From Sciscionella sediminilitoris (GTDB taxonomy: Bacteria; Actinomycetota; Actinomycetes; Mycobacteriales; Pseudonocardiaceae): DNA of 64,000 nucleotides. This document shows positions 1 through 64,000 of the stretch, piece by piece; the first letter of the stretch is position 1; each line of letters begins with the position of its first letter. Position numbers and translations under genes: made by a program. The stretch lies in contig NZ_JALM01000024.1 in the NCBI RefSeq assembly GCF_000737195.2, positions 1-64,000 of the forward strand, given 5' to 3'. The notes beneath the pieces are model-generated. The model saw only the letters and a program-made list of their open reading frames with translations, ran no database searches and was not told where the DNA came from.

Positions 1-16
1 CAACACAACCACTCAC
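1..16. repeat. Partial copy of the intergenic palindrome family (right arm only)
   Basis: The first 16 bases, CAACACAACCACTCAC, match one arm of the roughly 40-bp palindrome found in six other intergenic places. The other arm would lie outside the window. It sits just past the stop of the first minus-strand gene, a terminator-like position. Confidence 0.6.
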
Positions 17-37
17 AAGCTGTTCGTGACTGAGTGA

Positions 38-514
38 CTACTGAACGACGCCGAGGCGGGCGAGCAGACCGGCTTCGACGATGTCGAGTTCTTCCGCGAC
101 GGCCCGGTGCGCGGCGCGGCGGCGGGCCGTCGGCATACGTTCGGCGGCGCGCACGGCGGTGGCGAGCTTGTCCAGGGTGGACGCGGACCGCGTGGCGAAC
201 CGCAGATCGTCCTCGGTGCGCTCGGCGGATTCGGCGAGCTCGCCAACGGCCGAACGCAGCCCGTTGATCCGAGCGTGCATGGCCGCACCCCGGCCGGTGT
301 ACTCGCCGAGCTGGTCGACGGCGATCCCGAGGCGCCGCGCGCGCAACCGGTCGTAGCCGTCGCGGGCATAGGCGGCGGCCTGGGCGGCGTACGGCGCGAC
401 CACGGGCAGCACGCTCGGGGCGAGCACCCTGACGACCTTGACCGCGTTCTTCGCCTTGCCCGGGGTGATCCTCGGCGTCTGCTCGGCCTCACCGGTCTTG
501 TCCTTGCGTGCCAT
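38..514 (-). CDS. Conserved actinobacterial protein, DUF6474-like
   Basis: A 158-residue protein starting at ATG 514 with MARKDKTGEAEQTP. After a charged N-terminus it has a short hydrophobic stretch (VVRVLAPSVLPVVAPYAAQAAAYA, two parts near residues 26-48), then a segment rich in Arg and Ala that looks helical, ending ERMPTARRRAAHRAVAEELD near the C-terminus. That layout resembles what I recall of the DUF6474 family of Pseudonocardiales and relatives; no function is known to me. It is divergent from the nuclease gene at 569, only 54 bases away. The family name is from memory and unverified. Confidence 0.75.
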   Translation of the reverse strand: MARKDKTGEAEQTPRITPGKAKNAVKVVRVLAPSVLPVVAPYAAQAAAYARDGYDRLRARRLGIAVDQLGEYTGRGAAMHARINGLRSAVGELAESAERTEDDLRFATRSASTLDKLATAVRAAERMPTARRRAAHRAVAEELDIVEAGLLARLGVVQ

Positions 515-568
515 GCGGCTAACGTACCGCGCTCGGCGATTGTCAGTGGGTGCCCATACTCTGGCCGG

Positions 569-2164
569 GTGAGTTCGTCCCCAAGCACGCCGCTGCTGGA
601 CGCCGGAGTGATCAACCGGTGCCGGCATCGCGTGCACCTCGAGCACGACCCCGAGGCGGTGCGCCCGGAAGTCCCCGCCGATCCCGCGGCCGAGCAACGG
701 CGCGCCGATCGCGCGGCCCATCTGGCCACGGTTCTCGGGGTGCTCAGCGAGCGGTTCGGCGCGCAGCTGGCCGAGGGTGGGCCGGACGGCACACTCGACG
801 CCCTGCGCGAAGGGGTCGCCCTGATCTCCGGGGCGGTGCTGCCCGCGGACCGGGACGCGGGCCGCCGTGGTTCGGTGCCGCTGCTGATCCGGACCGGCGA
901 GGGCTACCTTCCCGTGCTCATCGCGCACCACCGGATCACCGATCCCGGAGAGGGCGCCCGCACCGCACCGTTGACCAGTCCCTGGTACCGCTGCGCGGGC
1001 ACCGATCCGCACCGCAAGGCGCGCGCACACTCCGGTGACCAGCTGCGCCTCGCCCACGCCTGGCGGCTGCTCGAGGCCACCGGATACGCCGCGCCGGGCC
1101 GGGCCCGCGGCGGGGTGATCGGGCTCGACGCGGATGTGGTGCTCTGGCACGACCTCGAGGCGGCGACCTGGCCAGGCGGGCACACCGCGCTCGCCGAGTA
1201 CGACACCAGGTTCGCCGACCGGCTCGCGATCGCGAACGGGTCCAGGGACACCGCACCCTCCCGGATCATGGCCTGCCGCCGCTGCCCGTGGTGGTCGCAG
1301 TGCAGCGAGCAGCTGACCGAGCAGCGCGATGTGAGCCTCGTGACCAGCGGAAACGATGCCGATCAGCTGCGCGCGGCCGGAGTGCGCACCATCGATGAGC
1401 TCGCCGCGACCCACTACACCGCGCGAATCGAGGGGTTCACCGGCCAGCTGCGCGAGGCGATCGCCCTGGCCAGGGCCTGGCTCGCGGACGCGACGGTGAT
1501 CCGCAAGGTCGGCGAGGTCCAGGTGCCCCGCGCGGATGTCGAGGTCGACGTGGACATGGAGAGCTTCGGGGACGCGGGCGCGTACCTGTGGGGCTGCCTG
1601 CTCACCGGGGAACCGATCGGCATCGAACCCGGCTACCACCCGTTCGCGACCTGGGATCCGCTGCCGAGCGGGGACGAGGGGCGTTCCTTCGCCGAGTTCT
1701 GGGCATGGTTCTCCGAAGTGCGCAGGCGTTGCGCCGAACGCGGGTTCAGTTTCCGCGCCTACTGCTACAACGAGCGCGCGGAGAACCGCTGGCTGCTCTC
1801 CTCCCCCGAACGCTTCCCGGATGTGGCGGGGATGCCGGGCCAGGCGCAGGTGCGCCGGTTCATCGAATCCGATCAGTGGGTCGACCTCTACGCCTGCGTC
1901 TCCGAACAGTTCCTCTGCGCGCGCGGCAAGGGACTCAAGGTCGTCGCCCCGGTCGCCGGGTTCAGCTGGCGCGATCCGGAGGCGGGCGGGGAGAACTCGA
2001 TGCGCTGGTATCGCGAGGCGGTCGGATACGGCGGCGGGGAGACGCATCCGGACCAGCGGGACCGGATCCTGCGCTACAACGAGGACGATGTTCGGGCCAC
2101 CCAGGCCCTGCGCGAGTGGATGTCCAAGGAGGCGAACGGACTGCCCCATCTCGACGAACTCTGA
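569..2164 (+). CDS. TM0106 family RecB-like putative nuclease
   Basis: A 531-residue protein read from GTG 569. The start is supported by a TACTCT -10 box at 557-562, six bases before the GTG, implying a leaderless mRNA. The N-terminal part has a RecB-type cysteine (C18 in INRCRHRVHLEHD) and three more near residue 240 (C236, C239, C245 in CRRCPWWSQC), the spacing of an iron-sulfur-bound RecB/Cas4-like nuclease. The C-terminal half (VDVDMES, AYCYNERAENRWLL, RYNEDDVRATQALREW) resembles an RNase H-like exonuclease. Length and domain order fit the TM0106 family. Its cellular substrate is unknown; DNA processing is inferred. Confidence 0.85.
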   Translation: MSSSPSTPLLDAGVINRCRHRVHLEHDPEAVRPEVPADPAAEQRRADRAAHLATVLGVLSERFGAQLAEGGPDGTLDALREGVALISGAVLPADRDAGRRGSVPLLIRTGEGYLPVLIAHHRITDPGEGARTAPLTSPWYRCAGTDPHRKARAHSGDQLRLAHAWRLLEATGYAAPGRARGGVIGLDADVVLWHDLEAATWPGGHTALAEYDTRFADRLAIANGSRDTAPSRIMACRRCPWWSQCSEQLTEQRDVSLVTSGNDADQLRAAGVRTIDELAATHYTARIEGFTGQLREAIALARAWLADATVIRKVGEVQVPRADVEVDVDMESFGDAGAYLWGCLLTGEPIGIEPGYHPFATWDPLPSGDEGRSFAEFWAWFSEVRRRCAERGFSFRAYCYNERAENRWLLSSPERFPDVAGMPGQAQVRRFIESDQWVDLYACVSEQFLCARGKGLKVVAPVAGFSWRDPEAGGENSMRWYREAVGYGGGETHPDQRDRILRYNEDDVRATQALREWMSKEANGLPHLDEL

Positions 2165-2167
2165 GGC

Positions 2168-3166
2168 TCAGCACCCACAGGACTTGCGGCCGCGGAACTC
2201 CGCGGGAAAGCGCACCGTCTCCGGTTCGCGTTGCGGGTCGGCGAGCCTGCGCACCAGCATGTCCACCGCGGCGCGCCCGATCTGATCGACCGGCTGAGCC
2301 ATCGTGGTCAGCGGCGGATCGACCAGTTCGGCCCAGTCCATGTCGTCATAGGCGGCGATGGCCAGATCCTCGCCGATGCGCACCCCTTCGGCCCGCGCGG
2401 CGTGCAGCACCCCGGCGGTCATCACGTTGTTGCCGGTGATCAGCGCGGTCGGTGGCGGGTCGAGGATGCGCAGCTGGCGCAGGGCGTCGCGGGCCCCGAG
2501 GTTGGACGAGTTCCCGCTGATCACCAGCGCGGGATCCCAGGCGAGCCCGGCACGGCCGAGTCCGAGCCGGTACCCGAGCACCCGCTCCTGACTGGTGGTC
2601 AGTTCCTCGGCACCGCTGACCATGCCGATCCTCGTGTGCCCGTGCCCGGCGAGATGCTCGACGAGCTTCGAGGTCGCCTGCACGTTCTCCGGTCCGACCT
2701 GGTCGAGCGCGCGCCCCGCGGGCAACCGGTCCACCAGCACGGTCGGCATACCGAGCCGGATCAGCTCGGGAAGCACCGAACTGCGCGCGGCCGAGGACGG
2801 GGTGAGCAGCAGGCCGTCCACCCGGCGCGAGCGCAGCGCGCGCACCGCGGTCCGCTCGATCTCGGTGTCGTCGTGGGTGTCCATCAGCAGCAGCGTGTAC
2901 CCGGCGGCGGTGGCCTGCGATTCGATCGCGGCGAGCAGTTCGGCGAAGTACGGATTGGTGACCACCGAGATCGCCACGCCAAGCGAACGGGTGCCGCCGG
3001 TGACCAGCGAGCGCGCGATGGCGTCCCCGGTGTAGCCGGTCGACTCGATCGCGGCGAGCACCCGTTCGCGGGTGTCCGGGGCGACCTTGCGCGTCTCGTT
3101 CAGCACGTGCGAGACGGTCGTGATGGAGACCCCGGCGAGTTCGGCGACCTGTTTCATCGTCACCAT
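2168..3166 (-). CDS. LacI family transcriptional regulator
   Basis: A 332-residue regulator. Residues 4-23 (MKQVAELAGVSITTVSHVLN) form the LacI helix-turn-helix and hinge entry; residues about 62-330 form a periplasmic-binding-protein-like effector domain (SLGVAISVVTNPYFAELLAAI, AIAAYDDMDWAELVDPPLTT). It ends in an unusual CGC tail (KSCGC). It is divergent from the sugar-type ABC transporter at 3280, and the gap holds a LacI-type operator, so it probably represses that transporter and perhaps itself until a sugar binds. The sugar cannot be deduced. Confidence 0.93.
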   Translation of the reverse strand: MVTMKQVAELAGVSITTVSHVLNETRKVAPDTRERVLAAIESTGYTGDAIARSLVTGGTRSLGVAISVVTNPYFAELLAAIESQATAAGYTLLLMDTHDDTEIERTAVRALRSRRVDGLLLTPSSAARSSVLPELIRLGMPTVLVDRLPAGRALDQVGPENVQATSKLVEHLAGHGHTRIGMVSGAEELTTSQERVLGYRLGLGRAGLAWDPALVISGNSSNLGARDALRQLRILDPPPTALITGNNVMTAGVLHAARAEGVRIGEDLAIAAYDDMDWAELVDPPLTTMAQPVDQIGRAAVDMLVRRLADPQREPETVRFPAEFRGRKSCGC

Positions 3167-3197
3167 GACAACGCCCTCCGTACACAGTCCGCATTCG

Positions 3198-3214
3198 TTT
3201 GCGCAAACGCTTGC
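3198..3214. promoter_or_regulatory. LacI-type operator between regulator and transporter
   Basis: TTTGCGCAAACGCTTGC contains GCAAACGCTTGC, a near-perfect LacI/GalR-family box with the central CG, and an overlapping TTTGCGCAAA palindrome. It lies in the 113-base divergent gap between the LacI regulator and the ABC transporter lipoprotein. The site is seen; the binding protein is inferred. Confidence 0.75.
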
Positions 3215-3279
3215 CTAGCGTACAGGGCCGTTATTACGGTGCGCACCGACCACGCAAAGCCCGAGCGAAGGAGCTCGTC

Positions 3280-4305
3280 GTGCGCGTTCCAAGAAGGCGG
3301 TCGGTCCGCGTACTCGCGGCCGGCTGCGCATTCCTCATCCTGGCCACCGCCTCCGGCTGCACGAGCAAACGCTACTGGGGCGGCAACACCTCCAGCGGTG
3401 GCCAGGCCACGATCGGACTCGTCACCAAAACCGAGAGCAATCCCTACTTCGTGGCCATGCGCAAAGCGGCCGAGGCGGAGGCGAACAAGCTGGGCGCGAA
3501 GCTCTACGCGCTCGCGGGCAAGTTCGACGGGGACAACGAAGGCCAGGTCACCGCGATCGAGAACCTCATGCAGCGCGGGGTGAACACCATCCTGATCACC
3601 CCGAGCACCGCGACCGGGGCCGTCGGCGCGATCCGTGAGGCACGCAAACGCGGCATCATGGTGCTCGCACTCGACTCCGAGACCGAACCCAAGACCGCGG
3701 TGGACGCCACCTTCGCCACCGACAACTACAAGGCGGGCCAGAAACAGGGCCAGTACCTGCGTGCGGCGGCCGGTGACGGGCAGCAGAAGGTGCTGATGAT
3801 CGACGGCACCGACGGATCCTCGGTCAACACCCAGCGGCGCACCGGGTTCCTCAACGGGTTCGGGATCGCCGAGAACTCCCCGGCGATCCTCGGTCACCAG
3901 TCCACGAACGGCGACCAGAACAAGGCCCAGCAGGCGACCGAGAACCTGCTGCAGCGCGACGATTCGGCCACCGTCGTCTACAACATGAACGAGGCCAACG
4001 CCCGTGGATCCGCGGCCGCGCTCGCCTCGCGCGGACTGCTCAAGAAGGTCAGCTTCGGCACCATCGACGGCGGCTGCAGCGGGGTCGCCCAGGTCGCGGC
4101 GGGCGGCTACAACGTCGACGTCATGCAGTTCCCCGCCAAGATGGCCCGGCTCGGCGTCGACGCGGGTGCCGAGTTCGCCCGCAGCGGCAAGAAACCGTCC
4201 GGCTTCCACGACACGGGCTCCGAACCCATCGCGGCACAGCCCGTTCCCGGTGTGCCCACCAAGGACCCCGCATGGGGCAAACAACACTGCTGGAGCGACA
4301 AATGA
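3280..4305 (+). CDS. Sugar ABC transporter substrate-binding lipoprotein
   Basis: A 341-residue lipoprotein from GTG 3280, preceded by GAAGGAG. It has an Arg-rich n-region, a hydrophobic stretch and a lipobox ending TASGC with the acylated cysteine at residue 27. The mature part is a type I periplasmic-binding fold of the ribose/fructose type (TIGLVTKTESNPYFVAMRKAAE, DGDNEGQVTAIENLMQRGV, NMNEANARGSAAAL). It should capture a monosaccharide outside the membrane for the permease and ATPase downstream. A perfect palindrome separates it from the permease gene, which could leave the binding protein in excess over the membrane parts. Confidence 0.92.
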   Translation: MRVPRRRSVRVLAAGCAFLILATASGCTSKRYWGGNTSSGGQATIGLVTKTESNPYFVAMRKAAEAEANKLGAKLYALAGKFDGDNEGQVTAIENLMQRGVNTILITPSTATGAVGAIREARKRGIMVLALDSETEPKTAVDATFATDNYKAGQKQGQYLRAAAGDGQQKVLMIDGTDGSSVNTQRRTGFLNGFGIAENSPAILGHQSTNGDQNKAQQATENLLQRDDSATVVYNMNEANARGSAAALASRGLLKKVSFGTIDGGCSGVAQVAAGGYNVDVMQFPAKMARLGVDAGAEFARSGKKPSGFHDTGSEPIAAQPVPGVPTKDPAWGKQHCWSDK

Positions 4306-4320
4306 GCAGGTCAAATGCTG

Positions 4321-4364
4321 TCGTGCGTGGTTGTGTTGGTTCTAACCAACACAACCACGCACGA
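4321..4364. repeat. Palindromic intergenic repeat, copy 2 (44 bp, perfect)
   Basis: Arms of 21 bases (TCGTGCGTGGTTGTGTTGGT plus T) are exactly complementary around a CT centre. It lies inside the sugar transporter operon between the binding protein stop and the permease start, so an RNA hairpin here would attenuate or protect the upstream message. The centre CT defines its orientation; other copies carry AG. Confidence 0.9.
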
Positions 4365-4384
4365 CCGGGAATCGGGGGTGCGCG

Positions 4385-5377
4385 GTGGCAGCGGTGACGC
4401 AGGATCAGGCGAAACGGTTCGACCCCGGCGAGATCTTCCGGCGTTCGCCCGTGGTGGGCCCGCTGCTCGCGCTCGTGGTCGCCATCGTGGTGTTCTCGGT
4501 GTCCACGGACACGTTCCTCAACCTGGACAATCTCTCCCTTGTCGTGGAGCAGTCGCTGGTCATCGGCACCCTCGCACTCGGACAGACGCTGGTGATCCTG
4601 ACCAACGGCATCGACCTGTCGAACGCGTCGAACGCGGTGCTCGCGACCCTGATCATGGCGATGCTGGTGGCCTCCGGGACGACCTCGGGCTGGCTCGGCC
4701 TCGTCACCGGCATCGTGGCCTCGGTGCTCATCGGGTTCCTCATCGGCATGCTCGTGACCAGGGCGAAGCTGCCACCGTTCATCGTCACCCTGGGCTTGTT
4801 CACGATCCTGACCGCGCTCGGCAGGCTGTTCGCGAGCGGGCAGTCCGTGCCGGTCAAGGGCGGGGTGCTGGCCTGGCTCGGCACCGAGAGCTACCTGTTC
4901 GGCGGTATTCCGGTCACCTACGGCATGACCTTGGCGCTGATCATGTTCATCGTCGTCTGGTACGCGCTGGTGCGCACCTCCTGGGGCAAACACGTGTACG
5001 CGGTCGGCAATGCTCCGGAGGCCGCGCGGCTATCCGGGATCAACGTCGGGCGCACCGTGCTCTCGGTGTACATCGTTGCCGGGCTGATCTACGGCATCGC
5101 CGCCTGGCAGGCGCTCGGCCGGGTGCCCAACGCCGACCCGAACGCCTTCGAGACCGGCAACCTCGAATCGATCACCGCCGTCGTCATCGGTGGCACCAGC
5201 CTGTTCGGTGGCCGCGGCGGAGTCACCGGAACCCTGGTCGGCGCGCTGATCGTCGCGGTACTGCGCTCCGGACTCACCCAGCTCGGGGTCGACGACCTCT
5301 ACCAGGAGGTCGCCATCGGTGTCCTCGTGATCGCCGCGGTCGCGGTGGACCGGTTCGCACGACGGAGGCAGCCATGA
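4385..5377 (+). CDS. Sugar ABC transporter permease (RbsC/FrcC type)
   Basis: A 330-residue very hydrophobic protein starting at GTG 4385 with MAAVTQDQAKRFDPGE. About eight to ten membrane segments are visible (for example VVGPLLALVVAIVVFSVSTD near residues 22-41), with BPD_transp_2 signatures: LVILTNGIDLS, GKHVYAVGNAPEAARLSGI and the late GGTSLFGGRGGVTGTLVGAL. It would form the inner-membrane channel for the sugar bound by the upstream lipoprotein. Its last codon overlaps the ATPase start as ATGA, so the two are translationally coupled. Confidence 0.93.
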   Translation: MAAVTQDQAKRFDPGEIFRRSPVVGPLLALVVAIVVFSVSTDTFLNLDNLSLVVEQSLVIGTLALGQTLVILTNGIDLSNASNAVLATLIMAMLVASGTTSGWLGLVTGIVASVLIGFLIGMLVTRAKLPPFIVTLGLFTILTALGRLFASGQSVPVKGGVLAWLGTESYLFGGIPVTYGMTLALIMFIVVWYALVRTSWGKHVYAVGNAPEAARLSGINVGRTVLSVYIVAGLIYGIAAWQALGRVPNADPNAFETGNLESITAVVIGGTSLFGGRGGVTGTLVGALIVAVLRSGLTQLGVDDLYQEVAIGVLVIAAVAVDRFARRRQP

Positions 5378-6180
5378 GCATCACCGCACGCGGGCTTTCC
5401 AAGCGCTACGGGCACGTGGTCGCCATGGACAAGACCGACTTCGATCTCACCGACGGCGAGGTGCTCGCCGTGGTCGGGGACAACGGCGCGGGCAAGTCCA
5501 CCCTCATCAAGACACTGTCCGGGGCGGTCATCCCGGATGAGGGCAGCATCGAGCTCGACGGGAAACCGGTGCGCTTCCGCGGCCCGCTGGACGCACGCAG
5601 GCACGGCATCGAGACCGTCTACCAGGACCTCGCCGTCGCGCCCGCGCAGGACATCGCCAGCAACCTCTACCTCGGCCGTGAACGCAGGCTGGGTGGCTGG
5701 CGTGGCCGGGTGCTGCGCCACCTCGACCGCAAGGGCATGCGGGAGCACGCCCAGCAGGTGCTCGATGAGCTCGGTATCGGCATCAAGTCGATCAGCCAGG
5801 CCGTGGAGACCCTCTCCGGAGGTCAGCGCCAGGCGGTCGCGGTCGCCCGCGCCGCCGCGTTCGGTACCAAGGTCGTGATCATGGACGAACCGACCGCCGC
5901 GCTCGGGGTCGCCGAATCCGCGAAGGTGCTCGAGCTGATCGGGCGGATCCGGGACCGCGGCCTGCCCGTCGTGCTGATCAGCCACAACATGCCGCACGTG
6001 TTCGAGATCGCCGACCGCGTGCACGTGCACCGGCTCGGCAAACGCGTGGCCATCGCCGACCCGGGACGGCACAGCATGAACGAGGTCGTCGGCCTGCTCA
6101 CCGGGGCGCTGCGAATGGACGAGGACGGCGCGGTCAGCGAGGTGTCCGGAGCGGTGCACACCGGACTCGACCCCGACTGA
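5374..6180 (+). CDS. Sugar ABC transporter ATP-binding protein (single domain)
   Basis: A 268-residue ATPase starting at ATG 5374. Walker A is GDNGAGKS (35-42), the Q-loop YQDLAV is near 83, the signature LSGGQ is at 147-151, Walker B VVIMDEP at 167-173, and the H-loop SHN follows. Unlike RbsA/XylG it carries one nucleotide-binding domain, as in FrcA, so a homodimer is expected. It lacks its own promoter space and overlaps the permease by 4 bases. A palindromic repeat follows 18 bases after the stop. Confidence 0.93.
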   Translation: MSITARGLSKRYGHVVAMDKTDFDLTDGEVLAVVGDNGAGKSTLIKTLSGAVIPDEGSIELDGKPVRFRGPLDARRHGIETVYQDLAVAPAQDIASNLYLGRERRLGGWRGRVLRHLDRKGMREHAQQVLDELGIGIKSISQAVETLSGGQRQAVAVARAAAFGTKVVIMDEPTAALGVAESAKVLELIGRIRDRGLPVVLISHNMPHVFEIADRVHVHRLGKRVAIADPGRHSMNEVVGLLTGALRMDEDGAVSEVSGAVHTGLDPD

Positions 6181-6197
6181 CCTGGTCAAACACCGGC

Positions 6198-6241
6198 TTG
6201 TGAGTGCTTGTGTTGGTTCTAACCAACACAAGCACTCACGA
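6198..6241. repeat. Palindromic intergenic repeat, copy 3 (44 bp, compensated arms)
   Basis: The left arm reads GTGAGTGCTTGTGTTGGTT and the right arm AACCAACACAAGCACTCAC. Compared with copy 2, two arm positions differ and both are changed on the opposite arm as well, so pairing is kept. It follows the ABC ATPase stop and probably ends the transporter transcript. Confidence 0.9.
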
Positions 6242-6336
6242 ACCCAAAGTGACCTGTGCGGGGGATTGACTGGGCCGGTTGGGCGAAACGCCGCACCCGG
6301 ATCACGAAAATGATCTTGGTGGCGACTACTCTGCGC

Positions 6337-7191
6337 ATGGTGGGACTTCCAGCGTGGTTGTGGTTCATGATCGCCGTACTCGCTGCCGGCGCGGGCGCAT
6401 ATCTGCTGCTGCGCGGCCGCACGGTGCAACATTCGGTCGACAAGGAGCGCCGCAAGTGGGCCTCGCTTCGCGGCTGGCAGTACGTGGACGAGGACGGCCG
6501 CCTGCTCGACCAGTGGAGCGGGGGCGCGATCGCGTACTTCGGTGGCCAGTCGGCCGTGGATGTGATCGCGGGCTCGACGTTCACCAGTGACGGCAGGCGC
6601 CCGGTCTTCGTGTTCGACCAGGAGACCGAGGGCCAGATCGACACCACCGTGGCTGCGGTCCGGTGCCGTCGCCAGTCGCCGGCGCTGATCGAACTGTGGC
6701 TGCCGAACGTGCCGTTCCAGCGCGACCAGATGCCCGATCTGCTCGGCCCGGTCGGCCAGCGCTACGCCTTCGTCTCGGATGTGAACACTGCCCGCGCGAT
6801 GATCACCAGGGACCTCGTGGACATCGCCGACGGTCTCGGCGAGGACGTCACCGTTGTCTGGCTCGAGGCCGACTGGGTGCTCGCCGCGATCTCGCCGGAC
6901 GCACCGCCCGCCCGCCTCGAGCGCCTGCTGCGCGACCTCGGCGAACTCGCCGACCTGATCGACCCGGTCGACCAGGCGCCGAATCCCGGCAGGCATGCGG
7001 AACCCTCCCAGCAGCAGGAATTCCAGGCACCACAGCAGGATCCGCAGCAGCAACAACAGCCGCAGCCGACCGCGATCCAGCAGCCCGCCGAGCCCGACCA
7101 GGGTGCCACCCCGCAACCGCGCACCTCGGACGACGAGGGCAACGAGCAGTCGAACCCCGGTCCGGCGGCCCAGCTCAACGGCAACAACTGA
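6337..7191 (+). CDS. Membrane-anchored protein with Gln/Pro-rich tail, unknown function
   Basis: About 284 residues. A transmembrane helix (LPAWLWFMIAVLAAGAGAYL) lies at the very N-terminus, followed by a cytosolic domain of about 190 residues with no family I recognise, and a low-complexity tail rich in Gln and Pro (near residues 225-275). The start could be ATG 6337 or GTG 6340: a TACTCT box at 6327-6332 is 4 or 7 bases upstream, favouring a leaderless start at 6340. It shares the single-helix layout with the gene at 8040, but I see no clear sequence similarity. Confidence 0.8.
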   Translation: MVGLPAWLWFMIAVLAAGAGAYLLLRGRTVQHSVDKERRKWASLRGWQYVDEDGRLLDQWSGGAIAYFGGQSAVDVIAGSTFTSDGRRPVFVFDQETEGQIDTTVAAVRCRRQSPALIELWLPNVPFQRDQMPDLLGPVGQRYAFVSDVNTARAMITRDLVDIADGLGEDVTVVWLEADWVLAAISPDAPPARLERLLRDLGELADLIDPVDQAPNPGRHAEPSQQQEFQAPQQDPQQQQQPQPTAIQQPAEPDQGATPQPRTSDDEGNEQSNPGPAAQLNGNN

Positions 7192-7241
7192 AATCCGCCG
7201 AACCCGCGAACACGCGCACCCGAACGCGTTACGGTTGACCC

Positions 7242-8021
7242 ATGCCGACAGCCTTGATCACCGGGGCGACCGCGGGTATCGGTGCCGCGTTCGCCCGCAA
7301 GCTCGCCGCCGAGCGGTATGACCTGGTCACGATCGCCCGCACCGAAGCACGTCTGCGGGAGCAGGCCAAGCAGCTGCACGCCGAGCACGGCATCGAGGTC
7401 GAAGTGCTGCCCGCGGATCTCGCCGATCCGCAGCAGCGTGCCCGCGTCGAGCAGCGCCTCGCCGACGAGCACCGTCCCATCGATCTGCTGGTGAACAACG
7501 CGGGTTTCGGCACCCGTGGTCGATTTGTCGACACAGACCGGGAACGGCTGCAGGAACAGCTCGACGTGAACGTGGTCAGCGTGCTCCGGCTCAGCCACGC
7601 CGCGCTCGGCCCGATGCTCCGCAGGGACGCGGGCGCGGTCGTCAACGTCTCCAGTGTCGCCGGGTTCTTTCCCGGGACCGGCGCCACCTACTCGGCGACC
7701 AAGGCCTATGTGACGGCCCTTTCCGAAGGACTCGCCGCGAATCTCGCGGGGACGAACGTGCGGATGATGGCGCTGTGCCCCGGATTCACCAAGACCGAGT
7801 TCCACGATGCCGCCGGGGACGACATGTCCGAGGTACCCAAGCAGCTGTGGCTCGACGCGGACCGGGTGGTCGCCGACTGCCTCGCCGATCTACACCGCGG
7901 CCGCCCCGTCTCGGTGCCGAGCCTGCCGTACAAGGTACTCACCGGATTCGGCCAGTACGTGCCCCGTCCGCTGCTGCGCATCATCACCAAGCAGGCCACC
8001 AAGGGTCGCGAGCGGACCTGA
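7242..8021 (+). CDS. SDR family NAD(P)-dependent oxidoreductase
   Basis: A 259-residue classical short-chain dehydrogenase. The cofactor motif TGATAGIG is at 7-14, NNAG at 85-88, the catalytic serine in NVSSVAG near 137, and YSATK with Tyr150 and Lys154. The C-terminus ([10 protein letters not shown]) is basic. The substrate is unknown; this subtype often acts on lipophilic substrates. TACGGT at 7230-7235, six bases before the ATG, implies a leaderless transcript. Confidence 0.92.
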
Positions 8022-8039
8022 CCGGAGAACCACGAAGAC

Positions 8040-8717
8040 ATGCACAACAACTGGTGGATCTACGTCCTCATCGCGATCGGCGGCCTCGGCTGGGCGTTCA
8101 TCCAGTACAAACTCCGCGAAAAGCGGGTGCGAGCCGTTTCTGCCTACGCTTCGCGGCACGGATGGAACTTCGTCCGGGTCAACCGCGAACTGGGCAACCG
8201 GTTCCGCGGCGAGCCCTTCGGCAAGGGACACCGGCGCACCGGGAACCTCGTGGTCACGGGGGCACACCGGAACCGGTACTTCACCGCCTTCGAGTACACC
8301 TTCAAGACCACCGAGGGAAGCGGGAAGGACCGCCGCGAGGTCACCCACTACTACATGGTCGTCGCGGTCACCCTGCCCGCACCGCGGCCGATGCTGCAGG
8401 TCAGCACGGAGAACTTCGCCACCCGGATGTTCGGCAATATCGGCATCGGCCGGGATCTGCAACTGGAGAGCGAACAGTTCAACGAGCGGTTCCGGATCAA
8501 GACCGACAACGACAAGTTCGCCTACGACGTACTGCATCCGCGCACCATGCAGTGGATGCTCGACGATCAGCGGTTCAGCCAGCAGCCGTTCCGCTTCGAA
8601 CGCTCCGACCTGCTCACCTGGCGCAAGGGCAAGATCGAGCCGCAGCACATCGACGGGTATCTCAACTACCTCTGCGATATCGGGGACAGCGTTCCGCAGT
8701 TCGTCTGGAAATCCTGA
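8040..8717 (+). CDS. Small membrane-anchored protein of unknown function
   Basis: A 225-residue protein beginning MHNNWWIYVLIAIGGLGWAF, one N-terminal transmembrane helix with a basic stop-transfer (KLREKRVRA). The rest is a soluble domain of beta-rich character (NRYFTAFEYTFKTTEGSG, MVVAVTLPAPRPMLQVS). I do not recognise the family. It lies 18 bases after the SDR gene and may be co-transcribed with it. Confidence 0.85.
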   Translation: MHNNWWIYVLIAIGGLGWAFIQYKLREKRVRAVSAYASRHGWNFVRVNRELGNRFRGEPFGKGHRRTGNLVVTGAHRNRYFTAFEYTFKTTEGSGKDRREVTHYYMVVAVTLPAPRPMLQVSTENFATRMFGNIGIGRDLQLESEQFNERFRIKTDNDKFAYDVLHPRTMQWMLDDQRFSQQPFRFERSDLLTWRKGKIEPQHIDGYLNYLCDIGDSVPQFVWKS

Positions 8718-8769
8718 GCCGCGCGGGTACCGGAGCCCGTCCGGAGTCCGCTGTGCGAAGATCGCCACC

Positions 8770-9339
8770 GTGGTGAGCGTGGTGAATGGCGGGGCATACG
8801 AGAAAGACCGTTCGGAACTGAGCAGGCTGGTGCGCGAGCTCTCGGTCGTGCACGGCGAGGTCACCCTCGCCTCCGGGAAGACGGCGGACTACTACGTGGA
8901 CATGCGGCGGGCGACGCTGCATCACGCCGCCGCTCCGTTGATCGGCAGGCTGATGCGCGGGCTTACCGCCGACTGGCACTACGTCGCCGCGGGCGGGCTG
9001 ACCCTCGGCGCCGACCCGATCGCCTGCGCGATGCTGCACGCCGCGGCCGCCGAGGGCACCGTGCTCGACGCCTTCGTGGTGCGCAAGGCCACCAAGGAGC
9101 ACGGCATGCAGCGCCGCGTCGAGGGCATCGAGGTCGCCGGCCAGCCGGTGCTCGCCGTCGAGGACACCTCCACCACCGGTGGTTCGGTACTCAGCGCCGT
9201 CGAGGCACTGCGCGAGGCGGGAGCCGATGTGGTCGGCGTGGCCACCGTCGTGGACCGGGACACCGGGGCACGCGAGGCGATCGAGGCGCAGGGGCTGCCG
9301 TACCGCTACCTGCTCGGCAAATCCGAACTCGGACTGTAA
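8770..9339 (+). CDS. pyrE: Orotate phosphoribosyltransferase
   Basis: A protein of about 189 residues that makes orotidine 5'-phosphate from orotate and PRPP, the fifth step of pyrimidine synthesis. The PRPP loop EDTSTTGGS is at 131-139; LASGKTADYYVDMRRATL near 33-50 and RKATKEHG are typical of PyrE. Two GTG codons (8770, 8773) are candidate starts. GAAGAT at 8757-8762 sits seven bases before 8770, suggesting a leaderless mRNA. No other pyr gene is nearby. Confidence 0.93.
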   Translation: MVSVVNGGAYEKDRSELSRLVRELSVVHGEVTLASGKTADYYVDMRRATLHHAAAPLIGRLMRGLTADWHYVAAGGLTLGADPIACAMLHAAAAEGTVLDAFVVRKATKEHGMQRRVEGIEVAGQPVLAVEDTSTTGGSVLSAVEALREAGADVVGVATVVDRDTGAREAIEAQGLPYRYLLGKSELGL

Positions 9340-9391
9340 AAACGCGCACTCGGCACCCGAACGCCGGTCCTTACCGGTAGCCTGCCCAATC

Positions 9392-10264
9392 GTGAGTACT
9401 GGTGCAGTAATCGGCATTATCGCCGCGGTCGTCGTGTTGTTGCTGATCATCGCCGTTTGGCTGATCAGCATGAAGAACAAGTTCGTACGGCTGAACGAGA
9501 CCGTCCGCGAGTCATGGCGCCAGATCGACGTCGAGCTCGAGCGAAGGCACACCCTGATCGGCAACCTCGTCGAGACGGTCAAGGCCTCCGCCCGCTTCGA
9601 ACAGCAGACGCTCACCCAGGTCGTGCAGGCCCGTTCGGCCGCGATCGCCACCCGCGGTCAGGGCCCGACCATGCAGAGCCAGGCCGAGCAGCAGCTCAAC
9701 GGCGCGCTCAACCACTTCTTCCAGATCAGCGAGAACTACCCGGACCTCAAGGCCAGCGCCGATTTCCGGGCGCTACAGGACCAGATGGTCGAATGCGAGG
9801 ACCGGATCGCCGCGGGCAGGCGCTTCTACAACGGCAACGTGAAGACCTACAACGAGCGGTTCGGCACCTTCCCCACCAGTCTCATGTCCGGTGGTTACCA
9901 GAAGGCCGACTACTTCCAGGTCGATGATCCGGTGGTGCGCCAGGCGCCCAATATGCGCGGGATGTTCGACGACCTGAACGGTCCGCCGCAGCCGCAGTTC
10001 GGCGGACCGCAGCAGCAATACGGCGCGCCACAGGGGATGCCGCAACAGCCGCCGATGCCCCAGCAGGGAATGCCGCCGCAGCAGCTTCCGGGTGGTCCGC
10101 AACAGCAGCCTCCGCAACAACAGCCACCGCAGCAGCAGCCGTATGGCCCCGGTCCCGGGCAGCCGTACCCGCAGCAGGGGCAATATCCGCAACCGGGCCA
10201 GTACCCCCAAGGTCAGTACCCGCAGCAGGGCCAGCCCGGCTACGGCCAGCAGTGGCGTGGTTGA
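9392..10264 (+). CDS. LemA family protein with long Gln/Pro-rich tail
   Basis: A 290-residue protein. An N-terminal helix (IGIIAAVVVLLLIIAVWLI) anchors a LemA domain (NETVRESWRQIDVELERRH, NLVETVKASARFEQQTL, FNGNV-like YNGNVKTYNERF). After residue about 200 the sequence is a low-complexity tail of GPQQQ/PQQPP/GQYPQ repeats, about 90 residues, likely disordered. LemA proteins are membrane proteins of poorly known function. TAGCCT at 9378-9383 precedes GTG 9392 by eight bases. Confidence 0.9.
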   Translation: MSTGAVIGIIAAVVVLLLIIAVWLISMKNKFVRLNETVRESWRQIDVELERRHTLIGNLVETVKASARFEQQTLTQVVQARSAAIATRGQGPTMQSQAEQQLNGALNHFFQISENYPDLKASADFRALQDQMVECEDRIAAGRRFYNGNVKTYNERFGTFPTSLMSGGYQKADYFQVDDPVVRQAPNMRGMFDDLNGPPQPQFGGPQQQYGAPQGMPQQPPMPQQGMPPQQLPGGPQQQPPQQQPPQQQPYGPGPGQPYPQQGQYPQPGQYPQGQYPQQGQPGYGQQWRG

Positions 10265-10274
10265 TCGCGATCAC

Positions 10275-10928
10275 GTGAACGAGGTTCCCACCCCAGGGCC
10301 GACCGAGTGGGCCGCCGAACAGGTCGGGGTCGGCCCCTGGACCGGTCGCCTCCCCGAGGGCGAACACTACGATCCGCAACTGCTCGCCGAGGGCGATCGG
10401 CGCAACGTCGTCGACCACTACCGCTACTGGTCCCGGGAAGCGATCGTCGCCGAGCTCGACACCCGGCGAAACCCCTTTCACGTGGCGATCGAGAACTTCC
10501 AGCACGATGCGAACATCGGCACCGTGGTGCGTACCGCAAACGCTTTCCTCGCCGAAGCGGTGCACATCGTTGGCCGGAAACGCTGGAATCGGCGCGGCGC
10601 CATGGTCACCGACCGTTACCAGCACGTGTTCCACCAGCCGGATGCCGAGGCGCTCGCCGAGCACGCCCACGAACACGGACTCACCATCGTCGGCGTGGAC
10701 AACACCCCCGGTTCCACCCGGATCGAACAGACCGAACTCCCCCGCGCCGCGATCCTCCTGTTCGGCCAGGAAGGGCCCGGGCTGTCCGCGGCCGCGCGCG
10801 AACACGCGCGGATGTGCGTGTCCATCGCCCAGTTCGGTTCCACCCGCTCCATCAACGCCGGGGTCGCCGCGGGTATCGTCATGCACACCTGGATCCGGCA
10901 GCACGCCGACCTGTCCGAAGCCTGGTGA
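10275..10928 (+). CDS. TrmH/SpoU-family RNA 2'-O-methyltransferase
   Basis: About 217 residues (start GTG 10275; GTG 10257 possible). The SpoU domain shows motif 1 NFQHDANIGTVVRTANAF, motif 2 LLFGQEGPGLS and motif 3 IAQFGSTRSINAGVAAGIVM, the trefoil-knot AdoMet site. It should methylate a ribose in tRNA or rRNA; the target base is unknown. It follows the LemA gene closely and ends just before a palindromic repeat shared with the convergent trpG-like gene. Confidence 0.9.
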   Translation: MNEVPTPGPTEWAAEQVGVGPWTGRLPEGEHYDPQLLAEGDRRNVVDHYRYWSREAIVAELDTRRNPFHVAIENFQHDANIGTVVRTANAFLAEAVHIVGRKRWNRRGAMVTDRYQHVFHQPDAEALAEHAHEHGLTIVGVDNTPGSTRIEQTELPRAAILLFGQEGPGLSAAAREHARMCVSIAQFGSTRSINAGVAAGIVMHTWIRQHADLSEAW

Positions 10929-10947
10929 ATCCGGGCCCGGCATGGTC

Positions 10948-10987
10948 GTGCGTGGTTGTGTTGGTTAGAACCAACACAACCACGCAC
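10948..10987. repeat. Palindromic intergenic repeat, copy 4 (40 bp, inverted centre)
   Basis: Arms GTGCGTGGTTGTGTTGGTT and its complement surround an AG centre, so this copy is in the opposite orientation to copies 2 and 3. It lies between convergent genes (SpoU methyltransferase and glutamine amidotransferase) and probably works as a bidirectional terminator. Confidence 0.9.
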
Positions 10988-11006
10988 AAGGCCCTGTTTG
11001 AGCTGG

Positions 11007-11645
11007 TCAGCCAGCTTGCTGGGCGAGCGAGCGCATGCCCTGTTCGAGTTCCTCGACGAGTGGGGCGGGCACGTCGAAACCCGCCTGCCGCAGCCAGTTC
11101 GCCAGCATTCGGTGCCCGCCATCGGTGAGCACGGATTCGGGGTGGAACTGCACCCCTTCGAGCGGCGCCTCGCGGTGCCGCATCCCCATGACGACCCCGC
11201 CTTCGGTGCGCGCGGTGACCTCGAACTCGGCGGGAACGGTCTGCGGGAGAACGGTCAGCGAGTGGTACCTGGTCGCGGTGAACGGGTCGGGCAGCCCGGC
11301 GAGCACGCCGTGACCGGAATGGTGCACCTGGCTGGTCTTGCCGTGCATGAGCTCGGCAGCCCGATCCACGGTGGCCCCGTACGCGACACCGAGCGCCTGG
11401 TGCCCGAGGCACACGCCGAGCAGGGGGGTCCCGGACTCGGCGCAGGCGTGCACCATGTCGATGCAGACTCCGGCCCGTTCCGGGGTGCCCGGTCCCGGGG
11501 AGAGCAGCACCGCGTCGAACCGCGCAGCAGCATCGGCGCCGATCGCGTCGTTGCGCCAGACCTCGGGCCGCACGCCCAGCTGGGCGAGGTACTGCACGAG
11601 GTTGTAGACGAAGCTGTCGTAGTTGTCGACGACGAGTACCCGCAT
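11007..11645 (-). CDS. Anthranilate/aminodeoxychorismate synthase glutamine amidotransferase
   Basis: A 212-residue class I glutamine amidotransferase (TrpG/PabA type). It shows VVDNYDSFVYNL, SPGPGTPE, the nucleophile loop LLGVCLGHQALG, HSGHGVLAGL, and the His-Glu pair in GVQFHPESVLT. It releases ammonia from glutamine for a chorismate-using partner not present in this window. In actinobacteria this gene sits beside crgA and the sortase, as here; which pathway it serves cannot be told from the sequence. Confidence 0.92.
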   Translation of the reverse strand: MRVLVVDNYDSFVYNLVQYLAQLGVRPEVWRNDAIGADAAARFDAVLLSPGPGTPERAGVCIDMVHACAESGTPLLGVCLGHQALGVAYGATVDRAAELMHGKTSQVHHSGHGVLAGLPDPFTATRYHSLTVLPQTVPAEFEVTARTEGGVVMGMRHREAPLEGVQFHPESVLTDGGHRMLANWLRQAGFDVPAPLVEELEQGMRSLAQQAG

Positions 11646-11670
11646 GGTCCAACCGTAGCGGGTCGGGCCA

Positions 11671-11826
11671 TCAATCGATCGTGACGTCGTTGAACGGAAG
11701 CAGTGGATCCACCGCGGGGAAGATCACGAACAACAGCAGCGCGATGATCCCGAGCACCAGCCCGAGCGCGCACAACACCCGGACGGCGAGCGGTCCGGGA
11801 AGGTGGCGCCATATCCATGCGTACAT
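11671..11826 (-). CDS. Small single-pass membrane protein
   Basis: A 51-residue protein, MYAWIWRHLPGPLAVRVLCA at the start, then a hydrophobic helix (GLVLGIIALLLFVIFPAVDPLL) and a short acidic end. It overlaps the upstream sortase gene by the ATGA overlap at 11823-11828, so it is translationally coupled to it. It may be a sortase partner, but that is only inferred from position. Confidence 0.8.
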   Translation of the reverse strand: MYAWIWRHLPGPLAVRVLCALGLVLGIIALLLFVIFPAVDPLLPFNDVTID

Positions 11827-12692
11827 CAGTCGGTCTCCCCGAGCTCCGGCGGCATCGAATCGCCGTTCTTCTCGTACGACTTGACCAGCACACCGTGCAG
11901 AATGAGCCGTTCCCGCGCGGAGAACTTCGGATGGCAGGTGGTCAGCGTGATCAGCGAGGCCTGTGCTTGCGGGACCACGGCGTTCGAGGGCTGTCCGGGA
12001 ATCGGGTCGATCACCTGCCCCTGATCCGGTTGCACGATGTCCCTGCCGTGCACATCCCGGTAGGCGCCGCCGAGCGGTTGCACCCGGGATTTCGCGCACC
12101 GTGGTTGCGCACCGCGCCCCTGCGCCCAGCCGCCGACCTCATCGGCCTTGGGCAGCATGCGGTAGACGTACCAGTGATCCGCGGTCTCCACCACGATCGC
12201 GTCGCAGGACTGGACGAGGTCGAGATCGTTGAACGGGGCTCCGCGCCCGACCCGGTGCCCGGCGATGGCGAAGTTGCCGCGCTGTCCCGGCATCGCCGTA
12301 TCCCGATAGTGCCCGGGACCGGCTTCGAGGTCTTTCGCGTTGGTGCCTTGCACGACCGAGAAGTGATAGTCGGGCCCGAGTGCCGGGATGTAGAGGCGCG
12401 CAAACGCTTGCCCGTCGAGCGGACCGAGGCCGTTTCCCCGGTTGTTCTGCCACTGCTGCTCGAGCCGTTCGGTGACCTGGCGCTGCTTCTGTGCCGAGAA
12501 CCAGTCGGTCACGTAGACCTCGTAGAACACGAACAGCAGGACGATCACCCCGAGGGTCACCAGCAGTTCGCCGAGCACCCGCAGGATCCGCGCACCACCG
12601 CCACCACGACCGCTCCCGTGCGCAGGCGGGGCCGGAGTTCGTGGTGGCCCCTCGAACGTCCGCCCGTCTTGTTCAGCGGTTCGATGTGTCAC
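11826..12692 (-). CDS. Class E sortase
   Basis: A 288-residue membrane-anchored transpeptidase (start GTG 12692; ATG 12746 also possible). A disordered N-terminus precedes one helix (LGELLVTLGVIVLLFVFYEVY, residues 40-60). The sortase fold has His146 (FAIAGHRVG), Cys253 (LTTCHP) and Arg260 (FSARERL), the catalytic triad. Class E enzymes usually prefer LAXTG-type signals and decorate the wall in high-G+C Gram-positives. No clear sortase substrate is encoded next to it. Confidence 0.92.
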   Translation of the reverse strand: MTHRTAEQDGRTFEGPPRTPAPPAHGSGRGGGGARILRVLGELLVTLGVIVLLFVFYEVYVTDWFSAQKQRQVTERLEQQWQNNRGNGLGPLDGQAFARLYIPALGPDYHFSVVQGTNAKDLEAGPGHYRDTAMPGQRGNFAIAGHRVGRGAPFNDLDLVQSCDAIVVETADHWYVYRMLPKADEVGGWAQGRGAQPRCAKSRVQPLGGAYRDVHGRDIVQPDQGQVIDPIPGQPSNAVVPQAQASLITLTTCHPKFSARERLILHGVLVKSYEKNGDSMPPELGETD

Positions 12693-12853
12693 GGACACCT
12701 CGTCGTGGCGATCGGTTGGCTGGCGTCCCCACGCGGCGCTCCGCACCGGGGACCTGCGCAGCGGTGTTCGGTTACGTTAACGTATTGGCAGGCAGGAGGT
12801 CGCGCAGTAGCCGGGACCCGCCGTTGACGTCGTAGGGAAGCTCGAGGATTCCG

Positions 12854-13120
12854 ATGCCGAAATCAAAGGTCCGCAAGAAGGCGGTCTACACCCCGCCCGC
12901 AACCCAGAACACGCCGAAGAAGGCGAAAGCGGTAGGACCATCGCATCCCGCGTACGTCGCCGTGATGCTCGGACTCATCCTCATCGGCCTCGCCTGGATG
13001 ATCGTCTACTACCTGGCCAGCGACCGGATCACGTTCATCGGCGATCTCGGCTCGTGGAACCTGCTGATCGGCTTCGCGCTCATGATCGCCGGCCTGCTGA
13101 TGACGATGAAATGGCGTTGA
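12854..13120 (+). CDS. crgA: Cell division protein CrgA
   Basis: An 88-residue protein: a basic N-terminus (MPKSKVRKKAVYTPP) then two transmembrane helices (AYVAVMLGLILIGLAWMIVYYL and WNLLIGFALMIAGLLMTM). This matches CrgA, which bridges FtsZ, FtsQ and penicillin-binding proteins and helps localise septal synthesis in actinobacteria. GAGGA precedes the ATG. It is divergent from sortase E and near the PH-domain gene, the normal neighbourhood. Confidence 0.95.
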   Translation: MPKSKVRKKAVYTPPATQNTPKKAKAVGPSHPAYVAVMLGLILIGLAWMIVYYLASDRITFIGDLGSWNLLIGFALMIAGLLMTMKWR

Positions 13121-13154
13121 CCAGCGGAAACACATATCTGTAAGCCAATCCCCA

Positions 13155-13613
13155 GTGTGGACATCGCCTGTGGACAACTCTCCGATTAATCCACATGTCA
13201 CCAGGGTCTCGTGGACAACTCCGGTCGGCGCGGTCGTCGTCTCGGTCCTGGCCACGGTGGTGTCCGTGCTGGTCGCGGTGCTCAGTTCGGCACGAGCGGG
13301 AGTGCTCTTCTGGAGCCTTGTCGCGATCGTGTTCGCCGCCTACACCGTGCACTGGCTGCGCGCGCGTCCACGGCTGAGCGCGGACCCGTCCGGCATCACC
13401 GTCCGGGGAACCCTGCACACCTATCGCCTCGACCACGGCCAGGTCCGGGTCGGGCTGCGGTCCACGCGCCGGCTCGGACGGACCGGTCAGCTGCTCGAGC
13501 TCGACGGCATCGACACGCACGGTGAAGAACGGCTCGTCCTGCTCGGCCGCTTCGACCTGGGCGCCGAGCCGGACGAGGTGCACCGCCAGCTGACCGCACT
13601 TCGCGCATCCTGA
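13155..13613 (+). CDS. PH domain-containing membrane protein
   Basis: A 152-residue protein with two adjacent transmembrane helices (VGAVVVSVLATVVSVLVAVL, AGVLFWSLVAIVFAAYTVHW) followed by a bacterial PH-like domain (LSADPSGITVRGTLHTYRL). It resembles the CFP-6/low-molecular-weight antigen 6 type and occupies the place of Rv0010c in mycobacteria, between crgA and ppiA. The start GTG 13155 is uncertain; its first codons overlap a cluster of DnaA-box-like sequences. Confidence 0.85.
   Translation: MWTSPVDNSPINPHVTRVSWTTPVGAVVVSVLATVVSVLVAVLSSARAGVLFWSLVAIVFAAYTVHWLRARPRLSADPSGITVRGTLHTYRLDHGQVRVGLRSTRRLGRTGQLLELDGIDTHGEERLVLLGRFDLGAEPDEVHRQLTALRAS
13156..13218. promoter_or_regulatory. Cluster of four DnaA-box-like sequences
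   Basis: TGTGGACAT (13156), TGTGGACAA (13169, exact complement of the actinobacterial box TTGTCCACA), TAATCCACA (13187) and CGTGGACAA (13210) lie within 63 bases at the start of the PH-domain gene. DnaA binding is inferred only. Confidence 0.5.
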
Positions 13614-13656
13614 CCAGGCCAAACGCTTGCTCGTGAGGTTTGCATGCCTGGGTTCG

Positions 13657-14571
13657 CTAGCTGCTCGTGGTGCAGAGCCACTGCGCCTGGTTGCAGATCG
13701 TGACCTCGGAGAGGGCGGATGTGCGCAGCACGCAGATGAGCACGAGTACCGCGAGGATGGCGATGATGGTGCCGATCTGAATGGCGGTCCGACGTTTCGC
13801 GGGCGCGTAGACCATCGCGGCCATGGTGAGCGCGCCGATGATCAACCCGCCGACGTGGCCCTGCCAGGAGATCCCGGTGACCTGGAACGAGATGACCAGG
13901 TTCAGCACGATCACGAACAGGACCGATTTCGGGTCGAGTTTGAGGCGTACGACCGCGATGAGCAGCGCGCCCATGAGCCCGAACACGGCCCCGGACGCCC
14001 CGGCGACCTGCGTGCCCACCGGGGAGAGCAGGTAGGCCGCGACTCCGCCGCCGAATAGCGCGGTGAAATAGAGAGCGGTGAACCGGATCCGGCCGAGCAC
14101 GACCTCGACTTCGCGCCCGATGATGTACAGCGACACCATGTTTAGCACGATGTGCAGCAGTCCGAAGTGCAGGAATCCGGACGTGAGCAGCCGCCACCAT
14201 TCGCCATGGGCGGCGACGAAGGCGGGGAGCAGGTCGAGCTGGACGAACAACGGCGTCCGCGTGTTCTGCATGACGCTCTGTGACTGATACGCGGTGATCA
14301 CGTACATCAGTACGTTCACCGCGATCAGCACGAACGTGACGACCGGTGGCCCTCTTCGGATCGGTGCCCCGGCGACCGTGGTCGGGGCACGCATGGCCCC
14401 GGCCGCCTCGCGTATGCAGTCGACGCACTGATAGCCGACCGGTGCCTCGCGGAGGCACTCCGGGCAGGCCGGCCGACCGCAGCGAGTACAGGAGAGCTGC
14501 GTCGGCCGCCCAGGGTGCCGTACGCACACAGGTTGGCCGTGCGCGTCTGGCTCACCCTGGGGATAGCTCAA
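13657..14571 (-). CDS. Rhomboid family intramembrane serine protease
   Basis: A 304-residue protein. The N-terminus holds a B-box-like zinc site (CVRHPGRPTQLSCTRCGRPAC and CVDC, residues 16-52). Six or seven membrane helices follow; the catalytic Ser193 is in GASGA and His239 in QGHVGG, with H140xxxN144 in the HIVLNM motif. It should cleave transmembrane segments of unknown substrates. Its start is one base from the ppiA stop, so it is the second gene of that operon. Confidence 0.94.
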   Translation of the reverse strand: MSYPQGEPDAHGQPVCVRHPGRPTQLSCTRCGRPACPECLREAPVGYQCVDCIREAAGAMRAPTTVAGAPIRRGPPVVTFVLIAVNVLMYVITAYQSQSVMQNTRTPLFVQLDLLPAFVAAHGEWWRLLTSGFLHFGLLHIVLNMVSLYIIGREVEVVLGRIRFTALYFTALFGGGVAAYLLSPVGTQVAGASGAVFGLMGALLIAVVRLKLDPKSVLFVIVLNLVISFQVTGISWQGHVGGLIIGALTMAAMVYAPAKRRTAIQIGTIIAILAVLVLICVLRTSALSEVTICNQAQWLCTTSS

Positions 14572-14572
14572 G

Positions 14573-15127
14573 TCAGCCCTCGCCGCGCTCGATCTCGACG
14601 CGCTCGATCACCACATCGTTGACCGGGCGGTCGCCCGGCCCGGTCGTGGTGGTCCCGATCGCGTCCACGACGTTGCGCGACTCCTGGTCGGCGACCTCGC
14701 CGAAGATGGTGTGCTTGAAATTCAGGTGCCCGGTCGGCGAGACCGTGATGAAGAACTGCGAGCCGTTCGTGCCCGGTCCCGCGTTCGCCATGGCGAGCAG
14801 GTACGGCCGGTCGAACTGCAGTTCCGGGTGGAACTCGTCGTCGAACTGGTAGCCGGGCCCGCCGCGGCCGGTGCCGGTCGGATCCCCGCCCTGGATCATG
14901 AAGCCTTCGATGACCCGGTGGAAGATCGAACCGTCGAAGAACGGTCCGGAGCTGCCGCCCTTGGCGTTCGGTTGGGTGTATTCGCGTGTGCCCTCGGCGA
15001 GACCGACGAAGTTCGCCACCGTCTTCGGCGCCTGATCGGGGTAGAGATTCACCCGAATGGACCCAAGCGAGGTGTGCAGCGTCGCGGTCACGTTCACTCC
15101 GACAAGCGATTCATTGCTGTCTGCCAC
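14573..15127 (-). CDS. ppiA: Peptidyl-prolyl cis-trans isomerase, cyclophilin type
   Basis: A 184-residue cytosolic cyclophilin. FFDGSIFHRVIEGFMIQGGD carries the catalytic Arg, and GSQFFITVSP and LNFKHTIFGEV complete the active site. It catalyses proline isomerisation during folding. Its position beside a CwsA-like gene and near crgA matches Rv0009 in mycobacteria. The rhomboid gene follows directly. Confidence 0.95.
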   Translation of the reverse strand: MADSNESLVGVNVTATLHTSLGSIRVNLYPDQAPKTVANFVGLAEGTREYTQPNAKGGSSGPFFDGSIFHRVIEGFMIQGGDPTGTGRGGPGYQFDDEFHPELQFDRPYLLAMANAGPGTNGSQFFITVSPTGHLNFKHTIFGEVADQESRNVVDAIGTTTTGPGDRPVNDVVIERVEIERGEG

Positions 15128-15297
15128 GCCGCATATCCTGCCATTCCCCGACGAATCCGACCCGCGCGGGGGATAGCCGCTGGTCAGCGCGCGTATCCGG
15201 CCTTTCTTACGGCAGAATGAGCCGCTCAGGTGTATGAAGTAAGCAGCGGAGGCGGTGCGGGCACCGGCTTCGCTCGAGTTCGGATGAGGTGAACGCG

Positions 15298-16077
15298 GTG
15301 GGAGAAGCGAGCAAGACGCTCGAATCCGGTATTCGCGCGGTGCGGAAAAACGCGAAGCGCGCGGAGCGGAAACTCGCCGAGCACGGGCTCGACCCAGCGC
15401 AATTATCCGATACGGTCACGGCGGGTGCGGAATTCGCACGCGAGGAACTCGTCGCGACCACTCGCAGGACACAGGACTTGCTCGCCCGCGCGGGCGAGCG
15501 GACACGGAAACAGGCCACCAAGGAGGCGAACCACGTGGGCAAAAAGGCCGAAGCCACGTTGACAAAGGCCGAGAAGAAGGCGAAGCAGAAGGCCGACAAG
15601 ACCGCGGCGAAGCTCGCGAAGAAGGGCAAGCAGGTCGAACAGGTCGCCGGTGAGGTCGCCACGAAGGTCGAGAAGAAGCTGAACGCGAAGCTCGACAAGA
15701 AGGCGGCCAAGGCCGAGAAGAAGTCGGCCAAGAAGGAAGGCAAGCGTCGCCGTTGGCCGTTGGTCGTCGGACTCGCCGTGGTCGGCGCCGGCGTCACCTA
15801 CGCCGTGCGGGCCAAGTCCGCGCAGCAGGTCGCGCTCGACCAGGACCTGCCGGCGAGCAAGCCGACTCCGGTCCCGTCCCCGCAGCCGACCGCGAGCAAG
15901 CCCGCTCCGGCCAAGCCGAGCCAGGACTCCGCCGAACAGGCGAAGCCAGCTCCGAAGGCCGAGGCCAAGCCCGAATCGAAGTCGGCAGAGACCAAGCCGG
16001 CCTCCGGTCAGGACGAGCCGAGCGGGCAGCACGCGCTGCGCAACGGCAACGCCACCGCGCCCAAGAAAGAAAACTGA
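15298..16077 (+). CDS. CwsA-like membrane protein with Lys/Ala-rich coiled coil
   Basis: About 259 residues from GTG 15298 (ribosome site ATGAGG just upstream; GTG 15289 possible). Residues 1-155 are a long charged helix rich in Lys, Ala and Glu (KKAEATLTKAEKKAKQKADK), then RRRWPLVVGLAVVGAGVTYA forms one transmembrane helix near 155-175, then a disordered tail rich in Pro, Ala and Lys. The order helix-RRR-membrane-Pro-rich tail and the site next to ppiA and crgA match CwsA (Rv0008c), a CrgA and Wag31 partner in cell-wall growth. It is larger than mycobacterial CwsA, so orthology is inferred mainly from synteny. Confidence 0.65.
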   Translation: MGEASKTLESGIRAVRKNAKRAERKLAEHGLDPAQLSDTVTAGAEFAREELVATTRRTQDLLARAGERTRKQATKEANHVGKKAEATLTKAEKKAKQKADKTAAKLAKKGKQVEQVAGEVATKVEKKLNAKLDKKAAKAEKKSAKKEGKRRRWPLVVGLAVVGAGVTYAVRAKSAQQVALDQDLPASKPTPVPSPQPTASKPAPAKPSQDSAEQAKPAPKAEAKPESKSAETKPASGQDEPSGQHALRNGNATAPKKEN

Positions 16078-16083
16078 TCCCTC

Positions 16084-16115
16084 CTGGTAGGTGGCGCGAG
16101 CGCGCCACCTACCAG
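16084..16115. terminator. Bidirectional hairpin between convergent genes
   Basis: Perfect 15-base arms (CTGGTAGGTGGCGCG and its complement) around AG. It overlaps the stop codon region of the DUF2020 gene on the minus strand and follows the CwsA-like stop by 7 bases. No T-tract is present, as is common in high-G+C actinobacteria. Confidence 0.8.
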
Positions 16116-16639
16116 CCCAGGGCCGCGATCGCCTGCTCCGCGGCCTCTTTCGCCTTGATCGTCTGCCGCTGATTCGTCGTCACCACGACCGCGGCATCAC
16201 CTTTCGCGACCGCGTAGACCGCCCCGGAATCCGTTGGCTGCGAGCCTCCGCTCCACCCGGCCGGGTCCGTAGCCCTCGCCGAAGTCCGCACCGGCGCCGC
16301 CTGATCCACCAAAGCGTGCGCCGTTCCGCTGTCCCCCTTGTACGGCCGCACCGTCAGCTGCAGCCCGCCGTTCGGGCGGTAGAAGAAGCAGGCCGGCGCG
16401 GGCTTGTCCGCCGAGATCCGCACCTGCCCGACATGCTGGCCGTTCACATCCTGGGCGGATTCCTTCCGCAGATAAGGACAAGCCGCCGTGCGTGCCGGAT
16501 GTACCGGTGGTGGTGGCTGCGCCGCGGGCGCCGTCACCGTCCGCGTGCTCGGCGGCGCCTGCCCCGTGCCGCCCGGCTGGCCACATCCCGCGACCACCCC
16601 ACCCACGAGCACGATCATCACGGCCATCCCGATCCTCAT
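16109..16639 (-). CDS. DUF2020 domain-containing lipoprotein
   Basis: A 176-residue secreted lipoprotein. It starts MRIGMAVMIVLVGGVVAGCG, with a lipobox GVVAGC and cysteine at residue 19, then a Pro/Thr-rich linker and a DUF2020 domain beginning ACPYLRKESAQDVNGQ with ACFFYRPNGGLQLTV. Function unknown; such proteins are cell-envelope lipoproteins of actinobacteria. Confidence 0.85.
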   Translation of the reverse strand: MRIGMAVMIVLVGGVVAGCGQPGGTGQAPPSTRTVTAPAAQPPPPVHPARTAACPYLRKESAQDVNGQHVGQVRISADKPAPACFFYRPNGGLQLTVRPYKGDSGTAHALVDQAAPVRTSARATDPAGWSGGSQPTDSGAVYAVAKGDAAVVVTTNQRQTIKAKEAAEQAIAALGW

Positions 16640-16699
16640 GACCCGCGATGATAAGGACGCCACCCACCGTGTCGGCCCCTCCCCCGACTGTCTGCGTGG

Positions 16700-16708
16700 T
16701 TGTCCACA
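16700..16708 (+). promoter_or_regulatory. Single consensus DnaA box
   Basis: TTGTCCACA, an exact actinobacterial DnaA box, in the gap between the divergent DUF2020 lipoprotein and methyltransferase genes, followed at 16719 by the weaker TTGTCCCCA. A single box has little weight alone. Confidence 0.35.
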
Positions 16709-16885
16709 GCGGCGGCGGTTGTCCCCAGATTTTTCGCGCCCCGCCATTCACTGCCCTGCGCCGATATACTGGATGCGGGGTCGCCCCCCGGTGAGGGCGG
16801 GGGATGTCAGGGTGGGAACTTCTTTGTCAGGGCTGGGTTTCGGGATCGCATGTGTTCCTTCGGCTCTCCCCGAGGGCGAAAACCG

Positions 16886-17644
16886 ATGGCGATCACGTCC
16901 GGCGGTCCGGCAGGCTCGCCGGGTATGGACATCCGCGACCGGTACCGCCCGATGCTCTGGAACACGCCGTTGTCCGAGCAGCATGCCTCCGTACTGCTCG
17001 GCGAACTCGACGCACGCGATGGACAGCGCATCGTCGACCTGGGATGTGGCTGGGGCGAACTGCTCCTGCGCGCGCTCGAACTGGCGGGACCGCGGGCGCA
17101 CGGTGTCGGCATCGAATCGGAACCCGCGCATCTCGACCGTGCCCGCGAACTCGCCGAGAGCCGTGATCTGAGCGCACAGCTCGAATTTCACACCGGCGAT
17201 GCGAGCGAATGGCGCGGGACGGCGGACCGAGTGCTGTGCATCGGCTCGACACACGCCTATGGCGGCCTCGGCGGCACACTCCAAGCCTGCGCCCGCATTC
17301 TCCCCGCCGACGGCCGCCTGCTCATCGGTGAGGGCTACTGGCTACGCCCGCCCCCTTCGCGGGCTCGGGAGATTTTCGGCGAGGAACTCGGCACACTCGA
17401 GGAACTGCTCGCCCGCTGCCGCGCGGCAGGCTGGCGGATCATGCACAGCAGCACGACCGATCAGCAGGAGTGGGACGAGTTCGAAGCCGCCTCAATGCGC
17501 GGACCGCAACGGTGGTGTGCCGAGAATCCCGGCGACCACACGGAAATCCGCGAATGGATCACCGAACGGAAGCGGACCTATCACGAGGTCTACCGCGGTG
17601 TACTCGGCTTCGCCTATCTCGTACTGGCCGCCGAACAGGACTGA
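16886..17644 (+). CDS. Class I SAM-dependent methyltransferase
   Basis: About 252 residues from ATG 16886 (ATG 16925 is an alternative). The AdoMet site DLGCGWGELLLRALELAG and the acidic GIESEPAHLDRARELAE lie in the first third. The second half (STTDQQEWDEFEAASMRG, ENPGDHTEIREWITERKR) matches a common actinobacterial stand-alone methyltransferase type whose substrate is unknown. It lies directly upstream of the peptide cassette on the same strand, but a promoter separates them, so its membership in that system is open. Confidence 0.85.
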   Translation: MAITSGGPAGSPGMDIRDRYRPMLWNTPLSEQHASVLLGELDARDGQRIVDLGCGWGELLLRALELAGPRAHGVGIESEPAHLDRARELAESRDLSAQLEFHTGDASEWRGTADRVLCIGSTHAYGGLGGTLQACARILPADGRLLIGEGYWLRPPPSRAREIFGEELGTLEELLARCRAAGWRIMHSSTTDQQEWDEFEAASMRGPQRWCAENPGDHTEIREWITERKRTYHEVYRGVLGFAYLVLAAEQD

Positions 17645-17680
17645 TCCGGGAAAACCCCTGGTCATAGATTTTACTACCTC

Positions 17681-17710
17681 TTGACCTTTCCTTGGGAATA
17701 TTCATACCTG
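17681..17710 (+). promoter_or_regulatory. Promoter of the small-peptide gene
   Basis: TTGACC (17681-17686), an 18-base spacer and TACCTG (17705-17710) fit a housekeeping sigma promoter. The predicted start lies about 40 bases before the ribosome site of the peptide gene. The local A+T content is higher than in the flanking genes. Confidence 0.6.
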
Positions 17711-17755
17711 CTGGCATCGCCTGCCAGTGAAACCCTCTCCCCAAGGAGGCCCCTG

Positions 17756-17881
17756 ATGAACGAGTTGATCGCCAAGATCGCCGAGGACCACACCTGGAGC
17801 AAGTGGGTCGCGGAGAACTCCGCGCAGGGCGAAGCGAAGGACGGCTGCATCTCATTGCCGAAGCAGGGCTGCATCAGCTAG
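17756..17881 (+). CDS. Putative RiPP precursor peptide with twin GCIS repeats
   Basis: A 41-residue peptide from ATG 17756 with an excellent ribosome site AAGGAGG at 17743-17749. The N-terminal part (MNELIAKIAEDHTWSKWVAE) is helix-prone and leader-like. The C-terminus reads DGCIS, LPKQ, GCIS: two identical GCIS tetrads with the only cysteines, C31 and C39, and the last Ser as the C-terminus. A hairpin follows, then an adenylate-forming enzyme, a small protein and an exporter. This is the pattern of a ribosomally made, modified and exported peptide. I know of no described family with this tail. It is too short for many gene callers. Confidence 0.75.
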   Translation: MNELIAKIAEDHTWSKWVAENSAQGEAKDGCISLPKQGCIS

Positions 17882-17892
17882 CCATGTCCTGT

Positions 17893-17920
17893 GGGGCCGC
17901 GGATGCTCTTCCGCGGCCCC
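17893..17920 (+). terminator. Attenuator hairpin after the precursor gene
   Basis: Stem GGGGCCGCGGA / TCCGCGGCCCC (11 bp) with a 6-base loop, 12 bases after the peptide stop and 36 bases before the next gene. With no T-tract it is probably a partial terminator, giving more precursor than enzyme transcript, as in many peptide clusters. Confidence 0.7.
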
Positions 17921-17955
17921 ATCACCCATCGCAGGCCCGATGACGAGAAGGCGGG

Positions 17956-19200
17956 ATGCCGATGCACGGCCAGCCGGATGCCAAGACTCGCGAGCGAATC
18001 CGCGACATCCCGATCTACCGTGATTCCCTTGAGCGTGGTCATTTCCCGATACTGGAGAAGACCGAGATCGCGCGTGGATTCCCGGAAAACTGGATGACCC
18101 CGCGGTTGGCCGAGGCCCTGGAAGCAGGCGAGGCCGAGTTCGTACTCTCCACCGGGACCAATCACGCGCGCATGCAGTTGATCCGCCCGCCCTACTTTCT
18201 GCTCAAGTCGTATTACCGGCTCTGGAGCGAACATCCCGATATCGCGCACACCTGGCGGGAACAGTGCAAGCGAGTCTCACTGACCACGGTGCTCGCGACC
18301 GAGCACATCGCCCGGGTCAATGCCAAAAAGCACGGCACTCAACCGGATGCACGTCCCGCACTCGCCGATCGCTGGCTCGATGAGCGGACGGTGTACCTGA
18401 ACCTCGACCTGGACCCGGCACTATGGGACCGGCCGACCGTGGAACGCATGCTCGAGGAGATTTCCCTGGTCGCCGCGAGCCTGCCGAGCGGGAACTACCA
18501 CCTCGACTGCTCCAGCTACCACCTGGCACATCTCGTCCGCAAGGTCGATGAATGGGGCTTGTGGTCGCGTTTTCCCGCTCCGGCGAGCATCATCCACGCC
18601 TACGAGTTCACCCCCGCCAATGTCCGCCGGTTCCTCGGACGGTTCTTCGACTGCGCGATCATCGATCTGTTCGGCAGCACCGAGCTCGGCTATCTGTACT
18701 ACAGCGACCGGAACGGGAACTATCACCCGTTCCTCGAGGAGATGGGCGTCGAACTCGTTCCGGTGGCCCCAGGCTCGACGATCCACAGCATCATCGTCTC
18801 CAGCGTGCGAAACCCTTATATGCCACTGATTCGGTACCGCTCCGGCGATTGCGCACGCACCAGGGACGGGAGCGCCGATCCCGCGCGGATCACTCAGTTC
18901 TGCGGCCGCGAGAAGGAACTCCTGTGGCCGGACAACGGTCTGGGGCCGGTCTCCCAAGGCGATCTGGACGGCTGGATCAGCGCGACGAGCCCGGACATCT
19001 TCACCTATCGACTGCACACCGACGGGAAATCCGCGGTACTGCGCTACACGAGCTTCGACGGTTTCGCGATCGAGCAGTCGGACATCGAGACGCTACGCGC
19101 GAAGTTTCGGAACGAGACCGGAATACCGTGCCAGCTCGAGCATGCGGCGCACATCCCCATCGGCACATCCGGCAAGTACGCCTGGATCGCGAACGAGTAG
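17956..19200 (+). CDS. PaaK/LuxE-like adenylate-forming enzyme
   Basis: A 414-residue protein from ATG 17956. ANL-superfamily signatures in the PaaK/CapK/LuxE style are visible: the phosphate loop STGT (65-68), the aromatic/acid motif DLFGSTE (237-243), PLIRYRSGD (290-298), CGRE (316-319) and a C-terminal TSGK with Lys407. Such enzymes activate a carboxylate as an acyl-AMP and pass it to a thiol or amine. Lying between a cysteine-containing peptide and an exporter, it could activate the peptide carboxyl end for ring closure, or load an acyl group on the peptide. Which of these is unknown. It is shorter than full PaaK in the C-terminal subdomain. Confidence 0.82.
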   Translation: MPMHGQPDAKTRERIRDIPIYRDSLERGHFPILEKTEIARGFPENWMTPRLAEALEAGEAEFVLSTGTNHARMQLIRPPYFLLKSYYRLWSEHPDIAHTWREQCKRVSLTTVLATEHIARVNAKKHGTQPDARPALADRWLDERTVYLNLDLDPALWDRPTVERMLEEISLVAASLPSGNYHLDCSSYHLAHLVRKVDEWGLWSRFPAPASIIHAYEFTPANVRRFLGRFFDCAIIDLFGSTELGYLYYSDRNGNYHPFLEEMGVELVPVAPGSTIHSIIVSSVRNPYMPLIRYRSGDCARTRDGSADPARITQFCGREKELLWPDNGLGPVSQGDLDGWISATSPDIFTYRLHTDGKSAVLRYTSFDGFAIEQSDIETLRAKFRNETGIPCQLEHAAHIPIGTSGKYAWIANE

Positions 19201-19213
19201 CAAGGAGAAAGTC

Positions 19214-19711
19214 ATGCCGCACAACGAAACCCCTGACCTCCGGGAATCGCTCGGCGCGCAGCTCCATGACGAGCTGGTCGACTACTTCACCGAGAAAACC
19301 GGGCACGAGCCCGGATTCGTGCAACGTCAGGTCCTCGAATGCCTTCGGTACCTTTATCTCGTGTCCAAGTACCGCGAGGAGCTCGGCGGGCTTTTCCTTC
19401 CCGTGGAACAGGAAATCGATGAGATCTGGCACTACCTGATCCTGCAGACCAGGGAGTACGCGTCGTTCTGCGCACGGCTGCCGGGCGGGATGTTCATCCA
19501 TCACCGCAGCATTTCCTATGAGAACTACCAACAGCAGCCGAGCCGCGAACAGCTCGCCGAGCAGGCGCTGCGCTGGCTTCCGCTCTACCGCGCGGAGTTC
19601 GGTCCCTTTGACGAGGGCGCGCTACCGCACTGGACCATGGTGCGCTTCCTGCACGAGCAGCTGTCGATGTCGCTCGAGGAGATCGCCGCGCTCGATGCCG
19701 CCAACGCCTGA
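19214..19711 (+). CDS. Glycine-rich-domain-like (GRDP/DUF1399-like) small protein
   Basis: A 165-residue protein from ATG 19214 (AAGGAGA upstream). The core IDEIWHYLILQTREYASFC (residues 68-86, with D69 and H73) and FIHH (H96, H97) recall the conserved DxxWHxHIxxTxxY...F.HH pattern of GRDP/DUF1399-type proteins. No catalytic role is established; the conserved His and Asp suggest metal or ligand binding. It lies 13 bases after the adenylating enzyme and overlaps the exporter gene by 17 bases, so it is part of the same operon and perhaps a modification or peptide-binding partner. Confidence 0.7.
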   Translation: MPHNETPDLRESLGAQLHDELVDYFTEKTGHEPGFVQRQVLECLRYLYLVSKYREELGGLFLPVEQEIDEIWHYLILQTREYASFCARLPGGMFIHHRSISYENYQQQPSREQLAEQALRWLPLYRAEFGPFDEGALPHWTMVRFLHEQLSMSLEEIAALDAANA

Positions 19712-21119
19712 CCGTTCGTGCATCTCGGCGATCGGCCTCGGTTCGGCCAGCACGGCCATTCTCGTTCCGATGATGGACGCGTTCATCGTGAACGTCGCCC
19801 TCCCGACCATCGCTGCGGAATTGCCTGCCGGTGCGACCGCTCTCGAACTCGTCATCGCCGGTTACGGGATAGCGTTCACCGTGCTGCTGGTACTCGGTGG
19901 CCGGCTCGGCGACCGATTCGGGCGCCGCCGGATCCTGTTGCTCGGCCTGCTGGGGTTCACCGCGAGCTCACTACTGTGCGGTCTCGCCGGGAACGCGCCC
20001 ATGCTGATCGCGGCTCGTCTTGCCCAGGGGGCGTTCGCCGCGCTCATCCCGCCGCAAGTACTCGGCACGATCCAGGCGGCGACGAGCGGACCCCGGCGCA
20101 CCCGCGCGATCAGCCGCTATTCGGCGGTCACCGGTATCTCCGCGACACTCGGGCTCGTTCTCGGCGGGTTGTTGTTGCACCTGGACCTCGGCGGAACTTC
20201 CTGGCGGAGCCTGTTCCTGATCAACATCCCGATCGGTCTGGTCTTGGCCGTGCTGATCCGGCGTACGGTCCCGGAGACACGCGCCGGGGAACCGGCCGGA
20301 ATCGACGGCAAGGGGACGGTACTGCTCGCCGGTCTGTTGCTCGCCCTGCTCGTTCCGTTCAGCTTCGGCCAAGGTTCGGGCTGGCCGATCTGGAGTCTCC
20401 TGCTGTTGGTGGCCGCCGTACCACTGGCCCTCGTATTGTGGCGGACCGAGCGCGCGGTCACCGCGACCGGTCGGCTCGCTCTGCTGCCGCCTGCCCTGCT
20501 CGGCGAACCGCGGGTGTACCGCGGTCTGCTACTGCTCGCACCGTTTCTGGCCGCGGGCGCGGGATTCCTGTACGCGTTCCCGATCACCGTGCAGGGCGGG
20601 CTCGGGCTCAGCCCACTGGCGAGCGGGCTCGCGGTCGCCCCGATGTCACTGGCCTTCTTTCTCGGCAGCTATGGCGTTCCCCGGCTGGTGCGCGTTCTGG
20701 GACCACGCATCCTCGGGGCCGGAACACTCGTCCAGGCCGGTGGGCTCGCCCTGGTTGCCTGCGTCTTCTGGTTCTGGTCCGGACAACCGCCCGGCCTTGC
20801 CATCGTGCCCGGCATGATCCTCATCGGTCTCGGGCAGGCGCTCGCCATCAGTGGAACCAACACCCTCGTCCTCGCCGCCGTGCCCACCGAACTCGGCGGC
20901 GTGGGCGGCGGCATCCTCATCACCGCCCAACAAGCGGCGATGGCACTCGGCACGGCGCTACTCGGCGGCGTCTACACCGAATCCGCACACAGCAACGGAT
21001 TCGTTCCGGCCTTCGTTCTTGTCATGATCGTGCAAATCGGCATCGCACTCGTGATCGCCGCACTGATACTGATCAGGCACCCACGAGATGTGACACACCT
21101 CATTACCGAGGAGAGCTGA
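19695..21119 (+). CDS. MFS transporter, DHA2 (EmrB/QacA) type
   Basis: About 474 residues from ATG 19695, overlapping the preceding gene. Roughly 14 hydrophobic segments are visible. Diagnostic stretches are MMDAFIVNVALPTIAAEL in the first helix, GGRLGDRFGRRRILLLGL (motif A) and the drug/proton motif C-like SATLGLVLGGLLL. It should export a small molecule using the proton gradient; by position, the product of the peptide cassette, and it may also give self-protection. A hairpin shared with tRNA-Ala ends the operon. Confidence 0.9.
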   Translation: MPPTPDRSCISAIGLGSASTAILVPMMDAFIVNVALPTIAAELPAGATALELVIAGYGIAFTVLLVLGGRLGDRFGRRRILLLGLLGFTASSLLCGLAGNAPMLIAARLAQGAFAALIPPQVLGTIQAATSGPRRTRAISRYSAVTGISATLGLVLGGLLLHLDLGGTSWRSLFLINIPIGLVLAVLIRRTVPETRAGEPAGIDGKGTVLLAGLLLALLVPFSFGQGSGWPIWSLLLLVAAVPLALVLWRTERAVTATGRLALLPPALLGEPRVYRGLLLLAPFLAAGAGFLYAFPITVQGGLGLSPLASGLAVAPMSLAFFLGSYGVPRLVRVLGPRILGAGTLVQAGGLALVACVFWFWSGQPPGLAIVPGMILIGLGQALAISGTNTLVLAAVPTELGGVGGGILITAQQAAMALGTALLGGVYTESAHSNGFVPAFVLVMIVQIGIALVIAALILIRHPRDVTHLITEES

Positions 21120-21132
21120 ACGAGCCATGAAA

Positions 21133-21165
21133 AAGAGCCCGTACTCTCTGCGAGTACGAGCTCTT
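21133..21165. terminator. Terminator shared by the exporter operon and tRNA-Ala
   Basis: AAGAGC...GCTCTT with inner CGTACTC/GAGTACG forms a strong hairpin, flanked by AAAA on one side and TCTCT on the other. It lies 13 bases after the exporter stop and 7 bases after the 3' end of tRNA-Ala on the other strand, so it can serve both. Confidence 0.85.
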
Positions 21166-21172
21166 CTCTACG

Positions 21173-21245
21173 TGGAGCCAAGGGGAATCGAACCCCTAAC
21201 CCCTGCCTTGCAAAGGCAGTGCTCTGCCAATTGAGCTATGGCCCC
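21173..21245 (-). tRNA. alaT: tRNA-Ala (TGC anticodon)
   Basis: A 73-base cloverleaf on the minus strand from GGGGCCATAGCTC to TGGCTCC with discriminator A. The anticodon loop TTTGCAA gives anticodon TGC. CCA is not encoded. In related actinobacteria it lies right beside tRNA-Ile; here they are 11.4 kb apart. Confidence 0.97.
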
Positions 21246-21261
21246 TGGCGGCGAGACCGTC

Positions 21262-21384
21262 CTACTTCGAGGTCGGAGCGGTCGCCTCGCGCCACAGGTC
21301 CGCCTCTGCCTTGGCGGCCTTGTTCTTCCGGATAACGAACAGCACGCCACCCACGATGGCGCCCAGTACGAGCAGCTTCTTCAT
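21262..21384 (-). CDS. DLW-39 family small membrane protein
   Basis: A 40-residue protein on the minus strand from ATG 21384, with ribosome site GAGGTGAGG. It reads MKKLLVLGAIVGGVLFVIRK, then a basic stretch and DLWREATAPTSK. The DLW motif and length match the DLW-39 family, a tiny conserved actinobacterial protein encoded near gyrA and the tRNA-Ile/Ala pair. Function unknown. It lies 17 bases upstream of tRNA-Ala on the same strand. Confidence 0.85.
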   Translation of the reverse strand: MKKLLVLGAIVGGVLFVIRKNKAAKAEADLWREATAPTSK

Positions 21385-21534
21385 GGTCCTCACCTCTCTG
21401 CAGCCCCAGCGCCGTCAAGTGTACCGGCCAATGCCTCGGCCAGGTTCTCGGGCATGAGGTGATGCCGGGGTGAGCCGATACTCCATTGCGGTTCGCCCGG
21501 AAGTGTGGCTTTGCCTGGTTTCCCAGCCCCTACC

Positions 21535-21563
21535 TTGACACGACCATCCTCGCTCGTCAGGAT
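21535..21563 (+). promoter_or_regulatory. Promoter before the small cysteine-protein genes
   Basis: A perfect TTGACA (21535-21540), a 17-base spacer and CAGGAT (21558-21563). The next ribosome site, AGGGAGGGG at 21593-21601, serves a 15-codon leader reading frame. Confidence 0.55.
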
Positions 21564-21609
21564 TCGTTGTAAGACCTTTCAAACTCATCAGTAGGGAGGG
21601 GCCGATCTC

Positions 21610-21657
21610 GTGAGATGCGGAACCGGACAGACCGCGAAGGCGCGTGCGCCGCGATGA
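21610..21657 (+). CDS. Possible 15-residue leader peptide
   Basis: GTG 21610 lies 8 bases after the strong ribosome site AGGGAGGGG. The frame reads MRCGTGQTAKARAPR and stops at TGA 21655-21657, overlapping the next ATG (ATGA at 21654). The only good ribosome site here serves this frame, so it may couple or regulate translation of the next gene. Coding status is not proven. Confidence 0.4.
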   Translation: MRCGTGQTAKARAPR

Positions 21658-21983
21658 GTACTTTCAGGCCACGTCACTCCAGCGCAACGCGGACCCGAGT
21701 GCAGCATGGATCTGGCTCGAGCACGCTGTTCCGCTCGGTCGCCCCGCCGCTGCTCGGCTTCGTGCAATCGGCCCGGCCGGAACGGGATCCCGACGTCGTG
21801 CACCTCACCTACGGAGCGATCAATCCGTTGCATATGCCGGAACAGGCGCCGGTGATGACGTTGTGCGGTGAGCAGTTCACGCAGGACATGGCCCGCAGTC
21901 CGGAGCCGGCGGGCGCACCGCCGTGCCCGATGTGCCTCGATATGGCGATGAACGACACGGCGAGCGTGAACTCCGCCAGTTAA
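21654..21983 (+). CDS. Small cysteine-containing protein, unknown
   Basis: A 109-residue protein if ATG 21654 is used (an in-frame ATG at 21615 would add 13). The N-terminus is basic and Ser-rich. The conserved-looking part is DVVHLTYGAINPLHMPEQ, then TLCGEQFTQDM and PPCPMCLDMAMN; C-x(n)-CPMC could bind zinc. No known family is recognised. It precedes another small cysteine protein at 22086 on the same strand, and both lie in an accessory stretch between DLW-39 and the integrated element. Confidence 0.65.
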   Translation: MSTFRPRHSSATRTRVQHGSGSSTLFRSVAPPLLGFVQSARPERDPDVVHLTYGAINPLHMPEQAPVMTLCGEQFTQDMARSPEPAGAPPCPMCLDMAMNDTASVNSAS

Positions 21984-22085
21984 TTCCTCCGACCGCCTCA
22001 TGCGTCACAACGGCAACGGAGTACGGTGATGGCCTCATTACCGGCCGCTGCGGCTGTGTGCATGTACTGATCGAGGAGGTTTTCT

Positions 22086-22322
22086 GTGGCGATGGCCAGT
22101 GTCCTTGCGGAAATGCCCGATTTGTGCGATCGAATGCTCAATGAACATCTTCCCGATTCTTCTGGACGCTGCGCCGCCTGCCGGGACGAGCTCGGCACCC
22201 AAGCCTCCTGGCCCTGCCTTACTTACACAGTCGCGGAAAAAGCACGTGCGCTCAGCACCGGCGGCAACGTGCAGCCGATCAGCCAGCCCCGCAAGGCCGG
22301 CGGCGGCAAACACTCTCGCTGA
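22086..22322 (+). CDS. Small putative zinc-binding protein
   Basis: A 78-residue protein from GTG 22086 with ribosome site GAGGAGG at 22073-22079. It reads MPDLCDRMLNEHLPDSSGRC (in part), then CAAC and SWPCLTYTVAEKARAL. The C-x2-C plus a later WPC resembles short zinc-ribbon-like proteins found widely in Pseudonocardiales and Streptomyces, of unknown function. A terminator with a T-tract follows it. Confidence 0.7.
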   Translation: MAMASVLAEMPDLCDRMLNEHLPDSSGRCAACRDELGTQASWPCLTYTVAEKARALSTGGNVQPISQPRKAGGGKHSR

Positions 22323-22340
22323 TTCACGAACTCCATAGCT

Positions 22341-22362
22341 TTCGAGGTGAATTCATCTCGAA
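22341..22362. repeat. 22-bp inverted repeat after the small-protein gene
   Basis: TTCGAGGTGA and ATTCATCTCGAA form a palindrome with one mismatch (G-T pair), 18 bases after the gene stop. It may be an operator-like site or part of the transcript end structure. Confidence 0.45.
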
Positions 22363-22374
22363 CCATATGTTTCC

Positions 22375-22404
22375 ACCGCCTGCGCGATTTCACCTGCGGG
22401 CGGT
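22375..22404 (+). terminator. Intrinsic terminator with T-rich tail
   Basis: ACCGCC/GGCGGT arms with inner complementary CGC/GCG, followed by a T-rich run up to 22426 (GTTTAGTTTCTGTTAGTTTT). This is the most classical T-tract terminator in the window. Confidence 0.75.
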
Positions 22405-22492
22405 GTTTAGTTTCTGTTAGTTTTTCGCCGAAAATAGCGTGAATACGAAATTCGCTGCTTGTTTCACGTTGAACCAGCGACGACCCGGCTGA

Positions 22493-22759
22493 TCAGCTGC
22501 CCGTGCGCTCCCGGTGCTTGCACCCCGGCCAGCAGCACGGACGACGCTTCCCTTCCGCAAGCTCCTCCCGGGTCCGGCGGATGCGGCGTTCCCGGGTCGC
22601 CTCCTGCTTGGCGTCCTCGACCCAGCAGATGAACTCGTTGCGGGCGAGCGGCGTGATGTCGGCCCAGGCATCGAGCGCCACGGCATCCGCGAGGAGCGCG
22701 TGCTCCAGATCCGTGGGCAGTTCGTGCACCACTCCACCGGCCACCCGTGTGCTGCTCAC
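22493..22759 (-). CDS. YdeI/OmpD-associated family protein, short form
   Basis: An 88-residue protein from GTG 22759. The sequence PTDLEHALLADAVALDAWAD, ITPLARNEFICWVEDAKQEATRERRIRRTREELAEGKR (in parts) is the C-terminal YdeI/OmpD-associated (bacteriocin-protection type) domain. It ends with CCWPGCKHRERTGS, a cysteine-rich tail seen in actinobacterial versions. Full proteins are larger, so this is either a compact variant or a truncated one. Confidence 0.75.
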   Translation of the reverse strand: MSSTRVAGGVVHELPTDLEHALLADAVALDAWADITPLARNEFICWVEDAKQEATRERRIRRTREELAEGKRRPCCWPGCKHRERTGS

Positions 22760-22785
22760 CGCACCAGAATACGGGAGGAACGCGA

Positions 22786-22819
22786 AAACCCCCGCTGTCG
22801 TATCGGACAGCGGGGGTTT
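22786..22819. terminator. Former tRNA-Ile terminator, displaced by the integrated element
   Basis: A 14-bp perfect stem (AAACCCCCGCTGTC and its complement) with a 6-base loop and A/T flanks. It ends 4 bases before the partial tRNA copy (attL). Before integration it would have stood just behind tRNA-Ile, so it is probably the original tRNA terminator. It also lies 27 bases upstream of the YdeI-like gene start. Confidence 0.7.
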
Positions 22820-22822
22820 GCA

Positions 22823-22867
22823 GGGTGGGCCTACCAGGACTTGAACCTGGGACCTCTTCGTTATCAG
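22823..22867. other. Left attachment site (attL), 45-bp tRNA-Ile 3' duplicate
   Basis: GGGTGGGCCTACCAGGACTT through to TTATCAG is identical to 32700-32744, the 3' half of tRNA-Ile including the T arm and part of the anticodon arm. It diverges at 22868, so it is not a functional tRNA. It marks the left end of the integrated element. Confidence 0.95.
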
Positions 22868-22980
22868 GAAACGGTTGGCCGTCGCGGGCGTCTCATGATC
22901 AACAGGCATATGCACACTGACCTGCGCGTGGACCTTCGCACCGTCTCACCCTGCTCGGGTGTTCCGGTCCGTACCAACCC

Positions 22981-23004
22981 GTCTTGTTAGCAAATCCGTT
23001 AGCA
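22981..23004. repeat. 24-bp direct repeat, left arm-type site
   Basis: GTCTTGTTAGCAAATCCGTT plus AGCA, identical to 32595-32618 in the same orientation. In the circular element the two would flank attP, as integrase or excisionase arm sites do. It contains an inner TTAGCA pair. Confidence 0.7.
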
Positions 23005-23296
23005 GACTCCCCCATCCCCTTCGTCCCTGCTACTCGCTTCGCCTCGCGGTGGCCGGGTCCAGGGTGAGCGTCAGCTCATCGCGCAGCGACGCCGAACGGC
23101 GCCCTTGATGCGGCTGCCACGAGGTAAGACGATCCCTGGCGAAGGGCTGCGGTTGATCTACAACCGAGCTTCTGACACTGTTTCGGCGGGGCAACCCTGT
23201 CAGTGAATATCAGTGGATATCCGCGAATATTCACTGACTCTCCAGGGCCAGCCTCCCCTTCAGATACCGGGTTTCCGAGCTGAAGGGATCGAGCTC

Positions 23297-23494
23297 ATGT
23301 TCATGTGGGCCGTCGTCGCTGGTTACAGTCTCTTGCTGGTTCTCGCCGCAGGTTCTGCAACTGCCGCGATATTCGCCAAGAAGCATCGCCGCGAGCATGC
23401 GGTGAAGGTCTACAAGATCACCGCTGCCGTACTCACCAGCGTGTTCGCCTTGCTCTTCGCACTCGCGCGCCTCCACGTCTGGCCTACACCGTGA
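23297..23494 (+). CDS. Small AICE membrane protein
   Basis: A 65-residue protein from ATG 23297 (an in-frame GTG at 23213 would lengthen it). It has two hydrophobic helices (WAVVAGYSLLLVLAAGSATA and TAAVLTSVFALLFALARL) around a basic loop KKHRREHAVKVYK. It may be a Spd-like spread or conjugation accessory protein, but no family is recognised. Confidence 0.55.
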   Translation: MFMWAVVAGYSLLLVLAAGSATAAIFAKKHRREHAVKVYKITAAVLTSVFALLFALARLHVWPTP

Positions 23495-23642
23495 CCCGTT
23501 GGCCGCTGGCGCTTGCGTCGGCGGGCGTCGATCGCCCCGACCACGCTTGCCCGCTCGAGCTGCCTCGCGATCGTCCCGTCTGGGGTGGGCTGGTCGCCGT
23601 GTCTTGGGTCTGATGGTTCACGTGCGAAGTGAGCAGAGCATC

Positions 23643-23683
23643 GGCCCGGCCGCCGGGAGCGTCAGCGGGAGGCGGGCCGGGCC
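23643..23683. repeat. GC-rich imperfect inverted repeat in the AICE
   Basis: GGCCCGGCCGCC and GGCGGGCCGGGCC pair with one bulge. It lies in the 246-base gap between the small membrane protein and the phosphotransferase gene, where I see no reading frame with good support. It could be a terminator or a transfer/replication site. Confidence 0.4.
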
Positions 23684-23740
23684 TCGGCGGCGCGCAGCGC
23701 CGCCCTTGATCCAATAGAGCCGAATTCGGCAAGAAGTCCG

Positions 23741-24562
23741 CTAAACCCTGGCGGCGCGGGCGATGTTCAGCCAGGTATGCACGCGGTCGGCGGGGCATCC
23801 GACTTCGGCGGCGAGCTGGTCGGCCAGGGCATGCGGGGCGCAGTGTAGGGCTGGGGCGGTTTTGAGGGCGAAGACGGCGAGGTCGTAGGCGAGTTCGCCG
23901 TTCATGCCGCGTGGGTCGATCCACTGCAACCGGCCGTCCGCGCCGACGAGGATGTTGTCGGGATGCGCGTCGCCGTGGGTCAGTTCGCGGCGTTCGTCCT
24001 GGCGGATGTCGGTGAGCTGGTGGGCTGCGCTGCGGCGTTCGTCCTCGGTGACGTTGTAGTCGTCCGGGGGTAGGTCGTCGGGTTCTGGGCCGGTGAGCCG
24101 GTCGTGCAGCCACTCGGCGATGTTGGGTGCATTCGGTGCGGGGCTCGGCTGTTCGGCCATCGCGCGGAAGATCGGGGCGACCGTCGGCACCACGTCGTCG
24201 CCGAGGTTGATCGGTTCACCGGGTACTACCCGATCCGCGACCGTCCATGTGCCGGTGTCGGTCTGGTTGACCTCGTGGACCGCAGGACCGATCCGGTGCT
24301 CGGCGAACGCCTCCGCGAACCGCGCCTGATCGGGTCCGGCCGGGTCAGCCGTCGACCTCATAACCAGCGGGCCGGTCGGTGTGGTGACTGCGACGACGAA
24401 CCCGGTTCGGGCTGGAAAGACTCTTTCCGCCTGGCCCTCGTAGCGAGCGACAAGCTCGTCCAGCTCGGCGGGTGCTCGACTGGTCCATGCCTCGGCACGC
24501 TCGGGCCAGCGTCGCCGAACGTTCACGGCAACCTCGATGGGAACCTGGGCGGCGGGTGTCAT
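23741..24562 (-). CDS. Aminoglycoside phosphotransferase-like kinase (AICE cargo)
   Basis: A 273-residue protein from ATG 24562, overlapping the HAD gene as ATGA. The APH/choline-kinase fold is shown by HGDAHPDNILVGADGRLQW, with the HGDxHxxN catalytic loop and the following IDPRG metal site. It resembles streptomycin/hygromycin 6-phosphotransferases, but AICE versions of this trio are of unknown substrate and resistance is not proven. Confidence 0.85.
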   Translation of the reverse strand: MTPAAQVPIEVAVNVRRRWPERAEAWTSRAPAELDELVARYEGQAERVFPARTGFVVAVTTPTGPLVMRSTADPAGPDQARFAEAFAEHRIGPAVHEVNQTDTGTWTVADRVVPGEPINLGDDVVPTVAPIFRAMAEQPSPAPNAPNIAEWLHDRLTGPEPDDLPPDDYNVTEDERRSAAHQLTDIRQDERRELTHGDAHPDNILVGADGRLQWIDPRGMNGELAYDLAVFALKTAPALHCAPHALADQLAAEVGCPADRVHTWLNIARAARV

Positions 24563-25242
24563 ACCCGAGCTTCGGGCGCGAGCTTTGCGGCAACGCTGGT
24601 GATGATCACGTCCGCGTTCACGAGCGTGCGCTCTTTGCCGGGCTTGTTCGCGTACCCGATCACCGGGCACCCGGCCGAGCGAGCGGCCTCGACGTCGGTC
24701 GGTGAGTCCCCGATCAGCACCGCCTCGGCGGGCGCGACGTGGAAGTGAGTCAGGGCCTGGTCGAGCAGCCAAGTCCGCGGCTTGAGCTGTTCCGGGTCCT
24801 CGCTGGTCCGCGCGGCGATGTGGTCCACGTACCGGTGCAGTCCGTGCAGATCCAGGTAGGCGCGCACGGCGTGGGCACTGTTGTTGCTGACGATCGCGAG
24901 CTCGCGGCCCGCGCGCTTCCATGCCCTGATCAGCTCGTGCGCGCCTGGCGCTGGTGTAGCGGTCGCGATCGCTTCGACCTCGTGCGCGGTAAACGCCGCG
25001 TTGACCATCCGCGCGTCCTCATCGGAGACGGTAGCGGCGTAGCGGAACACGTCGAACGGATCGGTTGCGGCGGCCACGGGTTCGGGAAAGTCGACATGTC
25101 GACCATCGGCGAGAACGTCGCGCAACTGCTCGGCGACCACATCGGCCGGGAACCCGGCGAACACCGAGCACACCGGGCCGTCGAAGTCGAGCAGCAGCAA
25201 CCGTGCACGTTCGAGGAGTTCGCGAGCCTGTGCCTCGGTCAT
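24559..25242 (-). CDS. HAD family hydrolase (AICE cargo)
   Basis: A 227-residue protein. Motif I LLLDFDGPV carries the nucleophile Asp, motif II is VSNNS, motif III LKPR and motif IV IGDSPTD. The cap lies between residues about 30 and 100, the PGMB/phosphatase type. It overlaps its neighbours by 4 bases on both sides and forms an operon GntR-HAD-kinase. A phosphatase and a kinase in one unit suggest a shared phosphorylated metabolite, which is inference. Confidence 0.9.
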   Translation of the reverse strand: MTEAQARELLERARLLLLDFDGPVCSVFAGFPADVVAEQLRDVLADGRHVDFPEPVAAATDPFDVFRYAATVSDEDARMVNAAFTAHEVEAIATATPAPGAHELIRAWKRAGRELAIVSNNSAHAVRAYLDLHGLHRYVDHIAARTSEDPEQLKPRTWLLDQALTHFHVAPAEAVLIGDSPTDVEAARSAGCPVIGYANKPGKERTLVNADVIITSVAAKLAPEARV

Positions 25243-26081
25243 CGCACGTACTCGTGGGCGATCGTGGACCAGATGCTTTCGAACCAGGTCCGGGACTGCT
25301 CGACGTACTGCGATCCGGTCGAGGTGTCGTCGTCGTTCGCCGAGTGGTGGAACAGGATGGCGTCCTTGCCCATCAGGTCGTACATGGCTTCGGTCTCGCC
25401 GTTGTAGCTGATCGCGCGCTCGCGCACCGGATAGAAGCCGAAGAACGCTTCCTCGTTGTTGATCAAGTACAGCTTGAACAGCGGCGCGGCCGGGTGGACC
25501 CGGACCTGTGCGGACGCTGTGTTGACCAGGCCCAGTTCTCCGAGTTCATTGACCTCGTCGATCGTGGCGAGCGTGTGGCGACGCATGATCTCCTCGGCGC
25601 GCTTGCGGAAGTTCGGGCTGTCCGCGTGTCCGTCCACAGTGCACGGCAGCGACCAGGGCTCGGCCGGATCGGGAACCAGGAGTCGGACCGTGACCGACTC
25701 GGGTCGCAGCCTGCCGACCCGGATCTTGTCGAGTGGTTCGGTGAGGATGCCGTGCAGGGTCTCACCGGAGAACCCCGCGAAGTCGATAGTCACGTTCTCG
25801 GCCTCGAACGCGCGCTCGACGTGGGGGCGGAGGCCGACCGGGCTTTCCGTGCGCTCGCGGACGAAGACACCGCTCCCCTGCCGCGAAACGATCAGGCCCT
25901 CTTCGCGCAGCTCACGTAGGGCGTTCTGCACGGTCATCGGCGCTACGTTGTAGGTCTTCGCCAGTTCTGCCCGCGACGGCAACTTGTCCCCGGCGCTGAA
26001 CTTCTTGGTCAGGATCGCGGCTCGTAGCGCGTTCGCGACCTGTACATACGGCGGTCGTGGATCGTCCGGGTCTAGCGCCAT
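25239..26081 (-). CDS. GntR family transcriptional regulator (KorSA-like)
   Basis: A 280-residue regulator from ATG 26081 (ribosome site CGAGGG seven bases upstream). An N-terminal winged helix (PPYVQVANALRAAILTKKFS, GDKLPSRAELAKTYNVAPMT, GSGVFVRE) is followed by a UTRA-like ligand domain of about 190 residues. In pSAM2-type elements a GntR protein of this kind represses the pra activator gene. Here it is divergent from the Pra-like gene, with a palindrome between, so the same silencing of excision and transfer is likely. Confidence 0.9.
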   Translation of the reverse strand: MALDPDDPRPPYVQVANALRAAILTKKFSAGDKLPSRAELAKTYNVAPMTVQNALRELREEGLIVSRQGSGVFVRERTESPVGLRPHVERAFEAENVTIDFAGFSGETLHGILTEPLDKIRVGRLRPESVTVRLLVPDPAEPWSLPCTVDGHADSPNFRKRAEEIMRRHTLATIDEVNELGELGLVNTASAQVRVHPAAPLFKLYLINNEEAFFGFYPVRERAISYNGETEAMYDLMGKDAILFHHSANDDDTSTGSQYVEQSRTWFESIWSTIAHEYVR

Positions 26082-26116
26082 GATCAACCCTCGCTCGCAT
26101 TTTCCCTGGTCAGCTC

Positions 26117-26134
26117 TTGACGAGTACTCGTCAA
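26117..26134. promoter_or_regulatory. Candidate GntR operator
   Basis: TTGACGAGTACTCGTCAA is a perfect 18-bp palindrome 36 bases upstream of the GntR start. Nearby (26140-26226) several CTAG-containing motifs (CTAGGC, GCTAGC, GCTAGT) recur around the divergent promoter and may be further sites. Confidence 0.65.
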
Positions 26135-26178
26135 ACCCAGTCTAGGCCAGCTAGCGAGCTAGTCACCACCCCTGTTGC

Positions 26179-26207
26179 TTGACTTGGCTAGTCAGGCCGG
26201 CTAGGCT
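26179..26207 (+). promoter_or_regulatory. Promoter of the Pra-like activator gene
   Basis: TTGACT (26179-26184), a 17-base spacer and TAGGCT (26202-26207). The spacer contains a GGCTAGTCAGGCCGGC tract overlapping the repeated CTAG motifs, so a repressor bound there would block transcription. Confidence 0.7.
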
Positions 26208-26276
26208 GTGCATGTCAGGCAAGCTAGGCGGCGGCGAAGAGGGATTCCCCGCGTCGCCGAGGAAGGCAGGAACGCA

Positions 26277-26696
26277 ATGGCTATTCCAGGTGGTTACCGG
26301 TTCCCGGTCCCGTTCGATGACGTGTTCCCGGAGGGCGCGTTCGTGCTCGGCGTGGAGCAGGTCTTCGACTACGACAACAACGGAGGCAAGAGTCCGGCGA
26401 AGGACAAGCAGTCCGGCAAGCTCGTGTGGGGTGTGCAGGTCACCGACCCGTCCGCGCGGGGCAAGAACACCGGTGTCGTGGTGAAGATCGACGCCGACGT
26501 GCAGCCCGTTCCCCCGGAGACCGCGCCCGGCCTGCCGTTCCGTCCGGTCGTGTTCGAGGGACTGACCGCGACCGCGTACGAGCAGAACGGCCGCGTGCAG
26601 TTCTCGTTGCGCGCCAAGGAGATGCACGCACCGGGCAAGGCAACGGGTACGAAATCCGCTGCGGCGCAGGGCAACGCCGAGCAGAAGGCAGCGTAA
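26277..26696 (+). CDS. Plasmid replication, integration and excision activator (Pra-like)
   Basis: A 139-residue protein from ATG 26277. It begins MAIPGGYRFPVPFDDVFPEG and contains KDKQSGKLVWGVQVTD and PVPPETAPGLPFRPVVFEGL, which match the Pra-type activator of pSAM2-like elements as I recall it. Pra switches on rep, xis and int. It is the first gene of the long plus-strand AICE operon. Confidence 0.8.
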   Translation: MAIPGGYRFPVPFDDVFPEGAFVLGVEQVFDYDNNGGKSPAKDKQSGKLVWGVQVTDPSARGKNTGVVVKIDADVQPVPPETAPGLPFRPVVFEGLTATAYEQNGRVQFSLRAKEMHAPGKATGTKSAAAQGNAEQKAA

Positions 26697-26968
26697 TGGC
26701 GGGGCGGCCGTCACGGGAGGCGGTCGCTCGGTGGAACACCGCCTATGCCGAGCAGACGACCGCACTATTCACCGCGATGCGTAGCGGCGATGCAGGTGAT
26801 GTGCGGCGTCTGGCTCGGGCCTACCAATCCGTTGCGGAAGCGTGGCGAATTCTGGCGGGTGACCTCAACGCACCGTTATGGGCACGCCATGCCGCGTCCG
26901 TCGCTTCCGAAGAATTCGACCTCCGCGCACAGCTCGAAACCGTTCGCGCGGATTCGGTCCAACGATAG
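26696..26968 (+). CDS. Small AICE protein, unknown
   Basis: A 90-residue, mostly helical protein (MAGRPSREAVARWNTAYAEQ, RLARAYQSVAEAWRILAGDL). Its ATG shares a base with the Pra-like stop (TAATG), so it is coupled to that gene. No family is recognised. Confidence 0.75.
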   Translation: MAGRPSREAVARWNTAYAEQTTALFTAMRSGDAGDVRRLARAYQSVAEAWRILAGDLNAPLWARHAASVASEEFDLRAQLETVRADSVQR

Positions 26969-26984
26969 CCGAAGGGAGGTAATC

Positions 26985-27239
26985 ATGCACGGTAGTTGGC
27001 GGGTGGCGTGGGCTTCACGAACGTTGCCGGAAGCGTGCCGGGCACTGCTGGGTCTCCTGCCGGATCGGGGCGCAGATGCGACGGTTCTGCGGGACTACTA
27101 CAAGGAAAGCGCGAAGCTCTACCGGCACATGGTCGAGGTCGACCCGGAGCATAAGCACGAAGCTCGGGCGCTGGCATGGGTTGATACGCAGCGAGCGGAG
27201 TCTTACGCGAAACTCGCCGCCAGCGAATCACAAGGCTAG
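26985..27239 (+). CDS. AMED_5909 family protein
   Basis: An 84-residue protein from ATG 26985 with ribosome site GGGAGG. WRVAWASRTLPEACRALLGL, DYYKESAKLYRHMVEVDPEH and HEARALAWVDTQRAESYAKL match the AMED_5909 type, a small protein common on Pseudonocardiaceae mobile elements and of unknown function. Confidence 0.75.
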   Translation: MHGSWRVAWASRTLPEACRALLGLLPDRGADATVLRDYYKESAKLYRHMVEVDPEHKHEARALAWVDTQRAESYAKLAASESQG

Positions 27240-27391
27240 AAGAAATTCAACGCACTGAATGAATAACGCACGTTTCGACGTGTGGCGATGAAACGCGTCC
27301 TTGAAACGGTCGCGGATTCCGTAAAGGCGCAGAAGCGGGACATGGCTACCAACCTCGCCGCCTCTGCGCTATCCACTCACTGGAGCAGACA

Positions 27392-27751
27392 ATGAAAACC
27401 CTAAACAATTCTCGTGAAGCAATGTCAAGCGGGGTCACCGGAACGGGGTGCCCGTCGGTGGCCGAGTTGGTTCGTCGTGGCCTGGATCGGTGCGAAGAGA
27501 TTCGACCGAGCTACCGTCCAAACAGGACACCCGAGCAGCGGTTGCGCGATCTGCGGAAGGCAGCGGCCTGCTACCGGCGCGAGGCTCGCTGGTGGGATCT
27601 GCTGATCGCTCGGGCGATCGACTCGTCCGAGTTGCCGTGGGCGTATGTCCGGGCCGCGATCAAGGCGAGTTCGGCGGCCGCGCGGACAGCCGACCGGTAC
27701 GACGAACTCGCGGCGAACGCTGCTGCGCGTCTGTCGGGTGGTGGTCGGTGA
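27392..27751 (+). CDS. AICE protein of unknown function upstream of traSA
   Basis: A 119-residue helical protein (PSVAELVRRGLDRCEEIRPS, AACYRREARWWDLLIARAID) ending in a Gly-rich tail. Its TGA stop shares a base with the translocase ATG, so it is co-translated. No family is recognised. The 152 bases before it hold weak hairpins only. Confidence 0.75.
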   Translation: MKTLNNSREAMSSGVTGTGCPSVAELVRRGLDRCEEIRPSYRPNRTPEQRLRDLRKAAACYRREARWWDLLIARAIDSSELPWAYVRAAIKASSAAARTADRYDELAANAAARLSGGGR

Positions 27752-29313
27752 TGAGTCTGTGGAATGAGGTTGTCGACCGGGATGCGGGTTGGCAGGACAT
27801 CACCGTCCGCAAGGGCAAGGACCATCCCGAAGGTATCCGCGGTTGGATCGCCTGGGCCGTTCGGCAGGTAGCGAAGCTGATCGGCGTGCTGATCACCTGC
27901 GCAGTGCTGTTCGCGGTTGCGTGTCCGATCCTGGCCGCGCCGATCCTCGGTGTGCTGTGGCTGCTGTTCACGGGCATGCCGTGGTCGGCGCTCGTGGTCC
28001 TCGGCGTCGCCCTGGTGGGTTTCGGGTTGTGGTTCTGGTTCTCCCCGGACTCGTTCGATGCCCGTGTGGTGTCGGGTTGCCGGTGCTGGGTCCGGCGCCT
28101 GCGCTACCGCTACCGGTGGACCGACACCATGGTCGGCGCCAAGCTGACGGTGAAGGACAAGAAACGCCGCGAACTGGCACCCCGGATCACCCGTGTTCGG
28201 CAGTCCCGGTTTGCTGATGTGCTCACGGTTCGGTTACCGCTCGGCCTGACCCGCGAGTCCTTCACGGATCGGCTCGCGGCAGTGGTCGAGGGCATGGGCG
28301 CGCAGGAAGCTCGGCTTGTTGCTGCTCCGGCTCGCAGTGTTCCGTCGTGGCTGGTGGCCCGGCGTGCGCTGGAGTTCGCCGACACCACGAACCGGTGCGT
28401 GTACATGCAACTCTCCTACGGGGATCCGCTGGTACGCACCCTCACCCCGAACGGTCCCGATGACGGCGGCAACGGGGGCGGTTCCCGAACTGCGGACTTT
28501 TCCGCAGTACAGATCGGCAAGCGTGATGACGGTCGGCCGTGGTTCCTGTCGCTGCTGGGCACGCACATCTTGTTGGCCGGGGCGACGGGTTCGGGGAAGG
28601 GCTCGGTGCTGTGGTCCCTGCTGGCCGGGCTCGGCCCCGCCATCCGTGACGGTCTCGTGCAGGTTGTCGGCGTGGACCCGAAGGGCGGTATGGAACTCGG
28701 CTACGGCCGTGAACTGTTCCGCGAGCTCGTGACCATGGACGGTGCGGACGCGCAACAGGGTGCGGTGGAGTTCCTGGAAAAACTCGCCGATGAGGCCGAC
28801 CGCCGCGCTTCCCTGCTGGCCGGGCACGCGCGCAAGCTCGAACCGAGCACGGACATGCCGTTCATGGTGATCGTCCTCGATGAGTTGGCCTCGCTGACCG
28901 CGTTCATCGCCGACTCCAAGCTACGAGCACGCGCGGAGGCTGCCCTCGGGCGCCTGCTGACGAAGGGCCGTGCTCCGGGCATGTGCGTGATCGGGGCGAT
29001 TCAGGACCCTCGCAAGGAGGTCGTGAAGTGGCGTGATCTGTTCCCGACCCGCATCGCGCTGCGCCTGGTCGAGCGCTCCCACGTGGACATGGTGCTCGGC
29101 GATGGTGCCCGCGAACGTGGCGCGAAGTGCGACCACATACCCGAAACAGCTCCCGGTGTCGGCTACCTGGTCGAAGACGGAACCCGCGCCATCACTCGGG
29201 TTCGCGCCATGTACCTCTCCGACGCCGATATCCGTCGAGTCGCCACCACCTATCAGCCCGGCCCGGTCGTGGCCGCTCCCCTGCGCGTCGTTGAGGGCGG
29301 TGAGGCGGCATGA
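27751..29313 (+). CDS. FtsK/SpoIIIE-like DNA translocase (TraSA/TraB type)
   Basis: A 520-residue protein. Two hydrophobic segments lie near residues 43-100 (VLITCAVLFAVACPILAAPI, ALVVLGVALVGFGLWFWF). The motor domain has Walker A GATGSGKGS (277-285) and Walker B MVIVLDELA (372-380). Proteins of this size form the single-protein conjugation pore motor of AICEs, moving double-stranded DNA between hyphae. It overlaps repSA by ATGA. Confidence 0.93.
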   Translation: MSLWNEVVDRDAGWQDITVRKGKDHPEGIRGWIAWAVRQVAKLIGVLITCAVLFAVACPILAAPILGVLWLLFTGMPWSALVVLGVALVGFGLWFWFSPDSFDARVVSGCRCWVRRLRYRYRWTDTMVGAKLTVKDKKRRELAPRITRVRQSRFADVLTVRLPLGLTRESFTDRLAAVVEGMGAQEARLVAAPARSVPSWLVARRALEFADTTNRCVYMQLSYGDPLVRTLTPNGPDDGGNGGGSRTADFSAVQIGKRDDGRPWFLSLLGTHILLAGATGSGKGSVLWSLLAGLGPAIRDGLVQVVGVDPKGGMELGYGRELFRELVTMDGADAQQGAVEFLEKLADEADRRASLLAGHARKLEPSTDMPFMVIVLDELASLTAFIADSKLRARAEAALGRLLTKGRAPGMCVIGAIQDPRKEVVKWRDLFPTRIALRLVERSHVDMVLGDGARERGAKCDHIPETAPGVGYLVEDGTRAITRVRAMYLSDADIRRVATTYQPGPVVAAPLRVVEGGEAA

Positions 29314-30953
29314 CCACCGAGGAACCGACCCCGATCCGCAAGATCATGGCACCGCTCGCCCGTCAGTTGGCCGAGTCGGCCGCTGAACAGGTCGGTGCCT
29401 GCGTCCGGCCGTTCGCGGTGCGCCGGATCGACAACGAGACCGGCGAGAAGATCGTGATCCCGATCCCCTGCGGCTCAACGAGGACGAGCGTGTGCCCCTC
29501 GTGTGCGGTGCGGGCGAAGCGGTTGCGGATGCACCAGGCCCGCGAAGGCTGGCACCTCACCGAGGAACCACGGATCGAGACCGAGGAACCGACGGTGCAT
29601 CAACAGGCGATGCTCGGTCAGATCGCGGATCTCACCGAGGCTCGTGCGCACGCCGACGCGTCCGGGGACACCGCTCGTTCCGCGGCGCTCTCGGCCGAGA
29701 TCGACCAGGCCGAACAAGTCCTGCGGCACAACGGAATCCGCGGTTCGATGCCGACCGAGGAGAACGAGCGCCAGGAGGAGAAACCGAAACGGGCACGCTC
29801 GACGCGCCGTCGTCAGGATGCGCCGAACCTGCCCCGGCAGAAGGTCGCCGACACCACGACCGGGCGCGTGTACGAGGCACCGGACGGGAAAACCTACCGG
29901 CCCTCGACGTTCGTCACGCTCACCCTGCCCTCGTACGGGCGGGTGCACGGCGATGGCACCCCGGTTGATCCAGACTCGTATGACTACCGGTCGGCGGCAC
30001 GGGATGCGATCCACTTCGGCTCGCTGGTGGACCGGTTCTGGCAGAACCTGCGCCGCGCAGCCGGGTGGAACGTGCAGTACTTCGCGGCCGTGGAACCACA
30101 ACGGCGGTTGGCGATGCACCTGCACGCGGCCGTGCGCGGCACCATCCCCCGCAAGCTCATGCGCCAGGTCGCCGAGGCCACCTATCACCAAGTCTGGTGG
30201 CCCGAACACGACGAACCCCTGTACACCAACGAACTGCCGGTGTGGGACGAGCAAGCGGAAACCTACGTCGATCCCCACACCGGTGCCCGTCTGTCCACAT
30301 GGGACGAAGCGATCGAGGCCACCTTCGACCAGAACGCGCGTCCCGCGCACGTGGCACGGTTCGGGCACCGGGGTATCGACGTGCAAGGCGTAGTCGGCAA
30401 CTCGGAGAAATCCGGGAAATGCCTCGGCTACCTCGTCAAGTACCTGACCAAGGACATCGGCGAGGTCTACGAACCCGACAGCACTCGGCAACGCCAGCAC
30501 ATGGACCGGCTCGCCGACACCATGCGCTACCAGCCCTGCCACGAGACATGCGCGAACTGGCTGCGCTACGGCATCCAACCCAAGAACGCCAAGGCGGGCA
30601 TGGTTCCCGGACAGTGCCGCCGCAAGGCACACCGCCCCACGAACCTCGGCTACGCGGGCCGCCGCTGCCTGGTCTCCCGCAAATGGTCCGGGCGCAACCT
30701 CGCCGAACACCGCACCCAACGCCGCGAACACGTCCTCCGTGTCCTCGGTGCAGCCGGAGCCAACGTTCAGCAATCCACCGAGGAAGACCCGGAAGGAACC
30801 CGCTACCGGTGGGAACCCATCCACACCGGAGATCCCGACCAGCCCAACCGAACCGACCTGCTGCTGCGCAGCATCGCCCAACAACGCCGCTGGCGACACC
30901 AATACGACCAAGCCAAACACTCAGCAACCGAGACCGAAGGGAGGGCGGCATGA
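29310..30953 (+). CDS. Replication initiator, RepSA-like rolling-circle type
   Basis: A 547-residue protein. The N-terminus has a zinc-like CPSC preceded by CGSTRTSVC. The HUH-type metal motif MHLHAAVRG (H270, H272) is followed by YLVKYLTK (Y374, K377, Y378), a nicking-tyrosine motif. This matches RepSA of pSAM2-like elements, which starts rolling-circle replication after excision. It overlaps the translocase and excisionase genes by 4 bases each. Confidence 0.9.
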   Translation: MTTEEPTPIRKIMAPLARQLAESAAEQVGACVRPFAVRRIDNETGEKIVIPIPCGSTRTSVCPSCAVRAKRLRMHQAREGWHLTEEPRIETEEPTVHQQAMLGQIADLTEARAHADASGDTARSAALSAEIDQAEQVLRHNGIRGSMPTEENERQEEKPKRARSTRRRQDAPNLPRQKVADTTTGRVYEAPDGKTYRPSTFVTLTLPSYGRVHGDGTPVDPDSYDYRSAARDAIHFGSLVDRFWQNLRRAAGWNVQYFAAVEPQRRLAMHLHAAVRGTIPRKLMRQVAEATYHQVWWPEHDEPLYTNELPVWDEQAETYVDPHTGARLSTWDEAIEATFDQNARPAHVARFGHRGIDVQGVVGNSEKSGKCLGYLVKYLTKDIGEVYEPDSTRQRQHMDRLADTMRYQPCHETCANWLRYGIQPKNAKAGMVPGQCRRKAHRPTNLGYAGRRCLVSRKWSGRNLAEHRTQRREHVLRVLGAAGANVQQSTEEDPEGTRYRWEPIHTGDPDQPNRTDLLLRSIAQQRRWRHQYDQAKHSATETEGRAA

Positions 30954-31216
30954 GTACCAACGTTGCGGCAGCGATGGAGATGCTGGCTCAGGCCCTGACC
31001 GAGCAGCAGCAACCAGCACCGGAACCCGTGGTGGCCGAATCGGTGTTCGACGGGCTTCCGGCGTTCGTTCCGGTCACGCAGGTCGCGAGCCTGCTCGGCA
31101 TCAGCCGGGCCTCGGCCTACCGGTATGCGGCCTCGGGTGAGCTTCCGGCAAAGCGGATCGGGAAACGCGTGCTTGTCGTTCGTGACCAGCTCCGCGCGTG
31201 GATGGAGGCCGCGTAA
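30950..31216 (+). CDS. xis: Excisionase, MerR-like helix-turn-helix
   Basis: An 88-residue protein. The C-terminal half, FVPVTQVASLLGISRASAYR followed by ELPAKRIGKRVLVVRDQLRA, is the HTH_17 excisionase fold. It would bend the att region and turn the integrase toward excision. The stop shares a base with the integrase ATG. Confidence 0.88.
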   Translation: MSTNVAAAMEMLAQALTEQQQPAPEPVVAESVFDGLPAFVPVTQVASLLGISRASAYRYAASGELPAKRIGKRVLVVRDQLRAWMEAA

Positions 31217-32589
31217 TGGCCGAGCAGAAGAAGCGGCGGGACAAGAACGGCATCAACGGCGGCGTCTACCAGCGCGGGAAGAAGTGGGGCTACGTCCTCG
31301 ATATCGGCCACGACCCACTGACCGGGAAGCGCAAGCAGCAGACCAAGGGTGGTTTCACGACCGAAGGTGACGCCTGGGATGCCCTGGTCGAAGCGAATAC
31401 CGCGCTGAAAACGAAGAAGTTCGTCAAACCGTCGAAGCGGACGGTCGCCGAGTTCTTCGCCGAGTGGTTCCCCGCCGTGAAGCTCTCGCTCAAGACCACG
31501 ACGTTCGGCAACTATCAGAACTACGCGAACGCGTATGTGCTGCCGATCATCGGGAACCGTCAACTTCAGCAGATCGAGACGGACACGATCACCAAGCTGT
31601 GGTCCTACCTCGCCGAGAAGGGACGGGTGAAGGGCGACTCGAACCAGCGCATGTACGAACACTGGAAGAAGGTCACCGAGGCCGGGCAGAAGGTTGCGCT
31701 CGCCGAGCTGGCCGAGGCCGGTGGGGTGACCTACAGTGCGGCGTCCAAGGCTGCGGCACGGTATCGGGCCGGACGTATCCCGAAGGAGTACTCGTCCTCG
31801 CTGGACAACACCACGATTCAGAGTGTGCGGATCATGCTGCATCGCGCGTTCGAGGATGCGGTGGCGTGGCAGTACATGGAGGCGAACCCGGTATCGGACG
31901 CGGTGCGTGTCCGGCGTACACACAAAGTGCACAGCACCTGGACCCCCGAACAGCTCAAGGCGTTCTTGGCCGAGGCTCGTCGAGAACGGCTGTACGCGAT
32001 GTGGTTGATGTTCGCCACGACCGGTGTCCGTCGCGGTGAGGCGGCCGGAGCTATGCGGCACCTGCTCGTTCCGGCTCGCAAGATCATCACCGTGTGGGAT
32101 ACGCGTGTGGTCGCGAACGGGAAAGTCGTGGATTCAGACGGCAAGTCGAAGAACTCGCGCCGCCACCTCGCGCTCGACAAGCGCACGATCGCCGAGCTGG
32201 CGAACCACACCGCGATGCTCGACCAAGAGCGCAAGGACCATGGTGCGGACTACGAGGACAACGGGCTGTTGTTCTGCTGGCCGGACGGTTCGCCGATCTA
32301 TCCGGAGACGATCAGCGATCAGTTCGACCGGCTCGTGGACCGTGCGGGTGTGCCGATCATCACGCTGCACGATGTGCGGCACACCTACGCCACCATGTCT
32401 CTGCGGGCCGGGGTGAATCCGAAGATCGTCAGTGCCCGGCTCGGCCACGCCTCGGTGTCGTTCACGCTCGACATGTACACCGAGGACGTCCCCGAGCTGC
32501 ACCACGCTGCGGCCGAGACCGTGTCCGACCTGTTCCTTGAGCCGGATGAGGACGATGAGACGGCCGATCCCCCGATTGACCTGCCGTAA
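31216..32589 (+). CDS. int: Site-specific tyrosine integrase
   Basis: A 457-residue recombinase. It begins with a basic arm-binding region (GGVYQRGKKWGYVLDIGHDP) and a SAM-like core-binding domain (TVAEFFAEWFPAVKLSLKTT). An insert of about 55 residues (near 155-205, including VTYSAASKAAARYRAGRIPK) lies in the core-binding domain. Catalytic residues are R272 (TGVRRGE), H385 and R388 (LHDVRHTYAT) and Y421 (DMYTED). It inserts the element into the tRNA-Ile 3' end 110 bases downstream. Confidence 0.95.
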   Translation: MAEQKKRRDKNGINGGVYQRGKKWGYVLDIGHDPLTGKRKQQTKGGFTTEGDAWDALVEANTALKTKKFVKPSKRTVAEFFAEWFPAVKLSLKTTTFGNYQNYANAYVLPIIGNRQLQQIETDTITKLWSYLAEKGRVKGDSNQRMYEHWKKVTEAGQKVALAELAEAGGVTYSAASKAAARYRAGRIPKEYSSSLDNTTIQSVRIMLHRAFEDAVAWQYMEANPVSDAVRVRRTHKVHSTWTPEQLKAFLAEARRERLYAMWLMFATTGVRRGEAAGAMRHLLVPARKIITVWDTRVVANGKVVDSDGKSKNSRRHLALDKRTIAELANHTAMLDQERKDHGADYEDNGLLFCWPDGSPIYPETISDQFDRLVDRAGVPIITLHDVRHTYATMSLRAGVNPKIVSARLGHASVSFTLDMYTEDVPELHHAAAETVSDLFLEPDEDDETADPPIDLP

Positions 32590-32594
32590 TGCGG

Positions 32595-32618
32595 GTCTTG
32601 TTAGCAAATCCGTTAGCA
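32595..32618. repeat. 24-bp direct repeat, right arm-type site
   Basis: Identical to 22981-23004 and in the same orientation, 6 bases after the integrase stop and 82 bases before attR. Confidence 0.7.
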
Positions 32619-32659
32619 ATCGGGCCAGCGCCGCCGACAACCGAATACCCCGGAAAGGC

Positions 32660-32695
32660 AAGAACCCCGCGACCGTGCTGGTCAGCGGGGTTCTT
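32660..32695 (+). terminator. Terminator after integrase, beside tRNA-Ile
   Basis: AAGAACCCCGC/GCGGGGTTCTT, an 11-bp stem with inner GACC/GGTC pairing. It ends the integrase transcript and, read the other way, replaces the original tRNA terminator now lying at 22786. Confidence 0.8.
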
Positions 32696-32699
32696 GTTG

Positions 32700-32744
32700 G
32701 GGTGGGCCTACCAGGACTTGAACCTGGGACCTCTTCGTTATCAG
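32700..32744. other. Right attachment site (attR) within tRNA-Ile
   Basis: The 45-bp copy identical to 22823-22867. It supplies the 3' half of tRNA-Ile so that the gene stays whole after integration. Confidence 0.95.
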
Positions 32745-32776
32745 CGAAGCGCTCTAACCGCCTGAGCTATAGGCCC
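32703..32776 (-). tRNA. ileT: tRNA-Ile (GAT anticodon), AICE target
   Basis: A 74-base tRNA on the minus strand from GGGCCTATAGCTCAG to TAGGCCC with discriminator A; the loop CTGATAA gives anticodon GAT. CCA is not encoded (ACCC follows). It lies just downstream of gyrA and the DUF3566 gene, the conserved actinobacterial site. Confidence 0.97.
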
Positions 32777-32807
32777 TGGAGACAGCCAACAGCTTAGCGT
32801 ACGGCTC

Positions 32808-33515
32808 TCACTCGCGTTCAGCCAGGGTGACTTCGAGTCCGCCGGCGAGATCGGCGGAGACGTTGTACACGAACGCGGACACGGTGGCCACCGCGGTGAA
32901 CAGGATGATGTTGACGACGCCGATGATCGCGGTGATCCCGAAGACGCGGCCGATGGTGATCAGCGGCTCGGGGCTGGCTCCGCTGGAGGGCGCGACGAGG
33001 TCGGTGTAGGTGCCGTTGATCTTGTCCCACACCCCCATTCCGCCGAGCACGGCGTAGAGCACTCCGACGGCGACCATGAGCACGAGGAAGAAGGCGATGG
33101 AGAGCACGAAGGCGAGTTTGAGCACCGACCACGGGTCGACGCGTTTCACCTGGAGGCTCGCCCGCCGCGGCCCACGCCCCGGCCTGCGCAGTGCGCTCGG
33201 TGTTCCGGTGCGCTCGTCACCGCGGCCGCCGGTCCCGGGAAGGCTCACGGATGTGCGCCCTCCGGCACGGGCATTCGGTTCCGGGGCGAACAGCGGCTCG
33301 TGGTCCTCGGCGCCGACTGGCTGCTGAATCATCGTCGGTTGTTCCTGGTACTCGGTTCCGTCTTCGGTCAGTTGGCCGGAGGCAGCGGGCATCGGATGCT
33401 CGCCGGTTTCGGTGCGGGTCTGGCTGCTGGCCCGTTGCCACGGTGGCGTACCGCGCTCAGTGGACGCTTTGTCGCCCGACTCGGGTTGGGTGCCGTTGCG
33501 CTGCTCGTCGCTCAC
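32808..33515 (-). CDS. DUF3566 transmembrane protein
   Basis: A 235-residue protein. The first 120 residues are disordered and rich in Gly, Thr and Pro. VDPWSVLKLAFVLSIAFFLV and FGITAIIGVVNIILFTAVAT are membrane helices of the DUF3566 domain, with a short acidic C-terminus. It corresponds to Rv0007 downstream of gyrA in mycobacteria. Function unknown. Confidence 0.92.
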   Translation of the reverse strand: MSDEQRNGTQPESGDKASTERGTPPWQRASSQTRTETGEHPMPAASGQLTEDGTEYQEQPTMIQQPVGAEDHEPLFAPEPNARAGGRTSVSLPGTGGRGDERTGTPSALRRPGRGPRRASLQVKRVDPWSVLKLAFVLSIAFFLVLMVAVGVLYAVLGGMGVWDKINGTYTDLVAPSSGASPEPLITIGRVFGITAIIGVVNIILFTAVATVSAFVYNVSADLAGGLEVTLAERE

Positions 33516-33568
33516 GGCCTCTCCTTCCGCTCATTCACCGTGTACCCGCTCTCCACCGTGCCACAGAC

Positions 33569-36088
33569 TCACTCGGCCGGCTCGGTCGTGTCTTCGCCGG
33601 TGTCTTCCTCGCCGTTGGTTGGGACGTCCATCCCCTCATCGGCGTTGCGCGCGATGGCCACAAGTGTGACGCCTTCGTCCAGGTTCATCAGCCGCACGCC
33701 CTTGGTCTGCCTGCCGGCGACGCGCACCTGCTTGGCCTCGGTGCGGATGACCCCGCCGCCGGATGTGATGGCGAAGACCTGGTCTTCCTCGTCCACGATG
33801 AGCGCACCGACGAGGCGCCCGCGTTTGCTGTCGTGCTGGATGGTGGTGACGCCCTTGCCGCCGCGACCCTGGGGCGAGTAGTCGGCGAGCGGGGTCCGCT
33901 TGGCGTAGCCGCCGTCGGTGGCGACGAGCACGTAGTAGTCGTCGTGCACCAGGCCGATGGTGAGCAGTTCGTCGCCCTCGTTGAACCGCATGCCGAGCAC
34001 TCCGGATGTGGCCCGGCCCATCGGGCGCAGCGCCTCATCGCTGGCGTGGAAGCGGATGGACTGCCCGCCGGCGGAGACGAGCAGCAGATCGTCCTCTGCG
34101 GAGCAGAGCACCGCACCGACGAGTTCGTCGCTGTCCCGCAGGTTGATGCCGATCAGCCCGCCGGAGCGGTTCGAGTCGAAGTCGCCGAGCTTGGACTTCT
34201 TGACCAGTCCGGACTTGGTGGCGAGCACGAGGTACGGCGCGACCTGGTAGTCCCGGATCTGGATGACCTGGGCGATCTCCTCGTCCGGGCCGAAGGCGAG
34301 CAGGTTCGCGACGTGCTGGCCGCGCGCGCTGCGGTTCTGCTCGGGCAGCTCGTAGGCCTTGGTGCGGTACACCCTGCCCTTGTTGGTGAAGAACAGGATC
34401 CAGTCGTGCGTGGAGCACACGAAGAAGTGCTGCACGATGTCGTCCTGTTTGAGGCCCGCACCCTGCACGCCCTTGCCGCCGCGTTTCTGCGCGCGGTACA
34501 GCTCGGTCTTGGTCCGCTTGGCGTAACCGGTGCGCGTGATCGTGATGACCACGTCTTCCTCGGCGATGAGGTCCTCGACGGAAACCTCGCCGTCGTACGG
34601 AATGATCTTGGTGCGCCGATCGTCGCCGTGCCGCTCCACGATCTCGGTGAGCTCCTCGCGCACGATCGAGCGCTGGCGCTCCGGGGAGGCGAGGATGTCC
34701 TGCAGGTCGGCGATGATCTCCTCGAGCTCGCGCAGTTTGTCGACGATCTTCTGCCGTTCCAGGGCGGCGAGCCGGCGCAGCTGCATGTCCAGGATCGCCT
34801 GGGCCTGCACCTCGTCGATGTCCAGCAGCTCGATCAGCCCGGTGCGCGCCTCGTCCACCGTCGGCGAGCGCCGGATCAGGGCGATGACCTCGTCGAGCGC
34901 ATCGAGCGCCTTGACCAGTCCGCGGTAGATGTGCGCCTGTTCCTCGGCCTTGCGCAACCGGTACTTGGTGCGCCGCACGATGACCTCGACCTGGTGGCGC
35001 ACGTAGTGCCGGATGATCTGGTCCAGCCGCAGGGTGCGCGGCACCCCGTCGACCAGCGCGATCATGTTGACGCCGAAGTTGTACTGCAGCTGGGTGTGCT
35101 TGTAGAGGTTGTTCAGCACGACCTTGGCGACCGCGTCCCGCTTGAGCGTGACCACGATACGCATCCCGGATCGGCTGTTCGATTCATCGGCGATGTCCGC
35201 GATCCCGGTGATCTTGCCGTCCTTGACCAGGCTCGCGATGTTCTCCACCAGGTTGTCCGGGTTCACCTGGTACGGCAGTTCGGAGACGACGAGGATGGTG
35301 CGTCCCTTGTTGTCCTCGTCGATCTCCACCACGGCGCGCATCCGCACCGATCCGCGACCGGTGCGATAGGCCTCTTCGATCCCGGATGTGCCCAGGATCA
35401 GCCCGCGGGTCGGGAAGTCCGGCCCCTTGATCCGCTGCAGCATCGCGGCGAGGGTTTCCTCCTCGGAGGCCTCCCAGTTGTCCAGCGCCCAGATGACTCC
35501 GTCGGCCACCTCGCGCAGGTTGTGCGGCGGGATGTTCGTCGCCATCCCGACCGCGATCCCGGATCCGCCGTTGACCAACAGGTTCGGGATCCGCGCCGGA
35601 AGCACATCCGGTTCCTGGGTGCGCCCGTCGTAGTTGTCCGAGAAGTCGACGGTCTCTTCCTCGATGTCCCGCAGCATTTCCATGGCGAGCGGGTCGAGGC
35701 GGCACTCGGTGTACCGCATGGCGGCCGCGGGGTCGTTACCCGCGGAACCGAAGTTGCCCTGCCCGTCGATGAGCGGGTAGCGCATCGTCCACGGCTGGGC
35801 GAGTCGCACGAGCGCGTCGTACACCGAGGAGTCGCCGTGCGGGTGGTAGTTACCGAGCACATCGCCGACCACGCGGGAACACTTGTTGTACCCGCGGTCC
35901 GGCCGGAAGTTGTTGTCGAACATCGAGTACAGCACGCGCCGCTGTACCGGTTTGAGCCCGTCGCGCACATCCGGAAGCGCACGGGAGACGATCACGCTCA
36001 TCGCATAGGCGATGTACGAGCGCTGCATCTCCTGCTGGACATCAACCGGTTCGACCCGATCGATCTCGGGGGGCATGGCATCGGTCAC
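33569..36088 (-). CDS. gyrA: DNA gyrase subunit A
   Basis: An 839-residue subunit that cuts and rejoins DNA to introduce negative supercoils. The catalytic Tyr126 is in AAMRYTE; the quinolone-resistance region [13 protein letters not shown] has Ser at 87 and Asp at 91 (E. coli 83 and 87 equivalents), the sensitive-type residues. Six-bladed C-terminal repeats include the GyrA-box-like QKRGGKG. The C-terminus is acidic. It lies 58 bases after gyrB. Confidence 0.97.
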
Positions 36089-36146
36089 GAGAAATCCCTA
36101 TTCGCAGTCGACTGGCGTGGGCTGTTACCCGCTACAGCGCGGACGA

Positions 36147-38147
<2,001 letters not shown>

Positions 38148-38345
38148 CTACACCCGGCTCGTGAGCGTGGCGCACGGTACCCGTCAATTCTACTTGCCCC
38201 TTCGCGCAGAAGTGGCAGTAGGACACCCCTAGCGTGTCCACTGACGCGATTTTTTCTTCCTGGACGAGCGGCCCCACGCACCACCGGGGTCCACCGGCTT
38301 CTGCGTGCCACTGTGCGTACTCCCCACCGAGCCGGATCGGGGGTT

Positions 38346-38385
38346 GTGCGTGGTTGTGTTGGTTCTAGGCAACACAACCACGCAC
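38346..38385. repeat. Palindromic intergenic repeat, copy 5
   Basis: Arms GTGCGTGGTTGTGTTG and complement, 16 bp, around GTTCTAGG. It lies between the dciA-like stop and gyrB upstream region. Its centre is the exact complement of the centre of copy 6 at 42851, so the two copies are inverted relative to each other. Confidence 0.88.
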
Positions 38386-38404
38386 GAGCACGTGTTTGTG
38401 CTGG

Positions 38405-39046
38405 TCAGCCGTAGGTGTCCCGGGGTCCGCGGCCGGGAACGTGGCGCGGGCCGTAGCGCCAGCTCGGTGCGGCCGGGCCCGCCACCTTGATGGAGGTGAC
38501 GACCCCGTCCCCGAGCTTTTCGGCGAACCGTTTGATCAGCTGGCGCTGGAGCAGCCGCAGCTGGGTCGCCCATGCGGTGGATTCCGCGCGCACATGCAGT
38601 TCGGTGCCCTTGAGCTGTTCGGGGACCGAGTGCGCGGCGACCTCCTCACCGACGAGTTCGGGCCAGCGCGCGATCACCGAACCACCGGTGAGGTGCTCTT
38701 TCCAGCCGCGCTCGGCGATGATCCGCGCGGTGAGCCTGCCGAGCGGCTGCGGATCCCGGTCGTCCGGACGGGCTCCCGACCAGCCTCTGCGCCGGGCGCG
38801 TTTGCGTTTGCCGTACACGGCGTGCTTGGCCTGTTGCCGATCGCGGGCCGCGGATTTGGCGCGCGCGGCCTCGAGTGCCTGGCGTGCCAGATCGGGTCCA
38901 CGCAGTTCCCCTCCACCGTGTGTACCACTTTCGGGGACTGAATCGGACATATTTTCGGGTGGTTCGGGCCCCGAGGCCGACCCTGAGAGTGTCTTGTCCA
39001 CATTATCCACAGAGTTGTCCCCAGGTGTGTCTGCGCTCACAGCCAT
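38405..39046 (-). CDS. dciA: DciA/DUF721 family replication protein
   Basis: About 213 residues from ATG 39046 (GTG 39040 possible). After a disordered acidic N-terminus, GWSGARPDDRDPQPLGRLTA and GSVIARWPELVGEEVAAHSV mark the DUF721 (DciA) KH-like domain. DciA helps load the replicative helicase in bacteria lacking DnaC. It follows recF in the conserved actinobacterial order (Rv0004 position). Its first codons contain two consensus DnaA boxes. Confidence 0.85.
   Translation of the reverse strand: MAVSADTPGDNSVDNVDKTLSGSASGPEPPENMSDSVPESGTHGGGELRGPDLARQALEAARAKSAARDRQQAKHAVYGKRKRARRRGWSGARPDDRDPQPLGRLTARIIAERGWKEHLTGGSVIARWPELVGEEVAAHSVPEQLKGTELHVRAESTAWATQLRLLQRQLIKRFAEKLGDGVVTSIKVAGPAAPSWRYGPRHVPGRGPRDTYG
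38994..39011 (+). promoter_or_regulatory. Tandem consensus DnaA boxes inside dciA
   Basis: TTGTCCACA (38994-39002) is followed directly by TTATCCACA (39003-39011), the exact E. coli consensus, and then TTGTCCCCA at 39015. They lie in the 5' coding end of the dciA-like gene, about 3.5 kb from oriC. Confidence 0.55.
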
Positions 39047-39053
39047 CTCCTGT

Positions 39054-40175
39054 TCACGCTGAGGCGTCCGCGGTAACCGTCCCGTTCGAGACGTGAAACC
39101 GATCCCCGTCGAGTTCGGCGGGAACGTCTTCACCGACCGCCGCGGTCACGATCACCTGCTCAGCAGCCGTCGCGACCTCGGCGAGCTTGCCTCTTCGTCT
39201 TCGATCGAGCTCGGCGAACACGTCGTCGAGGATCAGTACCGGCTCACTGCCTTCACCGCGTAACAGCTCGTACGCGCCGAGTCGCAGCGCCAGTGCGAAG
39301 GACCAGGATTCGCCGTGGCTGGCGTATCCCTTGGCAGGTCCTTCACCGAGCAGCAAATCCAGATCGTCGCGATGCGGTCCGATCAGGCTGACACCACGTT
39401 CGAGTTCCTGGTCACGCACACGGGCGATGCCCTCGAGCAGCGCCTGTTCGAGTTCCGTGACATCCGTGCTCTCCGGCAAGTACTCGCCGAGACTCGAGCG
39501 ATAGCGGATGTCGATGGGCACCGATTCCGGCGCCACCCCCGCGTACGCGGCGGCCACATGCGGGGCGAGTGCCGCGGTCAGCTCGATCCGGCCCGCGAGC
39601 AGCGCCGCCCCCTGCGCGGCGAGGTGCCCGTCCCAGACCTCGAGGGTGCTCAGATTGGATTTCGCCGCTCGCGCTGTCTTCAACAGCGCACTCCGCTGTT
39701 TGAGCACCCGCTCGTAGTCGGAGCGGATCCCGGCGAACCGCGGTGCGCGCAGGGCGAGCAGGCCGTCGAGGAACGAGCGCCGTTCCCCGGGATCCCCGCG
39801 CACCAGGGCCAGATCCTCCGGAGCGAACAGCACGGTGCGCAGGATCCCGGCGACATCCCTGGTCCGGGGAACCGCGCCGCGATTGAGCAGCGCCCGGTTC
39901 GCCTTGCCCGAGGTGATCTCGAGTTCGACGGTCACTTCCCGGCCGTCCTGCACGATCGCGGTGCGCACCACCGCACGCTGGGCACCCCGCCGAATCAGCG
40001 GGGCATCCGAGGCGACTCGGTGCGAGGACAGTGTCGCGGCATAGCCGAGCGCCTCGACCAGGTTGGTCTTGCCCTGGCCGTTGCGCCCGACCAATACCGT
40101 CGGTCCCGGGCGTAAGGGCAGGTCAGCGAGTTCCCAGGAACGAAAATCGGTGACCTGGAGATGCCGGACGTACAC
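39054..40175 (-). CDS. recF: DNA replication and repair protein RecF
   Basis: A 373-residue SMC-like ATPase. Walker A is [10 protein letters not shown] near residue 32, the signature-like [20 protein letters not shown] and Walker [12 protein letters not shown] close the site. It loads RecA at gapped DNA. It lies 7 bases before the dciA-like gene start and 3 bases after gnd in the minus-strand operon. Confidence 0.96.
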
Positions 40176-40178
40176 CGA

Positions 40179-41072
40179 TCAGCTGGATTCCTCGGCGCTG
40201 TGGACCGCGTGCCCGCCGAACTGGTTGCGCAGTGCGGCGATCGCCTTGAGTGCCGGCGAATCGGTCTGCCGCGAGGAGAACCGCGCGAACAGGGCGGCCG
40301 AGATGACCGGAACCGGGACCGCGTGGTCGATGGCTTCCTCGATCGTCCAGCGTCCCTCCCCGGAATCCTCGACATAGCCGGTGATCCCGGCCAGGTCCGG
40401 GTCCTCCTCGAGCGCACGCACGAGCAGGTCCAGCAGCCAGGACCGCACGACGGTCCCCCGCCGCCATGCCTTGAACACACCCGCGGTGTTCGTGACCTCT
40501 TCGGCGGCCTCGAGCAGTTCGAAGCCCTCCGCGTAGGCCTGCATCAGCCCGTACTCGATGCCGTTGTGCACCATCTTCGCGTAGTGACCGGCACCGACGG
40601 CGCCCGCGTGGGCGAACCCTTCATCGCGCGGGCCTTCCGGGCGCAGCGCGTCGAAGATGGGCATGGCGCGCTCGACATCCTTGTCCGCGCCACCGCACAT
40701 CAAGCCGTATCCGACCTCGAGGCCCCAGACTCCGCCGGAAACTCCGCAGTCCACGAACCCGATCCCGCGGGCGGCGAGCACATCCGCGTTGTGTTTGTCC
40801 TCGGTGAACCGGGAGTTGCCGCCGTCGATGACGAGGTCGCCGTCCCCGAGCAGTCCGGCGAGTTCGGCGATCGTGGACCGGGTCGGTTCCCCTGCCGGGA
40901 CCATGACCCACACGACGCGTGGCCCGCTGAGCTTGCCGACGAGGTCGGCGAGCGAACTGCTGTCGCTGACATCCGGGTTCTGGTCGTAGCCGACGACCTC
41001 GTGTCCCGCGCGACGCAAACGTTCGCGCATGTTGAATCCCATTTTGCCGAGGCCGATGAGACCGAGTTGCAC
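40179..41072 (-). CDS. gnd: 6-phosphogluconate dehydrogenase, decarboxylating (short type)
   Basis: A 297-residue protein from GTG 41072. The Rossmann motif GLIGLGKMG begins at residue 4; DGGNSRFTEDKHN, CGVSGGVWGLEVGYGLMCGG and GAVGAGHYAKMVHNGIEYG complete the active site. It makes ribulose 5-phosphate. The short form is usual between dnaN and recF in actinobacteria and is often NAD-preferring. Confidence 0.95.
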   Translation of the reverse strand: MQLGLIGLGKMGFNMRERLRRAGHEVVGYDQNPDVSDSSSLADLVGKLSGPRVVWVMVPAGEPTRSTIAELAGLLGDGDLVIDGGNSRFTEDKHNADVLAARGIGFVDCGVSGGVWGLEVGYGLMCGGADKDVERAMPIFDALRPEGPRDEGFAHAGAVGAGHYAKMVHNGIEYGLMQAYAEGFELLEAAEEVTNTAGVFKAWRRGTVVRSWLLDLLVRALEEDPDLAGITGYVEDSGEGRWTIEEAIDHAVPVPVISAALFARFSSRQTDSPALKAIAALRNQFGGHAVHSAEESS

Positions 41073-41118
41073 GGTGCGCTCCCCTTCTAGCTCCCTGATC
41101 GTGGTTTCGCGGATGTAC

Positions 41119-42246
41119 TCAGCCCGGAAGCCGGACCGGCATCAACAGGTACAGATAGTCACCCGCTACTTGTCCATCCTCGTCCACCGGCTTGAGCAGT
41201 GCAGGCCGGTTGGCCGTGGTGAACGCCATGTGTGCCCGATCGGTACGCACGGCACTCAGTCCATCGAGCAGATAGGTCGGGTTGAACGCGATGGTCACGG
41301 GCTCGCCCTCGAACTCGACCGCGATCGCTTCCTCCGCGCTGCCCTCTTCCTCGCCACCCGCGGTGAGGTTGAGCCCGTCCTCGGAGAACTCGAGCCGGAC
41401 CTGGGTCCCGCGCTCGGCGACGAGCGAGACACGTTTGATCGCATCGACCAGCTTGGCCACCTCGATGATCGCGGTCGTGGTCTGATCATCGGGCAACAGC
41501 TGGCGGTACTTCGGGAATTCGGCGTCGAGCAAGCGCGCGGTCGAGCGGCGTCCCGCACCGGAGAGCCCGACCAGGCCATCCCCTGAGGCGAGTGCCAGTT
41601 CGGCGGTCGCCCCGGACGCGCCGAGTGTCTTCGCCGATTCGGCGAGGGTCCGTGCGGGCACGAGCACCGCGGTGTCCTCGGATTCCTGGGCCGGGGTCCA
41701 GGTGATCTCCCGCATCGCGAGCCGGAACCGGTCGGTCGCCACGAGCGTGAGTTTGTCGCCCGCGATCTCCACTCGCACCCCGGTGAGCATTGGCAGTGTG
41801 TCGTCCTTGCCTGCGGCGACCGCGACCTGGGCGACGGCGGTGCCGAGCAGTTCACCGGGCAGTTCACCGACCTTGTCCGGCATGTTCGGCAGCTGCGGAT
41901 AGTCCTCCACCGGCATCGTGGGCAGGGAGAACTTCGCGGTCCCGCAGACGATCTCTACCCGGGAACCTTCGACGGCGAGCTCGACCGGCTTGTTCGGCAG
42001 CGCCTTGGTGATGTCCGCGAGCAGTCGCCCGGAGACGAGGGTGCGCCCGGACGCGGACAGGGTCGCGGGCACGTTGACCGTCGCCGAGGTCTCGTAGTCG
42101 AAACCCGAGACCGTGAGCACGTCCTGTTCGGCATCTGCTTCGAGGAGGATCCCGCCGAGCACCGGTACCGGTGGGCGGGCGGGGAGGCTTCTCGCGACCC
42201 ACGCGACGGCGTCGGCGAGTCCATCACGCTCGACACGGATTTTCAT
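41119..42246 (-). CDS. dnaN: DNA polymerase III subunit beta (sliding clamp)
   Basis: A 375-residue clamp from ATG 42246 ([20 protein letters not shown]). Three clamp domains are recognisable and the C-terminus is [12 protein letters not shown], the MPMRL-like end. The start is preceded by a GGAAAGGACG ribosome site. It tethers polymerase III to DNA and lies next to oriC. Confidence 0.96.
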
Positions 42247-42487
42247 CTGACGTCCTTTCCCGACGACGGTTCCCGCACCGGTCGTACCACCGGGGTCCGA
42301 CACCCCAGCGCCGATCGCAGCGAAGCGTGACCGGCTCGACGCAGTGGGTGTTGGCGGTGTGTGCCGGTGCTCGATGCGCATCCCGGCGGTGAATGCCAAC
42401 CGTAGAACGTGCCCGGCGGTAGCGCGAACCGGGCTCCGGCACCCGAGCCGCGTTCCGGGTCTCGGTTGTCCCCAGTTCACAAGCTCG

Positions 42488-42743
42488 CCTGTTGTTGTTT
42501 GTTTTTCTCTTCAAAAGAGAACAAACCGTCGTAACAGTAAGCGTTGTGGGTTGTGTGGACGGAGGTGATTCTCGCAGGTGAACGGCTTGCGTTGGATGTG
42601 GACCCGCCCGTGTGCGAGTCCGGGAGGGAGCCTGTGGATGTGTGGACCGAACCGGCTCGGCGGCCGCTGCTCCACATCCGGGCACTGTTTTCCACAGTTC
42701 CATCCCCAGCTATCCACCGAGTTGTGCCCAAGCCTGTGGGGAT
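42488..42743. other. oriC: Chromosomal origin of replication (oriC)
   Basis: The 768-base dnaN-dnaA gap contains an A/T-rich stretch (42488-42540, with runs of T and A) suited as unwinding element. Next to it are about seven degenerate DnaA boxes in both orientations: TGTGGACGG (42554), TGTGGATGT (42633), TGTGGACCG (42641), TGCTCCACA (42668), TTTTCCACA (42688), CTATCCACC (42710) and TGTGGGGAT (42735). This is the normal place of oriC in actinobacteria. The rest of the gap holds a palindromic repeat at 42851 and no gene. Confidence 0.85.
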
Positions 42744-42850
42744 ACCCGAACGCGCGCGTTCGGCACCGAATCCCACCCTCGAGTGACGCAGATCACTGCA
42801 TCCTGGCGGTGTCGAGGCACATCCGAGCCGGTTCGGAGGCGGAATCGGTC

Positions 42851-42890
42851 GTGCGTGGTTGTGTTGCCTAGAACCAACACAACCACGCAC
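42851..42890. repeat. Palindromic intergenic repeat, copy 6, at oriC
   Basis: Arms GTGCGTGGTTGTGTTG and complement around CCTAGAAC. It lies between the DnaA boxes and the dnaA stop, about 125 bases after dnaA, so it may stop dnaA transcription from entering oriC. Confidence 0.88.
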
Positions 42891-43014
42891 AAGCGGCTAT
42901 CGGCGCAGGTGAGAGCCCGTTCGGTGGGCAGCATGAGCGAGCGCCGGATGTGGGCGCTGCAGGGGTGTGGAAAGAGCTCCGGGGCGACCGGAGAAGGGAG
43001 GCGGATGTGCCGGT

Positions 43015-44619
43015 TCAGCCGCGAGCGCGCTGCTTGATGCGCGCGGTCAGTTCCTGAACCTGGTCGTAGGTGCGGCGGCGCTCGGCCATCTCCTTGCGGA
43101 TCTTCTTGTCCGCGTGCATGACCGTGGTGTGGTCACGGCCGCCGAAGGCCTGACCGATCCGCGGCAGCGAGGCATCGGTGAGTTCGCGGCACAGATACAT
43201 GGCGATCTGGCGCGACTGCGCGAGCGCCTTGACCTTGCCGGGGCCGCACAGCTCGTCGACGGTGACACCGAAGAACTCCGCGGTGACCGACATGATCGTG
43301 GTCGCCGAGATCTCCGGCTGCTGTGAATCGGGGATCAGATCGCGCAGCACGATCTCGGCGAGCTGAACATCCACCGCCTGCCGGTTGAGCGAGGCGAAGG
43401 CGGTGACCCGGATGAGCGCGCCCTCGAGTTCCCGGATGTTGCGTTCGACGCGCGCGGCGATGAACTCCAGTACATCCATGGGCACGTTCAACCGGTCCTG
43501 CGCGGCCTTCTTCCGCAGGATCGCGATTCGGGTCTCGAGCTCGGGCGGCTGGATGTCGGTGATCAGGCCCCACTCGAAGCGGGTGCGCAGCCGGTCCTCG
43601 AGGGTGCCCAGTCCCTTGGGCGGGCGGTCCGAGGAGACGACGATCTGCTTGTTCGCGTTGTGCAAGGTGTTGAAGGTATGGAAGAACTCCTCCTGGGTTC
43701 CTTCCTTGCCTTCGAGGAACTGCACATCGTCGACGAGCAGTACATCCACATCCCGGTACCTGCGCTGGAACGCGACCTTGCGGTCGTCACGCAGGGAGTT
43801 GATGAAGTCGTTGGTGAATTCCTCGGTCGATACGTAGCGCACTCGCATCCCGGGGAACAGGCGTTGCGCGTAGTGCCCGACCGCGTGCAGCAGGTGGGTC
43901 TTTCCGAGCCCGGACTCGCCCCAGATGAACAGCGGGTTGTACGCGCGCGCCGGTGCTTCGGACACGGCGACGGCCGCGGCGTTCGCGAACCGGTTCGAAG
44001 CACCGATGACGAAGGTGTCGAAGGTGTACTTCTCGTTCAGCTTCGTCTTGGAAGTCTGCGGTTGCGCGGGCGCGGTGAACGGTTGCTCGCTCGGCGTGGA
44101 CTGTTGCTGGCCGGTGAACCGCGGCCAGATCTCGTTCGCCGCCTTGAGCGCGTCGCCCTCCTCGTCGACCTCTTCGGTCTGCGATTCCTCGAGGTGATGC
44201 AGCGGGGCCTGGTCCTCGGATCCGCCCACCTGCGCGGCACTGACCAGGGCCGGTTCCGGGGTCGGCGAACCGTTGGTCGGTTCCGCCTCCTCGGCCGGGG
44301 CGGCCTCGGCGGGTTCGTTGTCCTTGCGATGCCGCGCGTCCGCGGTTCCGGTGTCCACCTTCACGGCGAGCGAGACCGGGGCCCCAATGTGCCTGGAGAG
44401 TGCTTCGGTGATCGGATCCCGGAGGGCGCGTTCGATCGCGTCCTTGGCGAACTCGCTCGGCGCGGCGAGCAGAGCGGTGCCGTCGAGTAGCCCGAGCGGA
44501 CGAGTCACCTGCATCCACGCGCGCTGCAACGGGGACAAGGTCCCGTTGGAAAGTTCGGTGACCACCTGGTCCCAGATGAGACCCAGGTCGGCCCGGGTTT
44601 CCGACACGCCCCCGCTCAC
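43015..44619 (-). CDS. dnaA: Chromosomal replication initiator DnaA
   Basis: A 534-residue initiator from GTG 44619. Domain I is at the N-terminus, a long acidic linker (about residues 105-175) precedes the AAA+ domain with Walker [10 protein letters not shown] and Walker B LLVDDVQF, and domain IV has the DnaA-box signature [20 protein letters not shown]. It opens oriC. Its upstream gap has two DnaA boxes, suggesting autoregulation. Confidence 0.97.
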
Positions 44620-44744
44620 TCCCCTCCCGTACAGGTCTGACCTGGGTCGTTAGCTCACACTACGCGGTTACCGCCCGATTCGCTCATCGAGCGCCATAGC
44701 TTGCAAGGCCGGTATCACCCTTCCGTGGGCGCCCGAGAGCAAGG

Positions 44745-44765
44745 ATATCCACAAACTTGTCCACA
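44745..44765 (+). promoter_or_regulatory. Two DnaA boxes between dnaA and rpmH
   Basis: ATATCCACA (44745) and TTGTCCACA (44757, consensus) lie 126 bases upstream of dnaA. The rest of the 537-base divergent gap holds an ATGCGT/ACGCAT inverted repeat at 44779-44794 and the unresolved promoters of dnaA and rpmH; no further gene is seen. Confidence 0.65.
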
Positions 44766-45156
44766 GCTGTGCACGAGCATGCGTGTTAACGCATCAAACT
44801 CCACAACAGTTCGACACTCCAATGGACCGGCGTCCGATGCAGAGGACCAACTCCCACGTTCTCGCCTCTGCGCGATATCCGTACTTCTCGCTCCACGGCA
44901 TCCAGCAATGCCGGCAGGATGGGAACGCTAACAACACCGGCGCGATGCCACAAGACGTGGTGGTAGATCAAGCACCTTATCGTCCGGCGTGTCGCTGGTC
45001 GGTACCCGGTTTTCAGCCCGATCGAGGGACTGCGTAACCTATGAAGGTCTCCCGCCTGCGCGGGTTGTTTCGCATGCCCGCACGCATGGGTAGGACACTA
45101 GCGAATGGGAGACGACCGGATTTCTGGCCAATGGCACTGTACGGGAGTAACCAGCC

Positions 45157-45294
45157 GTGAGTAAGCGTACGTTCCAACCGAACAATCGTCGTCGGTCCCG
45201 CAAGCACGGGTTCCGGCTTCGGATGCGCACCCGCGCCGGTCGCGCCATCCTCGCGAACCGCAGGCGTAAGGGACGCGCCAAGCTGTCCGCCTGA
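45157..45294 (+). CDS. rpmH: 50S ribosomal protein L34
   Basis: A 45-residue basic protein from GTG 45157, [20 protein letters not shown] with the invariant TFQPNN and a run of Arg/Lys ending RKGRAKLSA. It is part of the large ribosomal subunit. It heads the conserved rpmH-rnpA-yidD-yidC-jag operon. Confidence 0.97.
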
Positions 45295-45309
45295 TCGCGG
45301 GCGGATGCC

Positions 45310-45675
45310 GTGCTGCCCGCGACCGCTCGACTGACGAACAGCCGGGAGTTCCGCTCGGTGACCCGCAGGGGTCGTCGAGCTGGACGCTCCCGGCTTGTTG
45401 TGCATGCGCTGCGCGATGAGTCGGTCACTGAGGGTCCCGCGCGGGCCGGATTTGTCGTGAGCAAGGCGGTCGGTAACTCGGTGGTCCGCCACCGGGTCAC
45501 CCGCCAACTGCGTCATCTGGTGCGCGACCGGATCGATCGGTTGCCGCCCGGGACGCAGCTTGTCGTGCGCGCCCTCCCCGCGGCCGCGGGTTCGCGGAGT
45601 TCGGCGCTCGCGGCGGATCTCGATAGCGCGCTCGACCGACTGCGGCTGCCCGGATCGCGTACCGGCGAGTCGTGA
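45310..45675 (+). CDS. rnpA: Ribonuclease P protein component
   Basis: A 121-residue basic protein. [20 protein letters not shown] contains the RNR-like RNA-binding segment of RnpA. It helps the RNase P RNA trim tRNA 5' ends. It starts 15 bases after rpmH at GTG 45310 and overlaps yidD. Confidence 0.95.
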
Positions 45676-45986
45676 TGGCTCGCCCGGTCTCCGCGGCGGC
45701 GGCACGTCCCGGCGTGCTCGCCAGGGGCCTGATGCTGCTGGTCAAGGGATACCGGAAGGGCATCTCCCCGCTGCTCCCGCCGAGCTGCCGGTTCTACCCG
45801 AGCTGTAGCGAGTACGCGCTCGAGGCGCTCCGCGTGCACGGCGCCGCACGAGGGACCTTGCTCGCGGTCCGCCGACTGCTTCGTTGCGGTCCCTGGCATC
45901 CTGGGGGTATTGACCCGGTTCCGCCGAGGCGCGGAGCCGGTACGAGCGCACTCGAAGACTTGACCGAACACCCTGCCAAGGAGTAG
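45672..45986 (+). CDS. yidD: Membrane protein insertion efficiency factor YidD
   Basis: A 104-residue protein with the YidD core [19 protein letters not shown] and [17 protein letters not shown]. It assists YidC-dependent membrane insertion. The start GTG 45672 (or ATG 45675) overlaps the rnpA stop; the yidC start is 4 bases after its stop. Confidence 0.95.
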
Positions 45987-45990
45987 CCGC

Positions 45991-47145
45991 GTGCTCGATT
46001 TTATTTACTGGCCCGTGTCCTTCGTCATGTGGTGTTGGCACAAGGTCTTCGGGTTCATCCTCGGCGACAGCAACGCTTTCGCCTGGGCGCTCTCGATCGT
46101 CTTCCTCGTCTTCACACTGCGTGCGCTGCTGCTCAAGCCGATGGTGCACCAGATCAAGTCCATGCGGAAGATGCAGGAGTTCCAGCCGCAGATCAAGGCG
46201 CTCCAGAAGAAGTACGCCAATGATCGGCAGCGCCAGGCGCAGGAGATGCAGAAGCTGCAGCGCGAGCACGGGTTCAACCCGCTCGGTGGCTGCCTGCCGA
46301 TGATCTTCCAGATCCCGGTGTTCATCGGGCTCAACCACGTCATCCGGAACTTCAACCCGAACTACGGCAGCAACTACTTCTTCCCGAAGTCGGACATCAC
46401 CTCGTACCTGCGCGCGGACCTGTTCGGCGTGCACCTCAACGACATGGTGTTCAACGCCGGGCTGCTCGGCTCCTACGGCGGCGGTGCTCACGGATTCCAC
46501 TGGGGTGTGGCCCCGGTCGCCATCCCGCTGATGATCGTCGCCTCGATCGCGACCCACTTCACCGCGCGGCTTTCGGTGCAGCGCCAGCAGGCCATGGGCA
46601 CCACGAACAACCAGCCCGGCGGCGCGATGATGCAGAAGGTTCAGCTGTATCTGTTCCCGCTCGGTGTGCTCATCTTCGGTGCGGCCCTGCCGATCGGTCT
46701 GCTCCTCTACTGGCTGAGCAACAACAGCTGGACGCTTGCCCAGCAGCACTTCGTGTTCCGTCGGATGGACAAGGAAGAAGCTCGCAAGAAGCAGGAGGCT
46801 CAGGAGGCGCGCCAGGCGCTCGCCCCCAAGCCGGGGCAGAAGCCCGGCAAGCAGCCGGCCAACCAGCCGAAGCAGCAGGACGAGCCGAAGGCGGAGAAGG
46901 CACCCGAGCCGGTCGAGAAGAACGAGACCAAGAAGTCCGAGAAGTCCGGTGGTGAGGCGAAATCCGGTGGCGGTTCGCCGCAGCAGCAGCCGAAAGAAGC
47001 GCCGGCGGGAACCACGGCCTCGAACGGTTCCGGAGGCAAGGGAGATTCCGCGCAGTCGAAGTCGAACGGCGCGCTGAACACCTCGCAATCGGTACCCGGC
47101 TTGATATCCGACCGAGGGCGGAAGAAGAAGCGCAACCGGAAGTAG
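45991..47145 (+). CDS. yidC: Membrane protein insertase YidC
   Basis: A 384-residue insertase. Five membrane segments are spread from residue 1 to about 260; MQKLQREHGFNPLGGCLPMI and FQIPVFIGLNHVIRNF carry the family core, with the hydrophilic-groove Arg expected near residue 50 (ALLLKPMVHQIKSMR is basic there). The C-terminus is a long Lys/Glu/Ala-rich tail ending RKKKRNRK that may touch the ribosome. Confidence 0.96.
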   Translation: MLDFIYWPVSFVMWCWHKVFGFILGDSNAFAWALSIVFLVFTLRALLLKPMVHQIKSMRKMQEFQPQIKALQKKYANDRQRQAQEMQKLQREHGFNPLGGCLPMIFQIPVFIGLNHVIRNFNPNYGSNYFFPKSDITSYLRADLFGVHLNDMVFNAGLLGSYGGGAHGFHWGVAPVAIPLMIVASIATHFTARLSVQRQQAMGTTNNQPGGAMMQKVQLYLFPLGVLIFGAALPIGLLLYWLSNNSWTLAQQHFVFRRMDKEEARKKQEAQEARQALAPKPGQKPGKQPANQPKQQDEPKAEKAPEPVEKNETKKSEKSGGEAKSGGGSPQQQPKEAPAGTTASNGSGGKGDSAQSKSNGALNTSQSVPGLISDRGRKKKRNRK

Positions 47146-47176
47146 CCCGAACTTCGTGCTGGAGAGGAGAACAAGC

Positions 47177-47758
47177 GTGGCAGGGACATTGGAGGTCGAC
47201 GGGGCGAGTGCCTCGCCGGACCGTGAGGAAGACGAACAGGCTGAAGCTGTCACCGGCGAGGAGCAGGAAGCCCAGGCCGAGGGTGAGAAGAGCGAAGAGG
47301 AACTACTCGTCCAGGAGGGCGATGTCGCGGGCGACTACCTGGAGCGGCTGCTCGACATCCTCGACTACGACGGCGATATTGATCTAGACGTCGAAGCCGG
47401 GCGTGCCATGGTCAGCATCGACGGTGGTAGCGACCTGGAGAAGCTCGTCGGCCAGCGCGGTCAGGTGCTCGAGGCATTGCAGGAGTTGACCCGGCTCGCG
47501 GTGCAGACCGAGACCAGTTCGCGGAGCAGGCTCATGCTCGACATCGCCGGGTGGCGGGCGAGTCGGCGCGGCGAGCTGACCGACCTCGGCCGGACCACCG
47601 CGGAGAAGGTCGCCGAGAGCGGTGAGAAGACCAAGCTTCAGGCGATGACCCCGTTCGAGCGGAAGATCGTGCACGATGCGGTCGCCGACGTGGCGGGTGT
47701 GACGAGCGAGAGCGAGGGTGAGGAACCGAACCGCCGAGTGGTGGTCCTCCCCGAATAG
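47177..47758 (+). CDS. jag: KH/R3H RNA-binding protein Jag (KhpB)
   Basis: A 193-residue protein from GTG 47177. A long acidic N-terminus is followed by a KH-like domain (GRAMVSIDGGSDLEKLVGQR, GQVLEALQELTRLAV) and an R3H domain (LQAMTPFERKIVHDAVADVA). It binds RNA and is the last gene of the yidC operon. A palindrome containing parS follows 16 bases after the stop. Confidence 0.95.
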   Translation: MAGTLEVDGASASPDREEDEQAEAVTGEEQEAQAEGEKSEEELLVQEGDVAGDYLERLLDILDYDGDIDLDVEAGRAMVSIDGGSDLEKLVGQRGQVLEALQELTRLAVQTETSSRSRLMLDIAGWRASRRGELTDLGRTTAEKVAESGEKTKLQAMTPFERKIVHDAVADVAGVTSESEGEEPNRRVVVLPE

Positions 47759-47782
47759 TCGACACGAAGACGGAGCGGCCCG

Positions 47783-47796
47783 GTTTCACGTGAAAC
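47783..47796. other. parS: parS site 1, inside a terminator-like palindrome
   Basis: GTTTCACGTGAAAC, a perfect actinobacterial parS, is the centre of a 30-bp perfect palindrome at 47775-47804 (outer arms GCGGCCCG/CGGGCCGC) followed by TTTT. It combines a ParB binding site with what looks like the jag operon terminator. Confidence 0.93.
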
Positions 47797-47902
47797 CGGG
47801 CCGCTTTTCGTGCTCGCGTGGACGGTCCCCTGGCTGTCCGAGGTACCGACTAGACTTGACCTGCCGAGGTCAGGTTGTGTCACGTCGATCGAAAGAGACC
47901 GA

Positions 47903-48598
47903 ATGTCCAACGGGACGCTATTGCCCGCTCCCCCGGAATCCGCTGCGGAAGTGTTCGGTGCACGACTGCCGATCGCCCGCGCCTTCGCTGAGCGGCTCGC
48001 GAGCGAGGGAGTCCTCCGCGGCATGATCGGTCCGAGGGAAGTGGAGCGGCTGTGGGAGCGGCACATCCTGAACTCCGCGGTTCTCGGTGAGGTGATCCCG
48101 GAGCGGGCGAAGGTGATCGATGTCGGTTCGGGGGCCGGGCTTCCCGGGATCCCACTTGCGATCGCTCGCCCGGATGTACGTGTCACGCTTCTCGAACCGA
48201 TGCAACGCCGAGTGGATTGGCTGGAGCTGATCGTCGGTGAGTTGGAGTTGCCGATTGACGTGGTTCGCGGCCGGGCGGAGGATCGGTCGGTGCGTGACAG
48301 CCTGCCGAACGCGAATGTGGTGACGGCGCGGGCGGTCGCGAGTCTGGACAAACTGTCGTCCTGGTGTCTTCCGCTCATCAAACAGGGGGCGGCACTGTAC
48401 GCCATGAAGGGAGCTTCGGCGTACGACGAGATTGAGCGCGATCGGGAGGCGGTCGCTCGGCTCGGTGGTGGTAACCCGCGGGTACTCACTTGCGGGCAGG
48501 GGAAACTGGAACAGTCGGTGAGAGTTGTGCGCATCGAACGGGTGGGTTCTCGTGCAACGGGTAGCCGGCAGCAACAACGGACGAGGAGGAGTCGGTGA
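47903..48598 (+). CDS. rsmG: 16S rRNA (guanine-N7) methyltransferase RsmG
   Basis: About 231 residues from ATG 47903. The AdoMet motif VIDVGSGAGLPGIPLAIARP is followed by VTLLEPMQRRVDWL and TARAVASLDKLSSWCLPLI, all RsmG-like. It methylates G527 of 16S rRNA; loss is a known cause of low-level streptomycin resistance. Its stop overlaps the parA start. Confidence 0.94.
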   Translation: MSNGTLLPAPPESAAEVFGARLPIARAFAERLASEGVLRGMIGPREVERLWERHILNSAVLGEVIPERAKVIDVGSGAGLPGIPLAIARPDVRVTLLEPMQRRVDWLELIVGELELPIDVVRGRAEDRSVRDSLPNANVVTARAVASLDKLSSWCLPLIKQGAALYAMKGASAYDEIERDREAVARLGGGNPRVLTCGQGKLEQSVRVVRIERVGSRATGSRQQQRTRRSR

Positions 48599-49638
48599 GC
48601 GTCCGGTCGAAGTTGAAGGTTGCCAAGAAGCGTGTTTCACGTGAAACCAAAGAGACCGAGGATCATGACAACGCAGTCGATGGGTCTGTCGGAGCTGGCG
48701 AGGTGCTCAAGCCGATGACCGAACAGAAGCCCGGAGACGGGACGCCGTTCAGCGATTGGACCCCGATAGCCGACGCCGCCGCCCGTGCCACCCAAGTACT
48801 TCATCCCCAGGAACTCAGTTTGCCGAAGCCACCGCATCGCCGGGTCATCACCGTCGCCAACCAGAAGGGCGGGGTTGGTAAGACAACGAGCACGGTGAAC
48901 CTCGCGGCGGCGCTGGCGCTGCACGGCTTGAAGGTGCTCGTGATCGACCTCGACCCACAGGGCAACGCGAGTACCGCGCTTGGGGTGGAGCATCGCGGCG
49001 AGGTGCCGTCCATCTACGATGTGCTGCTCGGCGAGATCTCCGTCAAGGAAGCCGCAGCGGTCAGCGATCAGTCGCCGAACCTGTGGTGTGTGCCCGCCAC
49101 GATCGATCTTGCCGGTGCCGAGGTCGAACTGGTGACCATGGTGGCGCGCGAATCGCGGCTGAAGACCGCGCTCACCGAGGAAGCGCTCGACGAGCTCTCC
49201 CCCGACTACGTCTTCATCGACTGCCCTCCCTCGCTCGGACTGCTCACGGTGAACGCGCTCGTCGCCGCCGAGGAGGTGCTCATCCCGATCCAGTGCGAGT
49301 ACTACGCGCTCGAAGGGCTCGGCCAGCTGCTCAACAACATCGAGCTGGTGCGCGGGCACCTCAATACGAGCCTCGAGGTGTCCACCATCGTGCTCACCAT
49401 GTACGACGGGCGCACCAAGCTCGCCGATCAGGTCACCAAGGATGTGCGCGACTACTTCGGGGACACCGTGCTCAGCACGGTGATCCCGCGCAGTGTGAAG
49501 GTCTCCGAAGCACCCGGTTATGGGCAGACCGTGCTCGCCTACGATCCCGGTTCACGTGGCGCGATGAGCTATCTGGACGCCGCGAAGGAGATCGCCGTGC
49601 AGGGTGGATCCGCGGACGAGCAGGAGGCCGGGGAATGA
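48595..49638 (+). CDS. parA: Chromosome-partitioning ATPase ParA
   Basis: A 347-residue ATPase from GTG 48595, with a variable N-terminus including VSRETKE encoded by a parS site. The deviant Walker A is [14 protein letters not shown], Walker [13 protein letters not shown]. It moves ParB-parS complexes (segrosomes) to the cell poles. It overlaps rsmG and parB. Confidence 0.96.
48634..48647. other. parS: parS site 2, within the parA 5' coding end
   Basis: A perfect GTTTCACGTGAAAC, 0.85 kb from site 1. It encodes the VSRET of the ParA N-terminus. Confidence 0.95.
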
Positions 49639-50636
49639 CGGAGCGCAAGGGTGGCCTCGGGCGTGGACTCGCGGCACTGATTCCCAGTGCTCCCCCGGAG
49701 GACGGAGCTGCGGCACCCGCGGCGGAGTCGTCCAGCACGGCATCGAAGACCACTACGGCGAAGACCAGCACGGCGAAAGCTCCCGCCGCGCAGAGCGAGT
49801 CCGCTCCCCCGGCGGAACCGAGCGGCGAGGTTGCGGGCGCGGTCTACCGCGAGGTGCCGATCGATGCGATCACGACGAACCCGAAGCAGCCTCGTCAGGT
49901 CTTCGATGAGGAAGCGCTCACCGAGCTCTCCCACTCGATCCGCGAGTTCGGCCTGTTGCAGCCGATTGTCCTGCGGACCCTGCCCGACGAGAAGTTCGAA
50001 CTCGTCATGGGTGAGCGCCGGTGGCGCGCGGCGAAGCAGGCGGGACTGGACACGCTTCCTGCGATCGTCCGCGGTACCGCCGATGACGCGATGCTGCGCG
50101 ATGCCCTGTTGGAGAACATCCACCGGGTGCAGCTGAACCCGCTCGAAGAGGCGGCGGCGTATCAGCAGCTGCTCGACGAGTTCGACGTGACGCACGATCA
50201 GCTCGCTTCGCGGATCGGACGCAGCAGGCCGGTCATCTCGAACACCATCCGCCTGCTGAAGCTTCCCCTCCCCGTGCAGCGCCGGGTCGCCGCGGGGGTG
50301 CTCTCCGCCGGTCACGCGCGGGCGCTGCTCAGCCTCGAGGACCCGGACATCGTGGACGACCTCGCCGCGCGGATCGTGGCGGAGGGGCTCTCGGTGCGGG
50401 CGACCGAAGAAGCGGTCATGCTCGCGAAGTCGGGCCCGAAGCGACCACAGAAGGCGCCGCCGAAAAAGATCGAGGTGCCCCGGGCGGGCGAGATCGCGGA
50501 TGATCTCTCCGACCGCTTCGACACCAGGGTGAAGGTGGATGTCGGGCGGAAGAAGGGCAAGATCACCATCGAATTCGGCTCGGCGGATGATCTTGATCGG
50601 CTTCTCGGACTGATCAGCCCAAAAGAGACAAAATAG
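49635..50636 (+). CDS. parB: Chromosome-partitioning protein ParB
   Basis: A 333-residue protein from ATG 49635. A short ParA-interacting start ([12 protein letters not shown]), a Thr/Ala/Ser-rich linker, the CTPase domain ([33 protein letters not shown]), the HTH ([20 protein letters not shown]) and a C-terminal dimer domain are visible. It spreads from parS and loads the segregation machinery. It overlaps parA as ATGA. Confidence 0.96.
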
Positions 50637-50782
50637 ACCCGTAACCGGGATATCCGATCGTACCGGCGTCTTTTGTCACGGTGACAAATACTCTCAGTGG
50701 TCGATATGTTCAGGGTGTGACGGGCTGAGTTCAGGGATTTCACCTGATTCCCGGAGTGCTCCCGGGAGCTAATCTCGGGGAC

Positions 50783-51337
50783 GTGAGCGAACGAGATCTG
50801 CGAGTCTCCGATGACGAACGCAACCACGTGGTCGGCTTGCTCGAAAAGGCGACCGGTCGCGGGATGATCGACTTGAACGAGTTCGCCGAGCGGAGTGCCA
50901 CGGCGACGGCCGCCAAGACCCGGGGCGAGCTCAATGCCGTCCTCGTCGATCTGCCCGGGATGGTGCACAGCTCCGCGCCGGCCGGTGCGCGCGAGGAGAC
51001 GCTGTCGTCTTCGATGACGCTGTTGAAGCGGGACGGTGCCTGGACTCCCCCGCTGGAGCTGCACGTCCGGAACACGATGGCGACCACGATCCTCGACTTC
51101 CGCCAGGCGCGGATCAACTATCCGCGGCTGGTGATCGACTTCGACGTGTCGCTCGGCAACGTCAAGCTACGGCTCCCCGAACACGCGACGATCAATCTCG
51201 AAGGTTTCACGTGCACGATGGGGCACGTGGTCGGCAGGGGGCGCCCGGTGGAAACCGCGGAAGCCCCGGGGGATCCGCATTTCGTGATCGCCGGCCAGTT
51301 GCGGCTGTGCTCGCTGGTTGTGAACCGGAAGAAGTAG
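50783..51337 (+). CDS. DUF1707 domain protein (paralogue 1)
   Basis: A 184-residue protein from GTG 50783. The start (ERDLRVSDDERNHVVGLLEK, RGMIDLNEFAERSATATAAK) is a DUF1707/SHOCT-like domain, followed by a beta-rich C-terminal part. A second copy lies at 54141. Function unknown. It is convergent with the PTS gene. Confidence 0.85.
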   Translation: MSERDLRVSDDERNHVVGLLEKATGRGMIDLNEFAERSATATAAKTRGELNAVLVDLPGMVHSSAPAGAREETLSSSMTLLKRDGAWTPPLELHVRNTMATTILDFRQARINYPRLVIDFDVSLGNVKLRLPEHATINLEGFTCTMGHVVGRGRPVETAEAPGDPHFVIAGQLRLCSLVVNRKK

Positions 51338-51340
51338 CTC

Positions 51341-52987
51341 TCAGCGCCCCAGCGCTGTCCTGACGGCCGCGCGTGCTTCCGCCGGGGTTCGGGCCCGCGC
51401 AGCCGCCTGTGCGGCCGTCACACAGGCGCTGTGGGCGTGCTTCGCCAGCTCGGCGCCGACGGCGTCGAGTGCGATCGGGGTCATCGAAAGGCTGGTCGCT
51501 CCCAGCCCGACGAGGACACAGGCCAGCAGCGGATCGGCGGCGGCCTCCCCGCAGACACCGACCGGCTTGCCCGCTTCCCGCCCCGCGGTGCCGATCAGTT
51601 CGATCAGGCGCAGCAGCGCGGGCTGCCACGGGTCACCGAGCGCGGCCAGCGTTCCGAGCTGGCGGTCCGCGGCCATCGTGTACTGGGTGAGGTCATTGGT
51701 GCCGATGGAGATGAAGTCCACGATCTCGAGCAGTTCCCCGGCCTGCAGTGCGGCCGAGGGGACCTCGATCATCACGCCGACGCGCCGGATTCCCGCCGCG
51801 CGAGCGCGTTCGGCGAACCACGCGGCTTCCTCGGTCGTGGCGACCATCGGGGCCATGACCGAATCCCCGCCCGCGGCGCGGATCGCGTGGAGCTGGCGGT
51901 CGAGCAGTTCCGGTTGATGCTGACGGGCCATGCGGAGACCGCGCACGCCGAGCGCGGGGTTCGGTTCAGCTTCGGCGGGCAGGAAGGTCAGGGGCTTGTC
52001 CGCGCCCGCGTCGAGGGTCCGCACGATGCATGGTTTCCCGTGAAACACCGCGATGATGGCGCGGTACATCTCGGCCTGTTCCTCGACCGTGGGCTCGGAT
52101 TCCATTGCCAGGTAACAGAATTCGGTTCGGAAGAGGCCTACTCCCTCGGCTGGGGAGTCCGCCGCTTTGATCGCGTCCGCCGCCGATCCGATGTTGGCCA
52201 GCAGCGGGATGCGCACCCCGTCGCCGGTGGACCCGACACCGTTCCACTCCGGCGTGCTCGTACTGGGCGCGGCTTCCGCTTCGCCCTCGGTCACCACCTC
52301 GACGAGGCCGGTTTCCCCGTCCACGCGCAGATAGTCCGCGGTCAGGCCGAGGGCGCCGGTACAGCCGACGACGGCGGGAATGCCGAGTGCGCGGGCGATG
52401 ATCGCGGTGTGCGAGGTGGGCCCGCCCTCCTCGGTGACGATCGCGAGCACCGTGGCCGAATCCAGGGCCGCCGTATCCGCGGGCGCGAGTTCGCGGGCCA
52501 GCAACACGTGCGGGGTGTCCAGTTCCGGCACCGCGCTGGACTGTGCGCCGGTGAGCTCCTCGATGATCCGGTCGCGCACGTCCCGGAGATCACCGGTGCG
52601 CTCGGCCAGATAACCACCGGCCTCGGCGAGCCCGTCGATGAACTGTTCCGCGGCGTCCCATACCGCGCGGGCCGCGGGCAGACCGTGTTCGGTGACCAGT
52701 TCCTCCGCGGTACCCAGCAGCGAGGGATCGGTCGCCATCACCGCGGTCATGTGGAGGATGTCGCGCGCTTCCCCGGTCGCCAGCGCCGCCTTGTCGGTCA
52801 GCGCGGCAGCCACCAGGTCCGCGGCCGGATGGATCCGCGCGGCCTCCTCGCGGTAGTCGAGGGGCTTCGGATACCGCGCAGGCTGGCCGATGCTCACCCG
52901 CGCGGGTTCCCGGAGGCGCAGCACCGGACCCGCGGCCCGCCCAGGACTCGCCGGGACTCCGTGCACCGCCTGCTGCTCGACCGTCAT
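51341..52987 (-). CDS. ptsI: Phosphoenolpyruvate-protein phosphotransferase (PTS enzyme I)
   Basis: A 548-residue enzyme. The phospho-His lies in GGPTSHTAIIAR; the PEP site shows GVGLFRTEFCYLA, FISIGTNDLTQYTMAADR and the Cys of GVCGEAAADP. It passes phosphate from PEP to HPr. No HPr or enzyme II gene lies nearby, so the partners are elsewhere. Its coding sequence contains a one-mismatch parS-like site. Confidence 0.93.
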   Translation of the reverse strand: MTVEQQAVHGVPASPGRAAGPVLRLREPARVSIGQPARYPKPLDYREEAARIHPAADLVAAALTDKAALATGEARDILHMTAVMATDPSLLGTAEELVTEHGLPAARAVWDAAEQFIDGLAEAGGYLAERTGDLRDVRDRIIEELTGAQSSAVPELDTPHVLLARELAPADTAALDSATVLAIVTEEGGPTSHTAIIARALGIPAVVGCTGALGLTADYLRVDGETGLVEVVTEGEAEAAPSTSTPEWNGVGSTGDGVRIPLLANIGSAADAIKAADSPAEGVGLFRTEFCYLAMESEPTVEEQAEMYRAIIAVFHGKPCIVRTLDAGADKPLTFLPAEAEPNPALGVRGLRMARQHQPELLDRQLHAIRAAGGDSVMAPMVATTEEAAWFAERARAAGIRRVGVMIEVPSAALQAGELLEIVDFISIGTNDLTQYTMAADRQLGTLAALGDPWQPALLRLIELIGTAGREAGKPVGVCGEAAADPLLACVLVGLGATSLSMTPIALDAVGAELAKHAHSACVTAAQAAARARTPAEARAAVRTALGR

Positions 52988-53001
52988 GCCTGCTGAGGGT
53001 A

Positions 53002-53047
53002 CTCGTGAGCGGATGTGTTGGTTCTAGCCAACATTTCCACTCACGAG
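53002..53047. repeat. Divergent member of the palindrome family, copy 7
   Basis: CTCGTGAGCGGATGTGTTGG and CCAACATTTCCACTCACGAG pair with several mismatches around TTCTAG. It lies between the metallo-hydrolase stop (overlapping it) and the PTS gene start, and shares the GTGTTGG-TTCTA core of the family. Confidence 0.7.
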
Positions 53048-54072
53048 CAGCTGTAGTAGCGGACTCCCCCGTGCTCCTCGCCGGTGAGCTCACCACGTGC
53101 GACCAGCAGATCCAGGTGCGATTTCGTCTCGAGCACGGCCAGCATGGCGTTGAAGACGTCCAGATCGCTCAGGGCGCGCTCGCGGCGGGTCCAGGTGAGC
53201 TTGGCCGCCGATTCCGCACTTGTCCTGGCCCCCGCGCGCACGGTGTCGTAGGTGACCTCGAGCCGGGCGCGGTGGTGCTCCAGCAGCTCGTCGACCCGTT
53301 CGTGCACGCTGCTGGTCACCGGTCCGTGCGCGGGAAGCAGCCAGGTGTCGGGAAGTTCGCGGATCCTGCGCAGTGATTCGAGGAAGTCCCCGAGTGGCAG
53401 CCGCGGGGTGCGCGGTTCGAGCGCGATGGAGGGGGTGATGTGCGGGAGCACGTGGTCCCCGGCGAACAACAGCCCGTTCGCCGCATCACGGAACACGATA
53501 TGGCCGCTGGTGTGTCCCGGCGTGTGCACGACTTCGAGGTCGTACGCGCCGACCGGGATCCGCTCCCCCGCCGCGAGCCATCGATCCGGGGACGGCCACT
53601 CCGCGGGATCCACCGCGGTGTCGCCGACCATCTCGATGAACTTCGCGGTGATCTCGGTGGCGCCGGTGCCGCGGAGCAGGTGTTGCTGGGTGATCATCGG
53701 GCTCTTGTCGGCCCGCTGCAGTGCCTCGATGGTCGGGCGCTCCTCCGCACCGAGCGCGATCGGGGTGCCGTGTTCGGCGCGCACGTGAGTGCCGAGGTTG
53801 TAGTGGTCCTTGTGCGCGTGGGTGATCAGGAACCGGCGAATGTGCGCGGTATCCGAACCGAGTTCGGTGAGGACCGTGTCGAGCTGGGCGCGCGCCTCAG
53901 CGACTCCCCACCCCGAGTCGATCAGCGTGAACCCGTCTCCGTCGCGGATCGCGTACACGTTCACCGCGCGCAGTCCGTCGTTCGGCATCGGCAACGGGAT
54001 CCGGAACACTCCCTCGGTGACCTCGTACGAACCGGGTTCTGCCCATGCGTTCCTGCTGGCGTTCTCGGCCAC
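53041..54072 (-). CDS. MBL-fold metallo-hydrolase
   Basis: A 343-residue protein from GTG 54072. The metal motif THAHKDHYNLG (HxHxDH), VVHTPGHTSGH and LFAGDHVLPH are the beta-lactamase-fold zinc residues; the C-terminal helix region is typical of LACTB2-like hydrolases. The substrate is unknown. It is divergent from the second DUF1707 gene. Confidence 0.9.
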   Translation of the reverse strand: MAENASRNAWAEPGSYEVTEGVFRIPLPMPNDGLRAVNVYAIRDGDGFTLIDSGWGVAEARAQLDTVLTELGSDTAHIRRFLITHAHKDHYNLGTHVRAEHGTPIALGAEERPTIEALQRADKSPMITQQHLLRGTGATEITAKFIEMVGDTAVDPAEWPSPDRWLAAGERIPVGAYDLEVVHTPGHTSGHIVFRDAANGLLFAGDHVLPHITPSIALEPRTPRLPLGDFLESLRRIRELPDTWLLPAHGPVTSSVHERVDELLEHHRARLEVTYDTVRAGARTSAESAAKLTWTRRERALSDLDVFNAMLAVLETKSHLDLLVARGELTGEEHGGVRYYSCS

Positions 54073-54140
54073 TGTGCCGCCCTGCCTTTCTCGCGTCCCG
54101 CAAGATACGGTACCTACCAGGTGGTATGAAGGAGGCCACA

Positions 54141-54710
54141 GTGCGAGATGACCACGTACGGGCATCGGACGAGGAACGCGAAGCCACGCTCGAGGTCCTC
54201 AAGGAAGCCATGGCGAACGGCATGCTGGACATCAACGAGTTCGATGAGCGTTCGTCGCGGACCATGGCTTCGCGGACCAGGGGTGATCTCGCCGAGGTCG
54301 TCGCCGATCTGCCGATCGCGGGTGGTGCTCCGGCCGCCGAGGACAACCGGACCGTCGAGTTCACCGGGACCTTCAACTCGGTGAAGCGCAAAGGCGACTG
54401 GGATGTTCCCCGCAGGATCATGATCCGGAAGAACATGGGGTCAACCGAGCTCGACTTCACCGAGGCGAACATCGCGCACCCGGTCGTCGATATCGAGGTC
54501 GAGGTCAACGGCGGATCGCTGCAGATGCGGGTACCGGACGAGGCCAGCGTCGATTTCAACGGTGTCGAGCTCACCCTCGCCAGTGCCGAAGACCACCGGA
54601 AAAGGCCGCCACAGCAAGGAAAACCGCACTTCCGGCTCACCGGGGCGATGCGCGTGGGCTCCATCGAGGTGCGTGGCAGGCCATGGCGCCCGTTCGCCCG
54701 CAAACGGTGA
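54141..54710 (+). CDS. DUF1707 domain protein (paralogue 2)
   Basis: A 189-residue protein from GTG 54141 with ribosome site AAGGAGG at 54129-54135, which favours this start over the ATG at 54126. VRASDEEREATLEVLKEAMA and GMLDINEFDERSSRTMASRT parallel the copy at 50783. A basic tail RPWRPFARKR ends it. Confidence 0.85.
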   Translation: MRDDHVRASDEEREATLEVLKEAMANGMLDINEFDERSSRTMASRTRGDLAEVVADLPIAGGAPAAEDNRTVEFTGTFNSVKRKGDWDVPRRIMIRKNMGSTELDFTEANIAHPVVDIEVEVNGGSLQMRVPDEASVDFNGVELTLASAEDHRKRPPQQGKPHFRLTGAMRVGSIEVRGRPWRPFARKR

Positions 54711-54761
54711 TTTGTCGACATATCGTTTTGTTTTCGCTGGGCGCCGGGGCAGACTGATGCC

Positions 54762-55346
54762 GTGCCCCAGCTACTGATACCGGCCCTGCCGCCCGGTTCG
54801 CTTCGAGACCGGAATCAGCCGAATCTGACCGTTGAAGGGGACGTGGTTTTGCGTCCCTGGCGGGAATCCGATGCATCAGCGGTACGAAAAGCCTTTGACT
54901 GCCCCGAAATTCAGCGGTGGCACCAGCGCCGGATGGACAGCGCGGAGGAGGCACGGGACTGGATCGCGAACTGGGAAACCGCCTGGGGACAGGAAACCGG
55001 CGCCAGTTGGGCGATCGTGCGTGCGGATCGCGTGCTCGGCCAGATCGGTCTGCGCCGGATCACGCTGCCCCAGGCATCCGCGGAACTCTCCTACTGGCTG
55101 CTCCCCGAGGCACGCGGTGCCGGAGTGGCCGGCCGTGCGGTGCGCGCCCTGACCCGGTGGGCGTTCACCGATCGCGGATTCCACCGCCTCACGCTCAGGC
55201 ACTCCACCGGAAACCTCGCCTCCTGCCGGGTCGCCGCCAAGACCGGGTTCGTGCTCGAGGGGACCAGCAGAGGATCACATCTGCACGCGGACGGTTGGCA
55301 TGACGTCCACCTGCACTCCTTGCTGTGCACCGATGATGAGGCTTGA
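54762..55346 (+). CDS. GNAT acetyltransferase, RimJ/RimL type
   Basis: A 194-residue protein with LRPWRESDASAVRKAFDCPE near the start and the acetyl-CoA motif LLPEARGAGVAGRAVRALTR, then LRHSTGNLASCRVAAKTGFV. It may acetylate a protein N-terminus or a small amine; the substrate is unknown. Confidence 0.9.
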   Translation: MPQLLIPALPPGSLRDRNQPNLTVEGDVVLRPWRESDASAVRKAFDCPEIQRWHQRRMDSAEEARDWIANWETAWGQETGASWAIVRADRVLGQIGLRRITLPQASAELSYWLLPEARGAGVAGRAVRALTRWAFTDRGFHRLTLRHSTGNLASCRVAAKTGFVLEGTSRGSHLHADGWHDVHLHSLLCTDDEA

Positions 55347-55379
55347 CCTCGAGAACGCTCGAGGTTTGAGGATGGGGAC

Positions 55380-55829
55380 ATGTCGATAATCGAGGACGTT
55401 CTCGGGGCGCTCCGGCTGGCATGGGATGCGAACGACGGCGCGGCGTGGGCGGCGAGCTTCACCGAGGACGCGGACTTCGTCGACGTGCTGGGCCGTATGC
55501 AACGCGGGCGCGAGACGATAGCTGAAGAGCACCAGAAGATCTTCGACACCATCTATCGGGGCAGCCGGGCCGAGTTCTGGCCGCTGTCCAGCTATCCACT
55601 GAGCGGGGACGGCGTGTCGCTGGCGCACACGGTATCGAGGTTGTGGGTGCCGAGCGGACCGCGATCGGGTGTCACGTTCTCCGTACAGACGATGGTGCTG
55701 GAGAGGGGGCTCATCCGGGCGTTCCACAACACCATCCGCGCCGACATGGCCGATTTTGCCGAGCACGACGAAGTACTCGCGGCGCAAGCACCGCTGCAAT
55801 GGCGGCAGAAGACGCCGCCCGTGGGGTGA
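55380..55829 (+). CDS. SgcJ/EcaC (NTF2-like) family protein
   Basis: A 149-residue protein (SIIEDVLGALRLAWDANDGA, FTEDADFVDVLGRMQRGRET) with the SgcJ/EcaC form of the NTF2/SnoaL fold. Function is unknown; members appear near oxidoreductases and antibiotic genes. Confidence 0.85.
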   Translation: MSIIEDVLGALRLAWDANDGAAWAASFTEDADFVDVLGRMQRGRETIAEEHQKIFDTIYRGSRAEFWPLSSYPLSGDGVSLAHTVSRLWVPSGPRSGVTFSVQTMVLERGLIRAFHNTIRADMADFAEHDEVLAAQAPLQWRQKTPPVG

Positions 55830-55874
55830 ATGAGAACCATGGGAATCCGGCCGAGCGGCACTACCCTGGCGCGT

Positions 55875-56285
55875 ATGTCGGATAGCGCGGTCTGGCCGGT
55901 ACTCCACTACGACGACACCCGTGCCGCATTGCGGTTTCTGGTCGACGTGCTGGGGTTTGAGCAACACGTGGCGGTCTGCGACGAGGGCGGCGAACTCGTG
56001 CACGCCGAAGTGCGCTGGCCCGAGGGCGGCATGGTGGTGTTCGGCTCCACCACGCACAAGGACAGCGTGCACGGGCGCATGCCTGCCGGGGTGAACGCCG
56101 TCTACATCGCCACCGAGGAGGTCGACGCGATGTACGAACGCGCCCGCCATGCCGGGGCGACCGTGGCAGAGCAACCGCAGGAAGCGCGGCTCGGTTCCGG
56201 CGAGCGGTCGTATCTGGTGACCATCGAGGACCCGGAGCGCAACCTGTGGACCTTCGGTACTTACCGGGGCACTCGGCGAAGCTGA
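55875..56285 (+). CDS. VOC family (glyoxalase-like) protein
   Basis: A 136-residue protein from ATG 55875 (TACCCT at 55862-55867 is 7 bases upstream, a leaderless pattern). WPVLHYDDTRAALRFLVDVL and YLVTIEDPERNLWTFGTY mark a VOC/bleomycin-resistance fold with metal residues His and Glu. The activity is unknown. Confidence 0.88.
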   Translation: MSDSAVWPVLHYDDTRAALRFLVDVLGFEQHVAVCDEGGELVHAEVRWPEGGMVVFGSTTHKDSVHGRMPAGVNAVYIATEEVDAMYERARHAGATVAEQPQEARLGSGERSYLVTIEDPERNLWTFGTYRGTRRS

Positions 56286-56305
56286 GGCCCGGACAGCATC
56301 ACGTT

Positions 56306-56332
56306 GGCCCCTGCCTTGCAAAGGCAGGGGCC
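56306..56332 (+). terminator. Terminator hairpin sharing sequence with tRNA-Ala
   Basis: GGCCCCTGCCTT/AAGGCAGGGGCC, a perfect 12-bp stem with a 3-base loop, 20 bases after the VOC gene. It contains 20 bases identical to the anticodon arm of tRNA-Ala. Confidence 0.8.
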
Positions 56333-56436
56333 CCGCTTTCAAGTGCGCGCCCTCACCGAAGTGTTGGCGCACTTGGCCAAGTTGACCGATAAAGAAACCG
56401 AGAGCTGCTGACCGGGTATCGCACCGGACCCGAAAC

Positions 56437-56479
56437 AGCAGTTGGGGTGCTTCCCGAAACCGGGAAGCACCCCAACTGC
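56437..56479. terminator. tRNA-Gly terminator hairpin
   Basis: A 19-bp perfect stem (GCAGTTGGGGTGCTTCCCG and complement) with a 5-base loop, beginning 17 bases after the tRNA-Gly 3' end. Confidence 0.8.
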
Positions 56480-56496
56480 ACTGCAAGAGCCTTCTG

Positions 56497-56570
56497 TGGA
56501 GCGGATGACGGGAATCGAACCCGCATTCTCAGCTTGGGAAGCTGATGTTCTGCCATTGAACTACATCCGC
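56497..56570 (-). tRNA. tRNA-Gly (CCC anticodon)
   Basis: A 74-base minus-strand tRNA with CCA encoded, from GCGGATGTAGTTCAATGG to CATCCGCTCCA. The loop TTCCCAA gives anticodon CCC. Confidence 0.96.
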
Positions 56571-56654
56571 AGGACGCTCCCGATCATATACCGCTGCCTC
56601 GAGCCGGTGAACGGCGGCCCCGCCGCAAGCGGGTGACTACTTAGGGTCAATTTT

Positions 56655-56901
56655 TTGGTGATTTGATTACAGGGCGATACCGTTTTCGAGTGACGAACCC
56701 CAAATGGGGTGGTTCTTCCGAGTACGCCGAGTAAGGTACGGCTCGGAACAGTCACCGCCGGTGTACGGGTCGATGTGAATATTGCGGGTCCGAACCTGAT
56801 GGACGCGTCGGCCTGAGTGCGTGGCACGAGCGTCCCGCGCTCGAACTGAGGTGACGCCGTAGGAGGCGTCCGGTGCGGGGCACGAGGACAGAGGGAGACC
56901 C
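56655..56901 (+). promoter_or_regulatory. Promoter and long structured leader of the osmoprotectant operon
   Basis: TTGGTG (56655), a 17-base spacer and TACCGT (56678-56683) fit a promoter, leaving a leader of about 210 bases before proV. It contains ACCCC/GGGGT, CCGAG/CTCGG and CGAGCG/CGCTCG hairpins. A riboswitch or other RNA control is possible but none is recognised with confidence. Confidence 0.5.
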
Positions 56902-58116
56902 TTGGCAACTGTTCGAGCAGAGAAGATCTACAAGGTGTTCGGGCGCCGCGCGCGTGATGCCGTGCACCAGCTGGAGTCGGGCGCGAGTCGTTCGGATCTG
57001 GCCGCCGCAGGCACGACCGCGGCGGTCATCGACGCGTCGTTCGAAGTGGCCGACGGCGAGATTTTCGTGGTGATGGGCCTTTCGGGCTCGGGGAAGTCGA
57101 CGTTGATCCGCATGCTGAACGGCTTGCTTCCGGCGACTTCGGGGGATGTCTACATCAACGATGAGGACATCACGAAAATGTCGCAGCGCCAGATCCGGGA
57201 AATGCGTCAGCGCCGGATGAGCATGGTGTTCCAGCATTTCGCGTTGTTCCCGCACCGCTCCGTGTTGGATAACGCGGCGTATGCCCTGGAGATACAGGGA
57301 GTCGAGAAGGAGGCGCGGCGGGCGAAGGCCAAGGAGGCACTCGGTCTCGTCGGCCTGGAGGGCTGGGAGAACCACCTTCCCGATCAGCTTTCCGGTGGTA
57401 TGCGCCAGCGGGTGGGACTTGCCCGCGCGCTCGCCGCGGACACCGACATTCTGTTGATGGACGAGGCATTCAGTGCGCTCGATCCGCTGATTCGCCGGGA
57501 CATGCAGGATCAGCTGCTTTCGTTGCAGGCGGAGCTGGGCAAGACGATCATCTTCATCACCCACGATCTGAACGAGGCGATGCGTCTCGGCGATCACATC
57601 GCGGTGATGCGGGAGGGCCGGATCGTGCAGATCGGGACGGCCGAGGACATCCTCAACGATCCCGCGAACGACTATGTGGCGCAGTTCGTCCAGGACGTGG
57701 ATCGGGCGAAGGTGTTGAGTGCGACCTCGGTGATGGAGCGCCCGACCTCGACCATCGGGACGAACTCGGGTCCGCGTGCCGCGCTGAAGGTGATGCGCGA
57801 AATGCAGCACACCGCGGTTTTCGTGGTGGACAGGCAGGGAACGCTGCTCGGTGTCGTCGAGGACGAGGCGGCTGCGGAGGCGGCGCGCAACGGCGCGGAA
57901 ACCGTCTCGGACATCATCTCGAACGATATTCCCGAGGTGGGCCCGGAAACCGCCGTCTACGAACTGTTCATTCCGTCCGCGGAAAGCAGGCTGCCGCTCG
58001 CGGTCGTGGACGAGAACCGGAAACTGCTCGGCATCGTGCCAAGGGCCACGCTGCTTTCCGCGCTCGGCCAGAACACCAAGCCCGTGGAGAACGTGAGGGA
58101 GGACGCGGATGCGTGA
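56902..58116 (+). CDS. proV: Glycine betaine/proline ABC transporter ATPase
   Basis: A 404-residue protein from TTG 56902 (GAGGGA upstream). Walker A GLSGSGKST, signature LSGGMRQRVGLARAL, Walker B ILLMDEAFSALDP; the C-terminus holds two CBS domains (about 275-395), the osmosensing part of OpuAA/ProV. It drives uptake of compatible solutes. The permease start overlaps its end. Confidence 0.93.
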   Translation: MATVRAEKIYKVFGRRARDAVHQLESGASRSDLAAAGTTAAVIDASFEVADGEIFVVMGLSGSGKSTLIRMLNGLLPATSGDVYINDEDITKMSQRQIREMRQRRMSMVFQHFALFPHRSVLDNAAYALEIQGVEKEARRAKAKEALGLVGLEGWENHLPDQLSGGMRQRVGLARALAADTDILLMDEAFSALDPLIRRDMQDQLLSLQAELGKTIIFITHDLNEAMRLGDHIAVMREGRIVQIGTAEDILNDPANDYVAQFVQDVDRAKVLSATSVMERPTSTIGTNSGPRAALKVMREMQHTAVFVVDRQGTLLGVVEDEAAAEAARNGAETVSDIISNDIPEVGPETAVYELFIPSAESRLPLAVVDENRKLLGIVPRATLLSALGQNTKPVENVREDADA

Positions 58117-59005
58117 ATTGCTCCTCGCCGACGACACCGGCTGGCATGTGCCGCAGCTGAATGTCGGCGACTGGTTCAACGCGATCGTGCATTGGCTGCA
58201 GAACAATGTCGGTCCGCTGCTGGATTTCATCAAACTGGTCGTGCAGTCCTGTGTGGACGCCGTCGTCTGGGTACTCACCCTGCTGCCCAGTTGGGCGATG
58301 GTGATCGTGTTCGCGTTGCTCGCGCTGCTGATCCGGGGCTGGAAATTCGGTCTCGGTGCGCTGATCGGATTCGCGCTCATCGACAGTGTTCGCGCGTTCG
58401 ACAATGCGATGAACTCACTGTCCCAGGTGATCGTGGCCGGTGTGGTCGCGGTGATCATCGCGATACCACTGGGAATTCTCGCCGCGCGCAGTGCTCGGGC
58501 GAGCCGGATCATCAAGCCGGTCATGGACTTCATGCAGACGCTGCCGCAGTTCGTGTACCTGATTCCGGTGATCTTCTTCTTCTCGATCGGTGCGGTCCCC
58601 GGTGTGATCGCGACGGTCGTGTTCGCCCTGCCACCCGGTGTCCGGTTGACCGAACTGGGAATCCGCCAGGTGGACAAGGAAATGGTCGAAGCCGGTGAGG
58701 CTTTCGGCGCACCGAGCGGAAAGATTCTGCGCGGTATTCAGATTCCGCTTGCGATGCCTTCGATCATGGCCGGTATCAACCAGGTCATCATGATGTCGCT
58801 TTCCATGGTCGTCATCGCGGGAATGGTCGGTGCACCGGGCCTTGGCAGCCAGGTGTTCGGCGCGGTGCAGCAATTGCAACTGGCGAACGGATTCAACGGC
58901 GGACTCGCCGTGGTCATTCTCGCCATCTACTTGGACCGGCTGACCTCATCGCTCGGTGACCGGTCCGCAGTCTCGCGCGCCGCGCGCGTCGCGAGCAAGG
59001 TCTGA
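58109..59005 (+). CDS. proW: Glycine betaine/proline ABC transporter permease
   Basis: A 298-residue permease with six to seven membrane helices (SWAMVIVFALLALLIRGWKF near residue 67). The ABC permease loop is EAGEAFGAPSGKILRGIQIP; a long periplasmic start precedes the core. It overlaps the ATPase gene by 8 bases. Confidence 0.93.
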   Translation: MRELLLADDTGWHVPQLNVGDWFNAIVHWLQNNVGPLLDFIKLVVQSCVDAVVWVLTLLPSWAMVIVFALLALLIRGWKFGLGALIGFALIDSVRAFDNAMNSLSQVIVAGVVAVIIAIPLGILAARSARASRIIKPVMDFMQTLPQFVYLIPVIFFFSIGAVPGVIATVVFALPPGVRLTELGIRQVDKEMVEAGEAFGAPSGKILRGIQIPLAMPSIMAGINQVIMMSLSMVVIAGMVGAPGLGSQVFGAVQQLQLANGFNGGLAVVILAIYLDRLTSSLGDRSAVSRAARVASKV

Positions 59006-59051
59006 CCGGGCAACCGGATCAAGACCGCTCATGTTGGAAGGAGAACCTGAA

Positions 59052-59978
59052 GTGCCGAGAAAGAAACGGGTTGGCTGGTTCGCCGGGCTGACCGCGATGC
59101 TGCTAGCCGTCGTGATGGTCTCGACGGCCTGCGGTAAGCAGTCGACGAATTCCGAAGGCACCGGCAGCCAAGACAAGAAGATCAACATCGCCTACATCGC
59201 CTGGGACGAGGACATCGCTCTGTCCAATCTGTACAAGGCGGCGCTGATGAAGGCGGGCTGGAAGAAGGACGACATCAAGCTCCAGGAGCTGGATGCCGCG
59301 CCGATCTTCCAGAGCCTGTCGACCGGTAAGTCGGATCTCTTCCTCGACGCCTGGCTGCCCATCACGCACAAGAGCTACTGGGACCAGTACGGCAAGCAGC
59401 TCGAGGACCTCGGAACCTGGTACGACAACGCCACCCTCGGGCTCGCCGTCCCCGACTACGTCAAGGACGTGAAGTCGATCGCGGACCTCAAGGAGCACGC
59501 CGGTGAGTTCGGCGGGCAGATCGTCGGCATCGACAACGGTGCCGGTGAGATGAAGGTCGTGCGGGAGAAGGCCATGCCGCAGTACGGCCTCAACGGCCCG
59601 ATGAAGCTGAGCTCCTCCTCGACCGCCTCCATGCTCGCCGCGGTGGAGAAGGCCGTGAACGAGAAGAAGCCGGTCGTGGCGACCCTGTGGAAGCCGCACT
59701 GGGCCTACACCCGGTACAAGCTGCACGACCTCGAGGACCCGAAGGGCACGATGGCGCAGCACGAGAAGCTGCACGCGGTCGGGCGTCAGGGCTTTGCCAA
59801 GGACTTCCCGAACCTGGCGAAGTCGCTGAAGGACATCAAGCTCGACGACAAGCAGCTGGGCACCCTGGAGGACATGGTGCACAGCGCGGGTTCGGACGCT
59901 GATGCGCAGCTGAAGGCGGCGCAGCAGTGGATGGACAAGAACCCGGACTTCGTGAAGCAGCACCTGAGCAACCTGTAA
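59052..59978 (+). CDS. proX: Glycine betaine-binding lipoprotein
   Basis: A 308-residue protein from GTG 59052. The signal WFAGLTAMLLAVVMVSTACG has a lipobox ending in Cys. The mature part (INIAYIAWDEDIALSNLYKA, LFLDAWLPITHKSYWDQYGK) shows the aromatic residues expected to form a betaine cage. It supplies ProVW. A strong terminator follows. Confidence 0.93.
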   Translation: MPRKKRVGWFAGLTAMLLAVVMVSTACGKQSTNSEGTGSQDKKINIAYIAWDEDIALSNLYKAALMKAGWKKDDIKLQELDAAPIFQSLSTGKSDLFLDAWLPITHKSYWDQYGKQLEDLGTWYDNATLGLAVPDYVKDVKSIADLKEHAGEFGGQIVGIDNGAGEMKVVREKAMPQYGLNGPMKLSSSSTASMLAAVEKAVNEKKPVVATLWKPHWAYTRYKLHDLEDPKGTMAQHEKLHAVGRQGFAKDFPNLAKSLKDIKLDDKQLGTLEDMVHSAGSDADAQLKAAQQWMDKNPDFVKQHLSNL

Positions 59979-59995
59979 TCGCTGGGTTCGCACAA

Positions 59996-60028
59996 CGGGG
60001 CCGCATCCGCACAACGGATGCGGCCCCG
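59996..60028. terminator. Terminator after the osmoprotectant operon
   Basis: CGGGGCCGCATCCG/CGGATGCGGCCCCG, a 14-bp stem with a CACAA loop, then ATTCGTTTCC. It lies between convergent genes (binding lipoprotein and TPR-like protein). Confidence 0.88.
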
Positions 60029-60060
60029 ATTCGTTTCCATTACGGGAGCACAAAAGGAAA

Positions 60061-61221
60061 TCACGAACCTGGGAGGTGACCTCTCCTCCAGGTCCGCGGT
60101 TTCCGGGCACGCGGCCAGCCGGACTTCAACAGCATGGCTTCCAGTAGCGCCGGTACAACGTCGACCGGTCTGCCGTCCGTGGATCCCTGCGCCAGCACCG
60201 CGTAGATGTATCCGAGCAGTGAACCATCCCTCGGAACAAGCGAACCGTTCGCAAGCTGCTTCTGGTCGAGTTTGGTCTGTTCGGTCAATCGCGTATCGGG
60301 TTCGGAATCCGAATAGTCAGCGTGTTGGTAACGGGAGCAGGTATTGGACCACGCTTCATATATGCCGAAGAGAACGGAAAGTCGAGGATTTCCTGACTTT
60401 TCGGCCGACAGTTGTGCAAGCTGGAATAGTTGCATGGCGTCGTAGTGCGCGTCAGTCTGCTGATACGAGCGCCCGACTGCATATATTGCCTCGGCAATAA
60501 GCAGTCGATCTTCCAATTGCCTGGCGAACTGGATTGTTTGTGCAAAGTGCTTACGAAGTTTTCGATACTCTCCGTTATCGAAAAGTATCCAGCCAAGGGT
60601 GCAGTGCAGGTTGCTAAGAACAAAGTAGAGTCGTTTAGATTCTTCGGTCGAACACTGTCCCGCAAGTAATCGCTCCGCCTCGATTATCGTGCGCTCGATC
60701 TGCCGCTGGAAATTCGGATCTGCCTTGAGGTGGCCGAGATCCTTCTCGATATCCGCGATTCTGGACGTCTTTTGTCTAGTTCTATTTATTTCCCGCAGAT
60801 CGACATTCTGCGGGTGTGCAATCACTGTTTCATGCTTGCAAGCGGCAGCTTTGAATGCGAACCGATTGAAGATGTACCGGTCCATATCGTCGTTTGTGCC
60901 CGTGTCGCGATAACATAGATCGCCTCGGTCGAATGACAGCATGGCCAGATACTCAGTGGCTTCGGGAACACCACATGATTCAGCGATTCCGAAGCAATCG
61001 ATAGCATCCCTGACGTAATCCTCTATCCTATTGAGGTAGTCCTCCGCCTTTTTGGCGCCTGCTTGTTCGAGGTGGGCGATCCCGGCTGCGAAAACATCGT
61101 ATCCGCGCTCCGCCTCGTCGGCTCGGCTCGCCAGAGCCGCTCGTTGCTCGGCACTCAAGTTTGCATGTTTCTCCATGAGATCGTTCAACCGTGGAGGCGA
61201 CTGCCTGGGTTGTTCGTTCAT
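60061..61221 (-). CDS. TPR-like helical protein coupled to a sigma factor
   Basis: A 386-residue mostly helical protein. Several helix pairs (AEDYLNRIEDYVRDAIDCFG, RLYFVLSNLHCTLGWILFDN, LLIAEAIYAVGRSYQQTDAH, YDAMQLFQLAQLSAEKSGNP) look like tetratricopeptide repeats. No membrane helix and no anti-sigma motif is visible. Its ATG overlaps the sigma stop (ATGA), so the pair is co-translated. The coding DNA has clearly lower G+C than its neighbours, with runs of A/T codons, suggesting transfer. It may sense or titrate the sigma factor; that is inferred. Confidence 0.8.
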   Translation of the reverse strand: MNEQPRQSPPRLNDLMEKHANLSAEQRAALASRADEAERGYDVFAAGIAHLEQAGAKKAEDYLNRIEDYVRDAIDCFGIAESCGVPEATEYLAMLSFDRGDLCYRDTGTNDDMDRYIFNRFAFKAAACKHETVIAHPQNVDLREINRTRQKTSRIADIEKDLGHLKADPNFQRQIERTIIEAERLLAGQCSTEESKRLYFVLSNLHCTLGWILFDNGEYRKLRKHFAQTIQFARQLEDRLLIAEAIYAVGRSYQQTDAHYDAMQLFQLAQLSAEKSGNPRLSVLFGIYEAWSNTCSRYQHADYSDSEPDTRLTEQTKLDQKQLANGSLVPRDGSLLGYIYAVLAQGSTDGRPVDVVPALLEAMLLKSGWPRARKPRTWRRGHLPGS

Positions 61222-61751
61222 TTCGGCGCCCCTAGCCGTTCCGAGTCGCCGGTAATGGCAGGGTCCGTACGCAGTGTCCGCATGGCGGCGCTCAGCAACT
61301 TCTTGACACCGTTGACCGTTATGCCCATTAGCTCGGCGACGGTATCGCGCTGGAGGTCATCGATGTATTTCAAGATCAAGGCCTCGCGTTGCCGAGTCGG
61401 CAGCCGGGAAATGGCCGTGTGTAGGTCGATGAACGTATCGGGTTCGACATCGGCGGGTAGCGGCAGTGGTATGGCTCGGAGTGCCTGGTCGTCGAGCGGT
61501 ATCTCGACGACCTTGCTGCTGCGGCGGCGATACCAGTCTTTACAGGTGGTGCGGACGATCTTCATGAGTGGCGCCTCGGGGTTGTCGTATTCCCGATAGC
61601 GTTCCCAGCGTTCCAGGAAGGTCATCCATGCTTGGGAGAACAGGTCCTCGACGGCCCCGGCTTCGACCCTGCGCGCTATCACGTTGTAGACCTTGCGCCG
61701 ATGTGCTGCGTAGAAGTCCTCAAGGTGCATGTGCGGAGCCCGGCTCGACAT
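61218..61751 (-). CDS. RNA polymerase ECF-type sigma factor
   Basis: A 177-residue protein with region 2 (VEDLFSQAWMTFLERWERYR, KIVRTTCKDWYRRR) and region 4 (ISRLPTRQREALILKYIDDL, VAELMGITVNGVKKLLSAAM). It lacks sigma regions 1.1 and 3, as in ECF sigmas. No transmembrane anti-sigma gene is adjacent; the TPR-like partner is. It is divergent from dcd. Confidence 0.9.
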   Translation of the reverse strand: MSSRAPHMHLEDFYAAHRRKVYNVIARRVEAGAVEDLFSQAWMTFLERWERYREYDNPEAPLMKIVRTTCKDWYRRRSSKVVEIPLDDQALRAIPLPLPADVEPDTFIDLHTAISRLPTRQREALILKYIDDLQRDTVAELMGITVNGVKKLLSAAMRTLRTDPAITGDSERLGAPK

Positions 61752-61884
61752 GCCGATTGGACATGGCCATCACGGTCCCTTCGGTTGGTTGATGTTCGTA
61801 TATGCCTAGAGGCGCGGCGGGGTGTAAACGGGTAGTGCGCGGGCATGTCCACATGTCTGGCTACAGTCGTTTACGCTGGGCATC

Positions 61885-62466
61885 GTGTTGCTCAGCGATC
61901 GAGATCTGCGCGCCGAATACCAGAGCGGTCGGCTCATCCTCGACCCGTTCGACGAGGCCATGCTGCAGCCGTCGAGTATCGACGTGCGGCTCGACCGGTA
62001 TTTCCGGGTGTTCGACAATTCCCGCTATACCCACATCGACCCGGCGCAGTGCCAGGACGAGCTGACCTCGCTGGTGGAAACCCCGGCCGAGGAGCCGTTC
62101 GTGCTGCACCCCGGGGAGTTCGTACTCGGCTCGACGTTCGAACGGGTCACCCTTCCCGACGATCTGGCCGGCCGGCTGGAGGGCAAGTCCTCGCTGGGGC
62201 GGCTGGGGCTGCTGACCCATTCCACGGCGGGGTTCATCGACCCGGGCTTCACCGGGCACATCACCCTCGAGTTCTCCAATGTGGCCAATCTGCCGATCAC
62301 CCTCTGGCCGGGAATGAAGATCGGCCAGCTGTGCATCCTGCGCCTGTCGAGCGCGGCGGAGGCGCCGTACGGTTCGGAGAGCGCGGGTTCCCGGTACCAG
62401 GGGCAGCGCGGGCCGACCCCATCCCGGGCCCATCTGAACTTCCACCGGGTGGACACGAACCGCTAG
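61885..62466 (+). CDS. dcd: dCTP deaminase
   Basis: A 193-residue protein from GTG 61885 (TACGCT at 61872-61877, seven bases upstream, a leaderless pattern). [20 protein letters not shown] and [14 protein letters not shown] are the family core. Mycobacterial homologues are bifunctional dCTP deaminase/dUTPases, which this may also be. Its stop TAG overlaps the opposite-strand stop of the next gene. Confidence 0.93.
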
Positions 62467-63413
62467 AGCGGGACCTCCGCGATCAGCGTGTGCCCCTCGC
62501 TTCCGGTGATCTCGCCGCCGGACTCGCCGATCGTGCGCAGCCCGGTGCGCGCCTCGGCCGCGGTGAGGTCGATGAGCACCTCGGTGGTCGGCCCCGTGCG
62601 GATCCGGTCGAGTGCGCCGCGGGCCGCGTGACCGGTCTCGGTGAGCTGCCCGAGTGCTTCCCGGGCGGTCCGCAACCGTTCGATGGCGGTGTCCAGCAAC
62701 GGAAACAGCGCCTCCGCGTTGCCCTCGCACATGGCGCGCACCAGTTCCGGGCGGGTTCCGGCGACCCGGGTCGCGTCCCCGTACGATCCCGCGGCCAACC
62801 GCAGCGCGAGCGGTCCGGTCCGCTCCCCCAGCTCGGCGAGCACCTCGGCGAACACGTGCGGGAGATGGGAGATCGCGGCGACGGCCGTGTCGTGCGCGTC
62901 CACCCCGGAGGGCACCACCCTGGCCCCGCAGGCGAGCGCGAAGGCACACACCTCGCGCAGCAGCTCGAGATCGGTGTCCTCCTCGAGGCACACCACCCAG
63001 CGGGCCCCGCGCAGCAGCGTGCCCGAACCGGCGGACCAGCCCGATTCGGCCGTCCCGGCCATCGGGTGCCCGCCGATGTAGCGGGCTCGCGGGGCAAGGC
63101 GCCGGACGAGCGCGTACACCGGGGCCTTCACACTGACCACATCGGTGAGCCGCACCCCGGGCGCGTGCTCGTGCACGGCGGGCAGCACATCCTCGAGCGC
63201 GGGAAGCGGCACGGCCAGGCAGACCAGCGCCTCTCGTTCGGCCGCCGTGCGCAGTGCCTCGCCGGTGCCGAGCACGGTGAATCCCTCGGCGCGGGCGGCA
63301 GCGGCATCGGGTGCCGAAGCGGTCGCCCCCCAGCAGTCGATCCCGGCCGCGGCCGCGGCGCGCAGCACCGAGCCACCGATCAGTCCGAGCCCGAGCACAC
63401 ACAATGGCCGCAT
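62463..63413 (-). CDS. tyrA: Prephenate dehydrogenase
   Basis: A 316-residue protein from ATG 63413. A Rossmann motif [10 protein letters not shown] begins near residue 5, DVVSVKAPV and [16 protein letters not shown] are the TyrA core, and the C-terminal helical dimer domain follows. It makes 4-hydroxyphenylpyruvate for tyrosine. It is convergent with dcd and shares the CTAG at 62463-62466. Confidence 0.92.
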
Positions 63414-63499
63414 GGACCCATCCTGCCCGGCCCTCAATTTGGAGGTTCTTGGTGGCCGGTGCCTTCCCCGATCAGGGGCATGACCAATACGGTGTGCGC

Positions 63500-63985
63500 A
63501 TGGTGTCGAGTGAACCGTTGACCGGGTTCGCGATAGCCGCCGTGCGCGAGGACGGCCGGTGGCGATGCAGCGTGCTTGAGGATGGGCTCGAAGAACTCGA
63601 TGCGGCGATCGACGAACTGCGCAAACTGCGTTCGACGGGCGCCGTGTTCGGGATGCTCGCGGTGGACGACGAGTTCTTCATTCTGCTGCGACCGAGCCCC
63701 CAGGGTGTCGCCACGGTGCTCTCCGATGCGGCCGCCGCGCTCGATTACGACATCGCCGCGGATGTGCTCGATCTGTTGCGCGCCGAACCCCCGGATGACG
63801 AGGACGACGAGATCTGGCCCGCGGGGGATCTCGCGCTGCTCGCCGACCTCGGTCTTCCCGAAGCGGAGATGCAGGTGATCGTGGACGAGGTGGACCTGTA
63901 TCCGGACGAGCAGCTGCGCATGGTCGCGCAGCGGTGCGGGTTCGCCGACGAGTTCGACAACGCCCTGGAGCGCATCAGTTCGTGA
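63500..63985 (+). CDS. tRNA adenosine deaminase-associated protein
   Basis: A 161-residue acidic protein from ATG 63500 (TACGGT at 63488-63493, six bases upstream). FAIAAVREDGRWRCSVLEDG and DEEFFILLRPS-like DDEFFILLRPSPQGVATVLS, with an acidic DDEDDEIWPAGDLALLADLG, match the family encoded next to tadA in actinobacteria. The tadA gene would be expected just past the window edge. Confidence 0.85.
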   Translation: MVSSEPLTGFAIAAVREDGRWRCSVLEDGLEELDAAIDELRKLRSTGAVFGMLAVDDEFFILLRPSPQGVATVLSDAAAALDYDIAADVLDLLRAEPPDDEDDEIWPAGDLALLADLGLPEAEMQVIVDEVDLYPDEQLRMVAQRCGFADEFDNALERISS

Positions 63986-64000
63986 AGCCGAGACCGGAGG

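Follow-up and report, generated by a model that had tools for sequence, protein, structure and literature searches.

We describe a conserved operon in which a small gene, encoding a leader followed by repeated K-x-G-C-[IV]-S units, lies directly upstream of the gene for a PaaK-type adenylate-forming ligase. It was found in a 64-kb stretch of DNA (the whole stretch analysed, hereafter the window), and a related peptide was encoded directly 5' of the ligase gene in 61 of 61 loci. With a leader-and-core precursor encoded next to an enzyme gene, the system is RiPP-like, and the ligase is the putative processing enzyme. It looks like an undescribed route to a modified peptide, a provisional label, as we found no description of the system in the literature searched, which was mostly open-access. 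The main text of PMC7794033 contains neither "AMP-dependent" nor "adenylat". The 61 loci, which include the window, were gathered through ligases 62-69% identical to the window ligase, and the link between peptide and ligase covers ligases of this kind; 58 loci were left once three duplicates had been removed.

All features of the operon lie on the forward strand. The precursor gene (17756-17881; ATG at 17756, stop codon at 17879-17881) encodes 41 residues, MNELIAKIAEDHTWSKWVAENSAQGEAKDGCISLPKQGCIS, and its ribosome binding site, AAGGAGG, can be read directly from the sequence at 17743-17749. The leader, MNELIAKIAEDHTWSKWVAENSAQGEA, is followed by two core units, KDGCIS (17837-17854) and KQGCIS (17861-17878). 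The same architecture recurs across loci: a conserved leader of about 20-30 residues, centred on a W..W motif, and then two to four K-x-G-C-[IV]-S units, as expected from an earlier note on this DNA, which had proposed a leader distinct from the core. The window peptide is 62% identical to that of S. chattanoogensis over 42 columns. A strict open reading frame pattern (W..W, then two G[CY][IV]S units) was found in all 58 ligase upstream regions and in 0 of 713 controls, namely the upstream regions of 713 other genes from the same loci; with a looser pattern, the figures were 58/58 and 2/713. The earlier note had held that the link to a peptide product would fail if ligases occurred mostly without the small gene or if the small gene was not conserved, and neither was seen in the 61 loci. 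Judged by this conservation, the 41-residue gene is real.

The two units of the window, which the earlier note had singled out as a twin GCIS, are a minority case: three units were found in 48 of the 58 precursors, two in seven and four in three. Among the 170 units of the 58 loci, Lys was present in 169, Gly in 170, Cys in 169, Ile or Val in 170 and Ser in 170, where the constancy of Gly, Ile/Val and Ser was preset by the search pattern. The position after the Lys was occupied by one of seven residues (S, D, A, T, N, E or Q). The free C-terminal CIS noted in the window is usual but not fixed, since 53/58 precursors end at the last Ser and the other five run on for 1-7 residues. Substitutions in the last unit (pN 0.120, pS 0.505) and in the leader (pN 0.199, pS 0.331) indicate that the last unit is the more strongly constrained of the two.

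Both a promoter pattern and a hairpin are conserved among the loci. The promoter-like element of the window, TTGACC-N17-ATACCT (17681-17709), comprises TTGACC at 17681-17686 and ATACCT at 17704-17709, with CTTGG within the spacer. It fits a TTGAC-N5-7-TTGG pattern present in 35 of the 58 upstream regions, where random stretches of the same loci would give 0.3 per 58. A second pattern, TTGAC-N17/18-TTTAC-like, was present in 47/58 regions (0.4 per 58 expected on the same basis) and is not fitted by the window; eight of the 58 regions matched neither. Between the precursor and ligase genes, an attenuator-like hairpin lies at 17892-17921. The spacer of the window (17882-17955) has a folding energy of -36.6 kcal/mol (z -2.28, with 4 of 200 shuffles as good), and spacers reached z < -1.65 against mononucleotide shuffles in 48/58 loci. 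The hairpin of the earlier note stands; it has no T run, and its role as an attenuator is a candidate one.

The ligase (17956-19200, 414 aa) carries four motifs that we take to be the adenylation motifs A3 (STGT, 58/58 loci), A5 (57/58), A7 (56/58) and A10 (G-x-SGK, 58/58). In the conserved unit it is the only recognisable modifier, as the earlier note had it. Motifs, profile search and fold search together suggest that it is a distant PaaK-type adenylating enzyme. The profile search returned ClxA (E 5.2e-5) and AjiA1 (E 0.0093), in both cases with weak similarity over part of the protein only, and the top Foldseek rows were NatL2, AjiA1, BT_0428 and PaaK1 (E ~1e-8, TM-score ~0.3, from a low-confidence model with mean pLDDT 57). 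NF045666, the DVU_1553 family, matched residues 189-306 (E 2.1e-8) at 33.6 bits versus a cut-off of 300, and TIGR02155 (PaaK) gave only 11 bits. The ligase shares motifs with PaaK phenylacetate-CoA ligases and with DVU_1553 proteins and may share their fold, but it scores far below the family cut-off. No Pfam family matched at E 1 in the seven members scanned, and no NCBIfam LuxE model matched the window ligase; its earlier description as LuxE-like is not supported.

NatL2 (nataxazole) and ClxA (closoxazole) are, with AjiA1, among the nearest solved relatives, and they are likewise adenylating enzymes of about 400-440 residues. NatL2 is described as handing acyl-AMP directly to a hydroxyl (PMC7204872) and ClxA as handing it directly to an amine or phenol (PMC12519233). 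The characterised enzymes nearest to the ligase use small aryl acids, and NatL2 and ClxA join such free acids in small-molecule pathways, whereas the present ligase gene goes with a gene for a repeat peptide. NatL2 also has a C-terminal extension, said to exclude CoA (PMC7204872). The window ligase ends 7 residues past the A10 lysine, with no obvious counterpart of this extension, and hence it may form a CoA ester instead.

Next in the operon is a gene for a small all-helical protein (19214-19711, 165 aa) with a DEIWH...C...H motif. It was found in 57 of the 58 loci, and the remaining locus ends 123 bases past the ligase. In Pfam and NCBIfam, no family scored above its cut-off for this protein. 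The GRDP/DUF1399 assignment proposed earlier was not borne out: PF07173 gave no match among seven members at E 10, a search in which filters drop most matches above ~0.1. Foldseek returned nothing at E 0.001, and VIA-align gave a best Z of 4.1, with no row at Z >=5 among 317 chains aligned. Three distant relatives from other genomes share the motif DExWH-x-x-[IV]L-x-TR-x-[YW]-x-x-FC...G...H; fragments of two of the three had no Pfam family.

The last gene (19695-21119), whose 5' end overlaps the small-protein gene, encodes an exporter with a PF07690 match above cut-off (1.2e-40, 140 bits). Its match to TIGR00711 (5.9e-37, 127.5 bits) is below the cut-off of 230.2, and the DHA2 subtype is therefore only likely. 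The MFS exporter of the earlier note holds for the window, but another MFS family takes its place in 35/58 loci (one of them a 45-residue match only), and the exporter differs between loci. We rejected the methyltransferase gene upstream of the precursor (16886-17644) as a member of the system; it lies outside the conserved operon and occurs in one of the 58 loci (the window). Its generic match to RiPP_MTase_ApyS, at 23.4 bits, is far below the cut-off of 400.

We compared this layout with known peptide systems. In multi-core RiPPs, a single small gene encodes both the leader and the repeated cores; the operon also encodes an enzyme and, in many cases, an exporter. The window operon has all of these parts, but the five proteins of the window include no lanthionine synthetase, YcaO, radical SAM, ATP-grasp or lasso enzyme by Pfam and NCBIfam (for the methyltransferase and exporter, among the NCBIfam matches listed), leaving the ANL ligase as the sole recognisable modifier. 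In the relatives, the family scans took in a single protein each of the carbonic anhydrase, SulP and MFS kinds. The autoinducing thiolactone peptides of Agr systems are short with a Cys near the C-terminus, as is the window peptide; they differ in having a single core rather than repeats, and no AgrB-type membrane protease was matched among the five window proteins by Pfam or NCBIfam.

Based on these observations, we tentatively propose that the operon makes a ribosomal repeat peptide whose units are acylated directly by the ligase. The ligase would convert a small carboxylic acid to an acyl-adenylate, from which each unit would receive the acyl group directly on its invariant Lys (or Cys), with the small DExWH...C...H protein assisting. 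A host protease would then free the peptide or its units, export would follow (at many loci through the MFS pump), and the hairpin 3' of the peptide gene would hold peptide output above enzyme output. Modification of the peptide by the ligase is something we infer, and we regard acylation of Lys or Cys as its most likely form. In its favour, the precursor adjoins the ligase in every locus, internal units retain these side chains as well (K 169/170, C 169/170), and the last unit is more constrained than the leader. All four adenylation motifs are present in nearly every ligase, two of its closest relatives of known structure, NatL2 and ClxA, couple acids to a hydroxyl or amine, and the five window proteins include none of the RiPP enzymes named above. 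Against it, none of the widely shared families (in >13/58 loci: ligase, small protein, MFS, carbonic anhydrase and SulP) is a protease or an acid-making enzyme, so both would have to be sourced elsewhere; the ligase may make a CoA ester; and it resembles ClxA and AjiA1 only weakly and over part of its length, with a model at mean pLDDT 57.

Cyclisation is an unlikely alternative, in which the carboxylate of the C-terminal Ser (of each unit, after a cut behind Ser) is activated by the ligase and Lys or Cys closes a macrolactam or thiolactone. A six-residue unit that begins with Lys and finishes with Ser would suit a ring, and with the last Ser as the precursor end in 53/58, a cut behind Ser would leave every unit ending GC[IV]S. 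However, internal units have no free carboxylate before cutting, the widely shared families include no protease, and small aryl acids are the substrates of the nearest characterised enzymes. Two points weaken the C-terminal thiolactone of the earlier note: the Lys, Gly, Cys and Ser are also kept by internal units, which lack a free carboxylate, and five precursors run past CIS. The observations of that note are confirmed, and its interpretation is partly supported.

We consider it quite unlikely that the peptide is a carrier rather than the product, with an acid loaded on the unit Cys (or Lys), processed and released as a small molecule. Carrier-peptide systems exist, PEARL scaffolds for example, and very constant units would suit repeated loading sites, but several units are not needed, and the small protein is the only candidate tailoring enzyme among the widely shared families. 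Equally improbable is an unmodified peptide that buffers a metal or thiol, beside a CoA ligase that belongs to its regulon. Most precursors hold two to four Cys, and PaaK relatives mostly make CoA esters; yet the peptide adjoins the ligase in every locus, and Lys is as constant as Cys, which Cys-only metal binding would not require. A chance open reading frame or artefact, suggested by the short length and by the lack of a Pfam or NCBIfam match, is refuted by conservation in 61/61 loci, by fewer non-synonymous than synonymous differences and by the empty strict-pattern controls, and we give it almost no weight.

The operon was present in 47 of 392 sampled Streptomyces, named culture-collection strains among them, and was rare in the remaining sets searched. 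At E 1e-12, no more distant ligase family was found in 296 genomes of the phylum except the window's own. Ligase matches occurred in 10 of 60 relatives, strong in three and weak and partial in the others (at best E 1.2e-9, 32% identity), and plasmid records gave no match. Of the 53 Streptomyces loci, 40 have a gene for a carbonic anhydrase, a SulP transporter or both nearby, and four arrangements of these genes occur; in the window's own family no such gene lies nearby. PMC13216219 deals with antiSMASH results and docking to human carbonic anhydrases.

With about 1 in 8 sampled Streptomyces carrying the operon, culture-collection strains included, producers should be easily obtained, and the recurring carbonic anhydrase and SulP neighbours are a directly testable hint at the action of the product. 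It is conceivable, though decidedly improbable, that the product is a new class of ribosomal peptide, built by the ligase on the repeats, which acts against carbonic anhydrase or the supply of bicarbonate; Streptomyces producers would then protect themselves through the extra beta-carbonic anhydrase and SulP encoded beside the operon. If this were true, a bicarbonate-starving antibiotic against rivals would represent a new mode of action. And if the ligase acts on the peptide, a superfamily known for activating small acids would have supplied the central enzyme for making a peptide.

The window holds a consecutive run of four genes, all read from the sequence and all on the plus strand: a precursor peptide gene of 41 codons (17756-17881), a ligase gene (17956-19200), a small protein gene (19214-19711) and an MFS exporter gene (19695-21119). 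An AAGGAGG lies 5' of the peptide gene on the same strand; the earlier note had claimed a strong ribosome site for this gene. A TTGACC-N17-ATACCT pair starts at 17681 (plus strand), and folding places a hairpin in the peptide-ligase spacer (17892-17921, plus strand). Separately, the block at 22490-32800 resembles an actinomycete integrative element. It contains a GntR regulator (25239-26087, minus strand), an FtsK/SpoIIIE protein (27748-29313, plus strand) and two plus-strand ORFs named by eye, one large and replication-initiator-like (29310-30953) and one tyrosine-recombinase-like (31198-32589), which ends close to a tRNA-Ile (32701-32776, minus strand).

A contig scan with the window ligase returned six Streptomyces loci. 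Whole-genome search found strong ligase matches, every one at E 1e-165 or better, in 3 of 60 relatives (seven further genomes among the 60 had weak, partial matches only), 3/397 genomes of the order and 7/394 of the class, the window's own genome included each time, and in 47/392 Streptomyces genomes. A ligase profile at E 1e-12 matched 1 of 296 genomes of the phylum, namely the window's own. Over the best segment, the ligases of the relatives (window left out) share 62-69% identity with that of the window. We examined 61 loci (the window, L014-L019, L022-L025 and L060-L109); dropping L062, L081 and L089 as repeats of L015, L017 and L019 left 58, with the near-copies L016 and L077 both retained. 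A SAM-dependent methyltransferase gene directly 5' of the operon in the window (16886-17644) was rejected as a member, being kept with the operon in only 1/58 loci.

The earlier note had proposed looking for a small gene upstream of homologous ligases, and a related small ORF lies 5' of the ligase at all 61 loci examined. A strict precursor pattern occurred in 58/58 ligase upstream regions vs 0/713 upstream of other genes, as called by a simple in-house gene caller. The leader consensus is roughly MEQLIKKMAQDDVWQxWVAANSA. Most loci (48) have three repeat units after it; 7 loci have two and 3 have four. Units (n=170) were selected by the pattern xxG[CY][IV]S, which presets G, I/V and S. Residue 1 is Lys in 169/170 (Pro in one), residue 2 is one of S, D, A, T, N, E and Q, residue 4 is Cys in 169/170 (Tyr in one), and residue 5 is Ile (159) or Val (11). 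In the L018 precursor, unit two is SGYIS, with Tyr replacing Cys; the last unit of the L079 precursor has decayed to PGRIS and falls outside the selection pattern. Non-synonymous differences per site are below synonymous ones in both parts of the peptide. The gap is clearer for the last unit (0.120 vs 0.505; 32 distinct sequences); for the leader (0.199 vs 0.331; 52 distinct) the ratio is just moderately low.

The adenylation motifs A3 and A10 are present in 58/58 ligases, A5 in 57 and A7 in 56. A Pfam scan of the ligase matched no family, and its NCBIfam match, to DVU_1553 AMP-dependent ligase, was below threshold. A seven-member ligase profile matched ClxA (9s3l; E 5.2e-5), followed by AjiA1 (E 0.0093), PaaK (0.014) and NatL2 (0.088). 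The AlphaFold2 model built from seven sequences was poor (pLDDT 57, pTM 0.48); Foldseek with this model ranked NatL2, AjiA1, BT_0428 and PaaK1 at the top. NatL2 is described as a PaaK-family enzyme that forms an ester out of acyl-AMP, and its C-terminal extension is said to hold it in a form unusable by CoA (PMC7204872). ClxA is described as an amide ligase that makes esters too (PMC12519233). The window ligase ends 7 residues beyond its A10 lysine.

The small protein is encoded in 57/58 loci, the exception being L100, whose sequence stops too early. Its model is all-helical (pLDDT 74.5, pTM 0.70), and fold searches with it gave no convincing match. Residues invariant in seven members include D69, E70, W72, H73, C86 and H97; these invariant residues are partly common to distant proteins in three other genomes, which suggests a putative metal or catalytic site. 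The MFS exporter type varies between loci: one family lies immediately 3' in 35/58 loci (one a 45-residue match only), and a different type occupies that place in the window. The window's type also stands there in L024 and L025, but encoded on the opposite strand. Judged from these neighbourhoods, MFS export appears frequent, not universal.

Upstream regions contain TTGAC-N17/18-TTTAC-like pairs in 47/58 loci, vs 0.4 per 58 expected from stretches drawn at random from these loci, and TTGG 5-7 bases after TTGAC in 35/58, vs 0.3 expected. At least one pattern occurs in 50 and neither in 8; the window matches the TTGAC/TTGG pattern only. The consensus spaces TTGCC, TTGAC and TTGG by 11-base steps, an array that we take to resemble operators of SARP-type regulators. 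The gene families shared by over 13 of the 58 loci include no regulator. The best spacer hairpin has z < -1.65 in 48/58 loci (median -40 kcal/mol), a generous z from mononucleotide shuffles of spacers trimmed to 110 bases; against dinucleotide shuffles the window's z is -2.28.

In 40/58 loci, all among the 53 Streptomyces loci, a gene for a beta-carbonic anhydrase (PF00484; 39 loci), a SulP transporter (PF00916; 36 loci) or both starts no more than about 5.5 kb from the start of the ligase gene. The two families were assigned by a scan of L015 proteins only. These neighbours lie downstream on the same strand in 22 loci, upstream on the same strand in 7, and upstream on the opposite strand near in 3 and far in 8. 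Neither is nearby in 18, four of which (L023, L024, L100, L105) are cut short by the end of their contig. These arrangements require 11 changes on the ligase tree. An anhydrase tree was built from 38 rows adjacent to the operon and 40 that are not, the latter hand-picked from match lists. In it the 21 downstream and the 8 far-upstream ones form separate clades (support 100/100 each), the remaining nine adjacent ones fall among non-adjacent genes, and adjacency requires 7 changes. In a wider clade with support 93/95, 26 of the 27 rows come from operon-bearing genomes. Using the L018 protein, itself an operon neighbour, as query, and a threshold of E 1e-45 chosen after the results were known, we found an anhydrase in 48/48 tested Streptomyces with the operon (17 + 31) vs 55/101 without it (4/11, 24/49, 27/41; in the last two sets operon-free status was inferred from absence among ligase matches). 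Fisher p is 4e-10 at genome level, inflated by strain kinship. Of the genomes tested, only those that carry the operon had anhydrases at least 72% identical to the query. In the window's own family (window, L022-L025) the pair is nearby in 0/5 loci, two of which are likewise cut short by a contig end, and G007 alone of the five genomes has an E 1e-45 anhydrase, sited elsewhere. Because this family lacks the pair nearby, the link is not universal: the pair belongs to the Streptomyces branch as an accessory. It may serve self-protection, meet a physiological need, or simply reflect a chromosomal neighbourhood that the loci have in common.

Two further kinds of neighbour were noted. Between exporter and carbonic anhydrase, L015 (11263-11805) and 12 more loci, as well as L065 (8576-9550) and its relatives, encode proteins that have a hydrophobic stretch and a C-terminus containing Cys; in L015 and L065 they end in LHCVFRC. 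In some Streptomyces (L015:5566-7275 and 10 further loci) a divergent gene upstream of the operon encodes a formyltransferase plus enoyl-CoA-hydratase-like protein that, by eye only, resembles HypX.

We conclude that the operon is real, conserved and RiPP-like; no description of it was found in the literature searched. As a proposal for its chemistry, we favour direct acylation of each unit. The Tyr unit of L018 and the decayed unit of L079 are natural single-unit variants, of use for testing.
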